Source: Arcobacter caeni
GTDB taxonomy: Bacteria > Campylobacterota > Campylobacteria > Campylobacterales > Arcobacteraceae
Length of the DNA stretch: 64,000 nt
NCBI RefSeq assembly: GCF_003063245.1
Contig: NZ_MUXE01000014.1
Span: forward strand, 1 to 64,000
Direction: 5' to 3'
Shown here: positions 1 through 64,000 of the stretch, piece after piece
Layout of the letters: each line of letters begins with the position of its first letter
Numbering within the stretch: position 1 is the stretch's first letter
The notes under the pieces: generated by a model
Told to the model about the DNA's origin: nothing
What the model saw: the letters and a program-made list of their open reading frames with translations, nothing else
The model's database searches: none
Program-made: the position numbers and the translations under genes

Positions 1-121
1 ATTAGAAGCTATGAAAATGGAAATAGATATAACATCTCCAGTTTCAGGAGTTGTATCTAAAATCTTAGTTAATACTACTGATTCTGTTGAAGAAGGAGAA
101 ACATTAGCCATTATTGGTTAG
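1..121 (+). CDS. Biotinyl (BCCP-like) domain, C-terminal fragment of a carboxylase/decarboxylase subunit
   Basis: The window opens inside this gene; about 39 C-terminal residues are visible, ending in TAG at 119-121. They contain the biotinylation motif EAMKME, whose lysine carries biotin, followed by the usual second half of a biotinyl domain (ITSPVSGVV, then GETLAIIG). The partner gene just downstream is oadB, so this is most likely the carboxyltransferase plus biotin-carrier chain: oxaloacetate decarboxylase alpha or pyruvate carboxylase subunit B. The fragment alone cannot tell these apart. The stop codon lies 18 bases before the preferred oadB start, which suggests one operon. Confidence 0.9.
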
Positions 122-138
122 TGTTAAGAAAGGTATTA

Positions 139-1458
139 ATGAAAAAAAATATATTAGTAACCATTTTCCTTTTGTGTACACTTTTCACATCAAATATTCT
201 TGCAAATGATGTTTTGGTACAACAAACAGAAAAACAACCTTATCATTCAAAAACTATGGGTGAATTAGTAGAGTCTTTTTATGCAACAACTGGTATAAAA
301 GCATTATTTCAACCTAAAGAAGGTGTGAAAGATTCTCATGGTAAAGATATGACTCTTTTTGCACAAGGAGCTGGAAGAATTATTATGATTTTAATCTGTT
401 TTTTATTGTTTTATTTAGCAATAAAAAAAGGATTTGAACCATTATTATTAATTCCAATAGGATTTGGTGGTTTATTGGCAAATATTCCAATCGCAAATAT
501 GGCAGGACCTGATGGAATGTTGGGAATTATTTATAGTATGGGAATTACTAATCAATTTTTTCCTTTATTAATATTTATGGGTGTTGGAGCAATGACAGAT
601 TTTGGTCCATTATTAGCTAATCCAAAAACTGCATTACTTGGTGGTGCAGCTCAATTTGCAATATTTGGTTCACTTGTAGGTGCTGTGCTATTGTCTACAT
701 ATGTACCTGGAATTAATTTTACTCTAGAACAATCAGCAGCCATTTCTATCATTGGAGGAGCAGATGGACCAACTTCTATTTTTGTTGCTTCAAAATTAGC
801 CCCTGAATTACTAGGTGCTATTGCTGTTGCTGCATATTCGTATATGGCATTAGTACCATTAATTCAACCACCAATTATGAGAGCATTAACTAGCGATTCT
901 GAAAGAAGAATTAAAATGCCAGTAAGTAGAAAAGTATCTAAATTGGAAAAAATTGTATTTCCATTAGTTGTTTTAACATTAACAATTTTAATATTACCAG
1001 ATGCTGCACCACTTATTGGAGCTTTATGTTTTGGAAATTTTGCAAGGGAATCAGGAGTTGTTGATAGACTTTCTGATACAATGCAAAATTCATTAATTAA
1101 TATTGTAACAATATTTTTAGGATTAGGTGTAGGTTCAAAATTAGCATCTGAACAATTTTTAGTTACAGAAACATTAGGGATAATGGTAATTGGTTTATTA
1201 GCATTTTCAGCAGGAACTGCTGGAGGAGTTATAATGGCAAAAATCATGAATTTAGTTAGTTCAAAAGATAATCAGATTAATCCCCTAATTGGAGCAGCTG
1301 GTGTTTCAGCAGTTCCAATGGCCGCAAGGGTTGTAAGTAAAGAAGGTCAACTTTATGACAAATCGAACATTTTATTAATGCATGCGATGGGTCCTAATGT
1401 AGCTGGTGTTATTGGTTCAGCAGTTGCAGCTGGTGTCCTTTTATCGATATTTAAATAA
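139..1458 (+). CDS. oadB: Sodium-translocating oxaloacetate decarboxylase, beta subunit
   Basis: This is the integral membrane subunit of the biotin-dependent Na+-pumping decarboxylase family. It decarboxylates carboxybiotin and couples this to sodium export. The protein is 439 aa with a signal-like hydrophobic N-terminus (residues 1-22), a short loop and about nine hydrophobic segments. The family motif GGADGPTS (around residues 206-213) carries the essential membrane aspartate, Asp209 here. A frame-compatible GTG at 121 overlaps the upstream stop, but the ATG at 139 has AGAAAGG at 127-133 with five bases spacing, so I prefer it. The gene sits between a biotinyl subunit and pckA, which supports an oxaloacetate/pyruvate/PEP role. 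Assignment to oxaloacetate rather than methylmalonyl-CoA or glutaconyl-CoA is inferred from those neighbours. Confidence 0.9.
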
Positions 1459-1484
1459 AAATTAACAAGTAGGAAAGTTAAATT

Positions 1485-3065
1485 ATGTCTGAAATTAAAG
1501 ACTCATTAGGTTTAGAAAATGTTGGAATTATTAAAAGAAATGTGAATATTGACACATTAATAAATGATGCTGTAGAAAAAGAAGGTGCAAAAGTATCTTC
1601 TACTGGTGCTTTAATGATTGATACTGGTATTTTCACAGGAAGAAGTCCTAAAGATAAGTTTTTTGTAAATCAAGATCCATCTAATAAATATATAGCTTGG
1701 GGAGATATAAATCATAAAGTTTCAAAAGAAGTTTATGAAGACCTATTAAAAAATTCTAAAAAACAATTAAGTAACAAAGATATTTATGTAACAGATGTAT
1801 ACTGTGGTGCATCGTTAGATTCAAGAAAATCTGTTAGATTTATAACAGAAGTTGCTTGGCAAGCGCATTTTATTCAAAATATGTTTATTCTTCCAAAAAC
1901 TCAAGAAGAATTAGACAACTTTAAACCAGATTTTACTATTTATAATTCTTGTAAAACTGTTGATATGGCATATGCAAGTCATGGTCTACACTCAGAAGTT
2001 TATGTTATTTTTAATATAGAAGATAATGTAGCTATAATTGGTGGAACATGGTATGCAGGAGAGATGAAAAAAGGTGTATTCTCTATGATGAATTACTGGC
2101 TTCCATTAGAAGGTAAACTTGCTATGCATTGTTCTGCAAATATTGGAAAAGATGGTGATACTGCACTATTCTTCGGTCTTTCAGGAACAGGAAAAACTAC
2201 ACTTTCAACAGATCCTAAAAGAGCTTTAATTGGTGATGATGAACATGGTTGGGATGATAAAGGTATTTTTAATTTTGAGGGTGGTTGTTATGCTAAAGTT
2301 ATAAATTTAGATAAAAATAGCGAACCTGAAATTTTTGAAGCTATCAAAAAAGGTGCTATTTTAGAAAATGTTATTTCTGATGCTAATGGAGTTGTTGATT
2401 ATACAGATGGCTCAAAAACAGAAAATACAAGAGTTTCTTATCCTTTAGAACATATTCCAAATCATACACCTGATATGAGAGGAAATCATCCAACTAATAT
2501 TATTTTCTTATGTGCAGATGCATTTGGAGTATTACCTCCTGTTGCAAAACTAGATAAGCAACAAGCGATGTATTACTTTTTAAGTGGTTATACAGCAAAA
2601 GTTGCAGGAACAGAAAGAGGAATAACTGAACCTGTTGCTACATTCTCTTCTTGTTTTGGAGAAGCTTTTTTACCTTTAAATCCTACTGTTTATGCTGAAT
2701 TATTAGGTAGAAAAATCGACCAACATAAAGTAAATGTTTATTTAGTAAATACAGGTTGGACTGGTGGTGCGTATGGTACTGGTTCAAGAATGAGTATTAA
2801 AAATACAAGAGCTTGTATTAATGCAATTTTAGATGGTTCAATAAATGAATCAGAATTTGAACTTTTACCAGTATTTAATTTAAAAATTCCAAAAACACTA
2901 AAAGGTGTTGATACGGAAGTATTAAATCCAAGAAATACATGGAAAGATAAAGAATCTTATGATGAAACAAAAAGAAAATTAGCTTCAATGTATATCAAGA
3001 ACTTTAAAAAATACTTAACTTTAGAAAGTGAATTTGATTTCACAGCTGCAGGACCATCTTTATAA
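1485..3065 (+). CDS. pckA: Phosphoenolpyruvate carboxykinase (ATP)
   Basis: Cytoplasmic enzyme interconverting oxaloacetate + ATP and PEP + CO2 + ADP, the gateway to gluconeogenesis or an anaplerotic step. At 526 aa it has normal length for the ATP-dependent family. The P-loop GLSGTGKTT is at residues 231-239 and the metal-binding GDDEHGW at 250-256. The arginine-rich [11 protein letters not shown] motif near residue 50 is also present. The start follows AGGAAAG by a normal distance and lies 26 bases after oadB, so the two are probably cotranscribed. A strong terminator follows at 3097-3123. All catalytic landmarks I looked for are intact. Confidence 0.97.
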
Positions 3066-3096
3066 GATATAATTTTTCTATAAAAGTATTGTTGTT

Positions 3097-3123
3097 AAAG
3101 GAGTGACTTTTCACTCCTTTTTC
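3097..3123 (+). terminator. Rho-independent terminator after pckA
   Basis: A perfect 10-bp stem (AAAGGAGTGA at 3097-3106 with its complement at 3111-3120), a CTTT loop and a short T-rich tail. It sits 32 bases after the pckA stop and ahead of the next gene, closing the oadB-pckA unit. Confidence 0.85.
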
Positions 3124-3148
3124 TAATATATAAAAATAGGAGAAAATC

Positions 3149-3643
3149 ATGAAACTATCTATGTTTTTAGAAGATATAAAAAGAAATCAAGAAGAAGTTG
3201 TATACTACTGCTGTAATCATATATTATCAAAGAAATTTGATATAAGTAATGATACTATTGAAAATGAAGTTTTAAAAGACTTATTTGTTAATTATGATAA
3301 TTTTACTAAAGCTTTAAATGATTCTGCGGGAATCATTTATAAAAGATACGAAACTGAATTAGATAATGTATATAAAACTATATGTAAAGTATTTAATGAA
3401 GAGTTCGATAATGCCTATGTATTTAATTATAGAATGGCTAGAATTACAAATCAAGAACCTAGACAATTTTTAGATATTGAAGATAAAGATACTCAAGAAA
3501 CTGTAATACAAAAATTTGAAGATAAAATAAATGCTGTTTTAGAATCAAAGTATTATAAAGAAAATGAAGTAAAATTGTCTCAAAATTTAATTATTCCTCA
3601 AAAAACTTTAGAATTAATAAAATCTGCTGCAGGTATTTATTAA
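3149..3643 (+). CDS. Hypothetical protein, 164 aa
   Basis: I do not recognise this family. The product is 164 aa, soluble, acidic and probably mostly helical, with no signal peptide, membrane segment or metal motif. A pair of cysteines (YYCCNH, near residue 20) is the only cluster. An AGGAG site at 3138-3142 precedes the ATG with normal spacing. The gene stands alone between the pckA terminator and a bidirectional terminator shared with ribB, so it probably has its own promoter in the AT-rich 3124-3140 stretch. Codon use matches its neighbours. No function can be proposed. Confidence 0.75.
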   Translation: MKLSMFLEDIKRNQEEVVYYCCNHILSKKFDISNDTIENEVLKDLFVNYDNFTKALNDSAGIIYKRYETELDNVYKTICKVFNEEFDNAYVFNYRMARITNQEPRQFLDIEDKDTQETVIQKFEDKINAVLESKYYKENEVKLSQNLIIPQKTLELIKSAAGIY

Positions 3644-3650
3644 TTTATTT

Positions 3651-3674
3651 AATAGAGTGTTTTAACACTCTATT
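3651..3674. terminator. Bidirectional terminator between the 164-aa gene and ribB
   Basis: A perfect inverted repeat with 11-bp arms (3651-3661 and 3664-3674; AATAGAGTGTT and its complement) lies between two converging genes, with T/A tracts on both sides. The ribB stop codon (3662-3664) lies in the centre of the hairpin. Confidence 0.8.
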
Positions 3675-4693
3675 TGAATCTCTTCAGCTATTTTAAGTCC
3701 AAATCCTTGTAATCCTACGAAAGAATGTTTTCCTCCGCTAGTCATTAGTTTAATTTGTTTTATATTTAAACAATTTAAAATTTGAGCCCCTATTCCATAA
3801 TCTTTTTGTGATTCTTTATTTCTCATTTCATCACTTAAAAATATTAACACTCCACCTTTTGCTTGTAAAAAATTTATAGTTTTTAGCATTGAATGTAATT
3901 TCTCATCATTTAAAAAAAGATTAATATCTGAAGTTATTGTATGGAATTTTATAGGAGTGATTTCTGTTATCTCACCAAAAATTATTGCTGTATGAATATT
4001 TCCTAAATGATCTTTAAACTCTTTTTGAATTACATCTGTAGAAAAAAACTTTTTATTTACATTTGAAATTTCTTCAACTAATTTTTCATGAGATAATCTA
4101 TACTCAACTAAATCAGAAATATATATTTGTTTCATATTATGTTTAGAAGCAAATATATCTAAATCATCTCGTCTTGCCATTGTTCCATCTTCTTTCATGA
4201 TTTCACAAATAACAGCTTCACCATTTAGACCTGCTAATTTACATAAATCTATACTTCCCTCTGTATGACCTGTTCGTACCAATACTCCACCATCTTTTGC
4301 AATTAATGGAAATATATGTCCTGGTCTTACTAATTCTAAAGCATTTGAAATTGGATTTGAAAGTATTTTAATTGTATCATCTCTCTCTTTTGCACTAATT
4401 CCTGTACTCGCATCTGCTGCATCAACAGAAACAGTAAATGCAGTTTCATAAGAAGAAGTATTTGAGCTAACCATAGGATTTAATTGTAATCTATTCGCTG
4501 TTTCTTTAGTAACAGATACACAAATCAAACCCTTTGCATGAGTAGCCATAAAATTAACTTTTTCAGGACTACTTAAAGGTGCTGCATAAACTAAATCACC
4601 CTCATTTTCCCTATCTTCATCATCTAACATTATTACCATATTACCTTTTTGAATCTCTTTTATAGCTTCTTGTACTCTTTGTATTGCATTCAT
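3662..4693 (-). CDS. ribB: 3,4-dihydroxy-2-butanone 4-phosphate synthase with degenerate RibA-like C-terminal domain
   Basis: The N-terminal half (residues 1-205) is RibB, which converts ribulose 5-phosphate to 3,4-dihydroxybutanone 4-phosphate for riboflavin. It has the acidic catalytic segment DDEDRENEGD (24-33), the THAKG motif and RTGHTEGS. The C-terminal half (about 210-343) follows the fold of GTP cyclohydrolase II but lacks its zinc cysteines: where RibA has SECLTGD and CDC, this protein reads HTITSDIN with no cysteine. That half should therefore be inactive as a cyclohydrolase. A separate intact RibA is encoded at 51074-51649, which fits. A degenerate RibA tail on RibB is a known arrangement in relatives such as Helicobacter and Campylobacter. 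Confidence 0.93.
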   Translation of the reverse strand: MNAIQRVQEAIKEIQKGNMVIMLDDEDRENEGDLVYAAPLSSPEKVNFMATHAKGLICVSVTKETANRLQLNPMVSSNTSSYETAFTVSVDAADASTGISAKERDDTIKILSNPISNALELVRPGHIFPLIAKDGGVLVRTGHTEGSIDLCKLAGLNGEAVICEIMKEDGTMARRDDLDIFASKHNMKQIYISDLVEYRLSHEKLVEEISNVNKKFFSTDVIQKEFKDHLGNIHTAIIFGEITEITPIKFHTITSDINLFLNDEKLHSMLKTINFLQAKGGVLIFLSDEMRNKESQKDYGIGAQILNCLNIKQIKLMTSGGKHSFVGLQGFGLKIAEEIQIEC

Positions 4694-4729
4694 AGTTCTT
4701 CTTTATAATTAATTGTTTTTTATTCATTT

Positions 4730-4735
4730 ATTATA
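4730..4735 (-). promoter_or_regulatory. Probable -10 element for ribB
   Basis: A perfect TATAAT reads on the minus strand about 37 bases upstream of the ribB ATG, preceded by a T-rich stretch as is common in this group. No convincing -35 box is seen. Confidence 0.45.
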
Positions 4736-4767
4736 TCAAAAAATCCAAAGAATAATCTAAAAAAGGC

Positions 4768-4796
4768 TTGACAATGGGGATTTATTTAACTATAAT
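4768..4796 (+). promoter_or_regulatory. Perfect consensus sigma-70 promoter for the tRNA unit
   Basis: TTGACA at 4768-4773 and TATAAT at 4791-4796 are separated by exactly 17 bases. It lies about 50 bases before the tRNA-fMet gene. Campylobacterota promoters usually lack a recognisable -35 box, so this full consensus marks a very strong, probably stable-RNA promoter. Confidence 0.9.
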
Positions 4797-4847
4797 TCCA
4801 CCACTTAATCACCTTATAGTAATAATTACTATTTTTTGATAAAAAAT

Positions 4848-4924
<77 letters not shown>

Positions 4925-4941
4925 AATCAATATTTTTAAGT

Positions 4942-5018
4942 GCTGGTGTAGCTCAGTTGGCTAGAGCAGCTGATTTGTAATCAGCAGGTCGGGGGTTCGA
5001 CTCCCTTCACCAGCTCCA
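4942..5018 (+). tRNA. tRNA-Thr (TGT)
   Basis: A 77-base cloverleaf with acceptor stem GCTGGTG pairing to CACCAGC, the D-loop AGCTCAGTTGG, anticodon loop TTTGTAA (anticodon TGT) and the T-arm around GGTTCGACTCC. The CCA end is encoded. It is second in a two-tRNA unit. Confidence 0.95.
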
Positions 5019-5154
5019 CTTAAATTTATAAGCTATCAAATCTTCAAAAAAAATTTTCAATTATAAATACTACTAATTTTGTTACCAAAATCATCTTTTA
5101 AAGTAAATTCTTTTATTATTTTCTTGACTTACATCAAAAAAGTTATTTATCTAT

Positions 5155-5160
5155 TATAAT
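5155..5160 (+). promoter_or_regulatory. Probable -10 element for the chemotaxis gene
   Basis: TATAAT lies 58 bases before the ATG at 5219. A TTGACT at 5124-5129 is 25 bases upstream, too far to act as a normal -35 box. The rest of 5019-5218 is AT-rich with no other feature I can support. Confidence 0.45.
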
Positions 5161-5218
5161 AGAATTAATAAAAGTAATAGTTTTTTTATTATCTTTTTTC
5201 TACAAAATAAGGAAAAAA

Positions 5219-7051
5219 ATGTTTAGTCGTATAAATACGAAGAAAAAATTGTTGGTATTTCCAATATTATTTATCGTGATTGTCATAGTAGTCTCTTTTT
5301 TCTATTTGCATTTTAATAAATTAGCAAATACAAGAAATAGTATTTCTGAACAAACACAAAATCTTTCTGATGCAGTGTTAAAGACTCGTTTTGCTGCTTA
5401 TAAGTTTTTAATGTCACCAACAGAGAATGAAAAAGGAAATATCGAAAAGCTATTTGTAAAGCTTCAAGAAGATGTTATAACATTACAAAAAAGATTATAT
5501 ATTCCTGAAAATATTAAGTTGCTTGATAATGTAAACCAAAACTTAAAAGATTATTTAGAGAATTTTAATATCTATTCTTTACAAAAAGAAGATAGTATAA
5601 AACTAAAAGAGCTTATGACGCATATGGTTAAATTAGGTGAAGATACTGAAGTAAAATTATTTCAAGTTAAAGATAGTGTATCAAAATTAAGAGATGATGC
5701 ATATTCAACTTTTAATCAAATTTTAATTATTTTAATGATTTGTTCGATTATTATTTTTATTGCAATCTCTATCTTTTTTTCAAATCTAATTGTTACATCT
5801 ATTAATGATTTTAAACTAGGTCTTTCTTCTTTCTTTAAATATTTAAATAAAGAAGCAAATGAAGTTATATTTTTGAATGATACCGCTTTAGATGAATTTG
5901 GTGATATGTCAAAAATGGTTAATGAAAATATCAGACAAGTTGAAAAAGTTATAAATGAAGATAATGCTTTAATTGAAGATGCTAAATTAGTTATGCAACG
6001 GGTTAATAATGGTTGGTACAGCCAATTTATAGAAAAATCAACACACAATACTTCTTTGGAAGAATTTAAAAACAATGTTAATGAAATGATAAAAAGTACA
6101 AGAGATAGATTTATAGAAGTAGATGAAGTACTTGAACAATACACTAAACACAATTATATTCCAACTCTAAAATTAAAACCAAATGATGAAAAAGCTGGAG
6201 TATTTGAACGATTAGTTGATGGTATTAATAATTTACAACAATCTATTACTAATATGCTTATTGAAAATAAATCAAATGGATTAACTTTGGGTGAAAGTTC
6301 TAATATTTTATTAAATAATGTTAATAAACTAAATGGAAGTTCAAATTCAGCTGCAACTTCTTTAGAAGAAACAGCCGCTGCGTTAGAAGAAGTTACAAGT
6401 AATATTAGACAAACAACAGATAATATTGCAAAAATGGCAAACTACTCAAATAATGTAACTTCATCAGTACAAGAAGGTGAAAAACTTGCTAAACAAACTA
6501 ATATTTCTATGGATGAAATTAATGAACAAGTACAATCTATTAATGAAGCCATTAGTATTATTGACCAAATTGCATTTCAAACTAATATTCTAAGCTTAAA
6601 TGCAGCAGTTGAAGCAGCAACAGCTGGAGAAGCAGGAAAAGGGTTTGCAGTTGTTGCTCAAGAAGTTAGAAATCTAGCTTCAAGAAGTGCAGAAGCAGCA
6701 AAAGAGATAAAAAATTTAGTTGAAAATGCCACTTCAAAAGCTAATCATGGAAAAACTATTGCTGGAAATATGATTGAAGGTTATGAAAAACTTAATGAAA
6801 ATATTTCTTTAACAATAGGATTAATCAAAGATGTAGAAGGAGCTTCAAAAGAGCAACTTTTAGGTATTGAACAAATCAATGATGCAGTAAATGCACTTGA
6901 TCAACAAACTCAACAAAATGCAATGATAGCATCTCAAACACATGATGTAGCAATTGTAACTGATAAAATTGCAAAATTAATCGTAACAAATTCTGATGCT
7001 AATGAATTTAATGGAAAAGATGATGTCAAGGGGAAATCTATTAAAAAATAA
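5219..7051 (+). CDS. Methyl-accepting chemotaxis protein
   Basis: A 610-aa transmembrane chemoreceptor. It has an N-terminal membrane helix (about 11-30), a ~135-residue helical periplasmic sensor, a second membrane helix (about 168-190) and a long cytoplasmic coiled coil. The signalling hairpin around residues 445-490 has the family core ([20 protein letters not shown], then [15 protein letters not shown]), which contacts CheA/CheW. The usual Arg of VEAARAGE is Thr here (EAATAGE). No C-terminal CheR-binding pentapeptide is seen. The ligand is unknown; the short sensor resembles a four-helix bundle rather than a Cache domain. AAGGAAA precedes the ATG. The gene appears monocistronic and converges on the glycan locus. 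Confidence 0.95.
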
Positions 7052-7070
7052 GAATTTTAAACACTCCCTT

Positions 7071-8123
7071 TTATTTTTTGTAAAATTCTCTATACCAAAT
7101 AAGAAACTGCTCAATTCCACTGGAGAGTTTAGTATTTGGTTTGTATTCAAAATCATTAATTAAATCACTAGTATCGGCATAAGTTGATACTACATCACCA
7201 TCTTGCATAGAAAGGAAGTTTTTCTTAGCTTTTATTCCAATTGATTTTTCTAGTGTTTCTATGAATTCCATTAAACTAACAGGTGCATTATTTCCAATAT
7301 TATATATTCTATATGGTGCAGAAGAAATTGATGGATTTGGATTTGATGCATCAAAGTTTTTATTTGCTTTTGCTGGATTATCTATTACTTTTATAATACC
7401 ATCTACAATATCAGCTATATAAGTAAAATCTCTACTCATATTTCCATGATTAAATACTTTTATATCTCTATCATTTAATATTGCATCTGCAAAAAGCATT
7501 GGAGCCATATCAGGACGTCCATAAGGTCCATAAACAGTAAAAAATCTTAATCCTGTTGTAGAGATATTATAAAGATGACTATATGTATGTGCCATCATTT
7601 CATTTGATTTTTTAGTAGCAGCATAAAGTGATACGGGATGATCTGTATGATCAGATATTTTAAAAGGTTGTGATTTATTTAATCCATATACAGAAGAACT
7701 GGAAGCATAAGATAGATTTGATACATTATTATGCCTACAAGCTTCTAGGATATTCATAAATCCTTTTATATTTGAATCTATATAGGCATGGGGATTTTCT
7801 ATAGAATATCGTACTCCTGCTTGTGCGGCAAGGTTACAAACTGCATCAAAATTTTCATTTTTAAAAAGATTATATATAGAGTTTGTATCTGCCAAATCTA
7901 TTTTTATAAATTTGTGATTTGAGTAAGTTTTAGAATTTATTAATTTATTATCTTCTAATTCATTTTTATCAATACCCAATTTATTTAATCTTGCGTATTT
8001 TAAATTTACATTATAATAGTCATTTATATTATCAAGTCCTATTACTGTATCACCTCTTTTGAGAAGTTTAAGTGCTAGGTGATAAGCTATAAATCCTGCT
8101 GTTCCTGTTACTAGTATTTTCAT
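7071..8123 (-). CDS. NAD-dependent epimerase, probable UDP-glucuronate 4-epimerase
   Basis: A 350-aa extended short-chain dehydrogenase (GalE superfamily). The Rossmann motif GTAGFIAYH begins at Gly7 and the catalytic pair is in YAATK. The motif set ([33 protein letters not shown]) is that of UDP-GlcA 4-epimerases such as LpsL, which make UDP-galacturonate. Its start overlaps the ugd stop by four bases (ATGA), so the two are translationally coupled; Ugd would supply the UDP-GlcA substrate. This is the last gene of the 38-kb glycan block. Confidence 0.85.
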
Positions 8124-9292
8124 CTACTATCACTATTAAATATATCACGAGTATATATTTTTTCTAGTACATCTTTTAAATCTTGAGATACTCTATTTGC
8201 TACTATAACATCTGAAATTTTTTTAAATTCTTTTAAATCTTTGATTACTCTTGAATTAAAAAATTCATCTTCTTTTAGTACAGGTTCATATACTACAACT
8301 TCTATCCCTTTTGATTTAATTCTTTTCATTATTCCTTGTATTGCCGAACTTCTAAAGTTATCACTTCCTTCTTTCATAATAAGTCTATAAATACCAACTA
8401 TTCTTGGTTTTTTTGCAATAATACTATCAGCTATAAAATCTTTTCTTGTACTATTTGATTTGATTATTGCTTCAATTAGATTACTTGGAACTTTTGAGTA
8501 GTTTGCTAAAAGTTGTTTTGTATCTTTTGGTAAACAGTATCCACCATATCCAAAAGATGGGTTATTATAATGACTTCCAATTCGCGGATCTAAACCAACA
8601 CCTTCTATAATTTGTTGAGTATCTAAATCATGCGTTTGTGCATAAGAATCAAGTTCATTAAAATATGCAACTCTCATAGCTAGGTATGTATTTGAAAATA
8701 GTTTTACAGCTTCTGCTTCTGTACTATCTGTAAAAAGTATGGAAATATCTTTTTTAATAGCACCTTGAGCTAATAAATTTGCAAAAATTTTTGCTCGTTC
8801 TGACTTTTCTCCTACTATTATTCTACTTGGATGAAGATTGTCAAATAGCGCTTTTCCTTCTCGTAAAAACTCTGGAGAAAATATAATATTTTGCGTATTA
8901 AATTTTTCTCTTAAACTTTTTGTATAACCTACTGGAATTGTAGATTTTATTACCATTACAGCATTTGGATTTATACTTAAAACATCTGATATTACATACT
9001 CAATAGTTTTTGTATTAAAATAGTTTGTTACAGGATCATAATCAGTTGGAGTTGCAATAATTATAAAATCTGCATCTTTATAAGCTTCATTTTTATCTAA
9101 TGTTGCTTTAAAATTTAAATCATCTCTTAAAAGATACTCTTGTATTTCTTTATCTTCTATTGGTGATTTTTTGTTATTTATCATTTCCACTTTTTCAGGA
9201 ATTATATCAAGAGCTATTACTTCATTGTGTAAAGAAAGTAACAATCCATTTGATAGTCCTACATACCCTGTTCCTGCTATTGCTATTTTCAT
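8120..9292 (-). CDS. ugd: UDP-glucose 6-dehydrogenase
   Basis: A 390-aa cytoplasmic enzyme oxidising UDP-glucose to UDP-glucuronate with two NAD+. It begins with the dinucleotide-binding [10 protein letters not shown]. The catalytic Cys253 lies in [10 protein letters not shown], and the family segments [10 protein letters not shown] and [12 protein letters not shown] are present. Length matches the short bacterial (E. coli-like) Ugd class. It lies four bases after galE and overlaps the next epimerase gene, so GalE, Ugd and the UDP-GlcA epimerase form a precursor module at the end of the locus. The second dehydrogenase in the locus (43209-44480) is of the different WbpA class. Confidence 0.95.
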
Positions 9293-9295
9293 ATC

Positions 9296-10330
9296 TTATT
9301 TCTTTTTACTGTATCCATTTGGGTTCTTCTTTTGCCATTTCCAGCTATCTATGCACATATCATCTATAGTTTTTTTAGCTTCCCAGTTTAAAACTTCTTT
9401 TGCAAAACTTGAGTCTGAATAACATGTAGATATATCTCCTTGTCGTCTTTGTCCTATTTGATATGGCACTTGTTTACCACTAGCTTTTTCAAAAGCTTTT
9501 ACCATATCAAGAACTGAGTAACCTATTCCTGTTCCTATATTAACTATTAGTGGATTTGTAGTTTGGTTATTTAAATAATCTAACGCTTTTACATGTGCAT
9601 TTGCTAAATCAACTACATGAATATAATCACGCACTCCTGTTCCATCAGGTGTTGGATAATCTCCTCCAAATACACTTAAATATTCTCTTTTCCCTACTGC
9701 TGTTTGAGAAATATATGGCATTAGATTATTTGGTATTCCATTTGGATCTTCACCTATTGTACCACTTTCATGAGCACCTACTGGATTGAAATATCTTAAA
9801 ATTGCTATTTGAAATTCTGGATCACTTATGTATAAATCTTTTAAAATTTCTTCTATAAAGTATTTTGTCCTTCCATAAGGGTTTGTTGTTGCACCTGTTG
9901 GAAAATTTTCTTTTAATGGTATATAGTTTTGTGCATCAACTTCATTATAAACAGTTGCTGATGAGCTAAATACTATTTTTTTACAGTTATTTTTTTTCAT
10001 AACTTCAAGAAGTTTTAGAGTTCCTACTATATTATTATCATAGTATTCAAGTGGATTTTTTACAGACTCACCAACAGCTTTGAGTCCAGCAAAGTGTATA
10101 ACAGAATTTATTTTATATTTTTCAAAAACTTTATTTAAAGCTTTTTTATCTCTTATATCTCCCTCTTCAAAATATATAGGTTTTTGTATAATTTTCTCAA
10201 CTCTTTTTATACTTTTTTTTGAAGAATTTGATAAGTTATCAAATACTACAAATTTATATTTAGCCTCAGCTAAAGATATAAGAGTATGTGAGCCTATATA
10301 TCCAGCTCCACCTGTAATTAAGATATTCAA
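9296..10330 (-). CDS. galE: UDP-glucose 4-epimerase
   Basis: A 344-aa SDR enzyme interconverting UDP-Glc and UDP-Gal, and in many relatives UDP-GlcNAc and UDP-GalNAc. GGAGYIGSHT starts at Gly7; the catalytic serine region FSSSATVY and Tyr152/Lys156 (YGRTK) are intact, as are NPVGAHESG and GDYPTPDGTGVRDYIHV. In Campylobacter-type glycosylation loci the homologous enzyme (Gne/GalE) supplies UDP-GalNAc. Its place beside the Pgl-type genes makes that bifunctional role plausible, though the sequence alone does not prove it. Confidence 0.95.
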   Translation of the reverse strand: MNILITGGAGYIGSHTLISLAEAKYKFVVFDNLSNSSKKSIKRVEKIIQKPIYFEEGDIRDKKALNKVFEKYKINSVIHFAGLKAVGESVKNPLEYYDNNIVGTLKLLEVMKKNNCKKIVFSSSATVYNEVDAQNYIPLKENFPTGATTNPYGRTKYFIEEILKDLYISDPEFQIAILRYFNPVGAHESGTIGEDPNGIPNNLMPYISQTAVGKREYLSVFGGDYPTPDGTGVRDYIHVVDLANAHVKALDYLNNQTTNPLIVNIGTGIGYSVLDMVKAFEKASGKQVPYQIGQRRQGDISTCYSDSSFAKEVLNWEAKKTIDDMCIDSWKWQKKNPNGYSKKK

Positions 10331-10333
10331 AAT

Positions 10334-12078
10334 TTAATCCTTATTTAATTTATGCTCAAACTCTGGTACTATTTCTTTTAGTTTCAAGATTTTATCTTCA
10401 CATACTAACAACTCTTCTATTTTGATATTTAATTCATCTATATCAAATAAAGTCTTACTTGCAACTGTGATAGATTCATATTGTGTTTTTGCATCTGCTT
10501 CATCTATTAGCAGTTCTTCATATAGTTTTTCACCACATCTTAACCCACAAAACTCTACGGTAATATTTTCTTTTCCACTTAAAGCTATCATTTTTTTAGC
10601 TAAATCTACTATTTTTATAGGTTCACCCATATCAAGGATAAATATCTCTCCACCTTTTCCAAGACTTCCAGCTTGTAATACAAGCTCACAAGCTTCTGGT
10701 ATTAACATAAAATATCTTGTAATATCAGGATGAGTTACTGTGATATTTTTTCCAGCTTCTATTTGAGCTTTAAATTTTGGAATAACACTTCCACTACTTC
10801 CTAAAACATTTCCAAATCGTACTGATACTATTTCTGTTTTATTTGATTTTACATTTTGAGCATATAATTCACAAATTCTTTTTGTTGTTCCCATTACATT
10901 TGTAGGACGAACTGCTTTATCAGTTGAGATTAATACAAATTTTTCAACTTCATATTTTATTGCTAAATCTATGCAGTTTTTTGTACCTATAATATTGTTT
11001 GAAATACCTTCTAAAATATTTTCTTCTACAAGTGGAACATGTTTATATGCAGCGGCATGAATAACTATTTGAGGTTTATATTTAGCAAAAGTTCTTTCTA
11101 AAAAATCTATTTTTCTAACTGTTTGCATAACTGAAACTATATTTGCATCTTTTAATTCTTCTGTTATTTGATATAAATTAAATTCACTATGATCTAAAAG
11201 TATTAACTGTTTTGCTCCAAAAAGATTACATTGTCTAGAAATCTCACTTCCTATACTTCCACCTGCTCCTGTAATTAATACAACTTTATTTTTTATAAAA
11301 TTTTCTATTTGTTTTTTATCTAAATCTTTTGGGTGCCTTGCAAGTAAATCTTCAACTGATATATCTTTTAGTTGTTTTGTGAACTCTTCTTTTCTTAAAA
11401 TATTTTGAATAGATGGAAGAATTTTAATAGAACTAAAGTTGTCTTGCATATTTTCATAAACTATTTTTATTTGCTCTTTTGAAGCTGATGGCATTGCAAT
11501 AACAAGTAAATCAAACTTATCTTTATCATAATAAGTATGATATTTTTCACTTGAATATATTGATATTCCATCTATACTTCTATGTTGTAAAATCTCATCA
11601 TCATCTATAAAACATATAATTTTATATTCTGTATTTAAAAACTCTCTTTGAAGTTGAAGCCCAGCTTTTCCAGCTCCATAAATAACAAGTTTTTTAGTTT
11701 TATTTTGAAGTCCAACAGTATGATAATACTTATATACATAAACCAAAATATTTATAATAAATGAATAAAATATCATCTCTATAAATAAAATATTAAAACG
11801 AATATCAAATACAAAATATAAAACAGGAGCATAAACAGCAAAACTTATAATTGCTAATATTATCTTCATAAGTCCTGTTTTTGTAGAGGCTTTTGACCAA
11901 GAAAGCTTATAATCATCAAAAAATATAAAAGAAGATATTACTCTTGTTAAAACAATAACTCCAAGAATTATAATTGAAAATTCTTTTAACAACAAATGCG
12001 TTACTATAAGCAAAGATAAAAAAGATATTACTAAAATAGCAACAATTCCTAAAAATCTTTTGTCTCTTAAATAGTTCA

Positions 12079-12079
<1 letters not shown>
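10334..12079 (-). CDS. pglF: UDP-GlcNAc 4,6-dehydratase, membrane-bound (PglF/WbpM/CapD family)
   Basis: A 581-aa inner-membrane enzyme. Four hydrophobic helices fill residues 8-115, followed by a first Rossmann-like domain (IYGAGKAG near 134) and the catalytic SDR domain starting at TGAGGSIGSE (270). It shows the family signature STDKAVRPTNVMGTTKR, in which Met replaces the usual SDR tyrosine. It converts UDP-GlcNAc to the 4-keto-6-deoxy sugar, the first step of bacillosamine (with PglE and PglD) or of related 6-deoxy HexNAc sugars. The aminotransferase, acetyltransferase and phosphoglycosyl transferase immediately upstream make up the rest of the pathway. Confidence 0.92.
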
Positions 12080-13770
<1,691 letters not shown>

Positions 13771-13771
<1 letters not shown>

Positions 13772-14364
13772 TATTTACTTCCTGTAAATTTTTCCATAGT
13801 TGCACTTGAACTTGAACTAATATCACTTCTTTTTATTACTTTTAAAAATGTCATCCAAAGAATCTTTATATCAAGTAAAAAAGATTGATTCTCTACATAC
13901 CAAACATCATACTCAAACTTTTGTTCCCATGATATTGCATTTCTACCATTTACTTGTGCCCATCCTGTAATACCAGGTTTTACATCATGTCTTTTCTTTT
14001 GTTTATCGCCATATAAATCCAGATATTCAATAAGAAGTGGTCTTGGTCCTACAAAACTCATTTCTCCCTTTAATACATTAAAAAGTTGTGGAAGTTCATC
14101 TAAACTTGTGCTTCTAATAAACTTTCCAATACCTACAAGTCTTTGCTCATCGGGAAGTAGATTTCCATCTTTATCAGACTCATTTGTCATAGTTCGAAAC
14201 TTATATATACCAAATATCTTTTCTTTATATCCTGGTCGTTTTTGTCTAAAAAGTAATGGGTTTCCCATTTTTATATATATAAGAAAACTTACTATTATAT
14301 ATATTGGTGAAAAGAGTATGATTAAAATTAGTGCCAATATTTTATCAAACAATATTTTAAGCAT
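13771..14364 (-). CDS. pglC: Phosphoglycosyl transferase, PglC-like (initiating enzyme)
   Basis: A 197-aa monotopic membrane enzyme that transfers sugar-1-phosphate (expected: diNAcBac-1-P) to undecaprenyl phosphate and so starts the glycan. It has one re-entrant hydrophobic segment (residues 4-31), the RQKRPG and FRTMT motifs, the catalytic Asp89-Glu90 dyad in SLDELPQL and the GPRPLL signature. Size matches the minimal one-domain PglC class rather than the large WbaP class. It is the only initiating transferase seen in the locus. Confidence 0.93.
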
Positions 14365-15586
14365 TTTTATTCCTTAATTCAATTATCTTATAAATATACT
14401 CTTGTGCTAGTTTAGAATATTGCCTATTTTCATGTATCCATTTTTTTCCATTTCCACCTAATTTATTTCTATCTTCAATACTTAAATTTACAATTTCTAA
14501 AATAGCTTTTTTTAAATCTTCTATTTTTGAAGTTTTTACGAATTGACCACAATTTGATTCATTTATCATTGATGGATATCCTGTGTATGATGCAATAATA
14601 GGTTTAGAAGCTAACATATATTCAACCACTTTATTCATAGATTGTCCGTATTCCCAAACGTTTGAATCTTTGGTAGATAGATATAAAATATCACATTTTT
14701 CTAAAAAATATTTCACTTCATCTTGTGCAATTCTTGGCAAAAACAATACATTTGAGTAGTTTTCAAGTTCTTTTTCAAACTTTACTCTTAAATCACCACT
14801 ACCTACAAGCATAAAATGAATATTTATATTGTCTTGTAAAAGTTTAATAGTTTCTATAAATGGTTCTAATTCATTTGTAATCCCCATACTTCCTGCATAA
14901 CCAACTATTATTTTATTTTTCGGGAAAAGGTTATCAAACGGATTATTGTTATCTCCTAATTCTTCTGTGTAGCTATCTGGGTTAAATCCCAAAGGAGAAC
15001 AATGAAATGCTTTTTCATACCCCAAAATATTTTTTATATGTAAATCTAATTTCGGCATAGTTCCCACAACTAAATCTGAATTTTTATATCCGAATTTTTC
15101 AATAAAACCTATTAGTAAAACTAATGGATGCCATTTTGAAAAGCCTCCTTCTTCAGTCATAGTAAGTGGCCAAATATCTCTTATTTCAAATACCAAAAAA
15201 GAATTATATTTCTTCTTTAAAAAGTATCCATATATGATAGTAAAAATAGATAAAGAAGACACGATAACAACATCAGGTTTATCAATCTTTTTTAAATCTA
15301 ATTTAAAAAGCTTTCTTTCAAAATCAAACCAGCTTAATATTCTATTCAATGATGCTGTTTTAGTATATTTTTTAGTTTTTATCCAGCATAAAGGAACTTC
15401 TCCTACTATTTCAAAGTTATGTATTATATTTGTATCTGGAAATATTGCAAAATGATTTGAATCAGAAGTAATCAAAGTTGTTTTATGTCCTAACTTTATA
15501 AACTCTTTTGCAAGTATAAATAACCTTGCCGGCATTTTACTGTAGTTTGGAGGACTAGCATATTTTGAAATACATAATATATTCAT
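14357..15586 (-). CDS. Glycosyltransferase, GT4-type (WbuB-like)
   Basis: A 409-aa GT-B fold glycosyltransferase. The start ([23 protein letters not shown]) resembles the WbuB/FnlB group, which often adds the second sugar beside a PglC-like initiator. The C-terminal nucleotide-sugar domain has [17 protein letters not shown] and the acidic segment [14 protein letters not shown] in the place of the usual EX7E motif. Its stop overlaps the pglC start by eight bases. Donor and acceptor cannot be read from sequence. Confidence 0.85.
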
Positions 15587-15590
15587 AGAC

Positions 15591-17420
15591 CTAATCTTCC
15601 TTATAAAGTTTTGGAATAGAATTTACAGTTTTTATAACTTCTTCAAAATCCATGCCTAATGTATCCAAATACCATCTTATATTTTGATATCTTGGTTGAT
15701 TTTCATCAGCTACTAATTCAAGTGCTTTTTCTCTTGTTATTTGACCTTCTCTTATTTGATTACTTCTAAAAGTGTCATGTTCTGTAAATCCTGCAACAGT
15801 ATAATAGACATAATTATAAAATCCTGCCGTCCCATCACCTATACGCCAAGTTGTACTTGTATCTATTGCTGTTTCCCAATTATATTGATTTATTAAAGTA
15901 TTATTTAATATATCTTCTTCCCAAGTCCAATAATCAAATATATGATAGTAATCTTCTTTTTGCATAAAACTTCTATAATATTCTCCAGATAATGTATCCC
16001 ATAGTGAGCTATTAAAATAGCCTGGACTTTCACACATAGCTTTAAATCGTTTACTATGGTATCTTAATTGTTTCATCACACCATTTGAATATACTTTATC
16101 TTCTTCAAAATCAGGTTTAATTCCTAAAAATCCTGTTTTAAAATGAGTTTGTTCTAGTGGATTTACTCCCCAAAGATTTAGTTTTATTCCCGTTTGTTTT
16201 TTAATCTCTTCTACATATCTAAAAAAGTGCTTATCTCCAGCTGTTAGCATTGCCATCATCCCAAGATGTGGTGATTTTAACCATGCTTGCAAATTCATCT
16301 TAATATTTTTTCTTTTTTGTGAAATATCAGCTGCAACAATAATATTTTCAACTCCCATATCACCACACATTTGGCTTATATTTCTTCTTCCTAAGTCTGT
16401 AACCATTCCCCAATCATAAGTATATGTTACAGGTTTCATTTCTAATTCTTTTACGATTAAGTGTAATCCATAGCAACTATCGCGACCACCAGAAAAAGGA
16501 ACTATACAATCTAATTCTTTTCCCGGTCTTCTATAAGGTTCCACAAGTTTAAAAAGCTCAGCTTTTGGTTTTGGCTTATTTCTTTTTTTATAATTATTAC
16601 AATAATTACAAACACCTTTATCATCAAATCTAATAAATGGCATCGTCTCAGGTAAAATACACTTTGTACATCTTTTAAGATCTATTTGTTTAAACTTTAA
16701 TAATTTTTCTTCATTTTGATTAAATTTAAATTCAGGGATTAAATCTTCTGTACGATTTTTTATATCATTTAAATTAACCTCCGTATCTGTTATAGGAATA
16801 TCTAGTATTAAACTATCTTCTTTGATTTGCTTAATATTTTGACAATTTATAACTTCTAAAGAGTACCTTTCTGATGCAAAATAAAGATCTTCGCCTATAT
16901 ATCCAACATATAAACTTCCATTATTTGAAAACAAAAGTAACTTTCCATATTCAGGTAATACCAAGGCACATGAAACTACACCTCTACAAATTGTTAATAT
17001 TTTATTTGCAAGTTCTGATATGTCTTCACTATTTATTAAATGCTCTTCTGCTATAGCAACTATTGCTTCTGAATCTATTTGATATTGTCGTTTAACAGTT
17101 AGTTTTTCCCAAACTTTTTTTTCATTTACTATTATTCCATTATGTATTGCAAAGATATTTTTTCTAATAACTGGTTGATTATCACCTAAACCATTAGTAA
17201 TTAATCTACTATGTCCAAGTACTACATTGCAATCATAAGGTTTAACTTTGTTGAGTAGCTTTTCTATATTATAATCAGCTCTTGCAATATTGTATTTGTC
17301 ATTTTTAAAATATATTAATCCGCTAGAATCAATCCCTCTTTGCTCAGAGTGCTTAACTAATTTATTAAAATTTTCTTTATTTATTGTATTTTTTGATATT
17401 TGTCCAAATATTCCACACAT
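15591..17420 (-). CDS. Fused class II glutaminase plus N-acetyl-sugar amidotransferase (WbpG/PseA-like)
   Basis: 609 aa, two modules. Residues 1-210 form a class II (Ntn) glutamine amidotransferase with catalytic Cys2 (MCGIFG) and the HNG segment (93-95). Residues about 245-600 form a WbpG/PseA-like ATP-pyrophosphatase: zinc-type pairs CTKC (251-254) and CNYC (271-274), then the PP-loop PFSGGRDS (308-315). The protein should hydrolyse glutamine and pass ammonia to an adenylated sugar amide or carboxylate within one chain. In known WbpG systems ammonia comes from separate HisH/HisF proteins, which this locus also encodes for its other WbpG. The substrate is not predictable; a uronate or an N-acetyl group is likely. 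Confidence 0.85.
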   Translation of the reverse strand: MCGIFGQISKNTINKENFNKLVKHSEQRGIDSSGLIYFKNDKYNIARADYNIEKLLNKVKPYDCNVVLGHSRLITNGLGDNQPVIRKNIFAIHNGIIVNEKKVWEKLTVKRQYQIDSEAIVAIAEEHLINSEDISELANKILTICRGVVSCALVLPEYGKLLLFSNNGSLYVGYIGEDLYFASERYSLEVINCQNIKQIKEDSLILDIPITDTEVNLNDIKNRTEDLIPEFKFNQNEEKLLKFKQIDLKRCTKCILPETMPFIRFDDKGVCNYCNNYKKRNKPKPKAELFKLVEPYRRPGKELDCIVPFSGGRDSCYGLHLIVKELEMKPVTYTYDWGMVTDLGRRNISQMCGDMGVENIIVAADISQKRKNIKMNLQAWLKSPHLGMMAMLTAGDKHFFRYVEEIKKQTGIKLNLWGVNPLEQTHFKTGFLGIKPDFEEDKVYSNGVMKQLRYHSKRFKAMCESPGYFNSSLWDTLSGEYYRSFMQKEDYYHIFDYWTWEEDILNNTLINQYNWETAIDTSTTWRIGDGTAGFYNYVYYTVAGFTEHDTFRSNQIREGQITREKALELVADENQPRYQNIRWYLDTLGMDFEEVIKTVNSIPKLYKED

Positions 17421-17423
17421 GCT

Positions 17424-18584
17424 TTAGTTTTCCTTATTTATTTCTTTTATTATATCTTCATATAATCTTACTAGTTTTTTCTCTTGAGCAGCCCAACTTA
17501 AATCATACAAATCATCTTTATTGATTTGAGGCAATGTTTCCATTTTTTCAAACTCTTTTATCACTTTATACATACTATCAAAATCTATATCACTACATTT
17601 ACCTAGCTTGTATTTCTCTACAACAGTTGTTATATCTGGAAAAGATGAAGCGAGAACTGGAATCTCTGCAAAAGCATACTCAAATAGTTTATTTGGCAAG
17701 CAGTAGTAATCACTCAAAGATACATTTTCTACAAAACATAATCCAATATCAGCACTCTTAGCGATAGATACAACTTTCTCATGTGGAACGGCATCATGAA
17801 GATGAATATTTTTAAATCTTTGTGATATTTTAGTCAAATCATCTTTCATTTCTCCATATCCGCAAAATACCAAGTGAGAATTAATATCTCTACTTTTAAA
17901 TACTTCTAAAAAATCTTCAATTCCTCTTCCTATTCCAAGAATTCCTACGTATATAAATATTTTAGAGTTCTCAGGAATTAAAAACTTAGTTCTCAGATAA
18001 TTTCTATCTACTTGTTCATCAAAAATCTTCAAGATAGGTGAGTTTAAAATTACCTCAGATGATTTCTCTCCTCCTAAATTTTCCTTGTACCACTTTTGTA
18101 TTGAAGGACTAACAACAATAAGCTTATCAACATATCTCCATAAAATCTTTTCCGTGTAGAGTGTCATTTTTCCTAAACTTTTCGATAGTCCATTTCTATT
18201 TGACTCCAATTCATGGGCATCATAAATAAGCTTACTTCGTGTAAATATTTTGATAACTACACCTAAAGGAAGGACTAATGTGTCATGACAATGAACCACA
18301 TCAGGCTTTAAGCGTAAAGCTTGAAAAAACATTTTAAATGTAAGTTCAAAAAGAGTCAAAATATGGCGTAAGACAGTAGGTAAAAATTTCCAAGCTCTAG
18401 ACTTTAAAATAATTGCATGAACATCAATTCCTTCACTATCACTCGTAGCAGTAGAACCTTCATCAAGAACTACTCCAATTCCATGCACATTATATGCTCG
18501 ATTTGAATTAGTAATCGTTTGCATCTCTTTTAAAATTCTTGCATCATGCAAAATATCTGTGTGTGTTAAGTGTAAAATTTTCAT
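17424..18584 (-). CDS. Glycosyltransferase, GT4-type
   Basis: A 386-aa GT-B enzyme with N-terminal DILHDARILKEM, the HCHDTLVLPLG segment, and a C-terminal domain with FIYVGILGIGRGIEDFL, VFCGYGEM and NKLFEYAFAEIPVLAS. It is a close structural sibling of the gene at 26084-27226 (shared YDAHELE/YDTHELE, DIGLCFVEN/DIGISFIEN and YCLPNKLFEY segments), so the two probably arose by duplication or act on similar acceptors. Its ATG follows immediately after a run of ten A residues at the end of wzy. Confidence 0.87.
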   Translation of the reverse strand: MKILHLTHTDILHDARILKEMQTITNSNRAYNVHGIGVVLDEGSTATSDSEGIDVHAIILKSRAWKFLPTVLRHILTLFELTFKMFFQALRLKPDVVHCHDTLVLPLGVVIKIFTRSKLIYDAHELESNRNGLSKSLGKMTLYTEKILWRYVDKLIVVSPSIQKWYKENLGGEKSSEVILNSPILKIFDEQVDRNYLRTKFLIPENSKIFIYVGILGIGRGIEDFLEVFKSRDINSHLVFCGYGEMKDDLTKISQRFKNIHLHDAVPHEKVVSIAKSADIGLCFVENVSLSDYYCLPNKLFEYAFAEIPVLASSFPDITTVVEKYKLGKCSDIDFDSMYKVIKEFEKMETLPQINKDDLYDLSWAAQEKKLVRLYEDIIKEINKEN

Positions 18585-19921
18585 ATTTTTTTTTTCTTAT
18601 CTTGTAATATAAATGTTGGAAAAATCAATCCGAGCAAGAACCATAATGGAATCCAGCTTAGATGAACTCCAGCAATAGCAATTGCAAAAATACCTAAAAA
18701 CAAACAAAATAAATACAACTTAATTATCTTGTTTTCAATAAAATTTTGTTTAATATCAAAAAACTCTTTAATCGCAAAATATAAATATATAAAAAATAAA
18801 CTAAAACCAACTACTCCTAGGTGCGTTAATAATGAACCAACAAAACTATGTACATAAGTTCCATCCCCTGTGGTCAATCTATCCACTGCCATATTTCCAA
18901 AAATAGGACTATAATTAAAGTGTGTGCTAAAATTTTTCCATAATTCTATTCTTGAACTAACTGAACTAAGTTCTTGTGCTCCAAAGCCAAAAATCCTAAA
19001 CCTTGATAAGTTCATATCAAAGATTGAAATAGTACCAATAAAAGTAAAAATCGAAAGAACAACAACAATCCCTATAGAAATCATCAACAATAAAGCATTT
19101 TTATTAAACACAATATTCCTTAAAATAATTTTATTATTTAGTATAAATCTATCTATTTTAAAATAATGTATATACACAATAAAAACTAGTGTCAAAAACA
19201 ACATTCCCATTAATGTTACTGTAGCATTATTTGAAGCTATCATCTGTGATAGCAATATTGAGCCGATATTGCTTATCAGATATACTATTGTCATCACGAC
19301 TATAAGTACTTTGTGCTCATTCTTATACTTATTGTTTAACACAAGAAATAATATGTACAAAGGAGAATACATCAAAAAAGATATAGTTAAAAATGTTCCC
19401 GGTCTTTGGTAGTTACCATTTAATGTTGTAATTAAAAATAAATTTTGGGATAAAGATGCTGATAAAACATAATAACTATTTAAGAAGATTAATAAAAAGA
19501 AAAAAGAAAAAAGAAAAAAGAAAATATTAAATATCTTTAAATTATCTTTTTTTTGAAGTACTGCATTTTTTATAATCACTAAATGAAAAGACACAATTGC
19601 ACCTAAAAAATAAAATAAAACTATACCACCTGTTGTTCCTATTGTAAATACTTTTAAAAAATAAAAATTTTCCATATCAACAACTATTCTATATACAAAA
19701 TATGATACAAAAACAATAAGAAAAATAAATGATTTTCTAAAAAACATTCTTTTACTACTAAAAAGCTCATAAATTATAAAAAAACTGCCTAATAGTAAAA
19801 ATGCTCCTAAAAATAGCAATCCACTAGAACCTTCATTGATATTTTTGATATTTGAGAAAAAATAAAAAACAATACAAGTTAATGCTACTAAAAATAAATA
19901 CATTTTATTTCTTTCAACCAT
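18581..19921 (-). CDS. wzy: O-antigen/oligosaccharide repeat unit polymerase (Wzy-like)
   Basis: A very hydrophobic protein of 446 aa with about ten to eleven membrane helices and one larger periplasmic loop near residues 310-350, the usual Wzy layout. Wzy joins undecaprenyl-linked repeat units in the periplasm. The frame stays open to an ATG at 19975, but the ATG at 19919-19921 has AAAGGAA seven bases upstream and overlaps wzx by only eight bases, so I use it. The coding strand contains a perfect 7-base tandem repeat (19499-19524) and an A10 tract at the stop codon. Wzy proteins share little sequence; identification rests on topology and on neighbouring wzx. Confidence 0.8.
   Translation of the reverse strand: MVERNKMYLFLVALTCIVFYFFSNIKNINEGSSGLLFLGAFLLLGSFFIIYELFSSKRMFFRKSFIFLIVFVSYFVYRIVVDMENFYFLKVFTIGTTGGIVLFYFLGAIVSFHLVIIKNAVLQKKDNLKIFNIFFFLFSFFFLLIFLNSYYVLSASLSQNLFLITTLNGNYQRPGTFLTISFLMYSPLYILFLVLNNKYKNEHKVLIVVMTIVYLISNIGSILLSQMIASNNATVTLMGMLFLTLVFIVYIHYFKIDRFILNNKIILRNIVFNKNALLLMISIGIVVVLSIFTFIGTISIFDMNLSRFRIFGFGAQELSSVSSRIELWKNFSTHFNYSPIFGNMAVDRLTTGDGTYVHSFVGSLLTHLGVVGFSLFFIYLYFAIKEFFDIKQNFIENKIIKLYLFCLFLGIFAIAIAGVHLSWIPLWFLLGLIFPTFILQDKKKKI
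19499..19524. repeat. Heptanucleotide tandem repeat inside wzy
   Basis: Three perfect GAAAAAA units (19499-19519) plus a partial fourth (19520-19524) read on the plus strand. On the coding strand they encode a Phe/Leu-rich membrane segment. Because the unit is 7 bases, gain or loss of one copy would shift the wzy frame. Confidence 0.85.
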
Positions 19922-21185
19922 GACTAATTCCTTTAAAAAAACCTGCAATTCTAAATGATACAAGAAGCTGTACAATATAAAAAAATGAAAATGAAAATGA
20001 CAAATATATCACTACATCTTTTGCAGTTGCACCTACTAAAAAAGAAAAAATCACTAAAACGACTAATATTGCTTGCGTATAAAAATTGACTTCTTGTTTT
20101 TCACCTATATAAAGCATTACACCTAAAGGTCCTGCAATAAACTGCAAAAATAACATTGGTGTAAGTATCTGTGCATAAACACCAGCTTCTTTCCATTCTT
20201 CTCCAAAAACAAATATGAAAATATCAACGGCATAATAACAAAAAAATATTGAAGGAATAACTATTAACATAAATAACTTCTTAAAAGTACTTAAAAATAT
20301 CTCCCTAGCATGCCCAAACTGCTTATACTCTTTGGCTGCTTGCTCTTGAAATACTGACAAAACAGCTGATGACAAAACAGACACAGGAATACCTAAGATT
20401 CTTTGTGTCAAATAAAAGTATCCCGCGATAGTTGCACTAAACATAATGTTAAAAAACATATGAATAAGTTGATGAGAAGAGACATTGAACAATGAAGCAG
20501 GAATATCAATTTTAGGGAATTTTTTATATCGTTTTAAGAATACAAGCAATTGAATTTTACTAATATTTTTAAATACTATATTGTCTTCTTTAAACACTTT
20601 TAAAACTAAAAAAACAGTAGCAACAAATTGTCCTAATATCTGTCCTACAACAAGTCCAACACTAGAAAATCCACTTATTCCCATTACTAGGTTTGTACTT
20701 GACACGGTTCCACTTTGAAGGATTCTATTGTTTGCCAAAACTTTATATCTTTTTTTTCTATTTACCCAGTAATTTAAACTTTGATATACGCCATTGAGAA
20801 AGACAGCTAATGGTACAAAGTACAACCAAAAAGAGATTTCAGGATTTCCTAAAATTTTAGTAAGAGAACTATTAAAAAGTACAACAATAAACAATAATAT
20901 TAAACTCGTAATTGTTGTGATAATAGAAGACAAAGCTAACACAACCTTAGCATCTTTATCTTTCTTAGGAAGCAATATAGCAAACTCATATCTGCCAGTC
21001 GCAATAACGGACAATATAGTTACAACCGCAATAAACAATGCAAATATACCAAAATTTTCTGGAGTATAAACCCGCGTAAGAATTGGCGTAATAGCTATTG
21101 GAATAGCTTGCGCAATTGTTGTCCCTGTCATCAAAGTAAGTACATTTTTACTGAATTCTGATTTTAATTTAAATATTTTTAACAT
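19914..21185 (-). CDS. wzx: Oligosaccharide flippase (Wzx, MATE-like PST family)
   Basis: A 423-aa protein with twelve to thirteen hydrophobic segments. The start (SEFSKNVLTLMTGTTIAQAIPIA) followed by PILTRVYTPENFGIFALF is the signature of polysaccharide transporters of the O-antigen flippase family. It moves undecaprenyl-pyrophosphate-linked repeat units across the inner membrane. It neighbours wzy with an eight-base overlap, which makes a matched flippase/polymerase pair. A second flippase (29093-30511) is only distantly similar. Confidence 0.9.
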   Translation of the reverse strand: MLKIFKLKSEFSKNVLTLMTGTTIAQAIPIAITPILTRVYTPENFGIFALFIAVVTILSVIATGRYEFAILLPKKDKDAKVVLALSSIITTITSLILLFIVVLFNSSLTKILGNPEISFWLYFVPLAVFLNGVYQSLNYWVNRKKRYKVLANNRILQSGTVSSTNLVMGISGFSSVGLVVGQILGQFVATVFLVLKVFKEDNIVFKNISKIQLLVFLKRYKKFPKIDIPASLFNVSSHQLIHMFFNIMFSATIAGYFYLTQRILGIPVSVLSSAVLSVFQEQAAKEYKQFGHAREIFLSTFKKLFMLIVIPSIFFCYYAVDIFIFVFGEEWKEAGVYAQILTPMLFLQFIAGPLGVMLYIGEKQEVNFYTQAILVVLVIFSFLVGATAKDVVIYLSFSFSFFYIVQLLVSFRIAGFFKGISHG

Positions 21186-22459
21186 TTATATAAATACTCA
21201 ATTAATTCTTTTATAATATTTTCACTAGCTTTTCCACCACCATACAAATCTAATTTTGAATTTTCTACATTAAAATATGAGTGATTTTTATAAGTTTTTA
21301 GTATCTTCTCTTTATCAGCCCCAACCAAAGTATTAGCTCCACACTCTACAAGTTCTACCCACTCAGTCTCATCTCTTAGCGTTATGCACTGTTTTTCAAA
21401 GAAATATGCTTCTTTTTGAAGTCCACCACTATCTGTCATTATTAAACTACAATTATCTATTAGCCATACCATTTCAAGATAACCTACGGGATCTATTAAA
21501 GTTAAGTTTTTTATATTTATTTTCAAAGTTTCAACTATCTTTTTTGTTCTTGGGTGAAGTGGTAAAATTACTTGTTTTTCTTTTGCTATTTCATTTAATG
21601 CTTCAAAAATACTTTTTAATCTAATCTCATCATCTGTATTTTCAGCTCTATGTATTGTACAAAGTATAAAACTATTTTTTATCTCCATATTTGGTTTTAC
21701 TGCTAGATTTTTATAAAATATCGCTCCATCTTGCATTACATCACCTGATTTTACTATTTTACAATCTAAATTTGCATAGCCTTCATTTTCAAGATTTCGG
21801 ATTGCTGTATCCGTAGGACAAAATAAAATATCACTAACTCTATCTGTGAGTATTCTATTTACTTCTTCTGGCATTTTCATATTAAACGATCTTAAGCCTG
21901 CTTCTATATGTGCTAGTTTTATATGAAGTTTAGAAGCTACAATTGCACCCGCAAGTGTAGAGTTTGTATCTCCATATACCATGACCCAATCAGGCTTAAC
22001 TTTTAGACAAACTTCTTCTATCTTTTCTATCATCTGTCCCGTCATAGCACCATGAGATTTTCCACCTATTCCTAAAAAATAGTTTGGCTTTGGTATTTTC
22101 ATCTCATCAAAAAATATATCACTCATAGTCTCTATAATCATAAGTGTTGCTTGAGTAGCTTTTGTGCTTTTTAGTACGGTAGCTAGCATATACAGCCCTT
22201 TTTCTGTAAATACTTTTGGATTTGTTCTAGTCTTTGCAAACTTTGCGGTGGAAAATTTCCCCCGCAAATATTCAAACTCTTGATTGCTTACTTCATACAT
22301 ATATCCATTTGGAAACTTTTCTGGATTATTTTTTACAGCTTTGTTTATATCTCTAGTTTCAACTCCATAAATTTCAGCCACATCTTTATCTACAATTATT
22401 TTTTGTCCGTTTAATTCAACAATTAATTCTTTTATTTCTTCAATTTTTATGATATTCAT
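21179..22459 (-). CDS. Chimera: ORF6N domain fused to N-terminally truncated WbpI-type UDP-sugar 2-epimerase
   Basis: 426 aa. Residues about 10-110 are an ORF6N domain, a phage antirepressor-type DNA-binding module ([20 protein letters not shown], then [15 protein letters not shown]). From about residue 112 ([15 protein letters not shown]) the protein becomes a WecB/WbpI-type non-hydrolysing epimerase: [34 protein letters not shown]. Intact enzymes start with a Rossmann strand and a GTRPE/GARPQ loop that binds the nucleotide; about 45 residues including that loop are missing. The gene is tightly embedded, its ATG overlapping the upstream stop by four bases. WbpI would make the manno isomer from the WbpA/B/E/D product. 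Activity is doubtful. It could be a recombination scar, a functional fusion or an assembly artefact. Confidence 0.85.
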
Positions 22460-23568
22460 TGTATCAATCCATTATAAACTTCAAATAATTTCTTTTCTTC
22501 AAATCCCCAATTGTACTTTTCTAAAACGGTATTTTTACCATTTTGCCCCATAAGTTGTGCTTCTTGTGGATGAGAAATAATATACTCTATTGCTTGGGCT
22601 ATCTCTTTTGGTTCAAGTGGGTTTACGCAAATACCACAATTTGCATCATCAATTATTTCTTTCCAGAGTTTTATATCTGAAGATATTACAGGAAGTCCTG
22701 CTGCCATATATTCGAACATCTTTACTGGTAATGCATCTAAATAATTTATTATTGGATGAAGAGTTACAAGACCTGCTTTTGATTGACTCATCACATTTAC
22801 AATGCCAACTCTATCTAAAAATCCAAGTTCATTTACATATTTCCAACCATCGTATGTTTTTACTTCCTCTTCTACATTCTTTTCACTAAATGCACCTACA
22901 AGATTAAGTTTTGTATTTGATGTAAACTCCATAGCTTTTACTATTTCTTTTATGCCTCTTATCTGTGCAATTCCACCGACATAACAAACTTCATCTTTTT
23001 TTTCATTCCAAGGTGTTTCGTTTGAAAGTTCTCCTAATATTGGGAAGTTATTTATATCTATACTATTTTTATTTATTTTTAGAAATTTATCTTTTATGTA
23101 CGGTGTTGCGGTAACAATGTAATCAAACTTTGGCATGGCATATTTTTCATATAGCTCAAAAGTTTTTGATAATAATACTTTTGTAAATTTATTTAAATAT
23201 GGTTTTCCAAGAAGCTGTTTTGGTAAATCTTCATGTGCATCAAATATCACAATTTTTCCAAGTTTTTTTAGTTTTAATCCAACAGGAATAAGTTCAGGGT
23301 CATGAAGATGATATATGTCACTGTTCAGACCAACTGCTTTTTCAAATATCTTTTTTACAGTGGTAGTCATACGAGATAATCGACCACCAGTTTTTACACC
23401 AACATCTACTATACTTACACTATTTTTAGTTTCATTACCTTTTCCATCTGCTACTATTAAACTAACTTTATAGTTTTCATTTGTAGATAAAGAGCTACAC
23501 ATTTTTAAAAAAATTCTTGTATCGTATCTGCCATGTGCTGATGTTAGATGAGTTATTTTAGTTTGCAT
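22456..23568 (-). CDS. Glycosyltransferase, GT4-type
   Basis: A 370-aa GT-B glycosyltransferase. Features are [14 protein letters not shown] at the N-terminus, [14 protein letters not shown] in the acceptor half and, in the donor half, [17 protein letters not shown] and [18 protein letters not shown], the last containing the EX7E-like acidic region. Sugar specificity cannot be read. Stop and start codons overlap both neighbours by one to four bases. It directly follows the HisF-like gene and precedes the epimerase chimera, so it may transfer the amidinated uronate these genes make. Confidence 0.88.
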
Positions 23569-24335
23569 TATTTATTTCCTAATAATTCTTGAATCTTTTC
23601 ATATGATGGATAACTTATGAGTACACCTTTTAGTGCTCCTTGATATACAAACATACTTCCACATGCAACTGCATCCACATTAGCTAGTTCAAAAACTTCT
23701 TTTATATGATTTAAGTTTCCAGAACCACCAAGTGCTATGATAGGTACTTTAGTATTTGATTTTATTTCTTTTAAAAGTTCATAATCAAATCCTTGCATTA
23801 CTCCATCATTATCACAAGAGTTTATCACTATTTCCCCTGCACCCAAAATTTCTACTTGCTTTACAAATTCAAGTGGATCAAGTTTTGTATTCTTTTTACC
23901 ATTATTTATAAAAACTTTTTTCTTTCCCCAAAAGTCTTTTTTAATATCTATTGTTACAATTACTGATTGATTACCAAAGATACTTGCTGCATCTTTTATC
24001 AACAGAGGATTTAGGATAGATTGACAACTTATAGAAATTTTTTCAACTCCTAAGGAATATATTTTTTTCATTTGCTCTACTGTTTTTACTCCACCACCAT
24101 AACAAAGGGGCATAAAACATTCACTTGCTATATCTTCTATCATTTTATAATTTGGCTCTTTATTTTGAACACTTGCATCTATATCTAAAAACATCAATTC
24201 ATCAACTTCTTTTTCATTGAAAATTTTTATTGCATTTATAGGATCACCTATATAAGTTGGTTTTTTAAATCTTTCAGTTTTATAAAGTCCACCTTTGTGT
24301 AAAAGTAGACATGGAATTATTCTTTTTTGTAGCAT
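23568..24335 (-). CDS. HisF-like cyclase subunit for sugar amidation (WbuZ/HisF2)
   Basis: A 255-aa TIM barrel of the HisF family ([64 protein letters not shown]). In histidine synthesis HisF takes ammonia from HisH. Here it lies between a HisH homologue and a WbpG-like amidotransferase in a glycan operon, the same trio as Pseudomonas WbpG/HisH2/HisF2. It should therefore channel ammonia for acetamidino-sugar formation rather than make imidazole glycerol phosphate. A true his operon is not in the window. Confidence 0.9.
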
Positions 24336-24940
24336 TACATTTCTCCAAAATTTTTAAAAAGTTGCATACCAAATTTATGACTTTTTTCAGGATGAAACTG
24401 TACACCATATATATTATCTTTATAGATACTGCAAGTAAATTTTTTTCCATAAGTTGCTGTTGCTAAGATATTCTTTTCATCATTACAAACAACATGATAT
24501 GAATGAACAAAATAAAACCTATTTTCTTCTAAATTATGATAAATATCTTTTATATTACTAGGGTTGGTTTTATTCCATCCCATGTGGGGAATAGATAAAT
24601 TTTTATCCTCTAAATCAAATTTTACAGTTTGAGCATCTATCCAACCAAGACCTTTTTCTTTTCCTTCTTCACTTGAGTTAGTTAGAAGTTGCATACCAAG
24701 ACAAATACCCAAGATTGGTTTTTTATTTTGTAATACTTCTTTTTCTAAAGTTTCGAAAAAAGCTGCCTTCTTTAGGCCATTAATTCCATGATCAAAAGAA
24801 CCAACTCCAGGAAGAAGATATTTATCTGCTTTTTTTATTTCTTCTATATCTGATGTTATCACCGATTCAATGCCAACTTTTTTGAACATATTATAAATTG
24901 ATTTTAAATTACCTATTCCATAATCAAGTATCGCTATCAT
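24335..24940 (-). CDS. HisH-like class I glutaminase for sugar amidation (WbuY/HisH2)
   Basis: A 201-aa class I (triad) glutamine amidotransferase. The nucleophile is Cys80 in GICLGMQL; the triad His and Glu lie in GVQFHPEKS near the C-terminus. It hydrolyses glutamine and passes ammonia to the HisF-like partner encoded one base downstream. The WbpG-like gene lies nine bases upstream. All three catalytic residues are present. Confidence 0.92.
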   Translation of the reverse strand: MIAILDYGIGNLKSIYNMFKKVGIESVITSDIEEIKKADKYLLPGVGSFDHGINGLKKAAFFETLEKEVLQNKKPILGICLGMQLLTNSSEEGKEKGLGWIDAQTVKFDLEDKNLSIPHMGWNKTNPSNIKDIYHNLEENRFYFVHSYHVVCNDEKNILATATYGKKFTCSIYKDNIYGVQFHPEKSHKFGMQLFKNFGEM

Positions 24941-24948
24941 TTTCTACC

Positions 24949-26094
24949 TTATGAATAATTTGATATTTTTCTACCAAGTAACTTTGATACAAGGTTTTGA
25001 ATTCTTTTCATTTTTTTGTATTTATCAGTCATATTTGGAAAATCGCTATAATCATGTGATGGCAGTTGAAGTATTTCTTCAAATTCTTTATCACTAACTC
25101 CTAATTTTTTAGCTATATATTCTTTATCATCTTTAAGTTCTTTTTCATCATATAAAGGTTTTTCTAACTCTTTTTGTGCTTCATCTCTAGTCATTTGCCC
25201 TGCAACTATTAGACTTGCTAAATGTGGTTTTCTTTTATCATAACCAAACTTCATAGGTAACCAATAATTTTGATAAAATTTAGTAAATACAGATTCGCCA
25301 TGTTTTCTAGCATACTCTTTATAACCTACTTTTTCTTTTAATTCTTCTAATGCTTCACTTTTAATATACGGCATGAAATTAAGTGGTCTTATAGTCTTCA
25401 TTTTTTTAACAAAAGGATAATATAAATAAAGTTCATAAAAACCTATAGTCTTATAATTTTTAAGTTTTTTAGTACCAAATGCATTGTGAATAGCATGTAA
25501 ATTATCAGCATCCATCGCACTCCATAACCAAGATTTTGGAAATATAGATTCAGTAGCTAAATTCCCTCCACTTATCACATAATTTACACCATGCTTTGTA
25601 GCAAAATGATAGAGTGAAGAGAAATATGCATGATCTTGAGGAACATCTTGATTTGCAATAGCTGATTTTAAATATGCTAATTGTAAATCTTTCATCTCTT
25701 CCCAATCTACAACAATAGTGTGTAAATCCCAACCACAATATTTTACAAGATTTTCAATATTTTGAACAGCAAGTTCACTATTCCATCCACCATCTACATG
25801 CACAACCAAAGGACGGATACCTTCTTCGTAAAGTTTAAGTGCAAGATATGAACTATCTACTCCACCACTAAGTCCCAAAATACAGTCATATTGTTTTGAA
25901 GCATTTTCTTTTTTCATTTTTGAATATATAGTTTCTAGTTTTTTTGTACCTTCTATATTTGGATACCATCTTTTTGACGTAACTTCATCAAATTCTATAC
26001 AATGACTGCAAACTCCATTTTCATCAAAAGTTATTTCTGGGTCTGTTGTGTCCATTACACATTTTGTACACATTTGATAGTTTTTATTTTGCAT
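24949..26094 (-). CDS. wbpG: N-acetyl-sugar amidotransferase (WbpG/PseA family)
   Basis: 381 aa. CTKC (9-12) and CSHC near residue 30 form a zinc-finger-like site. The ATP-pyrophosphatase loop is GLSGGVDSS (74-82). This family activates the acetamido group of a sugar with ATP and lets ammonia replace the oxygen, giving an acetamidino group. The adjacent HisH/HisF pair supplies ammonia. In Pseudomonas the trio acts on a 2,3-diacetamido mannuronic acid. A longer frame opens at 26115, but the ATG at 26092-26094 has AAAGG seven bases before it, so I take that start. Confidence 0.9.
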   Translation of the reverse strand: MQNKNYQMCTKCVMDTTDPEITFDENGVCSHCIEFDEVTSKRWYPNIEGTKKLETIYSKMKKENASKQYDCILGLSGGVDSSYLALKLYEEGIRPLVVHVDGGWNSELAVQNIENLVKYCGWDLHTIVVDWEEMKDLQLAYLKSAIANQDVPQDHAYFSSLYHFATKHGVNYVISGGNLATESIFPKSWLWSAMDADNLHAIHNAFGTKKLKNYKTIGFYELYLYYPFVKKMKTIRPLNFMPYIKSEALEELKEKVGYKEYARKHGESVFTKFYQNYWLPMKFGYDKRKPHLASLIVAGQMTRDEAQKELEKPLYDEKELKDDKEYIAKKLGVSDKEFEEILQLPSHDYSDFPNMTDKYKKMKRIQNLVSKLLGRKISNYS

Positions 26095-27226
26095 CCAATA
26101 TCCTTTTATATTCATTTATCATTTTTACCTCTTGTTTTTCCCATGAATTTTCTTCTGCACATTTTCTTGCGTTTAATTTCATTTGTTCTATGTCTAGCGT
26201 TAAAATTTTATCTATCGCCTGATTTATAGACTCAATAGTTTCTTCCTCTGCTATTATTCCAATATCATACTTTTGCACTAATTCTTTCATCTCTTTCATA
26301 TTTGAGACTATCACAGGAAGTCCAGCCATAGAATATTCAAAAAGTTTATTTGGTAAACAATAATAGTAACTCAAGCAAGTATTTTCAATAAACGAAATCC
26401 CAATATCAGCAGAAGAAGTATAGTTTAAAACTACCTCAGGAGCAACGGCAGGATGAAAAAAAATATTGTTTGCTTTTTCACTTGACTTTTTTATATCCTC
26501 TTCAAACTCACCATAACCCATAAAGACTATTACTACTTTATCATCCACTCTTGATTTAAAACTTTCTAGTAGCAAATCAACGCCTCTCCCTTTTGAAAGC
26601 CCTCCTTGATAAAGTACTATTATAGATTCTTCTTTTATATCTAAATTTTTTCGAAATATATTTGTCTTTTTTAGCTCATTTAATTTGGGGGCATTTAGTA
26701 TGACTTCCGGTCGGCTTATATTATAAGTATCTCTATACCAATCAGCTATATTTTCACTTACAACAAAAATCAAATCAGCTTTTTTAATAAGCATTTTTTC
26801 CAAAAATTTAGATATCTTTTTTCTAACCCTACCAGAACCATTGGTTTCTGTCTCTAATTCATGAGTATCATACACAAGTTTTGCACCATAAAAATATTTT
26901 AGTAGTATACCTAAAGGTAAAAGTGCAAGTGCATGGATATTTACTATTTTGATATTTTTCTTTCTATAAAAAAAAGTAACTCTATATATAAATTCTAAAT
27001 ATTTTAATATCTGTACTATAAAATTTTTGCTCAAATTTCTACTGCTGAGTTTAAATCTTTTTAATAATAAATTTTCACTATACTTGTATTCTTCTTCTAA
27101 ATCATCTGCATATAAAGAAGCTATGTAAACTTTTGATGCAATATTATAATTTAAAATAGAATTTGTTTCTTTCAAAACTCTACTTTCGTTTCTCATCTCT
27201 GTGAGTGATATGTGAAGGTTATTCAT
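26084..27226 (-). CDS. Glycosyltransferase, GT4-type
   Basis: A 380-aa GT-B glycosyltransferase, closely related in motif layout to the gene at 17424-18584: LVYDTHELETETNG, LFVVSENIADWY, LYQGGLSKGRGVDLL, FMGYGEFEEDI, DIGISFIENTCLSYYYCLPN and KLFEYSMAGLPVIVSN. It lies just downstream of asnB after a 56-base gap, the largest gap in the cluster, where a possible internal promoter lies. Its 3' end overlaps the wbpG start by eleven bases. Confidence 0.88.
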   Translation of the reverse strand: MNNLHISLTEMRNESRVLKETNSILNYNIASKVYIASLYADDLEEEYKYSENLLLKRFKLSSRNLSKNFIVQILKYLEFIYRVTFFYRKKNIKIVNIHALALLPLGILLKYFYGAKLVYDTHELETETNGSGRVRKKISKFLEKMLIKKADLIFVVSENIADWYRDTYNISRPEVILNAPKLNELKKTNIFRKNLDIKEESIIVLYQGGLSKGRGVDLLLESFKSRVDDKVVIVFMGYGEFEEDIKKSSEKANNIFFHPAVAPEVVLNYTSSADIGISFIENTCLSYYYCLPNKLFEYSMAGLPVIVSNMKEMKELVQKYDIGIIAEEETIESINQAIDKILTLDIEQMKLNARKCAEENSWEKQEVKMINEYKRILDAK

Positions 27227-27242
27227 TAATTTCCAAATTATT

Positions 27243-27270
27243 TTATTTTCTAAAGTCGTAATTTATACAA
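27243..27270 (-). promoter_or_regulatory. Possible internal promoter within the glycan block
   Basis: On the minus strand the 56-base gap between asnB and the next glycosyltransferase contains TTGTATAAATT, a fair extended -10 (TATAAA), in the only sizeable gap of the cluster. No -35 box is clear. The call is tentative. Confidence 0.25.
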
Positions 27271-27282
27271 GTTTCATTAAAA

Positions 27283-29088
27283 TTATGACTTGATTTTATA
27301 TATTTTTTCCCAAATAGCCACATTATACATCTTCCATAACAACGATTTATTATTATATATTTCTTCATCTATATGTATGACTTTAGCTACTATAGTTGAA
27401 GTTTCTATAGCTTTTATCATTTCATCTTTATAGCCATCTATCCACATATCAGTAGGTGCTTCAAATCCAAACTTGTTAGTTCTCCAAACAATATTTTGAG
27501 GTAGTATTTTCTCAGCTACTTTTCTTAGAAGATATTTTAAAAAACCATCTTTAACTTTCAAGTCATCATTTAACGATAAAGCCCCTTGAACAAACTCATA
27601 ATCAATAAATGGCAATCTCGACTCTACTGAATGTCTCATAGAATTTTTATCTTCATATCGTAGTAAATGAGGTAAGTTTCTTGACATAAGCTCTCTCTTT
27701 TGAAATTCCTTAAAGTTTTTAAAAACATATAGTTGCTCAAGTCTCGAAAAATCATATTTTACTTTCAAGATATCTTTTTTAAATAATCGTTTGAAATATA
27801 GCATTTTATTGCCTAGAAGTGCACTTATCATACTTTTTAAAATTTGTTTTTTAGATACTTTATAATTTTTAACTGTTTGAAACTCTTTATATAATTTTAT
27901 CCACTTCAATTGTTTTAACAAAGTTGCAAAATATATAGCATAGTATGTTTCATATCCAAACATTGTTTCATCACCACCCTGACCATCAAGCATAACTGTG
28001 CATCCTATTTCTTTTGCTTTTTTCATTACAAAGTATTGCATAAAAATTGAAGGACCTCCGAAAGGTTCTTCTTGCGTATATATTACCTCTTCTATATTTT
28101 TTGTGATATCTTCAAGCTGTGGTTCTATTTCAATCATGTTCAAATTACAATGATTTGCAACTTCTCTAGCAAATTCGCTTTCGTCTGTTTTTTTCTCGAC
28201 AGACTTAGCATGAATTGCTACAAACTTTTCATTCGTTTTTTCAAAATACTTTTTTGAAGCAATCGCAGCTATACTTGAGCTATCAAGTCCACCACTTAAA
28301 CAAGTTCCAACTTTTACATCACTTCTTAGTCTTAAATCTATTGATCTATAGAGTTTATTTTCTAAAAACTCTATACTTCTCTCTTCATTTAAAGTATCTA
28401 ATTTTTCATCAAATTTTATATCAAAATATCTTTTAATCTCAAAAGTATTGTCTTTTAAATTAAAAATTAGATTGTGCGATTGCTCAAGTTTAAAAATATT
28501 TTCAAAAAATGTTTCATTTGTGTGTTCTTCTAAGCCATAAAGTAAATATTCAACTAAGATATTTTCATTAACATATCTCTCTTCATAAAACTCCAAAAGT
28601 TGTTTTATCTCTGAACCAAACACAAACTTCCCATCAACTTCAGTATAATAAAATGGTTTTACACCAAATCTATCTCTACTACAAAAGATTATCTCTTTTT
28701 CTTTATCATAAATTGCAAATGCCCACATACCGTTAAATTTATTTACACACTCTTCACCCCAGAAGTCATAACTTGCAAGTATAACTTCTGTATCAGTGTG
28801 CGAAACAAATTTATATCCTTCTTTTAAAAGCTCTTCTTTTATCTCTAAGTAGTTATACACTTCACCATTATAAGTAATAGTATATTTTTCTAAATAGTGC
28901 ATAGGCTGATGACCATCACTACTTAAATCTAAAATAGAAAGTCTTCTATGTCCAAAAGCAAAGTTTTTTTCAAAGAAAAACCCTTCATCATCGGGTCCTC
29001 GATGCGTTATTAAGTCATTTATATTCTGTATGCTTTCTTGAGTAACTGCTTGTTTTTTTTTATTGATTATTCCGCTTATTCCGCACAT
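27283..29088 (-). CDS. asnB: Asparagine synthase (glutamine-hydrolysing), AsnB-type, in a glycan locus
   Basis: 601 aa. Cys2 (MCGISG) starts the class II glutaminase domain (RGPDDEG, YNGEVYNY, SHTDTEVIL); the synthetase domain has the PP-loop CLSGGLDSSSIA (263-274) and a downstream DGQGGDE motif. AsnB homologues in O-antigen loci often amidate hexuronic acids instead of aspartate. The surrounding uronate genes make that likely here, but sequence cannot decide. It is the third glutamine-dependent amidotransferase in the cluster, and each has a different glutaminase arrangement. Confidence 0.9.
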   Translation of the reverse strand: MCGISGIINKKKQAVTQESIQNINDLITHRGPDDEGFFFEKNFAFGHRRLSILDLSSDGHQPMHYLEKYTITYNGEVYNYLEIKEELLKEGYKFVSHTDTEVILASYDFWGEECVNKFNGMWAFAIYDKEKEIIFCSRDRFGVKPFYYTEVDGKFVFGSEIKQLLEFYEERYVNENILVEYLLYGLEEHTNETFFENIFKLEQSHNLIFNLKDNTFEIKRYFDIKFDEKLDTLNEERSIEFLENKLYRSIDLRLRSDVKVGTCLSGGLDSSSIAAIASKKYFEKTNEKFVAIHAKSVEKKTDESEFAREVANHCNLNMIEIEPQLEDITKNIEEVIYTQEEPFGGPSIFMQYFVMKKAKEIGCTVMLDGQGGDETMFGYETYYAIYFATLLKQLKWIKLYKEFQTVKNYKVSKKQILKSMISALLGNKMLYFKRLFKKDILKVKYDFSRLEQLYVFKNFKEFQKRELMSRNLPHLLRYEDKNSMRHSVESRLPFIDYEFVQGALSLNDDLKVKDGFLKYLLRKVAEKILPQNIVWRTNKFGFEAPTDMWIDGYKDEMIKAIETSTIVAKVIHIDEEIYNNKSLLWKMYNVAIWEKIYKIKS

Positions 29089-29092
29089 TGAT

Positions 29093-30511
29093 TTAAATCC
29101 TTATAAACTTTTCCATATATTTTCTTTCTACTAACAAAAAACTAATGACAACTGAAATAACTAGCATATATATTATCTTCACACCAATTGTACCAAATGT
29201 AATTTCATCAAATTTATATACCATTGCATAAGCACTTATCAATACAGTAGCAAATGCTATAAGTATATTTTTTATTTTATATGGTATAGGATAATATTTA
29301 TATGCTAATACGGCATACAATAAAAATCCTATTATTGCGCTCATTAAAGTTGCATATGCAGCACCACTTAAACCAAATACTGGTATCAAAGTATAGTTTA
29401 GTATTGTATTTAAAATTGCTGTACTTATTGTAATCATTGCTGTTAATTTTGTTTTTTTTGCGATACCAATACCAGGAGCAAAGATATACATATTAGAAAA
29501 AAATGTAGCCATCACGAGTAATGCTATCAAACTACTCGCCCCATAGAAGGCTTCAGTAGTAAATAGTACTAGCACTTCTTTAGAAAAAATAATACTAGCA
29601 GCAACTACAAACAAAGCAAATAAACAAAACATATTAAATATCTTTGAAACACTTTGAAGGGTTTCTGCTTCTTTGTAATATTTATAAACTAAAGGCATAA
29701 GTGAACTCTGAAAGCCTATCATTACAAGCGATGCAACTGCTGCAAATCTAAATGCAACCCCATAAATACCCAATTCATTTAATCCCAACAACTCTTTTAT
29801 AGCTATCCTATCTATATACATTGCAATAAAAACTCCTACACCTGATAATACTAAAGGCGAAGAAAATACAAGCATCTCTTTTAGTTTCACAAAATCAAAT
29901 ATAAATTTATAATTACTCTTTGCATAGTAGATAGATTGAAGTGAACCTATCGTATTACCTAATATTTGAGCTATAAAAATACTTTCAACTTTTAGCTTCA
30001 TAATAACTAATAAATATATAGCTACTGTAGCGACTACCATCACATTTACGATACTAACAATGACACTATCTTTTGGCTGAATTTGCCATCTCAACTGATT
30101 TTGAGTAAAGTAAAAAATTCCATTCGTAGCAATGGCAAGGGAAGCCCATATAAATATCATCTGATACTCTTTGCTATCTAATAACAATTGGCTCAAACTA
30201 TCACTAAATGACCAAGAGATACAAAAATAAAAAAAATAAACTACAAAGGTAAACCAAAAGGCAGTAGAGGTATAAGAAACTTTATCTTCTTTATCATGTG
30301 CTTCTTGATAAAATCTAGCAATTGATTGGCTAATTTCCAAAGCAATAGTAAGATTAATGATAGCAGCAATAATCAAGAAAAAATCTATAACCCCATACTC
30401 AGAAGGAGATAAATACCTCGTATATATAGGCACTAAAAATATAGCTATCCCACGAGTAAACACTGTTCCTAGTGCATAAATAAAGCTATGTTTAAAAAAA
30501 ATCTTTATCAA
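29093..30511 (-). CDS. Second oligosaccharide flippase (Wzx, PST/MVF family)
   Basis: A 472-aa membrane protein with about fourteen hydrophobic segments. It opens with FFKHSFIYALGTVFTRGIA then VPIYTRYLSPSEYGVIDFF, the typical N-terminus of O-antigen flippases. It differs strongly from the flippase at 19914-21185, so the two are not a recent duplication. Two flippases with one recognisable Wzy suggest either two repeat-unit pathways sharing the locus or a composite locus built by recombination. It lies four bases after asnB and overlaps the next gene by four. Confidence 0.88.
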   Translation of the reverse strand: MIKIFFKHSFIYALGTVFTRGIAIFLVPIYTRYLSPSEYGVIDFFLIIAAIINLTIALEISQSIARFYQEAHDKEDKVSYTSTAFWFTFVVYFFYFCISWSFSDSLSQLLLDSKEYQMIFIWASLAIATNGIFYFTQNQLRWQIQPKDSVIVSIVNVMVVATVAIYLLVIMKLKVESIFIAQILGNTIGSLQSIYYAKSNYKFIFDFVKLKEMLVFSSPLVLSGVGVFIAMYIDRIAIKELLGLNELGIYGVAFRFAAVASLVMIGFQSSLMPLVYKYYKEAETLQSVSKIFNMFCLFALFVVAASIIFSKEVLVLFTTEAFYGASSLIALLVMATFFSNMYIFAPGIGIAKKTKLTAMITISTAILNTILNYTLIPVFGLSGAAYATLMSAIIGFLLYAVLAYKYYPIPYKIKNILIAFATVLISAYAMVYKFDEITFGTIGVKIIYMLVISVVISFLLVERKYMEKFIRI

Positions 30512-31662
30512 TTTATCACACCATTTTCTTTTAAAACTTTGTTTATATATTCACTTGCCGCTTCATAAGTGTAATGTTTGTATGCAAACTCATAACCATT
30601 ATCTGCATAATATTTTATTTTTTCAGGATTATCCAAAAGGTACTTCAAATTATCATACACTTCCCAGTATTTTGTAATCATCCAAGCATCTTTACTGTCT
30701 TGTGGTAGTCCTGTTTCTATACTAGGATCTGCTGACATCAGTACAGCACAATGGTTTGCCATAGCTTCAATGCCAAAGACACCAATTGCAAAAGCATAAA
30801 ACTGATTTAGTACTATATGCGATGTTCTTAAATTCTCTAGTACTAGTTCATTTGATATGTCTTGGAGTTCAATATACTCAAAGTTATAACCTTCAATTTT
30901 TAATTTCTTTATTGCACTTCTAACTAATGGTGTTCCTTTATTAATAGGACTTGAAGGAGCATGCAAAATTTTGATTAATTCAATATTATTAAATTTATTA
31001 TCATTTCTAAAAAATTTATTATTATCATAATAATACATCCAAGGTAATTGACTTCTTTTTAAATAAGACAGTTGATCAATATTTGAACCAAATATAACAT
31101 CTGCATTATTATCCGCACTATGAGCAATTTGTTTTTTATCATTTTCATATGATTCATCAAATAAAAAATAATATGTTCCCCATACATCAATATCCATTTG
31201 TTTTCCATAATTTTGAAGAAGATAAGGAGACCTTATGTCATCTCCTACAAATAAGCAAACTAGTTTCTTTCTTTTTGCTTTTAAAAACTTAAATTCAAAA
31301 TCTCTATTCAATAAGAAACCGGTATGCCATATATAAAAGAAATGTGTGTATTTATTTACAAGATAGGCTAATAATATAGGTCCATAAATAATTCTAATTA
31401 AATATGATAAATATTTATTTGAAAAATTCAGGGAATAATCATATTTTAATCTATAGTATGAGTGTAACCTAAACGAAACACTTACAGAGGGTTTAAGTAT
31501 TCTTGATATTTGAAAAATTAAACCTGCAATTTCATCAGTACCAACAACCCATCCTTTCTTTGTTTTAACAAATGGTCTAAATAACCAAATACATAAATAT
31601 AAAACAATTATTTGAATAAAAAAAAATATTTTTTTAATGATTATTTTTAATCGAGTTGTCAA
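30508..31662 (-). CDS. Putative glycosyltransferase, GT-B fold, membrane-anchored
   Basis: About 384 aa. One hydrophobic helix lies near residues 12-30 (FFFIQIIVLYLCIWLF). The C-terminal half looks like a GT-B donor domain: ILHAPSSPINKGT, IEYIELQDIS-like spacing, and FGIEAMANHCAVLMS in the place of the usual EX7E region. No close family comes to mind. The frame allows a TTG start at 31668, but a TTG at 31662 sits seven bases after AAGGA, so I prefer it; no ATG start is available. The gene overlaps the formyltransferase gene by about 29 bases. Confidence 0.65.
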   Translation of the reverse strand: MTTRLKIIIKKIFFFIQIIVLYLCIWLFRPFVKTKKGWVVGTDEIAGLIFQISRILKPSVSVSFRLHSYYRLKYDYSLNFSNKYLSYLIRIIYGPILLAYLVNKYTHFFYIWHTGFLLNRDFEFKFLKAKRKKLVCLFVGDDIRSPYLLQNYGKQMDIDVWGTYYFLFDESYENDKKQIAHSADNNADVIFGSNIDQLSYLKRSQLPWMYYYDNNKFFRNDNKFNNIELIKILHAPSSPINKGTPLVRSAIKKLKIEGYNFEYIELQDISNELVLENLRTSHIVLNQFYAFAIGVFGIEAMANHCAVLMSADPSIETGLPQDSKDAWMITKYWEVYDNLKYLLDNPEKIKYYADNGYEFAYKHYTYEAASEYINKVLKENGVIN

Positions 31663-32587
31663 AAACAAATCCTTCTTTTATTGTAATTAATCCATCAAAA
31701 TCAAATACTTTAACTAACAGTAGCCCATCCAAACAATTAATTAAGAATTCTTTTTCACTAAACACTTCAACAATCTCTCCATATAATGAATCTTTATATT
31801 TTATACTTCTATCAAATATTTGAGATTCCCATATTACCAACTTTTTATTGTTTATATAACTATAAGCACCAGGATATGGTTGAGTTAAAGCACGTATAAA
31901 ATTAAAGATTGTATCAACATTCCATTCTGTCCATAAAATTTCACCATCTTCTTTAGTTCTTTTTGGATAATATTTTGGTTTTCCATTTTGCGTCCAAACA
32001 TTTATATTTCCAATCAATAATTTTGGAATTGATCTCAACAACATTCTTTTAGTTACTATAGAATTTTTATAATATAAAGTTTTTATTGTATCGAACTCAT
32101 TTATATCAAATTGTTCATAATCAAATACATCTCCATCGTCTGCACCTGCTTTCATTAAAAACAAATGCATAATAAATCTTTTACGACCTTCAATTAATGA
32201 CCAATTTAATGGTGAACGACCTCTTCCATAAGGTAAAAAATTTGCACTTCCATGAACTCCTATAGCCCCTATAGAAAAAGTATCTAAAATAGTTTTGGGG
32301 ATTAACCTCTGCCATCCCCCTTGAATAATTAAATCAAATTTATGTTTCTTGAAAAAATTGTAATCTTCTTCATCTTTTAGGTTAAATGATTTAGGGTAAT
32401 ATACAGGTATATTGTAATTTTGTGCTATTATAGAAAAATCATAATATCCTGAAATTTCATGTTCTATTGCTTGTTCTAAATTTAATATAACAAAATATTC
32501 AATAGTAATATTATTATCCAAAAGATATTCAATTATATCCTTTCCTGCTTCATGACAACCTACCATGCATATTTTTTTATTTTCCAT
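31634..32587 (-). CDS. Formyltransferase-family protein (putative sugar N-formyltransferase)
   Basis: A 317-aa protein with the formyltransferase fold. The core runs VHGSANFLPYGRGRSPLNW (111-129), with the catalytic His112 and the Asp of ADDGD (Asp151). Sugar N-formyltransferases (ArnA, WlaRD, VioF) use N10-formyl-THF to formylate an amino sugar and have an Asn two residues before the His (NxH); here that position is Gly110. Activity could be lost, or another Asn such as Asn116 could stand in. The C-terminal part (about 210-317) resembles the Met-tRNA formyltransferase C-domain. The neighbours include a deacetylase-like gene and an aminotransferase that could provide the free amine. Confidence 0.8.
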   Translation of the reverse strand: MENKKICMVGCHEAGKDIIEYLLDNNITIEYFVILNLEQAIEHEISGYYDFSIIAQNYNIPVYYPKSFNLKDEEDYNFFKKHKFDLIIQGGWQRLIPKTILDTFSIGAIGVHGSANFLPYGRGRSPLNWSLIEGRKRFIMHLFLMKAGADDGDVFDYEQFDINEFDTIKTLYYKNSIVTKRMLLRSIPKLLIGNINVWTQNGKPKYYPKRTKEDGEILWTEWNVDTIFNFIRALTQPYPGAYSYINNKKLVIWESQIFDRSIKYKDSLYGEIVEVFSEKEFLINCLDGLLLVKVFDFDGLITIKEGFVFDNSIKNNH

Positions 32588-33281
32588 TAAATAGTCCTGA
32601 TAAGCTCAAATGATACATTTCATCTCTCATTCTATTTTTAGAAATTGATTTCAAAACACGGTAACGATTTTCCACTTCAGCATTAACCCACCATTCTGGA
32701 TGAACTAACAATTGTACTTTATCAAACTCACCATCTAAAAGTTTTTTTATGGGTTTGCTCCATTTACAATTACTGTCAGCAATATATTCATATGTATCAA
32801 AAATTTCTTTGCTATAAACTTGAGGTAAATTAGCAATATATTTATTTTCACTTCTAATTAAACTTGCATAAGGTTGATGAAAAGAAATAGCAGTAAGCTT
32901 TTTTTGAATTGTATTTTCTAAAATTTTAATTTCAAAAGAAACAGCTTTTTCAAAATCTTTTTCATGAATTTCAGTTGGATCAAAATGTAAGGCAATATCA
33001 TGTCCTAATTCTATTATTTTAAATAAATTTTTTTGATTTTCAATTGACAAAGCATTATAAAATGGACTTTTAATCCAAATAAAATATGTTGATTTTATAT
33101 TAAATTCAGCTTCTATTTTTGCTAATTCTAACGCATCATATAATGAAACATCAATATCATGTCTTATAAGTAAAGATTTTTTGTTATTATTACAATATAC
33201 ATCTCCATAGTCAGTTATTGTATAATTATTTTGAATATTTTTTAGTAATACTTTATAAAATTCAAGATCAAATAATTCCAT
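32577..33281 (-). CDS. Polysaccharide deacetylase-like protein
   Basis: A 234-aa protein with NodB-homology features: IRHDIDVSLYDALELA (near 38-53), carrying the metal-binding Asp pair; STYFIW; a conserved-type HDIALHFDPTEIH with candidate metal histidines; and LLVHPEWW near the C-terminus. No signal peptide is present, so it should act in the cytoplasm on a nucleotide- or lipid-linked sugar rather than on finished polymer. Enzymes of this type remove N- or O-acyl groups. The gene overlaps the formyltransferase start by eleven bases, which hints at deacetylation followed by formylation. Confidence 0.7.
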   Translation of the reverse strand: MELFDLEFYKVLLKNIQNNYTITDYGDVYCNNNKKSLLIRHDIDVSLYDALELAKIEAEFNIKSTYFIWIKSPFYNALSIENQKNLFKIIELGHDIALHFDPTEIHEKDFEKAVSFEIKILENTIQKKLTAISFHQPYASLIRSENKYIANLPQVYSKEIFDTYEYIADSNCKWSKPIKKLLDGEFDKVQLLVHPEWWVNAEVENRYRVLKSISKNRMRDEMYHLSLSGLFNGK

Positions 33282-33283
33282 AA

Positions 33284-34465
33284 TTATAATTTCTCCAATT
33301 CTTTATTTGAAAAAAGTTCTTCCCAAACTATAATTTTTGTTTGATTTGGCAAATTATTTATTATATTATCCCTAATTATTTTCCCGAATGAATGTGAAAA
33401 AATCAAGACAATATCAGTTGGTTCTTTTATTAAATCTACTTTATTTTCTATTTTTATATCAAAACCTGCATAAAATTTATTTTTTATTTCAGGATTATCA
33501 TCAAAAAATCTTAATTTTTTAATCTCAATTTTTGAAGTGAATAAAATATTTAAAAATCTTGATGGTACATATACTCCTAATGATAAATCATCTTCTACTA
33601 TTTTATTTAAAAAACTTTTCAATGAATCTAATTTTTCTTTAGACTTAACAAAAAAATCATTAGATTCTTTATATGCTATTTTATAATCTTCTTCTGATAA
33701 TTCCAATTTCTGCTCTATTGATATACTTCTGTACAATAACCCACCATAAGAAGATTTACTTTTGTTACATATTCTATATCCACTTTTGATTATTAAATTA
33801 TTCAAAGATTTATTTGTAAAATAGCTATAATGCTCATGAAATAACATACTAATATCACCACTTAAAATAAATGGTTCTACATCTGGTACAGAAAGTATAA
33901 TTAATCCATCAGAATTTAAATATTTAGATAATAAATTTAAAAAAGATGAAGGATTTTCAAAATGTTCCAAAACAATCGACATAATAATTACATCAAACTT
34001 ACCTTTTATATGATTGGTAGGAAAAAAATCATGTATAACATTAACATTATATTTTTCTTTAGCTTTTAAACAATGAGCACCAGGCTCAACTCCAATAACA
34101 TTGTGACAATAATTTTTAATTTGAGATAATAACAAACCTGTACCACTACCAATCTCTAAAATATTCATATCTTTTAACAGATTTCTCTCTATTGAATCTA
34201 AAAAAAACTCTATAAAATCATTAGCATACTTTATATTTTCACTATCATCAGTTATAACTCCACCAACGATAGAACCTTGTCGATATGCTTTTTCTAAATT
34301 TATTTTTACCATATCATTAGGTTTTTGTTTTAATAAGCCAATTACATCATCAATTTGTAATTCAAAAGGTAAACTGTTTGGAATACCTTTATCATTAAAA
34401 GGTGAATATAACTCTTTATAAATAAAAGGTAATGTATCAATATCTTTTTTAAATATTTTATTCAT
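33284..34465 (-). CDS. SAM-dependent methyltransferase with C-terminal accessory domain
   Basis: 393 aa. The class I methyltransferase core starts at ILEIGSGTGLLL (about residue 100), with VIGVEPG, VIIMSIVLEHFENP and a HEHYSYFT motif seen in sugar C-methyltransferases (TylC3/NovU-like). The C-terminal third (LGVYVPSRFLNILF, RFFDDNP) resembles the C-terminal domain of those enzymes. The usual N-terminal four-cysteine zinc site is absent, so it may be a divergent C- or O-methyltransferase. The likely substrate is a keto or hydroxyl sugar from the adjacent SDR genes. Confidence 0.75.
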   Translation of the reverse strand: MNKIFKKDIDTLPFIYKELYSPFNDKGIPNSLPFELQIDDVIGLLKQKPNDMVKINLEKAYRQGSIVGGVITDDSENIKYANDFIEFFLDSIERNLLKDMNILEIGSGTGLLLSQIKNYCHNVIGVEPGAHCLKAKEKYNVNVIHDFFPTNHIKGKFDVIIMSIVLEHFENPSSFLNLLSKYLNSDGLIILSVPDVEPFILSGDISMLFHEHYSYFTNKSLNNLIIKSGYRICNKSKSSYGGLLYRSISIEQKLELSEEDYKIAYKESNDFFVKSKEKLDSLKSFLNKIVEDDLSLGVYVPSRFLNILFTSKIEIKKLRFFDDNPEIKNKFYAGFDIKIENKVDLIKEPTDIVLIFSHSFGKIIRDNIINNLPNQTKIIVWEELFSNKELEKL

Positions 34466-35510
34466 TTATTTTTACCTCAACAAGTCCTCTTGATACATAA
34501 CCTTTTTTATATTCGAAACTTTTTTTAATCTCTTCATTTAAAATATGTTTTCTTATTAAAATTTCAGGTTCGTTATATCCCATTAAAGCTCTTATTGATG
34601 TGGTTCCTGAAAATCTAGGATTTATTTCAAAAATATATACTTTTTTATTATAATATCTACATTGTACATTTATAGCTGCACTGGCACCTAGCTTTTTTAT
34701 AACTTTTTCACAAATTGATGTTATGTCTGGAAACTTATCTACAAATCCTTCTGATATACCACTGCTAATTACCAGATTCTTTCCTAGTTGCTCATTACCT
34801 GTTCGATTTTTTATTCTTATTCGATTGTTTAGTGCTGTTTCTATGGACTTATGAATTGCAATTGAATTTATAAATTCACCATCCATACTATTTAAAATGC
34901 CAACTGTATATTCAGAATCTGGAGTACCAACATACTCTTGAACAATAAATTCATTATACATGTTTAATAAGTATGTAGAAAAAAGCTTCACTTCATCATA
35001 AGTTTGTGCAATCATAATATCTTTTGAACCTCCAGCACCAATAGAAGGCTTGATTACAGCAGGGATAAATTTTATTTTTTCAATATCCTTAATTGATTGA
35101 ATTGTTATACTTTGCGGAAAATCAAAACCATTATCTCTCAAAAAATTCATTGTTTTAGTTTTATCTGTACAAATATCTATCACTTCATCAGAATTGATTG
35201 GTAGTAAGATATCTTTATCTTCAAATATATTACGATGTTTGCTTAAAACAGTTAATTCGGCTTCTGAACCTGGAAATAAAACTTTTATAGTGTGTTTTTC
35301 ACATAATTCTAATATCTTATCAATATAATTTTCACTATTGGCAAAAGGAACGATATAACCAAAGTCTCCTTCTCTTAAGCCTTTACTATTTTTGTTTATA
35401 TCGGTTGTGATAATGTTCAAATTTAAAGTACTTAGTTTCAATGCTTTGATTATTTGTTCACCAACTCCACCACCACTTGCACCAGTAACCATTACATTTA
35501 TTTTATTCAC
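34458..35510 (-). CDS. ATP-grasp family ligase (carbamoyl-phosphate-synthase-like)
   Basis: 350 aa. A small N-terminal nucleotide-binding domain (VMVTGASGGGVGEQIIKAL) precedes an ATP-grasp domain with IKPSIGAGGSKDI (about 155-167), VQEYVGTPDSEYTVG and the metal-binding EINPRFSGTTS. Such enzymes activate a carboxylate as acyl phosphate and join it to an amine or thiol. In a glycan cluster this could attach an amino acid to a sugar carboxyl or amine, but no substrate is evident. It overlaps both neighbours by four to eight bases, so it belongs to the same operon. Confidence 0.8.
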   Translation of the reverse strand: MNKINVMVTGASGGGVGEQIIKALKLSTLNLNIITTDINKNSKGLREGDFGYIVPFANSENYIDKILELCEKHTIKVLFPGSEAELTVLSKHRNIFEDKDILLPINSDEVIDICTDKTKTMNFLRDNGFDFPQSITIQSIKDIEKIKFIPAVIKPSIGAGGSKDIMIAQTYDEVKLFSTYLLNMYNEFIVQEYVGTPDSEYTVGILNSMDGEFINSIAIHKSIETALNNRIRIKNRTGNEQLGKNLVISSGISEGFVDKFPDITSICEKVIKKLGASAAINVQCRYYNKKVYIFEINPRFSGTTSIRALMGYNEPEILIRKHILNEEIKKSFEYKKGYVSRGLVEVKINE

Positions 35511-36184
35511 TTTCTCTCCCTTTTTAAGATATCTATTACTTTTTTATCATAAAATTTCAACTCTAATTCTTGACAATATTTTTCATATTTTACTTTGATT
35601 TTTTTGATAGTAACATCTTGAGTATTTGTATCGACTACAATATAAGATGATTGTTTTGTATAGTCTCTAGGTTGACCAATTGATCCAGGATTTAAAACAC
35701 AACATCCATAATTATATTGAACTAATGGAATATGAGTATGACCAAAAACATAATAATCATATTTTTTAAATAGATCTTTGTCAATAGATTCTGTATTATA
35801 TATATGATTTTCACTACTTTCTACATCTCCATGCACCATCAAAAATCTTTTTTTATCAATAACTATATCTAGTATTTCAGACCATTTATTTATAAAATCT
35901 TTATTTTCATCTGTAATTTTTTGCTTATTTATTTCTACTAAATATATATTCTCAAGTTTTTTATCGTAATTTATTTCATCTAAAAAATATTTTTCATGGT
36001 TGCCTTTAATACAATGAGCATTTATATTTCTTAACCAGTCTAGTACATAATTAGGATTATCATAATATCCGATAGCATCACCAAGAAAAAATATCATATC
36101 AGCTTTTTCATCTTCAATTTGTTTTTGTACTGTAGATAAATAATTACTATTTGAATGTATATCAGATATAAAAACTAATTTCAT
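35507..36184 (-). CDS. Calcineurin-type metallophosphoesterase (YfcE-like)
   Basis: A 225-aa protein with all metallophosphoesterase motifs: SDIHSN (8-13), FLGDAIGYYDNP, KGNHEKY, VHGDVES and GHTHIP. It should bind two metal ions and cleave phosphomono- or diesters. Within a sugar operon, the substrate may be a sugar phosphate or nucleotide-linked intermediate, possibly the product of the ATP-grasp partner encoded four bases away. Specificity is unknown. Confidence 0.85.
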   Translation of the reverse strand: MKLVFISDIHSNSNYLSTVQKQIEDEKADMIFFLGDAIGYYDNPNYVLDWLRNINAHCIKGNHEKYFLDEINYDKKLENIYLVEINKQKITDENKDFINKWSEILDIVIDKKRFLMVHGDVESSENHIYNTESIDKDLFKKYDYYVFGHTHIPLVQYNYGCCVLNPGSIGQPRDYTKQSSYIVVDTNTQDVTIKKIKVKYEKYCQELELKFYDKKVIDILKRERK

Positions 36185-37047
36185 TTATTTTTTCTTTTCC
36201 ATTCAATATAACTAATAAGTTCTTCTTTAAAAGTCAATGGGTTTTTATACTGTAGTTCATTTTTAACTCTATGTAAAGAAAAATTACATACTTTTGTATT
36301 TTCCAAGGGGTCTTCTTTTTCTTGAGTAATTATTTTTGAGTTTGAGTTTGTAATATAGACAACTAATTTAGCTAAATCTATCATGCTTATGTTTTTATCA
36401 TTTACCAATTCATAAACACCATTTACTTTTTCTTCTACGCATTTTTGAATACATTGATTTATACTTTCAACAGATACAAAATTTTGTTCTCTTTTTCCGC
36501 TTCCATAGACATTTATATCTTGATTAGCTAATGCTAAATCTATGAATCTATTAAGTACATTAATTTTTTTATTAAATTTTCCAAAAGGTGAAGAAATTCT
36601 TATACTTGCAGTTTCTATTCCTCTATCTTCCATTATTGAACATATATGCTCTCCAGTAATTTTAGAAAGAGTGTAATAATCTTTGATATCATATTGTTTT
36701 GTATTTACCATGGAACCAAAACTACTTAAATAAATAAATTTATTTATATTATTCTTAATTGCAAATTCTGACAAATTATTCATCATTTTAGTATTATCTA
36801 TAAATAAATCGATATTTGCTTCATAAAATGAATTTGGAATAATTGACGCTAAATGAATAATAATATCAACTGAGATATCTTTTAATATTTTTTCAACATC
36901 AACATATAAATTTTCAAACTTATAATAGTTTTTATTTGTAGTATTTGAAGTTGTTCCAAATAGCAAGTTATACCCAGAACATTTGAAATTTTCAACTAAA
37001 TACTTACCAATAAATCCATTTGTTCCCGTGATTAATATGTTTTTCAT
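36181..37047 (-). CDS. NAD(P)-dependent sugar epimerase/dehydratase or reductase (SDR)
   Basis: A 288-aa extended SDR. ITGTNGFIGKYLV begins at residue 5 and the catalytic Tyr/Lys pair lies in YYTLSKITGE. SFGSMVNT provides the serine region. The short length is closer to 4-ketosugar reductases or epimerases than to 4,6-dehydratases. It probably works downstream of the larger SDR at 38120-39085 on the same nucleotide sugar. Confidence 0.8.
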   Translation of the reverse strand: MKNILITGTNGFIGKYLVENFKCSGYNLLFGTTSNTTNKNYYKFENLYVDVEKILKDISVDIIIHLASIIPNSFYEANIDLFIDNTKMMNNLSEFAIKNNINKFIYLSSFGSMVNTKQYDIKDYYTLSKITGEHICSIMEDRGIETASIRISSPFGKFNKKINVLNRFIDLALANQDINVYGSGKREQNFVSVESINQCIQKCVEEKVNGVYELVNDKNISMIDLAKLVVYITNSNSKIITQEKEDPLENTKVCNFSLHRVKNELQYKNPLTFKEELISYIEWKRKNK

Positions 37048-38123
37048 TAATATTCTTTAATCTTCTTTACTATATACGCAACATCTACACCATCATAACA
37101 AGGAAAAGTTATAGTATTTTCTTCTAAAAACATAGCATTTGATTGCACATCGTAGTATTTATTTTTATAGTATGTTGTACCACTTAAACAGTATGTGCCT
37201 ATGGTAGTTTCTACTTCTTTTTCTTTTAGGTATTTTACAAGTTCATCTCTTTTTATATTTGTAGGTACTTTAAATACTAACGACTGTACATTATAAACTA
37301 TATCTTTTGAGAGTTTTTGTACTTCAAAACCTAATGGCTCTAGAGCTTTGATATATTCATCTCTTATCTTACTTCTAGAGCTTACTATAGTGTCTAACTT
37401 TTGAAGCTGTTTTATACCCATCACACATTGAAGCTCTGGTACTCTGTAGTTGTAGCCATAATCCACAAAGTCAAACTTACCATCAGTCACTTTTGCACCA
37501 TGGTTTAGTTTGATTTCAAAAAACTCTACATATTTTTCATCATTGAAAGTGATAGCTCCACCCTCACCTGTTGTAAGTAGCTTTCTAGGATGAAAACTAA
37601 AGCATGTTATATCTGCTATATTTCCACATCTCACACCAAACTCACTACTTCCTATAGCACATGCTCCATCTTCTATGAGAGGAATATTGTATTTAGTACA
37701 TATCTTTTTTATGTCGTGAATACCACTTGGATTTCCTAGCGCATCTACAAATATAACTGCTTTTGTTTTTGGTGTTATTTTAGATTCTAATTGTTCTGGT
37801 AACATATTGAAAGTATCTAAGCTAACATCTGCAAATATTGGAATAGCACCTAAATCTTCTACCACATTTGCCGTTGCTGGAAAAGAAAAATCTGATACAA
37901 TGACTTCATCCCCAGCTTTTATATCAAGAACTTTAAGGGACATAGTAAGAGCAGTAGTTGCAGATGTAGTCAAATAAGCATACTTTGCACCTGTATAGCT
38001 TTTTATCTCTTCTCTAAACTCTTCTACATATTTACCTTTTGTAAACCAGCCACTTTCAAAAACTTCTTTAAATTCTTTTTGAACTTCTTCAAAAGATATA
38101 TATGGTTTTATTAATTTTATCAT
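37047..38123 (-). CDS. DegT/DnrJ/EryC1 sugar aminotransferase
   Basis: A 358-aa PLP enzyme with TSATTALTMSLKV, LIEDGACAIGSSEFG (PLP-contacting Asp) and CFSFHPRKLLTTGEGG (PLP lysine). It transfers an amino group from glutamate to a keto sugar. It is the second of three DegT-family proteins in the glycan block. Its neighbours (SDR, Gfo/Idh, hexapeptide acyltransferase) suggest it completes a separate amino-sugar branch from WbpE at 40573. Confidence 0.9.
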   Translation of the reverse strand: MIKLIKPYISFEEVQKEFKEVFESGWFTKGKYVEEFREEIKSYTGAKYAYLTTSATTALTMSLKVLDIKAGDEVIVSDFSFPATANVVEDLGAIPIFADVSLDTFNMLPEQLESKITPKTKAVIFVDALGNPSGIHDIKKICTKYNIPLIEDGACAIGSSEFGVRCGNIADITCFSFHPRKLLTTGEGGAITFNDEKYVEFFEIKLNHGAKVTDGKFDFVDYGYNYRVPELQCVMGIKQLQKLDTIVSSRSKIRDEYIKALEPLGFEVQKLSKDIVYNVQSLVFKVPTNIKRDELVKYLKEKEVETTIGTYCLSGTTYYKNKYYDVQSNAMFLEENTITFPCYDGVDVAYIVKKIKEY

Positions 38124-39085
38124 TTTATATTTTCCTTATACCATTTAATTGTTTCTTGTAGTCCATCTTCAAAAGAAGTTAGCTGATAATCTATCATTGA
38201 TTTTACTTTTGCATTGCTCGCATTGTGACATTCTACATCTGCACCACGAGCTGGTTTATTAAGTATCTCACCTTTGTATTCCATAAGATTAGCTATTTTA
38301 TAAATCATATCCTTCATACTTATTTGTCCATCAGTAGAGATATTTACACTATCTGCTTTTTGCATAAGTGAATAAAGTTTTATAATTGCATCAACCGTAT
38401 CTAGTACATAGATAAAATCTCTACTTTGTAGTCCAGAACCATGTATTTCTGGGCTAATCCCTTTTAAAATTCTAAATGCTGTAATAGGAATAATTCCTGC
38501 TAAATATCCCTTATAATTTTGTCTTGGTCCATAGTTGTTAAATGGTCTTACTATAAAAGCATCCAAATCAAACATATTTACCCAACTATGAACTGCAATA
38601 TCAGCAGCTGCTTTTCCTGCTGCATAAGTTGTAGTTGGTTTAATAGGATGTTTTTCATCCATAGGTTCATACTCTGCAGTACCATATACTTCTGACGTAG
38701 AAAAATGAACAAGAGTTTTAAAATGCCCTTTTCGTTGATGTTCTAAAATATTCATAATACCATTTACATTAGTATCAAATGCATTTTTAGGATTCACAAA
38801 AGAGTAGTTTAGAGCTTTTGTTGCACAATTAAATACTATATCAATATCATGTCTTTCAAATATATAATCAAGTGATGAAGTAATCTCTATATCATCTTTA
38901 TAAAATATTGCACCCTTTGAAATAGCATCTTTAAGATTTTCTTCACTTCCTACGAAAAGATTATCTACTACAATAACCTCTTTTGCACCTTCAATTAAAA
39001 GTCTATCTACAAGATGACTCCCTATAAATCCAGCTCCACCAGTAACTAATATAACACTATTTTTTATTTCGGGTCTTTTTTGCAT
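38120..39085 (-). CDS. NAD-dependent sugar epimerase/dehydratase (extended SDR)
   Basis: A 321-aa enzyme with the dinucleotide motif VTGGAGFIGSHLVDRL (residues about 14-29), the serine region HFSTSEVYGTAEY, catalytic YAAGK and the RPFNNYGPRQ signature. These fit the dTDP-glucose/UDP-GlcNAc 4,6-dehydratase and 4-epimerase group. FSTSEVYG with the TTYAAGK motif leans towards a dehydratase (LegB/RmlB-like). The substrate is undetermined. It starts seven bases after the Gfo/Idh gene and overlaps the aminotransferase by four bases. Confidence 0.82.
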   Translation of the reverse strand: MQKRPEIKNSVILVTGGAGFIGSHLVDRLLIEGAKEVIVVDNLFVGSEENLKDAISKGAIFYKDDIEITSSLDYIFERHDIDIVFNCATKALNYSFVNPKNAFDTNVNGIMNILEHQRKGHFKTLVHFSTSEVYGTAEYEPMDEKHPIKPTTTYAAGKAAADIAVHSWVNMFDLDAFIVRPFNNYGPRQNYKGYLAGIIPITAFRILKGISPEIHGSGLQSRDFIYVLDTVDAIIKLYSLMQKADSVNISTDGQISMKDMIYKIANLMEYKGEILNKPARGADVECHNASNAKVKSMIDYQLTSFEDGLQETIKWYKENIK

Positions 39086-39091
39086 TTTTTC

Positions 39092-40081
39092 CTACTTATT
39101 CATTTTTTCATCAGCAGATTCTAGTATCTTTTGAAGTCTTATAGCTTGAGTTGGGTTAGAGATAGATTGTTTATTTTCTAAAATACATTCTCTAAAATGG
39201 TTAATACTATTATACAAAGCATCTTCTTGTTTGATATAAGGTATCCAAACATCTCCATCCCTTGTTTTTACAACATAGTCATCATACTCTATATCGTCTC
39301 CCGATACTACATTCACACCTTTATCATAAACCATAAGTTTTTCAGCTGTTTTCATATCATCGAAAACTACCATTTTTTTATTACCTGCAACTATAAGCTT
39401 TCTCTCTTTAAGTGGAGAAATCCAACTAGACTGAATATGTGAAATAAACCCCTCATATCTAAGAGTCAAAAAACATAAACTTTCTTTTGGATTATAATAT
39501 TTTTCACCAACAGAGTTTATATAAAATGGCTCTTTACCATCCATAAGACAATCAATGATAGCAAGATCATGAACTGCTAAATCCCACATAGCACTTACAT
39601 CTTTTTTTATTTGTCCAAGGTTCATTCTCATAGCATCTATAAAAAGTATGTCTCCTAACTCTTCATTTTGTATAAGTTCTTTTATTTTTCTAATTACTGG
39701 GTGAAATATCATAATATGATCAACATGAATGATAAGATTTAACTCTTGTGCTAACTCTTGTAGTTCTTCAGCTTCTTTTACTGTCGATGTAAATGGTTTT
39801 TCTACATATACATGTTTTCCGGCAAATAGTGCTTCTTTTACAAGATTGTAATGTCCACTTGTCTCAACCGCAACTGCAATAGCTTGAATATCTTTATTTT
39901 GAAGAAGTTTTTTATAATCAGACTCATAAGTAGTTTGCTCAATATATACACTTCTTGCTTTTTCAAGTCTATCCTCTTTATAGTCACAAATTGAATATAA
40001 ATTTAACTCTTTATTAGCATGAATATTTTTAGCTACATTTGGTCCCCAGTATCCAAAACCAATGAGCCCTATATTAATCAT
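39092..40081 (-). CDS. Gfo/Idh/MocA-family sugar oxidoreductase
   Basis: A 329-aa protein. The N-terminal Rossmann domain starts IGLIGFGYWGPNVAKN, with the catalytic lysine motif VEKPFTS (near residue 95) and the HVDHIMIFHP and WDLAVHDLAIIDC segments of the C-terminal domain. The family includes UDP-sugar 3-dehydrogenases such as WlbA/WbpB. A different WbpB-like gene is also present at 42239. This copy pairs with the hexapeptide acyltransferase encoded immediately upstream and probably oxidises a sugar ahead of transamination by the 37047 enzyme. Confidence 0.85.
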   Translation of the reverse strand: MINIGLIGFGYWGPNVAKNIHANKELNLYSICDYKEDRLEKARSVYIEQTTYESDYKKLLQNKDIQAIAVAVETSGHYNLVKEALFAGKHVYVEKPFTSTVKEAEELQELAQELNLIIHVDHIMIFHPVIRKIKELIQNEELGDILFIDAMRMNLGQIKKDVSAMWDLAVHDLAIIDCLMDGKEPFYINSVGEKYYNPKESLCFLTLRYEGFISHIQSSWISPLKERKLIVAGNKKMVVFDDMKTAEKLMVYDKGVNVVSGDDIEYDDYVVKTRDGDVWIPYIKQEDALYNSINHFRECILENKQSISNPTQAIRLQKILESADEKMNK

Positions 40082-40580
40082 TTGGATTTCCTTCTATCTT
40101 GTTACCCATTTTGTCAACATAGCTATAATGCTTTGCAGGATTTCCCTTAACTAAACTATAAGCTTCCACATCTTTGGTCACAACACTTCCCGCAGCAACC
40201 ATACAATATTCTCCAAGTGTTATACCACATACTATTGTTGCATTAGCACCAATACTTACCCCTTTTTTAACAAAAGTCGGTGTTATCTTCCATTCTGTAT
40301 CAAATGCTCTTGGAACTTTATCATTTGTAAAACAAGCATTTGGACCTACAAATACTTCATCTCCTATAGTTACCCCATGATATATTGAAACACTATTCTG
40401 AATTTTGCAGTTATTTCCAATTTTGACTTCAGCATCTATATATGTATCTTTTGAAATGATACAGTTTGTTCCTATATTACTTTTTTCTCTTATTTGAGAA
40501 TTTATCCAAATTTTTGTTCCATCACCTATTTTTGCTTCTGCTGACACATTTGCTGAGGGATGAATATAAATATTAGCCAT
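40074..40580 (-). CDS. Hexapeptide-repeat sugar N-acyltransferase
   Basis: A 168-aa left-handed beta-helix protein with repeats such as IHPSANVSAEAKIGDGTKIW and the motif [18 protein letters not shown]. It is similar in layout to WbpD/WlbB, FdtC and QdtC, which acylate 3-amino sugars with acetyl-CoA. The longer paralogue at 41658-42239 is probably the WbpD proper, so this one likely serves the second amino-sugar branch. Start and stop overlap its neighbours by eight bases. Confidence 0.88.
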   Translation of the reverse strand: MANIYIHPSANVSAEAKIGDGTKIWINSQIREKSNIGTNCIISKDTYIDAEVKIGNNCKIQNSVSIYHGVTIGDEVFVGPNACFTNDKVPRAFDTEWKITPTFVKKGVSIGANATIVCGITLGEYCMVAAGSVVTKDVEAYSLVKGNPAKHYSYVDKMGNKIEGNPND

Positions 40581-41658
40581 TTACAATCTCGATAACATAG
40601 TCTTGTTCATCATCTTTTAAAAATGCAGACATAGGTAAAGCCATAATATCTAATGATACTTTTTCGGTAATAGGAAAATCACCATTTTTATATCCAAGAT
40701 AAGTAAATACCTCTTGAAGATGTAGAGGCAATGGGTAATAAATAGCAGTTGGAACACCTTTATCATTACATTTTTTAATCATTTCATCTCTATTTGACAC
40801 TTTTATACAGTACTGTGCCCATGCTGAAACTAAATTATTTTCCACAAAAGGTACAATTACATTTTTTAGATTTTGAGAATATTTTTGTGCAATTTTTTGT
40901 CTTTTATCTAATTCTTCTTTAAAATATTTTAATTTAACATTTAAAACACCTGCTTGAATTGTATCAATTCTTCCATTCATCCCAATATGACTATGAAAAT
41001 ATTTAGAAGATTGACCATGATTTAAAATTACTCTCATTTTTTTAGCTAATTCATCATCATTTGTAAATATTGCTCCACCATCTCCATAACATCCAAGAGG
41101 TTTTGCCGGGAAAAATGAAGTTGTAGCAATATCTGATAAATTACAAGATTTTTTATTTTTATATGTTGCTCCAAAACTTTGAGCAGCATCTTCTATAACT
41201 TTGAGATTATACTTTTTAGCTATTTTATTAATAGCATCCATGTCAGAAGTTTGACCAAAAATCGATACAGGCATAATAGCTTTTGTTTTTGAAGTAATTT
41301 TTTCTTCTATTTTAGTTGGATCTAAATTGTAAGTTTTTTCATCAATATCTACAAATACAGGAGTAGCACCAACAAATGCTATCATTTCAGCTGTTGCTAT
41401 AAAAGTAAATGGAGAAGTAATTACTTCATCTCCAGCTTTTATATCAAATGCCATTAAAGCTAATAAAAGAGCATCTGTTCCACTACTACAAGCTATAGAA
41501 TGTTTACATCCAACAAATTTTGATAAATTTTCTTCTAGTTCCGCTACTTTTGAACCCATTATATAAGAAGAAGTATTCAAAACATCATGTATTTGCTCAT
41601 CTATTTCTTGTTTATAAGCTTGGTATTGAGCTTGTAAATCTATAAAGTTTATTTTCAT
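40573..41658 (-). CDS. wbpE: UDP-3-keto-sugar aminotransferase (WbpE/WlbC-like)
   Basis: A 361-aa DegT-family enzyme. SSGTDALLLALMAF binds PLP phosphate, VIEDAAQSFGATYK holds the Asp, and the PLP lysine lies in FFPAKPLGCYGDGG. The opening INFIDLQAQYQAYKQEID is the classic WbpE/WlbC start. WbpE aminates C3 of UDP-2-acetamido-3-keto-glucuronate, made by WbpA and WbpB. The order wbpA-wbpB-wbpD-wbpE, with overlaps of one base, matches this pathway well. Confidence 0.92.
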   Translation of the reverse strand: MKINFIDLQAQYQAYKQEIDEQIHDVLNTSSYIMGSKVAELEENLSKFVGCKHSIACSSGTDALLLALMAFDIKAGDEVITSPFTFIATAEMIAFVGATPVFVDIDEKTYNLDPTKIEEKITSKTKAIMPVSIFGQTSDMDAINKIAKKYNLKVIEDAAQSFGATYKNKKSCNLSDIATTSFFPAKPLGCYGDGGAIFTNDDELAKKMRVILNHGQSSKYFHSHIGMNGRIDTIQAGVLNVKLKYFKEELDKRQKIAQKYSQNLKNVIVPFVENNLVSAWAQYCIKVSNRDEMIKKCNDKGVPTAIYYPLPLHLQEVFTYLGYKNGDFPITEKVSLDIMALPMSAFLKDDEQDYVIEIVNG

Positions 41659-42239
41659 TATTTTCCTTCTATTAAAATTAAATTATCGTTTTCTATTTTA
41701 TATTTACTATTATCAAAACTATCTATTGCAATATCATTTTCATCAAACTTTAGTGTATTTCCAGCTTTTGATACCCAACCTATTTGCCGTGCAGGAACTC
41801 CAACCATAAGTGAGTATGGTTTCACATCTTTATTTACTACTGTTCCACTTCCAATAAGTGCATATTCTCCAATAGTAACTCCACATACTATAGTTGCATT
41901 TGCTCCAATAGAACAACCTTTTTTAAGAAGTGTTTGTTTAAACTCTTCTCTTCGTACTATAAAAGCTCTTGGATTTGTAACATTTGTAAAAACCATAGAA
42001 GGACCTAAAAAAACATCATCTTCTACAACAACACCTTCATAAATAGAAATATTGTTTTGAACCTTAACACCATTACCAATAGTTACCTTTGGTCCAACTA
42101 CACAGTTTTGTCCAAATGAACAGTTTGTTCCTATGTTTGAACCTGATAATATATGCGAAAAATGCCAAACCTTAGTATTATCACCTATCTTAACATTATC
42201 ATCTACAAATGAAGATTCATGTGCAAAAAAAGTAGCCAT
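41658..42239 (-). CDS. wbpD: UDP-3-amino-sugar N-acetyltransferase (WbpD/WlbB-like)
   Basis: A 193-aa hexapeptide-repeat acetyltransferase starting with [20 protein letters not shown], with [20 protein letters not shown] and the product-binding [11 protein letters not shown] near the end. WbpD/WlbB acetylates the 3-amino group of UDP-GlcNAc3NA to form UDP-2,3-diacetamido-glucuronate. It lies between wbpB and wbpE with one-base overlaps on each side. Confidence 0.93.
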
Positions 42240-43207
42240 TAAACTAGTACCTTTTTACAAAATGGATGATATTCTCCTTGAAGACCAAGAGGAGTGAGTT
42301 TTCTGATAACTGAAACAATATTTATAGAGTTTCTAGCTTCGTCTAAACCAAATCCACCACCATTTAAAATATGTTCATAAGATCTAGTATGTAAGTCTGT
42401 GAATCCTTCTGAGAACTCAAATTCTTCACCATCAACAGTGATACTTCTATAAGTTGTTTTTCCACTAGCTCTTATATTTTCGGGAATATAGTCGTAGTTT
42501 ACAGATAAAAACCATCTTACATTTGCATTTTTCAATTTCATAAATCCAGCATTTGCATCTGGATGTTTTAAATGAACTAGATTTTCTTCAATAGGTCCAA
42601 ATATCCAAGAAAGCATATCAAAGAAGTGAACTCCAATATTTGACGCAATTCCACCACTTTTTGCTTCATCACCTTTCCATGATACAAAGTACCATTTCCC
42701 TCTTGAAGTTAAGTATGTAAGATCTATATCATATACTTTAGAAGGATTTTGTTCTAACTCTTTTGCTATTTTATTTTTAAGAGCAATAATTGAATCATGA
42801 AGTCTTAGTTGTAAAATATTATAAACTTTTTTACCAGTTTCTTCTTCTATAACTTTTAATTGGTCAATATTATGTGGATTTAAAACTAAAGGTTTTTCAC
42901 AAATAGCATGAGCACCATTTTTAAGTGCAAACCTAATATGAGAATCATGTAAATAGTTTGGAGTTGTAATTCCAATATATTCTATTTTTTTATTTCCATC
43001 TCGATGCCATTTATCAACAAACCTATCAAATCTTTCAAATTCTGTAAAAAAATGAGCTTGAGGGAAATTACTATCCATAATTCCAATTCCATCATATGGA
43101 TCAAGAGCAGCAACTAAATCATTTCCTGTATCTTTTATAGCTTTCATATGTCGTGGAGCTATGTATCCTGAAGCACCTATTAGTGCGAAGTTTTTTTTAT
43201 TTGGCAT
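42239..43207 (-). CDS. wbpB: UDP-N-acetylglucosaminuronate 3-dehydrogenase (WbpB/WlbA-like)
   Basis: 322 aa, Gfo/Idh/MocA family. The start [20 protein letters not shown] is typical of WlbA/WbpB; the catalytic lysine is in CEKPLVLN and the conserved SKSGGI-type segment reads [19 protein letters not shown]. It oxidises C3 of UDP-GlcNAc-uronate with a tightly bound NAD recycled by 2-oxoglutarate. The frame opens at 43237, overlapping wbpA, but the ATG at 43205-43207 has GGAG eight bases upstream and follows the wbpA stop, so I chose it. Confidence 0.92.
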
Positions 43208-43208
43208 T

Positions 43209-44480
43209 TTATAATCTCCATGAAGGATTTTTAACAATCCCTTTAATATCTATTATCGTTTCATTACCTTCAGAAATGTTTCTATAATCTTCTTGCGTTA
43301 ATTTTATAAATTGATGATGTGCAACTGCAACGATTATAGAATCATATTTTTTATTTCCTTCAAAAGGATTTGTTTCCATTAGTTTATGAGTAAAGTGAGT
43401 TCTTTCTTCTGTTAAATCAACCCAAGGATCATATATATCTACATTTACTCCATATTCATTTAACTCATCAACTATATCTGTTACTTTTGTATTTCTTAAA
43501 TCAGGACAATCTTCTTTAAAAGTTACTCCTAAAACTAAGATATTTGAATCTTTTATTTTCTTATTATTTTTTATCATTAATTTGATTGTTTTTTCAGCAA
43601 TATATTTACCCATTCCATTATTTATTTGTCTAGCACCGAGTATTAGGTTTGGTTTATATCCTAGTTCTTCTGCTTTAAAAGTAAGGTAATATGGATCAAC
43701 ACCTATACAATGTCCACCTACAAGTCCTGGCTTTAGCTTAATAAAGTTCCATTTAGTTGCAGCTGCTTCTATCACATCATTTGTATCTATATTCATGGTA
43801 TCAAAAATTAATGCTAATTCATTTATAAGTGCAATATTTACATCTCTTTGAGTATTTTCAATTACTTTTGCAGCTTCTGCTACTTTTATTGAGCTTGCTT
43901 TATAAGTTCCAGCTATTATAATTGACTTATATAGATCATCAACAACTATTGCAATTTCAGCAGTTGAACCCGATGTTATTTTAAGAATTTTTGTAACTGT
44001 ATGTTCTTTATCACCTGGATTAATTCTTTCAGGACTATATCCACAGAAAAAATCTTTATTAAAAATCATTCCAGAAACTTTTTCTAATTCAGGTACACAA
44101 ACTTCTTCTGTAACACCTGGATAAACAGTAGATTCATAAATTACAATATCATCTTTTTTAAGTACTTTTCCAATTGTTTGAGAAGATTTTATTAAAGGAG
44201 TTAAATCTGGTCTATTTGAGCTATCAATTGGAGTAGGAACTGTAACAATATAGATATTACAATCTTTTATATCATCACTAGAAGTTGTATAAATCATTCC
44301 ATTTTTTATAGATTCATTTACTTCTTCAGCTGTTAATTCCAAAGTTCTATCAAAACCACTACTTAATTCATCAATTCTTGGTTTATTTATATCAAAACCT
44401 ACTACTTGATATTTCTTACTAAAAGCATGTGCTAGAGGAAGTCCTACATATCCTAGTCCGATTATGCATATTTTTTTCAT
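43209..44480 (-). CDS. wbpA: UDP-N-acetyl-D-glucosamine 6-dehydrogenase (WbpA/TviB-like)
   Basis: A 423-aa nucleotide-sugar dehydrogenase. IIGLGYVGLPLAHAF opens the NAD domain; catalytic Cys258 lies in GLVGGHCIGVDPYYL; VLGVTFKEDCPDLRNTK and PWVD mark the C-terminal domain. These are the marks of the UDP-HexNAc dehydrogenase branch, unlike the UDP-glucose enzyme at 8120. It makes UDP-GlcNAc-uronate, the entry to the diamino-uronate branch. The gene overlaps the MarR-type regulator by four bases and is the first enzyme of the operon. Confidence 0.94.
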   Translation of the reverse strand: MKKICIIGLGYVGLPLAHAFSKKYQVVGFDINKPRIDELSSGFDRTLELTAEEVNESIKNGMIYTTSSDDIKDCNIYIVTVPTPIDSSNRPDLTPLIKSSQTIGKVLKKDDIVIYESTVYPGVTEEVCVPELEKVSGMIFNKDFFCGYSPERINPGDKEHTVTKILKITSGSTAEIAIVVDDLYKSIIIAGTYKASSIKVAEAAKVIENTQRDVNIALINELALIFDTMNIDTNDVIEAAATKWNFIKLKPGLVGGHCIGVDPYYLTFKAEELGYKPNLILGARQINNGMGKYIAEKTIKLMIKNNKKIKDSNILVLGVTFKEDCPDLRNTKVTDIVDELNEYGVNVDIYDPWVDLTEERTHFTHKLMETNPFEGNKKYDSIIVAVAHHQFIKLTQEDYRNISEGNETIIDIKGIVKNPSWRL

Positions 44481-44794
44481 ATATTACCTTTGTTATTTTT
44501 GTATTGATTAAGTTCTAGTTGTAGTTCTTCATACTCAGCTTTTTTTCTAGCTATAAATTTTTCAGTTAAAAGTATTTTTTCTTTTATACCTTTTTGTGTT
44601 AAAAGATATTTATAATTTTTTTTATTTTCTGATGTTGCAAAATTTTGAGCTTTTATATAACCCTTTTCTATCAAGGCATTTAAAATATAGTTTATTTTTC
44701 CCACAGAAAAACCTAACTCAATTGCAAGTGTAGTTTGTGATTTGATAGATTCAGATTTTCTAAGTACTGCTAATGTTAGTTCATCATTATACAA
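44477..44794 (-). CDS. MarR-family EPS-associated transcriptional regulator
   Basis: 105 aa from the chosen start. The winged-helix segment TTLAIELGFSVGKINYIL then ALIEKGYIK, followed by LTQKGIKEKILLTEKFI and an EYEELQLEL coiled tail, is characteristic of the small EPS-associated MarR-like proteins that head capsule and O-antigen operons. The frame opens at 44818 (TTG) without a ribosome site; a second TTG at 44794 has AGGAG eight bases upstream (44803-44807) and begins right at the domain, so I prefer it. It is first in the cluster and probably controls it. Confidence 0.85.
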   Translation of the reverse strand: MYNDELTLAVLRKSESIKSQTTLAIELGFSVGKINYILNALIEKGYIKAQNFATSENKKNYKYLLTQKGIKEKILLTEKFIARKKAEYEELQLELNQYKNNKGNI

Positions 44795-44973
44795 ATATAC
44801 TTCTCCTGTGATTTTCAAGTTTTGAATTTTAGCTTTTTTAAGTTTAATATTTTATTATTTTAATTAATAAAGTATTATGATAAATAAAATTATTAGTATT
44901 CTTTAGTTAAACTTGCGCTCTTTAAAAAATATTAAAAAGAAAAAACCATAAAATAATAAGGCTGGAATCAAAT

Positions 44974-45549
44974 TTGCAAAATAAAGAATACTCAGAAGAT
45001 GAGATTGATTTAAGAGAATTGTTTCAAACTATTTGGAATAGTAAAAAGTTTATTGTTATTTTTACATTTTTAATAACTCTATTATCTGTTATTTATGTTT
45101 TTTAAAAAAATCCAGTTCCAATATATAAAGGAAAAGTATTTGTCGAAATAGGTCAAATCCAAAGTCAAAATTTTGGTGAAAAGATTTTAGATACTCCTGC
45201 TAATTTAGCAGCAATTTTAAAATTAGAATTCAATATTAATACTTCAATACCAAAAGGTACAAATAGTTTATTGGAAATAAGTTCAAATAATATTAATAAT
45301 GAAACAATAAAAAATGATTTACAAAAGTCAGTAGAATTTATATTAAATAGACATAAAGAAAAAGCAAATTTTTATGAAAATACAATCATGTCAAAACAAA
45401 TCGGAGATATTGTAATAAATAATACACCTATTAATACTCTTAAAAAATCACTAATCGTAATTGTTGCTTTTGTAACTGGATTTATCTTGTCAATATTCTT
45501 AGTATTTTTTATGCAATTTATTTCAAGTATGAAAAAAACTCATCTTTAA
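44974..45549 (+). pseudogene. wzz: Broken Wzz-type chain length determinant (in-frame stop)
   Basis: In one frame from a TTG at 44974 the sequence reads a Wzz N-terminus (EDEIDLRELFQTIWNSKKF, then a membrane helix ending SVIYVF), a TAA at 45103-45105, then continues KNPVPIYKGKVFVEIGQ and ends with the Wzz-type proline-plus-helix (PINTLKKSLIVIVAFVTGFI). Frame is kept on both sides, so a single nonsense change broke it. The stop sits where a T6 run meets an A7 run; TTA in place of TAA would restore Leu. Even intact the protein (~191 aa) would be short for Wzz. Its 3' end overlaps hipA tail-to-tail by 27 bases. It lies divergent from the glycan block. Confidence 0.85.
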
Positions 45550-46788
45550 ATTTTTCTCTATTTTACTTATACTCTCTTCATTTATTTCAAGCTCATTAGC
45601 CCTATTTCTAAATGTAGAAAAAATCTCAATGGTTTGTTCAATAATCTCTTTTACAATATTCTCTTTTAATGAGTGTAGTTTTGCAATATCTAACAAATCT
45701 TTTTTTGTAAAATCATTTGTTTTACCTCTTAGAGATAATTGATGATTTTTAGTATAACCTGTTCCATTTGCATATGTTATATCATAAGCAGGACTTAAAC
45801 TCCAAATTCCTTTTTCATCCATAAGAAATGCAAAGTTTTTTGCATGGTCATCTTGATTTCTTCCTATTATATTAAAAACCATTCTTCTATAAAGTTCATA
45901 TAAATCTTGTTGATTTCCTGTTAAATATCTAGTTAATCTAAAAAGTTCATCATAAGAATAATGCATTGGAATATTAAAATTACAGTGAGTAAGTCCAGCA
46001 ACACTATGAAGATGTTTAGCTTTACCAGTTACTCTATCAAATCGTTTAATTAAATAGTGAGTTAAATTTCCATGTTCTAATAATTCAATATTAGGAACTT
46101 CAATTTTTGCTTCTTTTGCCATATTCATGTACAAATATTCAAGTTTTGTGTAATCTTGGCTTTTTTGATTATCATTTAAAAAATCAAACTTTATTAGATA
46201 ATGTTCAAATCCAATAGGTAATTCTTTTTTTATACCACTTATTATCTCTTTTGAATTGGGGTTATATCCTATAATCGCTTTTGCACGAGCGCCTCCAGCA
46301 CTTGCAGCACTATCCATGAAAGTAAGCATTTCATCTACAACTTCAATTGCATCACCACTTATGATTTTTTTTGCATTTTCATAAAAACTATTTAGTTCGA
46401 TTAATTCTTGTTGTTTATGCTTATCAAGTTTATGGATTGAGGGTTTATAAGAGATTGCACCTATACTTTTATCACCTACAAACATAAGTTTTTGAACAAC
46501 ATTTAATTCATAAGATGGAATATTTTTTGATTCAAAATATCTTTCAATTACTTTTGTTCCAAATTTATCTGGCAAACTATCATGAAAAACTCCAGCTAAG
46601 CTTTCAAAATAGTGTTCATCATTGTTTGTATAAACACCTTCAAGAGACAAAGGAAGTTTTAAGGGTGAAATTTCTAAGTTAGAGTTTTTAAACTCTTTAT
46701 CATATTCAAAATACACTCTTGCATCTTTTAATAAAATAGTTCCGATCTTTTTATCATAGATAAAAGCTTCAACTTCATATTGGCTCAT
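45523..46788 (-). CDS. hipA: HipA-family serine/threonine kinase toxin
   Basis: 421 aa. The N-terminal HipA domain (residues 1-110) has FESLAGVFHDSLPDKFG; the kinase part has AASAGGARAKA (P-loop-like, near 165), the catalytic loop GRNQDDHAKN (Asp313) and the metal-binding LSPAYDIT. E. coli HipA phosphorylates GltX and induces persistence; the target here is unknown. All kinase residues appear intact. It overlaps the hipB-like gene by four bases, antitoxin first, as in hipBA. It lies between the glycan locus and glyS. Confidence 0.92.
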   Translation of the reverse strand: MSQYEVEAFIYDKKIGTILLKDARVYFEYDKEFKNSNLEISPLKLPLSLEGVYTNNDEHYFESLAGVFHDSLPDKFGTKVIERYFESKNIPSYELNVVQKLMFVGDKSIGAISYKPSIHKLDKHKQQELIELNSFYENAKKIISGDAIEVVDEMLTFMDSAASAGGARAKAIIGYNPNSKEIISGIKKELPIGFEHYLIKFDFLNDNQKSQDYTKLEYLYMNMAKEAKIEVPNIELLEHGNLTHYLIKRFDRVTGKAKHLHSVAGLTHCNFNIPMHYSYDELFRLTRYLTGNQQDLYELYRRMVFNIIGRNQDDHAKNFAFLMDEKGIWSLSPAYDITYANGTGYTKNHQLSLRGKTNDFTKKDLLDIAKLHSLKENIVKEIIEQTIEIFSTFRNRANELEINEESISKIEKNLKMSFFHT

Positions 46789-47078
46789 TTAATTATCCTT
46801 TTTGGAAGTTTAGATTCATTTTTTATTTCTTCTAAACTTTTTATCTCTCTTTGTTTTAATAAGCCTTTTAAATTATCAAAAAGTCGTAAGGCAATAAGAA
46901 GTTTCAGTATATTTTCAAGAGAAGCTCTTTTTTTATAAACAAAATCTTTATAAGTTGGGAATGGAATATCAGCTTTTAAAGCTAACTCTTTTTGTTGAAG
47001 CTTTTGGACTTTTCTTTCATTCTCAATAAGTTCAATGGTTTTTTCTATTAATTCAATTGGAGTTGATAGTTCTAACAT
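46785..47078 (-). CDS. hipB: HipB-like antitoxin, XRE-type helix-turn-helix
   Basis: 97 aa. LQQKELALKADIPFPTYKDF is a helix-turn-helix of the XRE type, followed by RASLENILKLLIALRLF, as in HipB-like antitoxins that bind and neutralise HipA and repress the operon. An AAAGG site precedes its ATG by six bases. An inverted repeat just upstream (47092-47107) is a candidate operator. Confidence 0.85.
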   Translation of the reverse strand: MLELSTPIELIEKTIELIENERKVQKLQQKELALKADIPFPTYKDFVYKKRASLENILKLLIALRLFDNLKGLLKQREIKSLEEIKNESKLPKRIIK

Positions 47079-47091
47079 TTTAAACCTTTAG

Positions 47092-47107
47092 ATATGTTAT
47101 TACATAT
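47092..47107. promoter_or_regulatory. Inverted repeat, candidate HipB operator
   Basis: ATATGT and ACATAT form a perfect 6-base inverted repeat with a TATT spacer, 14 bases upstream of the hipB start. A looser outer symmetry (TAGATAT ... ATATCTA, 47090-47119) surrounds it. Position and symmetry fit autoregulation by a helix-turn-helix antitoxin, but AT-rich DNA makes chance repeats common. Confidence 0.45.
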
Positions 47108-47142
47108 TTTATATATCTAATAATATCATAAAGTATGTAGTT

Positions 47143-47355
47143 TTATATATTAATTAAACTTTCACCTTCTAAAACAGATATTACATATTCAATAATTTCA
47201 TCATTTATATAAAGTAGGGATTTTTGTAGTTTTTTATAAATTATAATATCTGTAAACAAATCAAATGAAGTTTCAAAGCACCTATAAATAGGGCTTTGAG
47301 AATAATTATAGTTAATTGTAGTTAGATTAAATCGTAATCTCTTTAATATCAGCAA
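47143..47355 (-). CDS. Possible small protein, 70 aa (doubtful)
   Basis: An open frame of 70 codons starting with TTG inside the 3' end of glyS (29-base overlap) and ending just before the hipB control region. No ATG is available and only a weak purine stretch precedes the start. It has no signal peptide or motif; one cysteine is present. It might be a real small gene coupled to glyS, a decayed remnant, or chance. I cannot assign a function. Confidence 0.25.
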   Translation of the reverse strand: MLILKRLRFNLTTINYNYSQSPIYRCFETSFDLFTDIIIYKKLQKSLLYINDEIIEYVISVLEGESLINI

Positions 47356-49348
47356 TCTTTCTAAATCCTTGATAAACTAATCCAATTAAATTTTTTCTAT
47401 TTGTTTTGATTTTTTCATTTTCATGATTTACAAATACATTATCAAAAAAGCCATCAAGTTGTGGTTTTAGTGCAAATAATGCTTCTAATTCTTCATCATA
47501 AGTTTCATATGATTTGAAACTTACTTCATTGTATTTTGTATATAACTCTTTTTCTTCATCATTTTCAAATAAATCTTCATCTATTGCAAGTTTTTTATTT
47601 ACATCAACATCTTTTATAATATTTGCAACTCTTTTAAAAGTAGTAACATATTCTTTGAAATTATCACTTTGAACTATGGGGTTTAAGGCACATATTTTTT
47701 GAGATATTTTATAAACATCTGTTTCACTACTTGCAAGTACGGCTTTTAATACTGTTGGATTTACTTCAAAAATTTTAAATAATCTTTCATTAAAGAATTC
47801 AACTAAAGCTTTTTTGTCTAAGTTTTTGTAGTTTACTGATAATTCATCAATTATTTTAGATAAATCCAATGATAATTTATGTTCCATTGCAATTTTGACG
47901 ATTCCAGCTGCTGCTCGTCTTAGTGCAAATGGGTCTTTTGAACCTGTTGGAATTTTACCAACACTAAATAATCCCATTAAACTATCTAATTTATTAGCCA
48001 ATGCAACGATTGAAGAAAATACATTTGATGGAAGTTCTGAATCTTCACCATCTGGTAAATATTGCTCTTTTAAAGCTGTGTAAACCAGTTCATCTTCTCC
48101 TGCAATTTTTGCATAGTAATAACCCATAAGTCCTTGCAGTTCTGTAAATTCATAAACCATTTCTGACATTAAATCTGCTTTTGAAAGCATTACAGCTTTT
48201 TGTAAAAGTTCTTTCTCTTTTTCTTTAAGTACAAAAATATCTGCTAAATAAGAAGCAATTTTTGCCTCTCTTTCGCATTTTTTGTACATTGAACCCAGAC
48301 CCTCAACAAATACTAATTTTTTAAGTCTTTCATTTGATAAACCGTTTTTAATATCATTTTTGTAAAAAAACATCGCATCAGCTAATCTTGGTCTTAAAAC
48401 TTTTTCATTTCCAGCGATTATATATCCAAAATCATCAGTTTTTGCATTTGAAACAACGATGAAATTATTTGTTAAATTTCCATCTTTATAAACTGCAAAA
48501 TATCTTTGATTTTCTTTCATTGATGTTACGATTACTTCTTCTGGTAATTCTAAAAATTCAACATCAAATTTTCCAATTAAAGCTGTTGGATACTCAGTAA
48601 TCGCCACAACCTCTTCTAAAAGTTCAGTATCAATTTCAATTTTAATATTGTGTCTTTGTTCTATACTTTTCATTTGTGAAAGAATTTTTTCTCTTCTTTC
48701 ATCTGGATATAAAATAACTCCACTTTTATCAAGTTTACAGAAATAATCTCCTGCAAAAGAGTAAGAAAATGGTTCATAAGAAACCATTCTATGAGCAAAT
48801 GAGAAGTTAGATGATTTAACTCCAAAAAGTTCAGCATCAACAATTTCTTCACCTAAAATAATAGATAAACTTCTAATTGGTCGAATAAAACTATCTGTTC
48901 TCTCAGCCCATCGCATAGATTTTCCGAAATTTAAAGAATGAACAAATTCATTTATCATTTCATTTAATAAATTTTTTGATTCATTTCCTTTTACATTTTG
49001 TTTAAAATAAAGAACTTCACCTTTTCCTAAATCAACTTTTTCAAGTTCACTAACATCAACACCACATTTACTAGCAAAACTAATAGCAGCACCCGTTGCA
49101 ATTCCATCTTTGAAAGCTATTTTAACAGGCGCTCCAAATTGTTCAACAATAGAATCTTCTTGAGTTACTTGAAATTCTCGATGCCATAATACTAATCTTC
49201 TTGGTGTATAAAAGAAATCAAATTCACAAAGTAATCTATTTTTTTCTAATATATCACTCCACTTTTTTTCAATATTTGGTAATTCATTTAAAAATGGAAT
49301 CGCTGGTAATTCTTCTACACCAATCTCAATTAATAATGGTTTATTCAT
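47327..49348 (-). CDS. glyS: Glycyl-tRNA synthetase, beta subunit
   Basis: A 673-aa subunit of the heterotetrameric bacterial GlyRS; GlyS provides tRNA recognition. The start PLLIEIGVEELPA and LVLWHREFQV, VTSMKENQRYFAVY, the HD-like SKADLMSEMVYEFTELQG and the QYLPDGEDSELPS and DPFALRRAAAG segments are all hallmarks. Length is normal. The alpha subunit gene (glyQ) is not in the window. Its start overlaps a 51-aa membrane protein gene by eight bases. Confidence 0.96.
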   Translation of the reverse strand: MNKPLLIEIGVEELPAIPFLNELPNIEKKWSDILEKNRLLCEFDFFYTPRRLVLWHREFQVTQEDSIVEQFGAPVKIAFKDGIATGAAISFASKCGVDVSELEKVDLGKGEVLYFKQNVKGNESKNLLNEMINEFVHSLNFGKSMRWAERTDSFIRPIRSLSIILGEEIVDAELFGVKSSNFSFAHRMVSYEPFSYSFAGDYFCKLDKSGVILYPDERREKILSQMKSIEQRHNIKIEIDTELLEEVVAITEYPTALIGKFDVEFLELPEEVIVTSMKENQRYFAVYKDGNLTNNFIVVSNAKTDDFGYIIAGNEKVLRPRLADAMFFYKNDIKNGLSNERLKKLVFVEGLGSMYKKCEREAKIASYLADIFVLKEKEKELLQKAVMLSKADLMSEMVYEFTELQGLMGYYYAKIAGEDELVYTALKEQYLPDGEDSELPSNVFSSIVALANKLDSLMGLFSVGKIPTGSKDPFALRRAAAGIVKIAMEHKLSLDLSKIIDELSVNYKNLDKKALVEFFNERLFKIFEVNPTVLKAVLASSETDVYKISQKICALNPIVQSDNFKEYVTTFKRVANIIKDVDVNKKLAIDEDLFENDEEKELYTKYNEVSFKSYETYDEELEALFALKPQLDGFFDNVFVNHENEKIKTNRKNLIGLVYQGFRKIADIKEITI

Positions 49349-49496
49349 CTATTTTATCCTTGTTAGAGTTCTTGTTTTCATTTTCTTCGATTTTGTCTGT
49401 ATGTTTTTTTATTTGTTGTCTGTTAAAGTTGATGATGAACATTGCAACCATAATAACGAACATAATAAGTATTATTGTGTCTAATATATCTTTCAC
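49341..49496 (-). CDS. Small membrane protein, 51 aa, coupled to glyS
   Basis: A GTG start at 49496 with AGGA five bases upstream opens a 51-codon frame: a short N-terminus, one membrane helix (TIILIMFVIMVAMFIINF, residues about 7-24) and a highly charged tail rich in Lys, Glu and Asn. The stop overlaps the glyS ATG by eight bases, so it is probably cotranslated with glyS. I do not recognise a family. Confidence 0.6.
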   Translation of the reverse strand: MKDILDTIILIMFVIMVAMFIINFNRQQIKKHTDKIEENENKNSNKDKIDE

Positions 49497-49522
49497 ATTT
49501 ATCCTAAATTTTATCTATTAAA

Positions 49523-49540
49523 AGGCTAATATTCTAGCCA
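49523..49540 (-). terminator. Weak hairpin after the cytochrome gene
   Basis: GGCTA and TAGCC form a 5-bp stem with a six-base loop (49524-49539), followed on the minus strand by TTTT. It lies 6 bases past the cytochrome stop and ahead of the small glyS-linked gene. The stem is short. Confidence 0.4.
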
Positions 49541-49544
49541 ACTA

Positions 49545-49889
49545 TCACTTATTTTTTAGTAAATCCATCAAACTTGAACCACTGTTTAAAGAAGGTGTTT
49601 TAAACAAATCTTCTTTATTTATATGGCATTCTTTACAAGATGCAAGATTTTGATGTTCTATTCTATTTGATTCAATTAATTTATTTTGGGAGTGACAAGC
49701 AAAACAATCTCCACCACACTCTGTCATGGTTGCTGGAGTTTTGGTATGACATGCGATGCAAGTTGTCAAAACTTGATGGTGTTTTTCTTTTATTGACTCT
49801 TTTAAAACTGGATGACAAGACATACAATCACCACTACAAGCATATGAATAAAGACAAAAACTAAGAAAAAGTATAATTTTTTTTATCAT
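49545..49889 (-). CDS. Small tetraheme c-type cytochrome
   Basis: A 114-aa exported protein: a hydrophobic signal peptide (residues 1-17) ends just before the mature part, which has four CXXCH heme sites: CMSCH, CIACH, CFACH and CKECH. Further histidines (KHHQ, EHQN) can serve as distal ligands. It should be a periplasmic electron carrier. Small tetraheme proteins of this kind are common in respiratory Campylobacterota, but the redox partner is not in the window. It lies two bases after a hypothetical gene in what looks like one operon with rsmG and ribA. Confidence 0.9.
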   Translation of the reverse strand: MIKKIILFLSFCLYSYACSGDCMSCHPVLKESIKEKHHQVLTTCIACHTKTPATMTECGGDCFACHSQNKLIESNRIEHQNLASCKECHINKEDLFKTPSLNSGSSLMDLLKNK

Positions 49890-49891
49890 CT

Positions 49892-50263
49892 TTATTTAAT
49901 TAACTCCCTATAAATTACACCGTCTATTTCATCTTTTGCTATTTGTTCAAACTCTTGATTTGAATCGATAATTACAAGATTTTTTGAATCAAACATATAA
50001 TTATCAGCAATTTTTTGTATTTGAATAGCTAGATTTTTTTCTGAAATTATATATTTTACATTTAAACTATTACAATAAATTGCTTCTTTTATAGAACTTA
50101 CAATAACGGCTGATGAAAGATTATTTTTAAAAGAATATTCCAAAGTTTTCTCATCATAATCAAATATAATTGTTGAATTTGCTTTAGTATTTCTTATATT
50201 TTCTAGATTTTTTATATATATTATTTCTTCAAAAGGTACCAGTTTATCACCAATAATTATCAT
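49892..50263 (-). CDS. Hypothetical protein, 123 aa
   Basis: I do not recognise the family with confidence. The 123-aa product is soluble with alternating beta and helix segments (MIIIGDKLVPFEEIIYI, SAVIVSSIKEAIYCN, LVIIDSNQEFEQIA), a Rossmann-like or flavodoxin-like pattern without a nucleotide motif. It lies between the tetraheme cytochrome and a small TM/zinc-ribbon protein in a compact minus-strand run, so it is likely expressed with them. Confidence 0.75.
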   Translation of the reverse strand: MIIIGDKLVPFEEIIYIKNLENIRNTKANSTIIFDYDEKTLEYSFKNNLSSAVIVSSIKEAIYCNSLNVKYIISEKNLAIQIQKIADNYMFDSKNLVIIDSNQEFEQIAKDEIDGVIYRELIK

Positions 50264-50271
50264 TTTAATTC

Positions 50272-50490
50272 CTATTTATTTAATAAACACTCTTTTGAGC
50301 AATAAAATTTTCCATTGCTAACGATTGCTTCTTTTTGAGAAACATAAGTTTTACAAGTTGGACACTCTACCATTTCATCTTCAATTTGTTCATTTTTTTT
50401 AGCAATAATATCTTTTTCTCTATTTTTCTTAAAAAAAACAATATAAGCTAAAAAAGCTACGATTACTACTGCGAGTATTTTTAAAACCAT
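50272..50490 (-). CDS. PP0621-like small membrane protein with zinc-binding cysteines
   Basis: 72 aa: one N-terminal membrane helix (residues 3-19) followed by a cytoplasmic linker and a compact cysteine motif, CPTC near 44-47 and C(S)KEC near 64-68, likely a zinc site. The layout matches the PP0621 family of small proteins of unknown function. It abuts rsmG with a one-base overlap. Confidence 0.75.
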   Translation of the reverse strand: MVLKILAVVIVAFLAYIVFFKKNREKDIIAKKNEQIEDEMVECPTCKTYVSQKEAIVSNGKFYCSKECLLNK

Positions 50491-51074
50491 TATTTACCTT
50501 TTATATAAAGATAATTTCTATCTTTTCTATTTACTATTTTATAATCATTTATTTTTGCTATTTCAATCTCCGTTTCAAGCATAGAACCTTTATAAAATAG
50601 ATATGAAGTATCTTCTTTTTTAATATTTTTTGTAATATCTAAAAGCAAAGAAGTATTTGTAACTGCTCTTGAAGTAATTAAGTTTACTTGTAAATCTTTA
50701 ACCTCTTCTACCCTACTACAAATAACTGTTAAATTATCTAATTTTAAACTGGCTTTCACAAAATTTAAAAATGAAACTCTTTTGATTCTAGGCTCTATTA
50801 AGTAAGATTTCACATCTCTTAAAGCCATTGCTAAAATTAATCCTGGATAACCTGCACCTGTCCCAATATCTGCAAAACTTGTATAACTATTAATAAACTT
50901 TAAGGGATATATAGAATCCAAAATATTTTCTTCTATATCACTTCGAGAGAGTCTTCCACTAAGATTATGAACTTTGCCCCATTGTTGAAGTAGTTTTATG
51001 AAGATTTCACAATCTTCATAAAATCTATCATCAAAAAAAAGATTATTTTCTTCTAATAATTGTTTTAAAACCAT
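50490..51074 (-). CDS. rsmG: 16S rRNA (guanine-527-N7)-methyltransferase
   Basis: A 194-aa SAM-dependent methyltransferase. WGKVHNLSGRLSRSDIEENI then SFADIGTGAGYPGLILAMA (motif I) and ITSRAVT are diagnostic of RsmG (GidB). It methylates G527 in the 530 loop of 16S rRNA; loss gives low-level streptomycin resistance in other bacteria. The protein is slightly shorter than the ~207-aa E. coli form. It is one base from ribA. Confidence 0.95.
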   Translation of the reverse strand: MVLKQLLEENNLFFDDRFYEDCEIFIKLLQQWGKVHNLSGRLSRSDIEENILDSIYPLKFINSYTSFADIGTGAGYPGLILAMALRDVKSYLIEPRIKRVSFLNFVKASLKLDNLTVICSRVEEVKDLQVNLITSRAVTNTSLLLDITKNIKKEDTSYLFYKGSMLETEIEIAKINDYKIVNRKDRNYLYIKGK

Positions 51075-51649
51075 TAAAGCATATGTCCCATTTGTTCTTT
51101 TTTAGTGAATAAATAGCCCTCGTTATACTTATTTGACTTTGTGATTGCAGGAATTCTTTCTATTATTTCTATTCCTAAAGATTCAACATATTCTATTTTT
51201 TTAGGGTTATTTGTAATTAATTTTAGTTTTTTAACTCCTAAATCATTAAAAATATGTCCAACTATACTGTAATCCCTATCATCTTCTCCAAAACCTAATT
51301 CTAAGTTTGCTTGAATTGTATTTCTACCTTGGTCTTGAAGGGCATAGGCATTTACTTTATTTACTAAACCGATGTTTCTACCTTCTTGTCTATGGTAAAT
51401 TACTAAACCACCCTCTTGTGCTATAAACTTTAGTGATAAATCTAATTGATTTTGACAATCACACTTTAAACTTCCAAGTGTATCGCCTGTTAGGCACTCT
51501 GAGTGTATTCTTACGAAAGGGGCATCAAGAGTTTCAAAATCTTGACTCATTATTGCTAAATGCTCTTGATTTGCGTCTTTGTAAGCTTTTATTTTAAATT
51601 TTCCATATTTTGTAGGTAAGTTTGCTATATTTGATTGAATTATATTCAT
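51074..51649 (-). CDS. ribA: GTP cyclohydrolase II
   Basis: 191 aa, full RibA. The zinc site is intact: SECLTGDTLGSLKCDCQNQL carries the three cysteines, and the HRQEGRNIGLVNKVNAY and TNNPKKI motifs follow. It opens the imidazole ring of GTP, the first committed step of riboflavin synthesis. This is the functional counterpart of the dead RibA-like tail on RibB at 3662-4693. It diverges from hemB across a 59-base control region. Confidence 0.96.
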   Translation of the reverse strand: MNIIQSNIANLPTKYGKFKIKAYKDANQEHLAIMSQDFETLDAPFVRIHSECLTGDTLGSLKCDCQNQLDLSLKFIAQEGGLVIYHRQEGRNIGLVNKVNAYALQDQGRNTIQANLELGFGEDDRDYSIVGHIFNDLGVKKLKLITNNPKKIEYVESLGIEIIERIPAITKSNKYNEGYLFTKKEQMGHML

Positions 51650-51708
51650 TTGTATTTAAACCTTAAACTGTTAAAATCTAAGGATTATAACCAAAAGAGG
51701 TAAATAGA
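51650..51708. promoter_or_regulatory. Divergent promoter region of ribA and hemB
   Basis: These 59 bases must hold promoters for both directions. For hemB, ATTATAAC (51684-51691) is a fair -10 and AGAGG precedes the ATG. No strong -35 or operator is visible. Confidence 0.35.
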
Positions 51709-52686
51709 ATGTTTAAACGATTTAGAAGACTAAGAATAAATGAAACTTTAAGAAATTTAGTTCAAGAAACTACGCTAAGTGCTGATGATTTCATATATCC
51801 GTTATTTGTAAAAGAAGGAAAAGGAATAAAAGCAGAGGTTTCTTCAATGCCTGGTGTTTTTCAAATGAGTATTGATGAAATATTAAAAGAGTGTGAATAT
51901 TTGGTAAGTATAAATTTAAAATCAATTATTTTATTTGCAATACCAGATGTAAAAGATTCTGTTGGAAGTGAATGTTTATGCGATGAAAGTATCATTTCAA
52001 GAACAATCAGAGCTATAAAAGCAAAATTTCCACAAATGTTTATCGTAACTGATTTATGTTTTTGTGAATACACAGACCATGGACATTGTGGAATACTAGA
52101 TCCAAAAACTGGAAGTGTTGATAATGATAAAACATTAGAAATTTCAGCTACTCAAGCATTGGTTCATGCAAGAGCTGGTGCTGATATGATTGCACCATCT
52201 GGAATGATGGATGGCATTATTACAACTCTAAGAAATGCATTAGATGAAAATGGATTTAGAAATCTGCCAATTATGGCATATTCAACTAAGTTTGCAAGTG
52301 GATATTATGGACCATTTAGAGATGTAGCTGAATCAACTCCATCATTTGGAGATAGAAGAACATATCAAATGAATCCAGCAAATAGACTTGAAGCCATTGA
52401 AGAATCCCTAGAAGATGAAAAAGAAGGTGCGGATATACTTATGGTTAAACCTGCCCTTGCATTTTTAGATATTGTAAGAGATATAAGAAATGCTTCAAAT
52501 CTGCCATTGTGTGTTTATAATGTAAGTGGAGAGTATGCGATGTTAAAACACGCAGGTCTTGCTGGATTAATTGATTATGAAAGAGTTATGATGGAAACTA
52601 TGATTGCTTTTAAAAGAGCTGGGGCTAATATAATCATTTCATATCATGCAAAAGAAGTTTGTGAACTTTTAAGAAAACAAAACTAA
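51709..52686 (+). CDS. hemB: Delta-aminolevulinic acid dehydratase (porphobilinogen synthase)
   Basis: A 325-aa heme-pathway enzyme joining two ALA molecules. The Schiff-base lysines lie in [14 protein letters not shown] and LMVKPAL. The metal segment [14 protein letters not shown] has all three cysteines, so this is the zinc-dependent type. Length is normal. The histidine kinase gene starts two bases after its stop, suggesting cotranscription. Confidence 0.96.
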
Positions 52687-52688
52687 AA

Positions 52689-53900
52689 ATGAATAATACT
52701 TATCAAGAAGCAATAGAAAATTCAAACATAGTATCAAAAACAGATATTAATGGAATTATTACTTTTGTAAATGATGAGTTTTGTAAAATATCTGGATATT
52801 CTTATGATGAACTTATTGGTCAAAACCATAATATCGTAAGACATCCAGATGTTCCTACTTCAAATTTTAAAAATCTTTGGGAAACTGTATTAAATAAAAA
52901 ATCATATAAAGCAACTGTAAAAAATCTTACAAAAGATGGAAGAACAGTTTATTTAAATACTACGATTACGCCTATATTAGATAACAAATCAAATATTATA
53001 GAGTTTATTGCAATAAGATATGATGTAACTGCTGAAGTTGAATTAAAACAACATTTAGAGCTAAAAGACAAAGAACTTGAGCAGTTAAATCTAACACTTG
53101 AACAAAAAGTAATAGAACAAACAAAACAATTAAAAGAGCTAAATAAAACTTTGGAGCAAAAAGTTGCCCTTGAGATTAAAAAAAATGAAGAAAAACAAAA
53201 AATGCTTTTTTGGCAATCAAGAATGGCAAGTTTAGGACAAATGCTTGGAAATATCGCTCATCAATGGAGACAACCATTAACAGAGCTTAATCTAACGCTT
53301 TTTAATATGAAAAGAGCTTGTAGTAAAAATGATGAAAAAAGAGTGGATGAACTATATAAAGAAAGTAAGCTTCTTATTTCAAATATGTCTTCAACCATAG
53401 AAGATTTTTCAAACTTTTTTAATCCACAAAAAGAAAAAAAAAGTTTTGAAATAAAAGAAGCCGTAAATGAAGCTTTAGTTATTTTGAAAAAAGTAATAGA
53501 AATGGAAAATATAAATATAAAAATAGATGTTCCAATAAAATATAAGGTTTTAGGAGTATCAAATGAACTTTCTCAAGTTATTATAAATCTTATTCAAAAC
53601 TCAAAAGATGCGTTTAGAATAAATGATATTAAAAATAAAAAAATTACAATAACCCTAAAAGAAGAGCAATTTCCAGATAAAAAATACTCTTTACTTGAAA
53701 TAAGTGATAATGCAGGTGGAATAAGTAAAGAAAATGCCGATAAAATATTTGAACCCTACTTCACTACAAAACACAAATCCCAAGGAACAGGACTTGGACT
53801 TTTTATGTCTAAGATGATTATTGAAAAAAGTTTAGATGGAGAATTAAGTCATAAAAACATAAAAAATGGTTCAATGTTTACCATAAAATTAGTTTTATAA
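52689..53900 (+). CDS. PAS-domain sensor histidine kinase
   Basis: 403 aa, cytoplasmic. An N-terminal PAS domain (about 8-120; TDINGIITFVNDEFCKISGY, HPDVPTSNFKNLW), resembling Aer-type PAS, is followed by a leucine-rich coiled coil (125-175). The kinase core follows: H-box GNIAHQWRQPLTELN with the phosphorylated His, N-box LIQNSKDAF, G1 ISDNAGGISKE and G2 GTGLGLFMSKM. It has no membrane helix, so it senses an internal signal such as redox or a ligand in the PAS pocket. The partner regulator follows 15 bases later. Confidence 0.93.
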   Translation: MNNTYQEAIENSNIVSKTDINGIITFVNDEFCKISGYSYDELIGQNHNIVRHPDVPTSNFKNLWETVLNKKSYKATVKNLTKDGRTVYLNTTITPILDNKSNIIEFIAIRYDVTAEVELKQHLELKDKELEQLNLTLEQKVIEQTKQLKELNKTLEQKVALEIKKNEEKQKMLFWQSRMASLGQMLGNIAHQWRQPLTELNLTLFNMKRACSKNDEKRVDELYKESKLLISNMSSTIEDFSNFFNPQKEKKSFEIKEAVNEALVILKKVIEMENINIKIDVPIKYKVLGVSNELSQVIINLIQNSKDAFRINDIKNKKITITLKEEQFPDKKYSLLEISDNAGGISKENADKIFEPYFTTKHKSQGTGLGLFMSKMIIEKSLDGELSHKNIKNGSMFTIKLVL

Positions 53901-53915
53901 AATATAGGAAAGAAA

Positions 53916-54596
53916 ATGAACTACGAATTACTAAAAACACTAAAAATCTTAATTGTTGAAGATGAAAAAAGATTAGCTCAACTTCTAAGAGATGCTATTT
54001 CTGAATATTTCTTTTCTGTTATTATTGCAAAAGATGGAAATGAGGGTTTAAAAAAATTTAAAAGCTTTAAACCAGATATTATAATAACAGATATTATGAT
54101 GCCATTATGCGATGGATTAGATATGACAATCAAAATAAAGAAATTAGATGAGAATATACCAATTATAGTTTTAAGCGCCCATTCTGACAAAGAAAAGCTT
54201 TTAAAAGCCATTGATATAGGAATAAGTAAATATTTTATAAAACCATTTGATCCAGAAGAAGTAATAGCTCACATAAATAAAATAGCTCCCACTTTAAATA
54301 AAAAAAGACAAGTGCAGCTAAAAGAAGATTTTATATTTGATAATAACTCAATGTCTTTATATAAAAATGCTGTATTAATAACCCTAACAAAAAGAGAAAA
54401 AGAATTTATTCATTTACTAATAAAACTTAAAAATAAAATTGTTGATTCTGAATATATAAAAGAAAATCTTTGGAATGAAGAAGTAAATGACGAAAGATTA
54501 AGAACTTTTATAAAAAGATTGAGAATAAAAACATCAAAAGATATTATAGAAAATATATCAGGGCAAGGATATTTAATTTCGGTATTGGATAGTTAA
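53916..54596 (+). CDS. Response regulator, OmpR/PhoB-type
   Basis: 226 aa. The receiver domain (1-125) has the acid pocket VEDEK, phosphoacceptor Asp in IITDIMMPLCDG, and Lys in YFIKPFDPEE. The C-terminal half (about 135-226) is a winged helix: LTKREKEFIHLLI, then RLRTFIKRLRIK and a GQGYLI hairpin. It is cognate to the PAS kinase just upstream. The last 24 bases overlap nrdG tail-to-tail. Confidence 0.93.
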   Translation: MNYELLKTLKILIVEDEKRLAQLLRDAISEYFFSVIIAKDGNEGLKKFKSFKPDIIITDIMMPLCDGLDMTIKIKKLDENIPIIVLSAHSDKEKLLKAIDIGISKYFIKPFDPEEVIAHINKIAPTLNKKRQVQLKEDFIFDNNSMSLYKNAVLITLTKREKEFIHLLIKLKNKIVDSEYIKENLWNEEVNDERLRTFIKRLRIKTSKDIIENISGQGYLISVLDS

Positions 54597-55277
54597 ATTT
54601 TGGCAATCTATTTTACTTTTATCAATATCAGAAGATTTGGAAATATTTCCAATATTTGATGAAGTTTCTAAAAAATTTTGTAAATAATATGTATTTTTAT
54701 AATCTAAACTACTAATAGTTTTTATCATCTCATTAATATCATTTTCATCAAGTAAAGATTTATTTATTGTAGTTCGTAATTCAAAACTAAAATCTATTTT
54801 TATTAAGTATTGTATAGTCTTAATAGTATTATCATACATATCAACACCAACAATTTCTTTAAATTTATAACTAGGTGCCTTAAAATCAATGGCAATATAA
54901 TCCAATAAGTTTAAATCTATGAGTTTTTTTATTTGTGGTAAATTTGTTGCATTTGTATCAAGTTTTATTTTAAAACCTAATTTTTTTATTTCTATGCATA
55001 AGGGAATTAGATTATGAATAGTGGCTTCTCCACCTGATAATACAACAGCATCGAGAAGTCCTTTTCTTGTTTTTAAAAATTCAAGAACATCATTTTGAGT
55101 ATAATTACCTTTTTTTGTATAAACTATAATATCATTATAGCAATACAAACATTTAAAGTTACAAGATACAAACCAAACTATGCAAGACAAATGTCCTACA
55201 TAGTCAGTTGTTGTAAATTTTGTAATGTTATATACAATCTTTTGATTCAATAAATTTAATTCTTTGATTGTGTTCAC
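54573..55277 (-). CDS. nrdG: Anaerobic ribonucleotide reductase activating protein (radical SAM)
   Basis: 234 aa. The 4Fe-4S cluster motif CNFKCLYC fits CX3CX2C, followed by SGGEATIH for SAM binding. NrdG installs the glycyl radical on class III ribonucleotide reductase. The GTG at 55277 has AGG eight bases upstream. Its 5' end overlaps the small glycyl-radical frame by 50 bases, tying nrdD, that frame and nrdG together as one operon. Confidence 0.93.
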   Translation of the reverse strand: MNTIKELNLLNQKIVYNITKFTTTDYVGHLSCIVWFVSCNFKCLYCYNDIIVYTKKGNYTQNDVLEFLKTRKGLLDAVVLSGGEATIHNLIPLCIEIKKLGFKIKLDTNATNLPQIKKLIDLNLLDYIAIDFKAPSYKFKEIVGVDMYDNTIKTIQYLIKIDFSFELRTTINKSLLDENDINEMIKTISSLDYKNTYYLQNFLETSSNIGNISKSSDIDKSKIDCQNLTIQYRN

Positions 55278-55395
55278 CTTTTTTACCTAAATTAAAGCTC
55301 TCAACTGGTCTATGGTAACCCATAACCCTAGTATAAACCATACACTTTGTTCTTTTTTCACTATGCTTTTCAAGCAATTCTTGACTTTTCATCAT
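55228..55395 (-). CDS. Glycyl-radical domain of NrdD encoded in a separate overlapping frame
   Basis: A 55-aa frame starting ATG ATG at 55395. It contains KCMVYTRVMGYHRPVESFN, the C-terminal glycyl-radical signature of class III ribonucleotide reductase; Gly26 (VMGY) is the expected radical site. In a normal NrdD this follows the zinc site in the same chain. Here the NrdD frame ends 26 bases into this one, in a different phase. A strong AGGAG lies seven bases before the ATG, and two TAA codons block this frame upstream, so it could be translated on its own, giving a split enzyme. Alternatively a single extra A in the A6 tract (about 55396-55401) is a frameshift mutation or sequencing error. 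Confidence 0.75.
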   Translation of the reverse strand: MMKSQELLEKHSEKRTKCMVYTRVMGYHRPVESFNLGKKGEHNQRIKFIESKDCI

Positions 55396-57487
55396 TTTTT
55401 AACTCCTTTTTTAAGATTTCATCATCACATTTTGGACAATATTCATGTTCACCTGGTAAGTACCCATGAATATCACAAACTGAAAATAGTGGCGTTACAG
55501 TAATATAAGGCAATTTAAAGTTTGTTATCGTATTTTTTACAAATTTTCTACAAGCATCTGTTGAAGATATTTTCTCATTCATGTATAAGTGTAATACTGT
55601 TCCACCTGTATATTTACATTGTAATTCATCTTGCAAAGATAAGGCTTCAAATGGGTCATCTGTATAATCAACTGGAAGTTGTGAAGAATTTGTATAATAT
55701 ATATTCTTTTCTGTTCCAGCTTGAATTATCTCTTTGTATCTTTTCTTATCTTCTTTTGCAAATCTATATGTAGTTCCCTCAGCAGGTGTTGCTTCAAGAT
55801 TATATAAATTTCCTGTTTCTTCTTGAAATTTAATCATCTTTTTTCTCATAAAATCTAAAATTTCAATACAAAAATCATTTCCAATTGTAGAAGAAAGATC
55901 AATATCTTCTTGAAAATAATTTTTAACCATCTCATTCATACCATTTACACCAATAGTTGAAAAATGGTTATTAAAGTTTGGTAAGTATCTTTTTGTATAA
56001 GGATAAAGTCCCCTTTCATACATATCTTGTACGAAAACTCTTTTCTTTTCTAGTGTTGATTTTGCAAGTTCCATTAATTCTTCAAGTCTTGAAAAGAATC
56101 CTTTTGAATCATTTTTGTATAAGTATCCAAGTCTTGCCATATTTATTGTAACAACTCCAATACTTCCAGTCATTTCAGCACTTCCAAAAAGACCTCCACC
56201 TCGTTTTAAAAGCTCTCTTAAATCAAGTTGAAGTCTGCAACACATAGATCTTACATGACCTGGTTTATATGCTTTTTCATTTGGAACAAGATTTCCATTT
56301 TCATCTTTTTCATATTGACTACCAATAAAATTTTGGAAATATGAACTTCCTATTTTTGCTGTATTTTCAAATAAAACATCAGTATTTTCACCATACCAAT
56401 CAAAATCTTCAGTGATATTAACTGTTGGAATTGGAAAAGTAAAGGGCTGCCCTGTTTTATCACCTTGAGTCATGATTTCATAATAGGCTTTATTTATTTG
56501 ATTCATCTCTTTTTGAAAATCTTTATATGTTAGTTCTTCAAAAGATTTATAACCTTTTTCTTTAATTTTTTCCAATAATTCATCATTTTGAAAATCTTTA
56601 AATAAATGTTTTTGATTTTTTGTTGGAATTTGGTCTTTTAAATCAGCAGGAACCGTCCAATCAATAGTAATATTCGTAAAAGGACTTTGTCCCCATCGTG
56701 CTGGAACATTTAAGTTATAAATAAATGACCTAACAGCTTTCTTTATTTCACTATAAGATAAATTATCTTTGAAAACATAAGGTGCTAAATATGTATCAAA
56801 ACTACTAAAAGCTTGAGCTCCAGCCCATTCACTTTGTAATATTCCCAAGAAATTTGCCATTTGACCTAATGCTTCTCTAAAATGAGCAGGAGCAGTGCTT
56901 TCAACTCGTCCACGAACTCCATTAAATCCCTCATCAAGTAAAACTCTCAAACTCCAACCAGCACAATAACCACTTAAACAATCCAAATCATGGATATGAT
57001 AATCAGCATTTCTATGGGCATACCCCTCTTCTTTTGAATAAACTTTATCAAGCCAATAATTTGCAATTACTTTTCCTGCACTATTATTTATAAGTCCTGC
57101 GTGAGAATATCCTGTGTTTGAGTTTGCTTTAATTCTCCAATCATTTCCATTTATATACTCTTGAATCGTTTGAGTTGAATTTATATATGTAGTATCTGAT
57201 TCAATTTGAAGTATTTGTTCTCTTTGCATTTTATGCAAATGTCTATATAAAATAAAAGATTTCATAACATCAAAATATCTAGCTTTAAATAACTCTTTTT
57301 CAATAATATCTTGTATATCTTCAACTGCAACTAATCTTTTTTGTTTTATTTCAAATAAAACATTAAAAAATATAGAAATATCATATTGAATATTTACACT
57401 TTTAAATGCTTTCTTTATAGCGTCTTCTATTTTAAATGATTCAAAAATTTGTTTTGTGCCATCTCTTTTTAATATGCTCTCAATCAT
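55370..57487 (-). CDS. nrdD: Anaerobic (class III) ribonucleoside-triphosphate reductase, large part
   Basis: 705 aa. An ATP-cone domain (residues 1-95, KRDGTKQIFESFKIEDAI) is followed by the glycyl-radical enzyme barrel: NADYHIHDLD, LSGYCAGWSL, PARWGQSPF, TGSIGVVTINMARLGYL. Near the end are the zinc-site residues (VCDIHGYLPGEHEYCPKC). The chain then stops after about 18 residues without the RVxGY glycyl-radical segment, which lies in the next overlapping frame (55228-55395). Without that segment this chain alone cannot carry the radical. It probably makes dNTPs under oxygen-free or microaerobic conditions, with nrdG. Confidence 0.93.
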   Translation of the reverse strand: MIESILKRDGTKQIFESFKIEDAIKKAFKSVNIQYDISIFFNVLFEIKQKRLVAVEDIQDIIEKELFKARYFDVMKSFILYRHLHKMQREQILQIESDTTYINSTQTIQEYINGNDWRIKANSNTGYSHAGLINNSAGKVIANYWLDKVYSKEEGYAHRNADYHIHDLDCLSGYCAGWSLRVLLDEGFNGVRGRVESTAPAHFREALGQMANFLGILQSEWAGAQAFSSFDTYLAPYVFKDNLSYSEIKKAVRSFIYNLNVPARWGQSPFTNITIDWTVPADLKDQIPTKNQKHLFKDFQNDELLEKIKEKGYKSFEELTYKDFQKEMNQINKAYYEIMTQGDKTGQPFTFPIPTVNITEDFDWYGENTDVLFENTAKIGSSYFQNFIGSQYEKDENGNLVPNEKAYKPGHVRSMCCRLQLDLRELLKRGGGLFGSAEMTGSIGVVTINMARLGYLYKNDSKGFFSRLEELMELAKSTLEKKRVFVQDMYERGLYPYTKRYLPNFNNHFSTIGVNGMNEMVKNYFQEDIDLSSTIGNDFCIEILDFMRKKMIKFQEETGNLYNLEATPAEGTTYRFAKEDKKRYKEIIQAGTEKNIYYTNSSQLPVDYTDDPFEALSLQDELQCKYTGGTVLHLYMNEKISSTDACRKFVKNTITNFKLPYITVTPLFSVCDIHGYLPGEHEYCPKCDDEILKKELKNDEKSRIA

Positions 57488-57711
57488 TAATATTTCCTTT
57501 TTAAAGATTTCGTAATTGTAGGCGAGAATTTCTTAATAAACAATGAGTTTTTTTGTCACTAAAGTGTCATAAAATAGGCATTCCTAAGAAATATAAATCA
57601 AAATTATTTAAAAACTTTATAGATTATAAATATTTAAAAATCTAAGTTTTAAGTAGTTCTAAAGTTAAATTAAATAGAATGTCCGTTTTTATTAATTACA
57701 GAGGGAATAAA
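57488..57711. promoter_or_regulatory. Divergent intergenic region between nrdD and argF
   Basis: About 220 AT-rich bases with promoters for both directions expected. TTGTCACTAAAGTGTCATAA near 57551-57570 has imperfect dyad symmetry (CACT ... AGTG) of the size bound by CRP/FNR-type regulators, but it does not match a known consensus. No RNA or other gene is visible. Confidence 0.3.
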
Positions 57712-58641
57712 ATGAGACATTTCTTAACATTAGCTGATTATTCTAAAGAAGAGATTTTAGAAATTTTAACATTAGCTAAACAAATCAAAGATGAAACCAA
57801 AAGAAGAGACTTCAAAGATTATATGCCTAAAAAAACATTAGGAATGATTTTTGAGAAAAGTTCTACAAGAACAAGAGTATCTTTTGAAACAGGTATTTAT
57901 CAGTTAGGTGGAATTGGTTTATTTCTTTCTTCAAATGATATACAACTAGGTCGTGGTGAGCCAATGAGTGACACTGCAAGAGTAATATCTAGAATGGTTG
58001 ATATGGTAATGATTAGAACTTTTGAACAAAGTAAAATTGAAGAATTTGCAAAATATTCAAAAGTTCCTGTAATAAATGGTTTAACAAATGAATATCATCC
58101 TGTTCAGTTAATGGCTGATTATATGACTATTCAAGAAGCTGGTCTTGAAAAAGATTTAGTTGTGGCTTATATTGGTGATGGAAATAATATGACTCATTCA
58201 TGGCTTAATTTAGCTGCAAAACTTGGTTTTGAATTAAGAATTGCTACGCCAAAAGGTTATGAAGTTGATTCTTGTATTTTAGAAAAAGCTTTAGAAATGG
58301 CAAAATTAAGTGGTGCAAAAATCACAATTACAAATGACCCTAAAATTGCAGTTAAAGATGCAACTGTTGTAACAACAGATACTTGGGTTTCTATGGGACA
58401 AGAATCTGAAAAAGAGAAAAGAATAAAAGATTTTACTGGATATATTGTTGATTCAGAAATGATGAAATTAGCCCATAAAAAAGCTATTTTCTTACATTGT
58501 TTACCAGCATATAGAGGTTATGAAGTTAGTGAAGAAGTTATGGAAAGTTCTCAAAGTTTAATTTTTGAAGAAGCAGAAAACAGACTACATGCCCAAAAAG
58601 GTGTAATGGTTTGGTTAGATAGAAAAAGAGATGAAAAATAA
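57712..58641 (+). CDS. argF: Ornithine carbamoyltransferase
   Basis: 309 aa from the chosen start. The carbamoyl-phosphate loop STRTRVSFE, ornithine-binding HCLPAYRG with the reactive Cys, and DTWVSMGQE are all present. It makes citrulline from ornithine and carbamoyl phosphate in arginine synthesis. The frame extends to an ATG at 57679, but [10 protein letters not shown] is the usual N-terminus and GAGGG precedes 57712 with eight bases spacing. The stop overlaps the hemN ATG by one base (TAATG). Confidence 0.96.
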
Positions 58642-60008
58642 TGATAGATTTTAAAAAATTCGAAAAATATTCGAGACCAGGACCTAGATATACTTCATAT
58701 CCAACAGCTCCTGAATTTAGTGAAGAGTTTACTCAAGATGATTTAAAACAGTATTATAAAAATCAAAGTGACGATAGAGCAATTTCACTTTATATTCATA
58801 TGCCTTTTTGTAGAAGTGCTTGTTATTTCTGTGGATGTAATACTATTTTTACTTCAAAAGAAGATAAAAAAGTAAGATATATTGAGTATCTAAAAAAAGA
58901 GTTAAATATCTTAAAAAATCATTTAAATACAAATAGAACTGTAACTCAAATGCATTTTGGTGGTGGAACTCCGACATTTTTTTCTCCTGAACAATTAGAT
59001 GAAGTTATAAATTCTGTAAAAGAAGTTTTCCCAAATTTTGCATTTGATGCTGAAGTTTCATGTGAAGTTGATCCTAGATATTTTACAGTTGAACATATGC
59101 AAGTGCTTAAAAAAGGCGGTTGTAATCGTCTAAGTTTTGGAGTTCAAGATTTAGATGAAGAAGTTCAAAAAACAATTCATAGAATTCAACCTTTTGAATT
59201 AACTCAAAATGTAATCAAAATAGCAAGAGATGCTGGAATTCACTCTGTTAATACAGATTTGATTTATGGTTTACCACATCAAACAAAAGAGAGTTTCAAA
59301 AGAACTTTGGAAAAAATGCTTACTTTAAATACGGATAGATTTGCAGTTTTTAATTATGCTCATGTTCCTTGGCTTATGAAAACTATGAGGAAATTTGATG
59401 AATCAACTTTTCCAAAACCAGAAACAAAACTAGAAATGTTAAAAGATACTATTGATTTTTTCACTTCAAATGGCTATAAAATGGTTGGAATGGATCACTT
59501 TGCAAAACCAGAAGATGAATTATTCAAAGCCATTGAAAAAGGTGAATTACATAGAAATTTCCAAGGATACACCACAAAAGGTGGAGCTGATTTAATAGGA
59601 ATTGGACTTACATCTATTGGAAATGGTGTTGATTATTATGCACAAAATTTCAAAGATTTAGAGCCTTGGGAAAATGCAATTGATAATGGTGATTTACCAA
59701 TATTTAAAGGTTATAGACTTTCAGATGATGACCAATTAAGACAATATGTAATTATGGAATTAATGAGTAATTTTGCTTTAAATATAAAAAGAGTTGAAAA
59801 TGAGTTCAAAATAGATTTCAAAGAGTACTTTAAAGATGCATTAGAAGCTCTAAAAGAGTTTGAAGATGCTGAACTAATAGAAATTAGTGATGAAAGAATA
59901 AAAGTCTCTCAAACTGGAACTATGCTTATTAGAAATATTTGTATGCCTTTTGATGCATATTTAAATAAAATTCCAGAAGATAAAAGAAGATTTTCTAAAA
60001 CTATCTAA
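58641..60008 (+). CDS. hemN: Oxygen-independent coproporphyrinogen III oxidase
   Basis: A 455-aa radical SAM enzyme. The cluster motif is CRSACYFCGC (CX3CX2C plus the extra Cys typical of HemN), preceded by LYIHMPF. RPGPRYTSYPTAPEF is the canonical HemN N-terminus, and FGGGTPTF and GVDYYAQN are also found. It decarboxylates coproporphyrinogen III to protoporphyrinogen IX without oxygen. Downstream is a strong terminator. It complements hemB for heme synthesis under low oxygen. Confidence 0.96.
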   Translation: MIDFKKFEKYSRPGPRYTSYPTAPEFSEEFTQDDLKQYYKNQSDDRAISLYIHMPFCRSACYFCGCNTIFTSKEDKKVRYIEYLKKELNILKNHLNTNRTVTQMHFGGGTPTFFSPEQLDEVINSVKEVFPNFAFDAEVSCEVDPRYFTVEHMQVLKKGGCNRLSFGVQDLDEEVQKTIHRIQPFELTQNVIKIARDAGIHSVNTDLIYGLPHQTKESFKRTLEKMLTLNTDRFAVFNYAHVPWLMKTMRKFDESTFPKPETKLEMLKDTIDFFTSNGYKMVGMDHFAKPEDELFKAIEKGELHRNFQGYTTKGGADLIGIGLTSIGNGVDYYAQNFKDLEPWENAIDNGDLPIFKGYRLSDDDQLRQYVIMELMSNFALNIKRVENEFKIDFKEYFKDALEALKEFEDAELIEISDERIKVSQTGTMLIRNICMPFDAYLNKIPEDKRRFSKTI

Positions 60009-60035
60009 AATAAAGTAGCTTTTTGCTACTTTATT
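60009..60035. terminator. Bidirectional terminator between hemN and the lpxK operon
   Basis: A perfect 11-bp stem (AATAAAGTAGC, 60009-60019, with its complement at 60025-60035) with a TTTTT loop sits between converging genes, flanked by A/T runs. The stop codon of the minus-strand PLDc_N-like gene lies in the right arm. Confidence 0.85.
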
Positions 60036-60232
60036 CTTTGAGACCTTCCCAAAAGTAAATATAAAATTGCTCCTAAAACCGGAAAAAAAACAAGAACAAG
60101 TATCCAGATTATTTTATTATAACCCGTAAATTCATGTTTTAAAATATCTATTAAAATATAAATATATAAAATAAAAATAAAAACAACAAATATCATCATA
60201 AAAAATGGCATAAGAATACTAATCATTTTCAA
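60026..60232 (-). CDS. PLDc_N-like small membrane protein
   Basis: 68 aa with two membrane helices (about 5-30 and 42-61) separated by a polar turn. The pattern DILKHEF, then IIWILVLVFFPVLGAILYLLLGR matches the cardiolipin-synthase N-terminal (PLDc_N) family of small proteins. It overlaps the 3' end of lpxK by 14 bases. Function is unknown. Confidence 0.8.
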   Translation of the reverse strand: MKMISILMPFFMMIFVVFIFILYIYILIDILKHEFTGYNKIIWILVLVFFPVLGAILYLLLGRSQRIK

Positions 60233-61181
60233 CTCCTTTTTTAAAACTTTCTATATATTCTTCCATTAAAGAAAAATCTACTTTCTCATCGATTTTTATA
60301 TCTAAATCCATTAAATATAAATTTGTCATATCAAACTCTTTTAATTTCACAAAATCTTTTCCTGTTGTAACAAAAGCATAATTTTTATATTCATTTTGAA
60401 TTTTTAAAATATCATCTTTTGTAAAGGTATAATGATCAGGAAATGAAATCATTTTTATATCTTTTGGCAAATATTCCAACAATCTTTTTGGTTTAGAAAT
60501 AGCTGTAATTAATAGAGTTTTAACTGGAAGGTCACAAATATTTGCATCTTTTTTTATACTAATAACTCTTTTAAAATCCATACCTTCCAAAAGTTCAATA
60601 TTTGCTTGGGCATAAAAACCTTTGGGTTCTCTATATCCACCACTTGGCAAACAAAAAATATTTGTTGGTTCATCTTTTGGTCGAAGTAGAATATTAAATT
60701 TTGATATTTGATATTTTGAAAAACCATCATCTAAAAATATGATTTTACATCCAAGTTCTTTTGCTTTTAAAATAGCTTTTATTCTATTTTCACACACAAT
60801 TATTGTAGCTTTTGGTAAAGAATTTGCTAAAAGCATCGCTTCATCGCCAGAAGTTTTTACATCTTCTAAAATTTTACCATTTAAAGAAACAACATATAAA
60901 CCTTTTGAAGCTCTTCCATAACCTCGAAGAATTACACAAGCATTTTCATATTTTGAAGCTAGTTTTATTGTAACTGGAGTTTTTCCACTTCCACCAACAA
61001 TTATATTTCCAACTGAAATAATTGGTATTCCAAACTCTATTGGTTTTGCCATTGCTCTTTTTGTAAGAATAATTAACATATAAATAAAAGTTAAAGGAAG
61101 AAGTAAAAATGAGATTATTTTTTGAAGAGTATTTGGAAAGAAGAGATAATCTTCAATCCATAAATGTAGTTTTTGTTTCAA
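60219..61181 (-). CDS. lpxK: Tetraacyldisaccharide 4'-kinase
   Basis: A 320-aa membrane-associated kinase phosphorylating the lipid A precursor. One N-terminal helix (residues 20-42) is followed by the P-loop GGSGKTPV (about 69-76), FLDDGFS, and RGYGRASKG. LpxK is needed for lipid A, so the cell makes LPS or lipooligosaccharide, in keeping with the surface-glycan locus. It lies six bases after the aminotransferase gene. Confidence 0.95.
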   Translation of the reverse strand: MKQKLHLWIEDYLFFPNTLQKIISFLLLPLTFIYMLIILTKRAMAKPIEFGIPIISVGNIIVGGSGKTPVTIKLASKYENACVILRGYGRASKGLYVVSLNGKILEDVKTSGDEAMLLANSLPKATIIVCENRIKAILKAKELGCKIIFLDDGFSKYQISKFNILLRPKDEPTNIFCLPSGGYREPKGFYAQANIELLEGMDFKRVISIKKDANICDLPVKTLLITAISKPKRLLEYLPKDIKMISFPDHYTFTKDDILKIQNEYKNYAFVTTGKDFVKLKEFDMTNLYLMDLDIKIDEKVDFSLMEEYIESFKKGVEND

Positions 61182-61187
61182 ATTATT

Positions 61188-62327
61188 TTATATCCACTCT
61201 GATGCAACACTAATTACTTGATCACAAACATAATTTACCTCTTCATCACTAAGACCTGCATACATTGGAAGTGAAAGAATTTGTTGATAGTTATTTAGTG
61301 CATTTGAGAACGCAGTGATTTTAATAGAATATTTTGTTTTATAATAAGACAAAAGATGTAAAGGAATATAGTTAAGTCCTGTTGAAACACCTCGCTCTTT
61401 TAAAGCTCTTGCAAAAGCATCTCTATTTCTTGAGATTTTGATTATAAACTGCGTAAAAATATGTTCATCATTATGATCTAAAACTGTGATATGTTTTACA
61501 TCTGATAATCTTCTTTCATAAAGTTTTGCTATTTCTTTTCTTCTTTTTATGAATTTTTCTGTTTTATTTAGTTGAGCCAAAGCATAAGCAGCATCAAGCT
61601 CTGATAAATCATATTTATGCCCAATATCAACAACATCATAAACATAATCTAAATTTCCATAACTATCATAAGTTGTTGTAAGTGCGTGAGTTCGGAGAAG
61701 TTTTGCTCGTGCTGCAATATCTTCATTGTTTGTTACGATTATTCCTGAACGGCTAATTGCATATTTTGAATTTGATGGATTTGTAGAAAAGATTGTCATA
61801 TCAGCTCTTAAATTTCCTACTTTTTTACCTTTATAAATTGCTCCCAAAGATGAACGACAATCTTCAATCAAAATGATTCCATACTTTTTAGCAATATCAT
61901 AAATTCTATCCAAATCAGGAGATTGACCGGCTACAAAAGTGATAATTGCACCTCTTAATTTTTTTGAATCATTAGAAGCCAGTGCTTCTTCAAATTTATT
62001 AACATCAATATTCATATCTTCCATATTTATATCAATAAAAATGGGTTCTGCATCAAAATGTCTTACAACTTCTGGCAAATTCACAAAAGAGTTTACAGAC
62101 ATCAAAATCTTGTCACCTCTTTTAAGTTTTATTGCACTTAAAGCCAAATGAATGGCAGCTGTTGAAGTTGCTGCTGCAATTGCATATTTTGCACCAATAA
62201 ATTTTTTTATACTCTCTTCAAATTCTATTACTTTTGATAAATCATTTTTTGATTCTAAAACTGACCGAATTTGATTTAATTCTTCATTATCTATCGATGC
62301 TTTGTATATTGCAATATTTTTAGCCAT
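61188..62327 (-). CDS. DegT/DnrJ-family aminotransferase-like protein
   Basis: 379 aa with the DegT fold: [30 protein letters not shown] (PLP Asp present), RADMTIFSTNPSNSKYAISR. In typical members the PLP lysine lies seven residues after the start of FSF(H/N)xxK and is followed by GEGG. Here the loop is longer by a residue and reads NSKYAISRSG, so the lysine is displaced and the GEGG glutamate is lost. It may still be active or may be a divergent paralogue. It lies between nadE and lpxK, far from the glycan block. Role unknown. Confidence 0.8.
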   Translation of the reverse strand: MAKNIAIYKASIDNEELNQIRSVLESKNDLSKVIEFEESIKKFIGAKYAIAAATSTAAIHLALSAIKLKRGDKILMSVNSFVNLPEVVRHFDAEPIFIDINMEDMNIDVNKFEEALASNDSKKLRGAIITFVAGQSPDLDRIYDIAKKYGIILIEDCRSSLGAIYKGKKVGNLRADMTIFSTNPSNSKYAISRSGIIVTNNEDIAARAKLLRTHALTTTYDSYGNLDYVYDVVDIGHKYDLSELDAAYALAQLNKTEKFIKRRKEIAKLYERRLSDVKHITVLDHNDEHIFTQFIIKISRNRDAFARALKERGVSTGLNYIPLHLLSYYKTKYSIKITAFSNALNNYQQILSLPMYAGLSDEEVNYVCDQVISVASEWI

Positions 62328-62330
62328 TTA

Positions 62331-63092
62331 TTAATTCCACCTTATTTTTGCTATTGTTGGTAATTTACCTTTAAAAGCATTTGTTTTTATTCTATATTCT
62401 AATTTTTCAATTAAATCTTTTTCAAAACCTAATTTTATTAACTCTTCTTTTGATTTATTTTTATCAACCATTTCTTTTAAAACTTCATCCATATGTTTAT
62501 ATGAGTAACCAAGTTCTTCTTCATCACTTTGACCTTCCCATAAATCAGCACTTGGAGCTTTATTTAAAATAGATTCAGGAACACCTAAAAGTCTTGCAAA
62601 TTCAAATTCATCACTTTTATAAATTTCACCTATTGGATTAATAGCACAAGCAATATCTCCAAAAATAGTTCCATAACCTAAAAGAATTTCACTTTTATTT
62701 GAAGTTCCAACAACTAAAGATTTTTCTCTTGAAGATACATCATATAAAACTGACATTCTCATTCTGGCAGAAAAATTTCCAATTCTAAGTCTGTCTTCAT
62801 CCATATTTTTTATAAAACCACTAACCATTGGTTCTATTGAGATAATTTCATATTTAATATCAAACTTTTCACAAACTTCAAGAGCGTGTTCTATTGAGCT
62901 TTTTGAAGAAAACTGAGATGGCATTAAAATACAATTTAAGTTATCTCCAAAAGCTTCTTTGCATAAAATCGCAACAACAGCCGAATCCAAACCACCTGAA
63001 AGACCAACGGTAACTTTTTTTAGACCTGTTTTTGTAACTTCAGTTTTTAGAAAAGAGATTAAATCTTCCTTAACTTTTTTCCACTCTATCAC
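62331..63092 (-). CDS. nadE: NAD+ synthase
   Basis: 253 aa, single-domain ammonia-dependent type. TVGLSGGLDSAVVA is the ATP-pyrophosphatase loop; VVGTSNKSEILLGYGT and INPIGEIYKSD, then APSADLWEGQSDEEELGY, complete the signature. There is no N-terminal glutaminase domain, as expected for the short class. It adenylates and amidates deamido-NAD. It is in an operon with lpxK. Confidence 0.96.
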   Translation of the reverse strand: MIEWKKVKEDLISFLKTEVTKTGLKKVTVGLSGGLDSAVVAILCKEAFGDNLNCILMPSQFSSKSSIEHALEVCEKFDIKYEIISIEPMVSGFIKNMDEDRLRIGNFSARMRMSVLYDVSSREKSLVVGTSNKSEILLGYGTIFGDIACAINPIGEIYKSDEFEFARLLGVPESILNKAPSADLWEGQSDEEELGYSYKHMDEVLKEMVDKNKSKEELIKLGFEKDLIEKLEYRIKTNAFKGKLPTIAKIRWN

Positions 63093-63113
63093 TTTTAATC
63101 CTTTATTAAGTAA

Positions 63114-63326
63114 TTATATCTCATCTTTTTTTGTTTTCTGATAAATTTCATCTAAATAAGTATTGCTTATTTTAGAAATATTCTCTTTTTTAAACTCTAA
63201 TTGTTTTTGAATATCCAAAAGCTCTTCTTCATCAAAATATTCCAAATAATTTGGATTTATTTCTATAGTTTCTTCTGGATTTATTTTTATAAGTCTTTTT
63301 ATATTTTCTATTATTTGTTGTTTCAT
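63114..63326 (-). CDS. Hypothetical protein, 70 aa
   Basis: A 70-aa highly charged, mostly helical protein (KQQIIENIKRLIKI, EEELLDIQKQLEFKKENI) with no cysteine or membrane segment. I do not recognise the family. It lies two bases after the 2Fe-2S protein gene and 21 bases before nadE in a compact operon. Confidence 0.7.
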   Translation of the reverse strand: MKQQIIENIKRLIKINPEETIEINPNYLEYFDEEELLDIQKQLEFKKENISKISNTYLDEIYQKTKKDEI

Positions 63327-63328
63327 TT

Positions 63329-63559
63329 TTATTCTTTATTAAATTTATTTAGTATTTCTTCAAGATATAGCTCTAATTTTTCTACACCTATGTCACTTTG
63401 AGGATTTTTACAAGATTTACAACAAGTTCCAGCATCTGTAAAGTTGCCTATATCTTCCAATGTTTTCGCATTTTTTTCTTTAATAGCATAAACTATTTCA
63501 CCCAAAGTTACATGTTTGCAAGTACAAACTTCAAAAGAGTGGGGAAATTTTCTAGACAT
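63329..63559 (-). CDS. BFD-like [2Fe-2S] binding protein
   Basis: 76 aa. The motif CTCKHVTLGEIVYAIKEKNA then GTCCKSC supplies the four cysteines of a BFD-type [2Fe-2S] site (CxC, ~30 residues, CxxC; an extra Cys adjoins). Stand-alone BFD proteins mobilise iron from bacterioferritin or act as small electron carriers. It overlaps the DnaJ-like gene by one base and is followed by the 70-aa gene. Confidence 0.85.
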   Translation of the reverse strand: MSRKFPHSFEVCTCKHVTLGEIVYAIKEKNAKTLEDIGNFTDAGTCCKSCKNPQSDIGVEKLELYLEEILNKFNKE

Positions 63560-64000
63560 TAATTTTCTCCTTTAGCTTTTTTTATAATCTCATAGGCTTC
63601 ATTTATCTCTTGAAGTTTTTTTGTTGCTTCATCTATAATATTTTGAGCCGCACCCTGCCCTGAAATAATATCTGGATGATGTTTTTTAACCAAAGTTCTA
63701 TAATTTTTCTTTAAAGTAGCCATATCATCACTTGATTTTGATTCTAAAATTTCATAAGCTTTTTCTAAAGTTATTGCTTTATTTGAAGCTTGTTGGGCAT
63801 AAAAAGTCTCAAAAGTATTAATCAAATTATTAAAATCTTCGATTTTAATTTTTAAGGCATTTGAAATATCTTCTGTTATCATTCTTTCAGCATTTGAAAA
63901 ATCTTTATCAATAAATGCTAAATTTAATAAATACTCCATGATTTTAACTCGTTTTGAATAATCATTTTTTGTTAAATTGTATAATTTATCGCAAATATCA
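63559..64000 (-). CDS. DnaJ-domain protein with TerB-like N-terminus (5' end cut by window)
   Basis: At least 146 residues are visible. An ATG at 63939 is possible, but the frame stays open to the window edge and encodes a further 20 residues (DICDKLYNLTKNDYSKRVKI) that fit a TerB-like helical domain, so the gene is probably cut. The C-terminus is a J domain, DMATLKKNYRTLVKKHHPDI, with the HPD motif that stimulates DnaK. The layout resembles DjlA-type co-chaperones without the membrane anchor visible. Confidence 0.85.
   Translation of the reverse strand, partial: DICDKLYNLTKNDYSKRVKIMEYLLNLAFIDKDFSNAERMITEDISNALKIKIEDFNNLINTFETFYAQQASNKAITLEKAYEILESKSSDDMATLKKNYRTLVKKHHPDIISGQGAAQNIIDEATKKLQEINEAYEIIKKAKGEN

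Follow-up and report, generated by a model that had tools for sequence, protein, structure and literature searches.

Does the open reading frame that joins an ORF6N domain to a sugar epimerase in a polysaccharide locus of Arcobacter caeni encode a new kind of enzyme, or is it a damaged wbpI gene, or an artefact of the assembly? The frame lies within the 64,000-nucleotide stretch of DNA analysed here (the window; all positions refer to it) and runs uninterrupted over 21179-22459 on the minus strand, coding for 426 amino acids. The Pfam family ORF6N (PF10543) matched residues 12-95 of the fusion with 102.5 bits (cut-off 27.8) over profile positions 2-86 of 86, a full-domain match that places the protein in the family. 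Epimerase_2 (PF02350) matched residues 110-419 with 327.1 bits (cut-off 30.6), starting at position 22 of the 347 of the profile, while in an intact relative of 356 amino acids (L007) the match begins at profile position 2. The NCBIfam profile TIGR00236 (wecB) gave 277.5 bits against a cut-off of 210.15, and both epimerase profiles are thus matched above their curated cut-offs. On these scores a chance origin of either domain match is excluded.

The junction was located by DNA alignments. Similarity to four intact wbpI genes starts at TATGAGTGAT and similarity to four solo ORF6N genes ends at ATAGAGACT, from which the join is put at about 22126-22130; about 1 bp at most is common to both sides. 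The ORF6N domain and the epimerase are joined in frame at residues 110-112, and M112 of the fusion, counted on the translation, is M45 of the intact 356-amino-acid protein of the relative G003. The Pfam matches and the DNA alignments thus agree with the first-pass annotation of this DNA, which had described an in-frame fusion of ORF6N to a WbpI-like epimerase, with residue 112 taking up at about residue 45 of intact homologues. The G+C contents of the two halves are alike (0.300 and 0.298), so composition does not tell them apart. The parts of the fusion are as follows.

22130..22459, minus strand: ORF6N part, residues 1-110, equivalent to the first ~110 amino acids of a solo ORF6N gene (Pfam, protein and DNA similarity)
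22124..22132, minus strand: junction of ORF6N and wbpI, codons 110-112 (DNA alignments to four wbpI and four solo ORF6N genes)
21179..22126, minus strand: WbpI-type epimerase, beginning at the equivalent of residue 45 in the intact homologue and running to the C-terminus (PF02350, identity to relatives)

Polysaccharide genes stand on both sides of the fusion, and no prophage or phage neighbourhood was found around it. They appear to extend over 7071-44480, some being recognised by family search and the rest by eye. Those that bear on the function of the fusion are listed here.

19914..21185, minus strand: downstream gene resembling a flippase (wzx), overlapping the fusion by 7 bp (NCBIfam matches below cut-off)
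22456..23568, minus strand: upstream glycosyltransferase, ATGA overlap with the start of the fusion; its orthologue precedes wbpI in the relatives G003, G001, G055, G093 and G340
23568..26115, minus strand: trio of HisF (AglZ/HisF2), HisH and WbuX/WbpG-type amidotransferase (NCBIfam above cut-offs)
40573-41658, minus strand: WbpE-like, DegT-type aminotransferase (Pfam)
41658-42239, minus strand: WbpD-like, hexapeptide transferase (Pfam)
42239-43237, minus strand: WbpB-like, GFO/IDH/MocA oxidoreductase (Pfam)
43209-44480, minus strand: WbpA-like, nucleotide-sugar dehydrogenase (NCBIfam)

Judged from gene order and the known pathway, the genes at 40573..44480 would be WbpE, WbpD, WbpB and WbpA, which would catalyse the steps leading up to UDP-GlcNAc3NAcA; for none of the four did an NCBIfam equivalog reach the cut-off. 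Their counterparts stand upstream of wbpI in several relatives. Both gene overlaps noted in the first-pass annotation, the upstream ATGA and the downstream one with wzx, are present, and operon coupling has been kept.

The order of the neighbouring genes is shared with relatives in which wbpI is intact. G003 and G055 carry HisH-HisF-glycosyltransferase-wbpI in the order of the window, G001, G093 and G340 have the order glycosyltransferase-wbpI, and the DNA of G003 shows the same ATGA overlap between these two genes. No ORF6N was found in the regions of 14 relatives at E <= 1e-3. The same neighbours beside an intact wbpI indicate that the fusion is derived and has replaced a normal wbpI start. 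A normal WbpI at this place in close relatives had been put forward earlier as a sign of artefact; such a gene does occur in G003 and G055, and it shows derivation, not artefact.

The fusion was seen in no other genome searched, and a recurrent architecture is therefore rejected. It was absent from the matches listed for 104 genomes of the family and for 397 genomes of the class (E <= 1e-20, with up to 4 candidates scored in each genome), both lists being ordered by score so that a fusion would rank high. It was equally absent from 228, 175 and 44 genomes of three further, overlapping family sets at E <= 1e-80, from the 80 best of the 536 loci confirmed in GTDB contigs and from 3 loci of viral contigs. 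Among matching records, 80% of the query was covered in none of 23 from phages and in one of 281 from plasmids. Of the matches that reach to the left of the junction, three were checked for ORF6N, on a Haloarcula plasmid (query 53-419, annotated wecB), in G355 (38-424) and in G347 (95-421), and all three are without it; further, weak extensions occur for example in G244, G148, G297, G341, G432 and Priestia plasmids. A longer open frame in G374 is likewise without ORF6N. A search for proteins with ORF6N followed by an Epimerase_2 domain, as proposed at first pass, thus gave no further fusion in the genome, phage, plasmid and viral sets. Among the papers listed from the open-licence text of PMC, no title or beginning of an abstract describes an ORF6N-epimerase protein; the single match to both 'ORF6N' and 'epimerase' concerned an unrelated O7 ORF6 protein.

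To judge what kind of epimerase was fused, its sequence was compared with solved structures. Residues 110-416 matched 8sxv/8sxy with 326 bits, the top of 24 solved sequences matched. The UDP-2,3-diacetamido-2,3-dideoxy-glucuronic acid 2-epimerases of the 8SXV series scored 324-326 bits and the next solved relative 265 bits, which identifies the epimerase half as of the WbpI kind. Among the matches listed, the closest intact WbpI proteins of relatives are 87-88% identical to it.

The absence of residues 1-44 of the intact homologue confirms that the nucleotide-binding loop went with the N-terminus. According to the available text on the Thermus thermophilus enzyme, the substrate is bound by residues that include Arg12, Gln14 and Lys17, and the residues binding the activator UDP-GlcNAc include Gln40, His41 and Asp43 (PMC10622841). 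By motif and spacing (GARPQFIK, TGQHYD), the equivalents of all six fall in the lost residues, so that the fusion has neither the substrate loop nor these activator-site residues of a WbpI-type epimerase. The first strand-helix-strand of the seven-stranded N-terminal domain is also absent from its sequence. What was retained is intact: in the mapped alignment, 13 of the 13 ligand or active-site side chains checked (Asp98, Glu120, Glu132, His208, Arg209, His240, Arg242, Lys245, Ser284, Glu290, Arg302, Glu306 and Trp307) are identical in the fusion. From the lost contacts we infer that the protein would be unable to epimerise.

The retained part shows no decay. Compared with G003, the epimerase half has a dN of 0.087 and a dS of 0.66 (ratio 0.13), and the ratios of its neighbours are 0.12 for HisF, 0.09 for HisH, 0.15 for WbuX and 0.18 for the glycosyltransferase. 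The branch dN of the epimerase was 0.046 in the window vs 0.041 in G003 with G055 as the outgroup, and 0.055 vs 0.032 with G001; HisF tilts in the same direction (0.057 in the window vs 0.029 in G003). Over fusion residues 112-400, none of the 143 columns invariant in 19 relatives is changed in the fusion, neither among the 84 in the N-terminal remnant nor among the 59 in the C-terminal domain, and the same leave-one-out count gave 0-6 changes in the relatives. In the ORF6N half, one singular change was found in 24 invariant columns, with 0-4 in the other 23 rows. The lack of decay in the epimerase half implies a gene that functioned until a very short time ago or functions now, unless the join is artefactual; an inactivating event must accordingly be recent.

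The structure of the fusion was modelled from an alignment of 3 close epimerase rows and 23 ORF6N rows, which is shallow and was judged from its summary. Other mixed alignments were left unused (two were misplaced, several were dropped on their summaries, and one was well placed but contained only 2 epimerases), and the fusion modelled on its own reached a mean pLDDT of 39.5. In the shallow-alignment model, the mean pLDDT per ten-residue block was 59-88 in residues 11-110 (ORF6N) and 73-95 in residues 251-390, which make up most of the C-terminal domain; for the remainder of the N-terminal domain, residues 121-250, it was 30-49, with only three epimerase rows behind it. The final helix, residues 401-426, had 36-41; in the solved T. 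thermophilus epimerase, as the available text describes it, the final helix returns to domain 1 (PMC10622841). Among the 50 rows listed, the best match of the whole model to a solved epimerase had a query-normalised TM of 0.44 and an rmsd of 10.8 A. Whether ORF6N could complete the missing Rossmann strands had been asked at first pass. In the model ORF6N forms a domain of its own next to the low-confidence residues 121-250, which suggests that it does not visibly complete the broken N-terminal domain; given the shallow alignment, this is support, not proof.

Where did the ORF6N half come from? Its closest relative among the matches listed (L071) is a solo gene of 168 amino acids in an Arcobacteraceae MAG, 66% identical over residues 1-115 and flanked by UDP-glucose dehydrogenase-like and epimerase-like genes, both of which resemble window genes at 7071-9292. 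Among the best GTDB matches, the ORF6N loci have open frames of 151-220 codons from stop to stop in 20 of 21 cases and of 25 codons in one, and as far as visible they are therefore solo bacterial genes. The domain had initially been called phage-type; profiles of phage anti-repressors do match it, but its closest relatives are solo bacterial genes, the nearest standing beside sugar genes. No solved structure related to this half by sequence was found, the single match being at chance level (E 0.56). ORF6N as a regular cargo of sugar loci was also considered. At least two sugar-gene places were counted in 3 of 20 ORF6N regions, in 1 of 20 control regions picked by hand and in 3 of 21 GTDB ORF6N loci; two regions were shorter than the others, and one GTDB locus coincides with one of the 20 regions. 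With 3/20 against 1/20 in hand-picked controls there is no clear enrichment, and the idea finds weak backing at best.

A second WbpI could have taken over from the fusion, and a full copy elsewhere had been among the possibilities raised at first. None was found in this assembly: an intact WbpI query recovered the fusion only (from query residue 48), plus two matches at E 0.02 and 0.06. The sole other Epimerase_2 protein found scores as NeuC, with 467 bits (TIGR03568) vs 86 bits for WecB, and follows a NeuB-family gene, which by family assigns it to a route of the sialic- or legionaminic-acid type.

Taken together, we consider it probable that a solo ORF6N gene and wbpI underwent illegitimate recombination, recently and in this lineage only, and that the last step to UDP-ManNAc3NAcA was thereby inactivated. 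About 110 codons from the start of the solo gene would have taken the place of codons 1-44 of wbpI without a change of frame. Two courses are conceivable: a solo ORF6N gene inserted first between the genes for the glycosyltransferase and WbpI, after which a deletion fused it to wbpI, or an ORF6N piece directly replaced the wbpI start. Being in frame, the chimera would keep translation coupling and spare the downstream genes. With C2 epimerisation lost, the WbpA/B/E/D pathway would stop at UDP-GlcNAc3NAcA, which might accumulate or be used as such; in Porphyromonas gingivalis, a Wbp pathway has been described under the names WbpA/B/E/D alone (PMC7468200). The amidotransferase trio and the glycosyltransferase could use the gluco isomer, altering the surface glycan, or the residue could be missing; the outcome depends on the specificity of the amidotransferase and the glycosyltransferase, which is unreadable from sequence. 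Several observations run against this explanation, among them the undecayed epimerase half and the lack of clear enrichment of solo ORF6N genes near sugar genes. An in-frame join is a 1-in-3 outcome of a random accident, and the start overlap was kept too. Moreover, the intermediate glycosyltransferase-ORF6N-wbpI was not found among 96 epimerase loci (flanks mostly 1.5-6 kb), as the 4 loci with an ORF6N are all the own locus of the window.

The recombination has to be weighed against an assembly or sample artefact, in which the contig joins a solo ORF6N gene and a wbpI gene from different molecules or a mixed population has been collapsed. In its favour, the assembly is a 59-contig draft, no other searched genome showed the fusion, and an undecayed epimerase half is what would be expected if the real gene were intact. 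We nevertheless regard such an artefact as unlikely. The two sides of the join share at most ~1 bp, and of the 120 bp surrounding it no word of more than 15 bases occurs a second time in the 64-kb window. An orphaned wbpI start was not found elsewhere in the genome, which is scored 99.98% complete, nor was an orphaned ORF6N end, except for the ORF6N genes on another contig (C22), which are at most 54% identical, though this end is variable and could be missed. Both flanking genes overlap the frame, the upstream order is that of the relatives, and chance would have had to produce an open, in-frame join that also has a native-looking ATGA start. Another reading accepts the loss of function and holds that it was selected: pressure from phages or hosts would favour a change of the surface sugar, for instance from the manno to the gluco isomer, and the fusion would be one of several routes by which wbpI is silenced in different lineages. 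In another genome of the same order (G347) a wbpI-like gene is broken, its pieces being 70, 61 and 58% identical, with changing frames and 9 stops, which shows that other members of the order can lose the epimerase step. G346 has a match with 4 stops, the remaining pathway genes look open in the window, and in the available text the glucuronamide sugar of P. gingivalis is named with WbpA/B/E/D only (PMC7468200). The G346 match is only 46% identical and may be another member of the family, however, and selection does not follow from two broken genes in several hundred genomes, so we find this reading quite unlikely.

A working new enzyme, in which ORF6N or a partner supplies the missing contacts or ORF6N makes the epimerase DNA-bound or regulated, is very doubtful. 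The open frame, the operon coupling, the conserved catalytic residues Asp164, Glu186, Glu198 and His270, the ordinary residues of the ORF6N half and the unrelaxed constraint speak for it. The loss of the six ligand-holding equivalents and of the first strand-helix-strand speaks against it, as do the predicted separation of ORF6N from the poorly folded residues 121-250, the poor match of the whole model to epimerases and the failure of the fusion to recur in any genome searched. Most improbable is a newborn functional two-domain protein in which ORF6N would tether or regulate the 2-epimerase half, coupling the surface sugar to DNA or phage sensing, and which would be kept in frame under constraint. 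Of the possibilities offered in the first-pass annotation, namely a crippled locus, a full copy elsewhere or a new role, the crippled locus fits best; the full copy fell away, and a new role is without positive support in a fusion found nowhere else. The fusion is best read as a recent chimeric loss-of-function gene of a single lineage, not as a new enzyme class. If real, it gives a clear snapshot of how illegitimate recombination with small solo genes alters polysaccharide loci, and the surface sugar would be expected to change, with gluco in place of manno or the residue missing. A working enzyme would challenge the indispensability of the Arg/Lys loop, and nothing here supports that.

Compared with known systems, the fusion resembles the WbpI-type UDP-GlcNAc3NAcA 2-epimerases (the T. 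thermophilus 8SXV series and WbpI of Pseudomonas aeruginosa) in its aligned half, its retained side chains and its pathway context, but ORF6N has taken the place of their first 44 residues, which include the substrate loop and the Gln-His-Tyr-Asp of the activator site. It is like the solo ORF6N genes (PF10543; the PADLOC candidate PDC-S05) in that residues 1-110/115 align with the starts of these genes at 56-66% identity to 23 aligned rows, and in that it matches the PDC-S05 profile with 166.6 bits. In contrast to the solo proteins, it is without their C-terminal ~60-90 residues and is joined to an enzyme instead; it is not a full-length solo PDC-S05, as only positions 3-116 of 183 are matched and the remainder is epimerase. 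The PDC-S05 label is used among defence systems in the available text of two papers (PMC12988326, PMC13356809). Phage anti-repressors match over residues 5-117 (PHROG 4792 with 56.8 bits and six more weaker), but the fusion lies between polysaccharide genes and its ORF6N is the N-terminus of a sugar enzyme. Lastly, the available text on P. gingivalis names WbpA/B/E/D, as here, as the pathway to UDP-GlcNAc3NAcA and to a glucuronamide linking sugar whose ring positions are unsettled, and in the same text the place of WbpI in P. gingivalis is not known and an epimerase of Tannerella forsythia is untested (PMC7468200). The four-enzyme pathway there is complete as named, while in A. caeni the epimerase gene is present, truncated and fused.

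Further genes of note in the polysaccharide locus and its surroundings, all on the minus strand of the window:

15591-17420, minus strand, a 609-amino-acid protein, glutamine amidotransferase domain at the N-terminus, WbuX-like part at the C-terminus
39092-40081, minus strand, a second GFO/IDH/MocA oxidoreductase, adjoining the WbpD/WbpE-like genes
40074-40580, minus strand, a second hexapeptide transferase, adjoining the same genes
45523-46788, minus strand, a HipA-type protein (HipA_C, 162 bits; Couple_hipA, 50 bits)

The 609-amino-acid protein is a predicted second amidotransferase of the locus, with the glutaminase part built in; its WbuX-like part scored 145 bits, which is below the model cut-off of 203. 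In G055, a relative with an intact wbpI, a counterpart with 81% identity immediately follows that gene. The second hexapeptide transferase and the second oxidoreductase may have a role in another modified sugar of the same locus. The HipA-type gene lies immediately upstream of the polysaccharide cluster.

Elsewhere in the A. caeni genome, ORF6N genes occur in a row:

G000:C22:57995-60447 (L002-L004), row of ORF6N genes

Two of them, encoding 287 and 288 amino acids, share a similar C-terminal part, and a third ORF6N match sits in a short open frame. Compared with the ORF6N part of the fusion, the genes on this contig show at most 54% identity.

Among other genomes of the order, G347 carries a broken wbpI-like gene (positions 802-1797 of L191, G347:C1:979000-981600), which matches in pieces at 58-70% identity, and in G346 a second epimerase match (G346:C17:16551-17252; 46% identity) bears stops.
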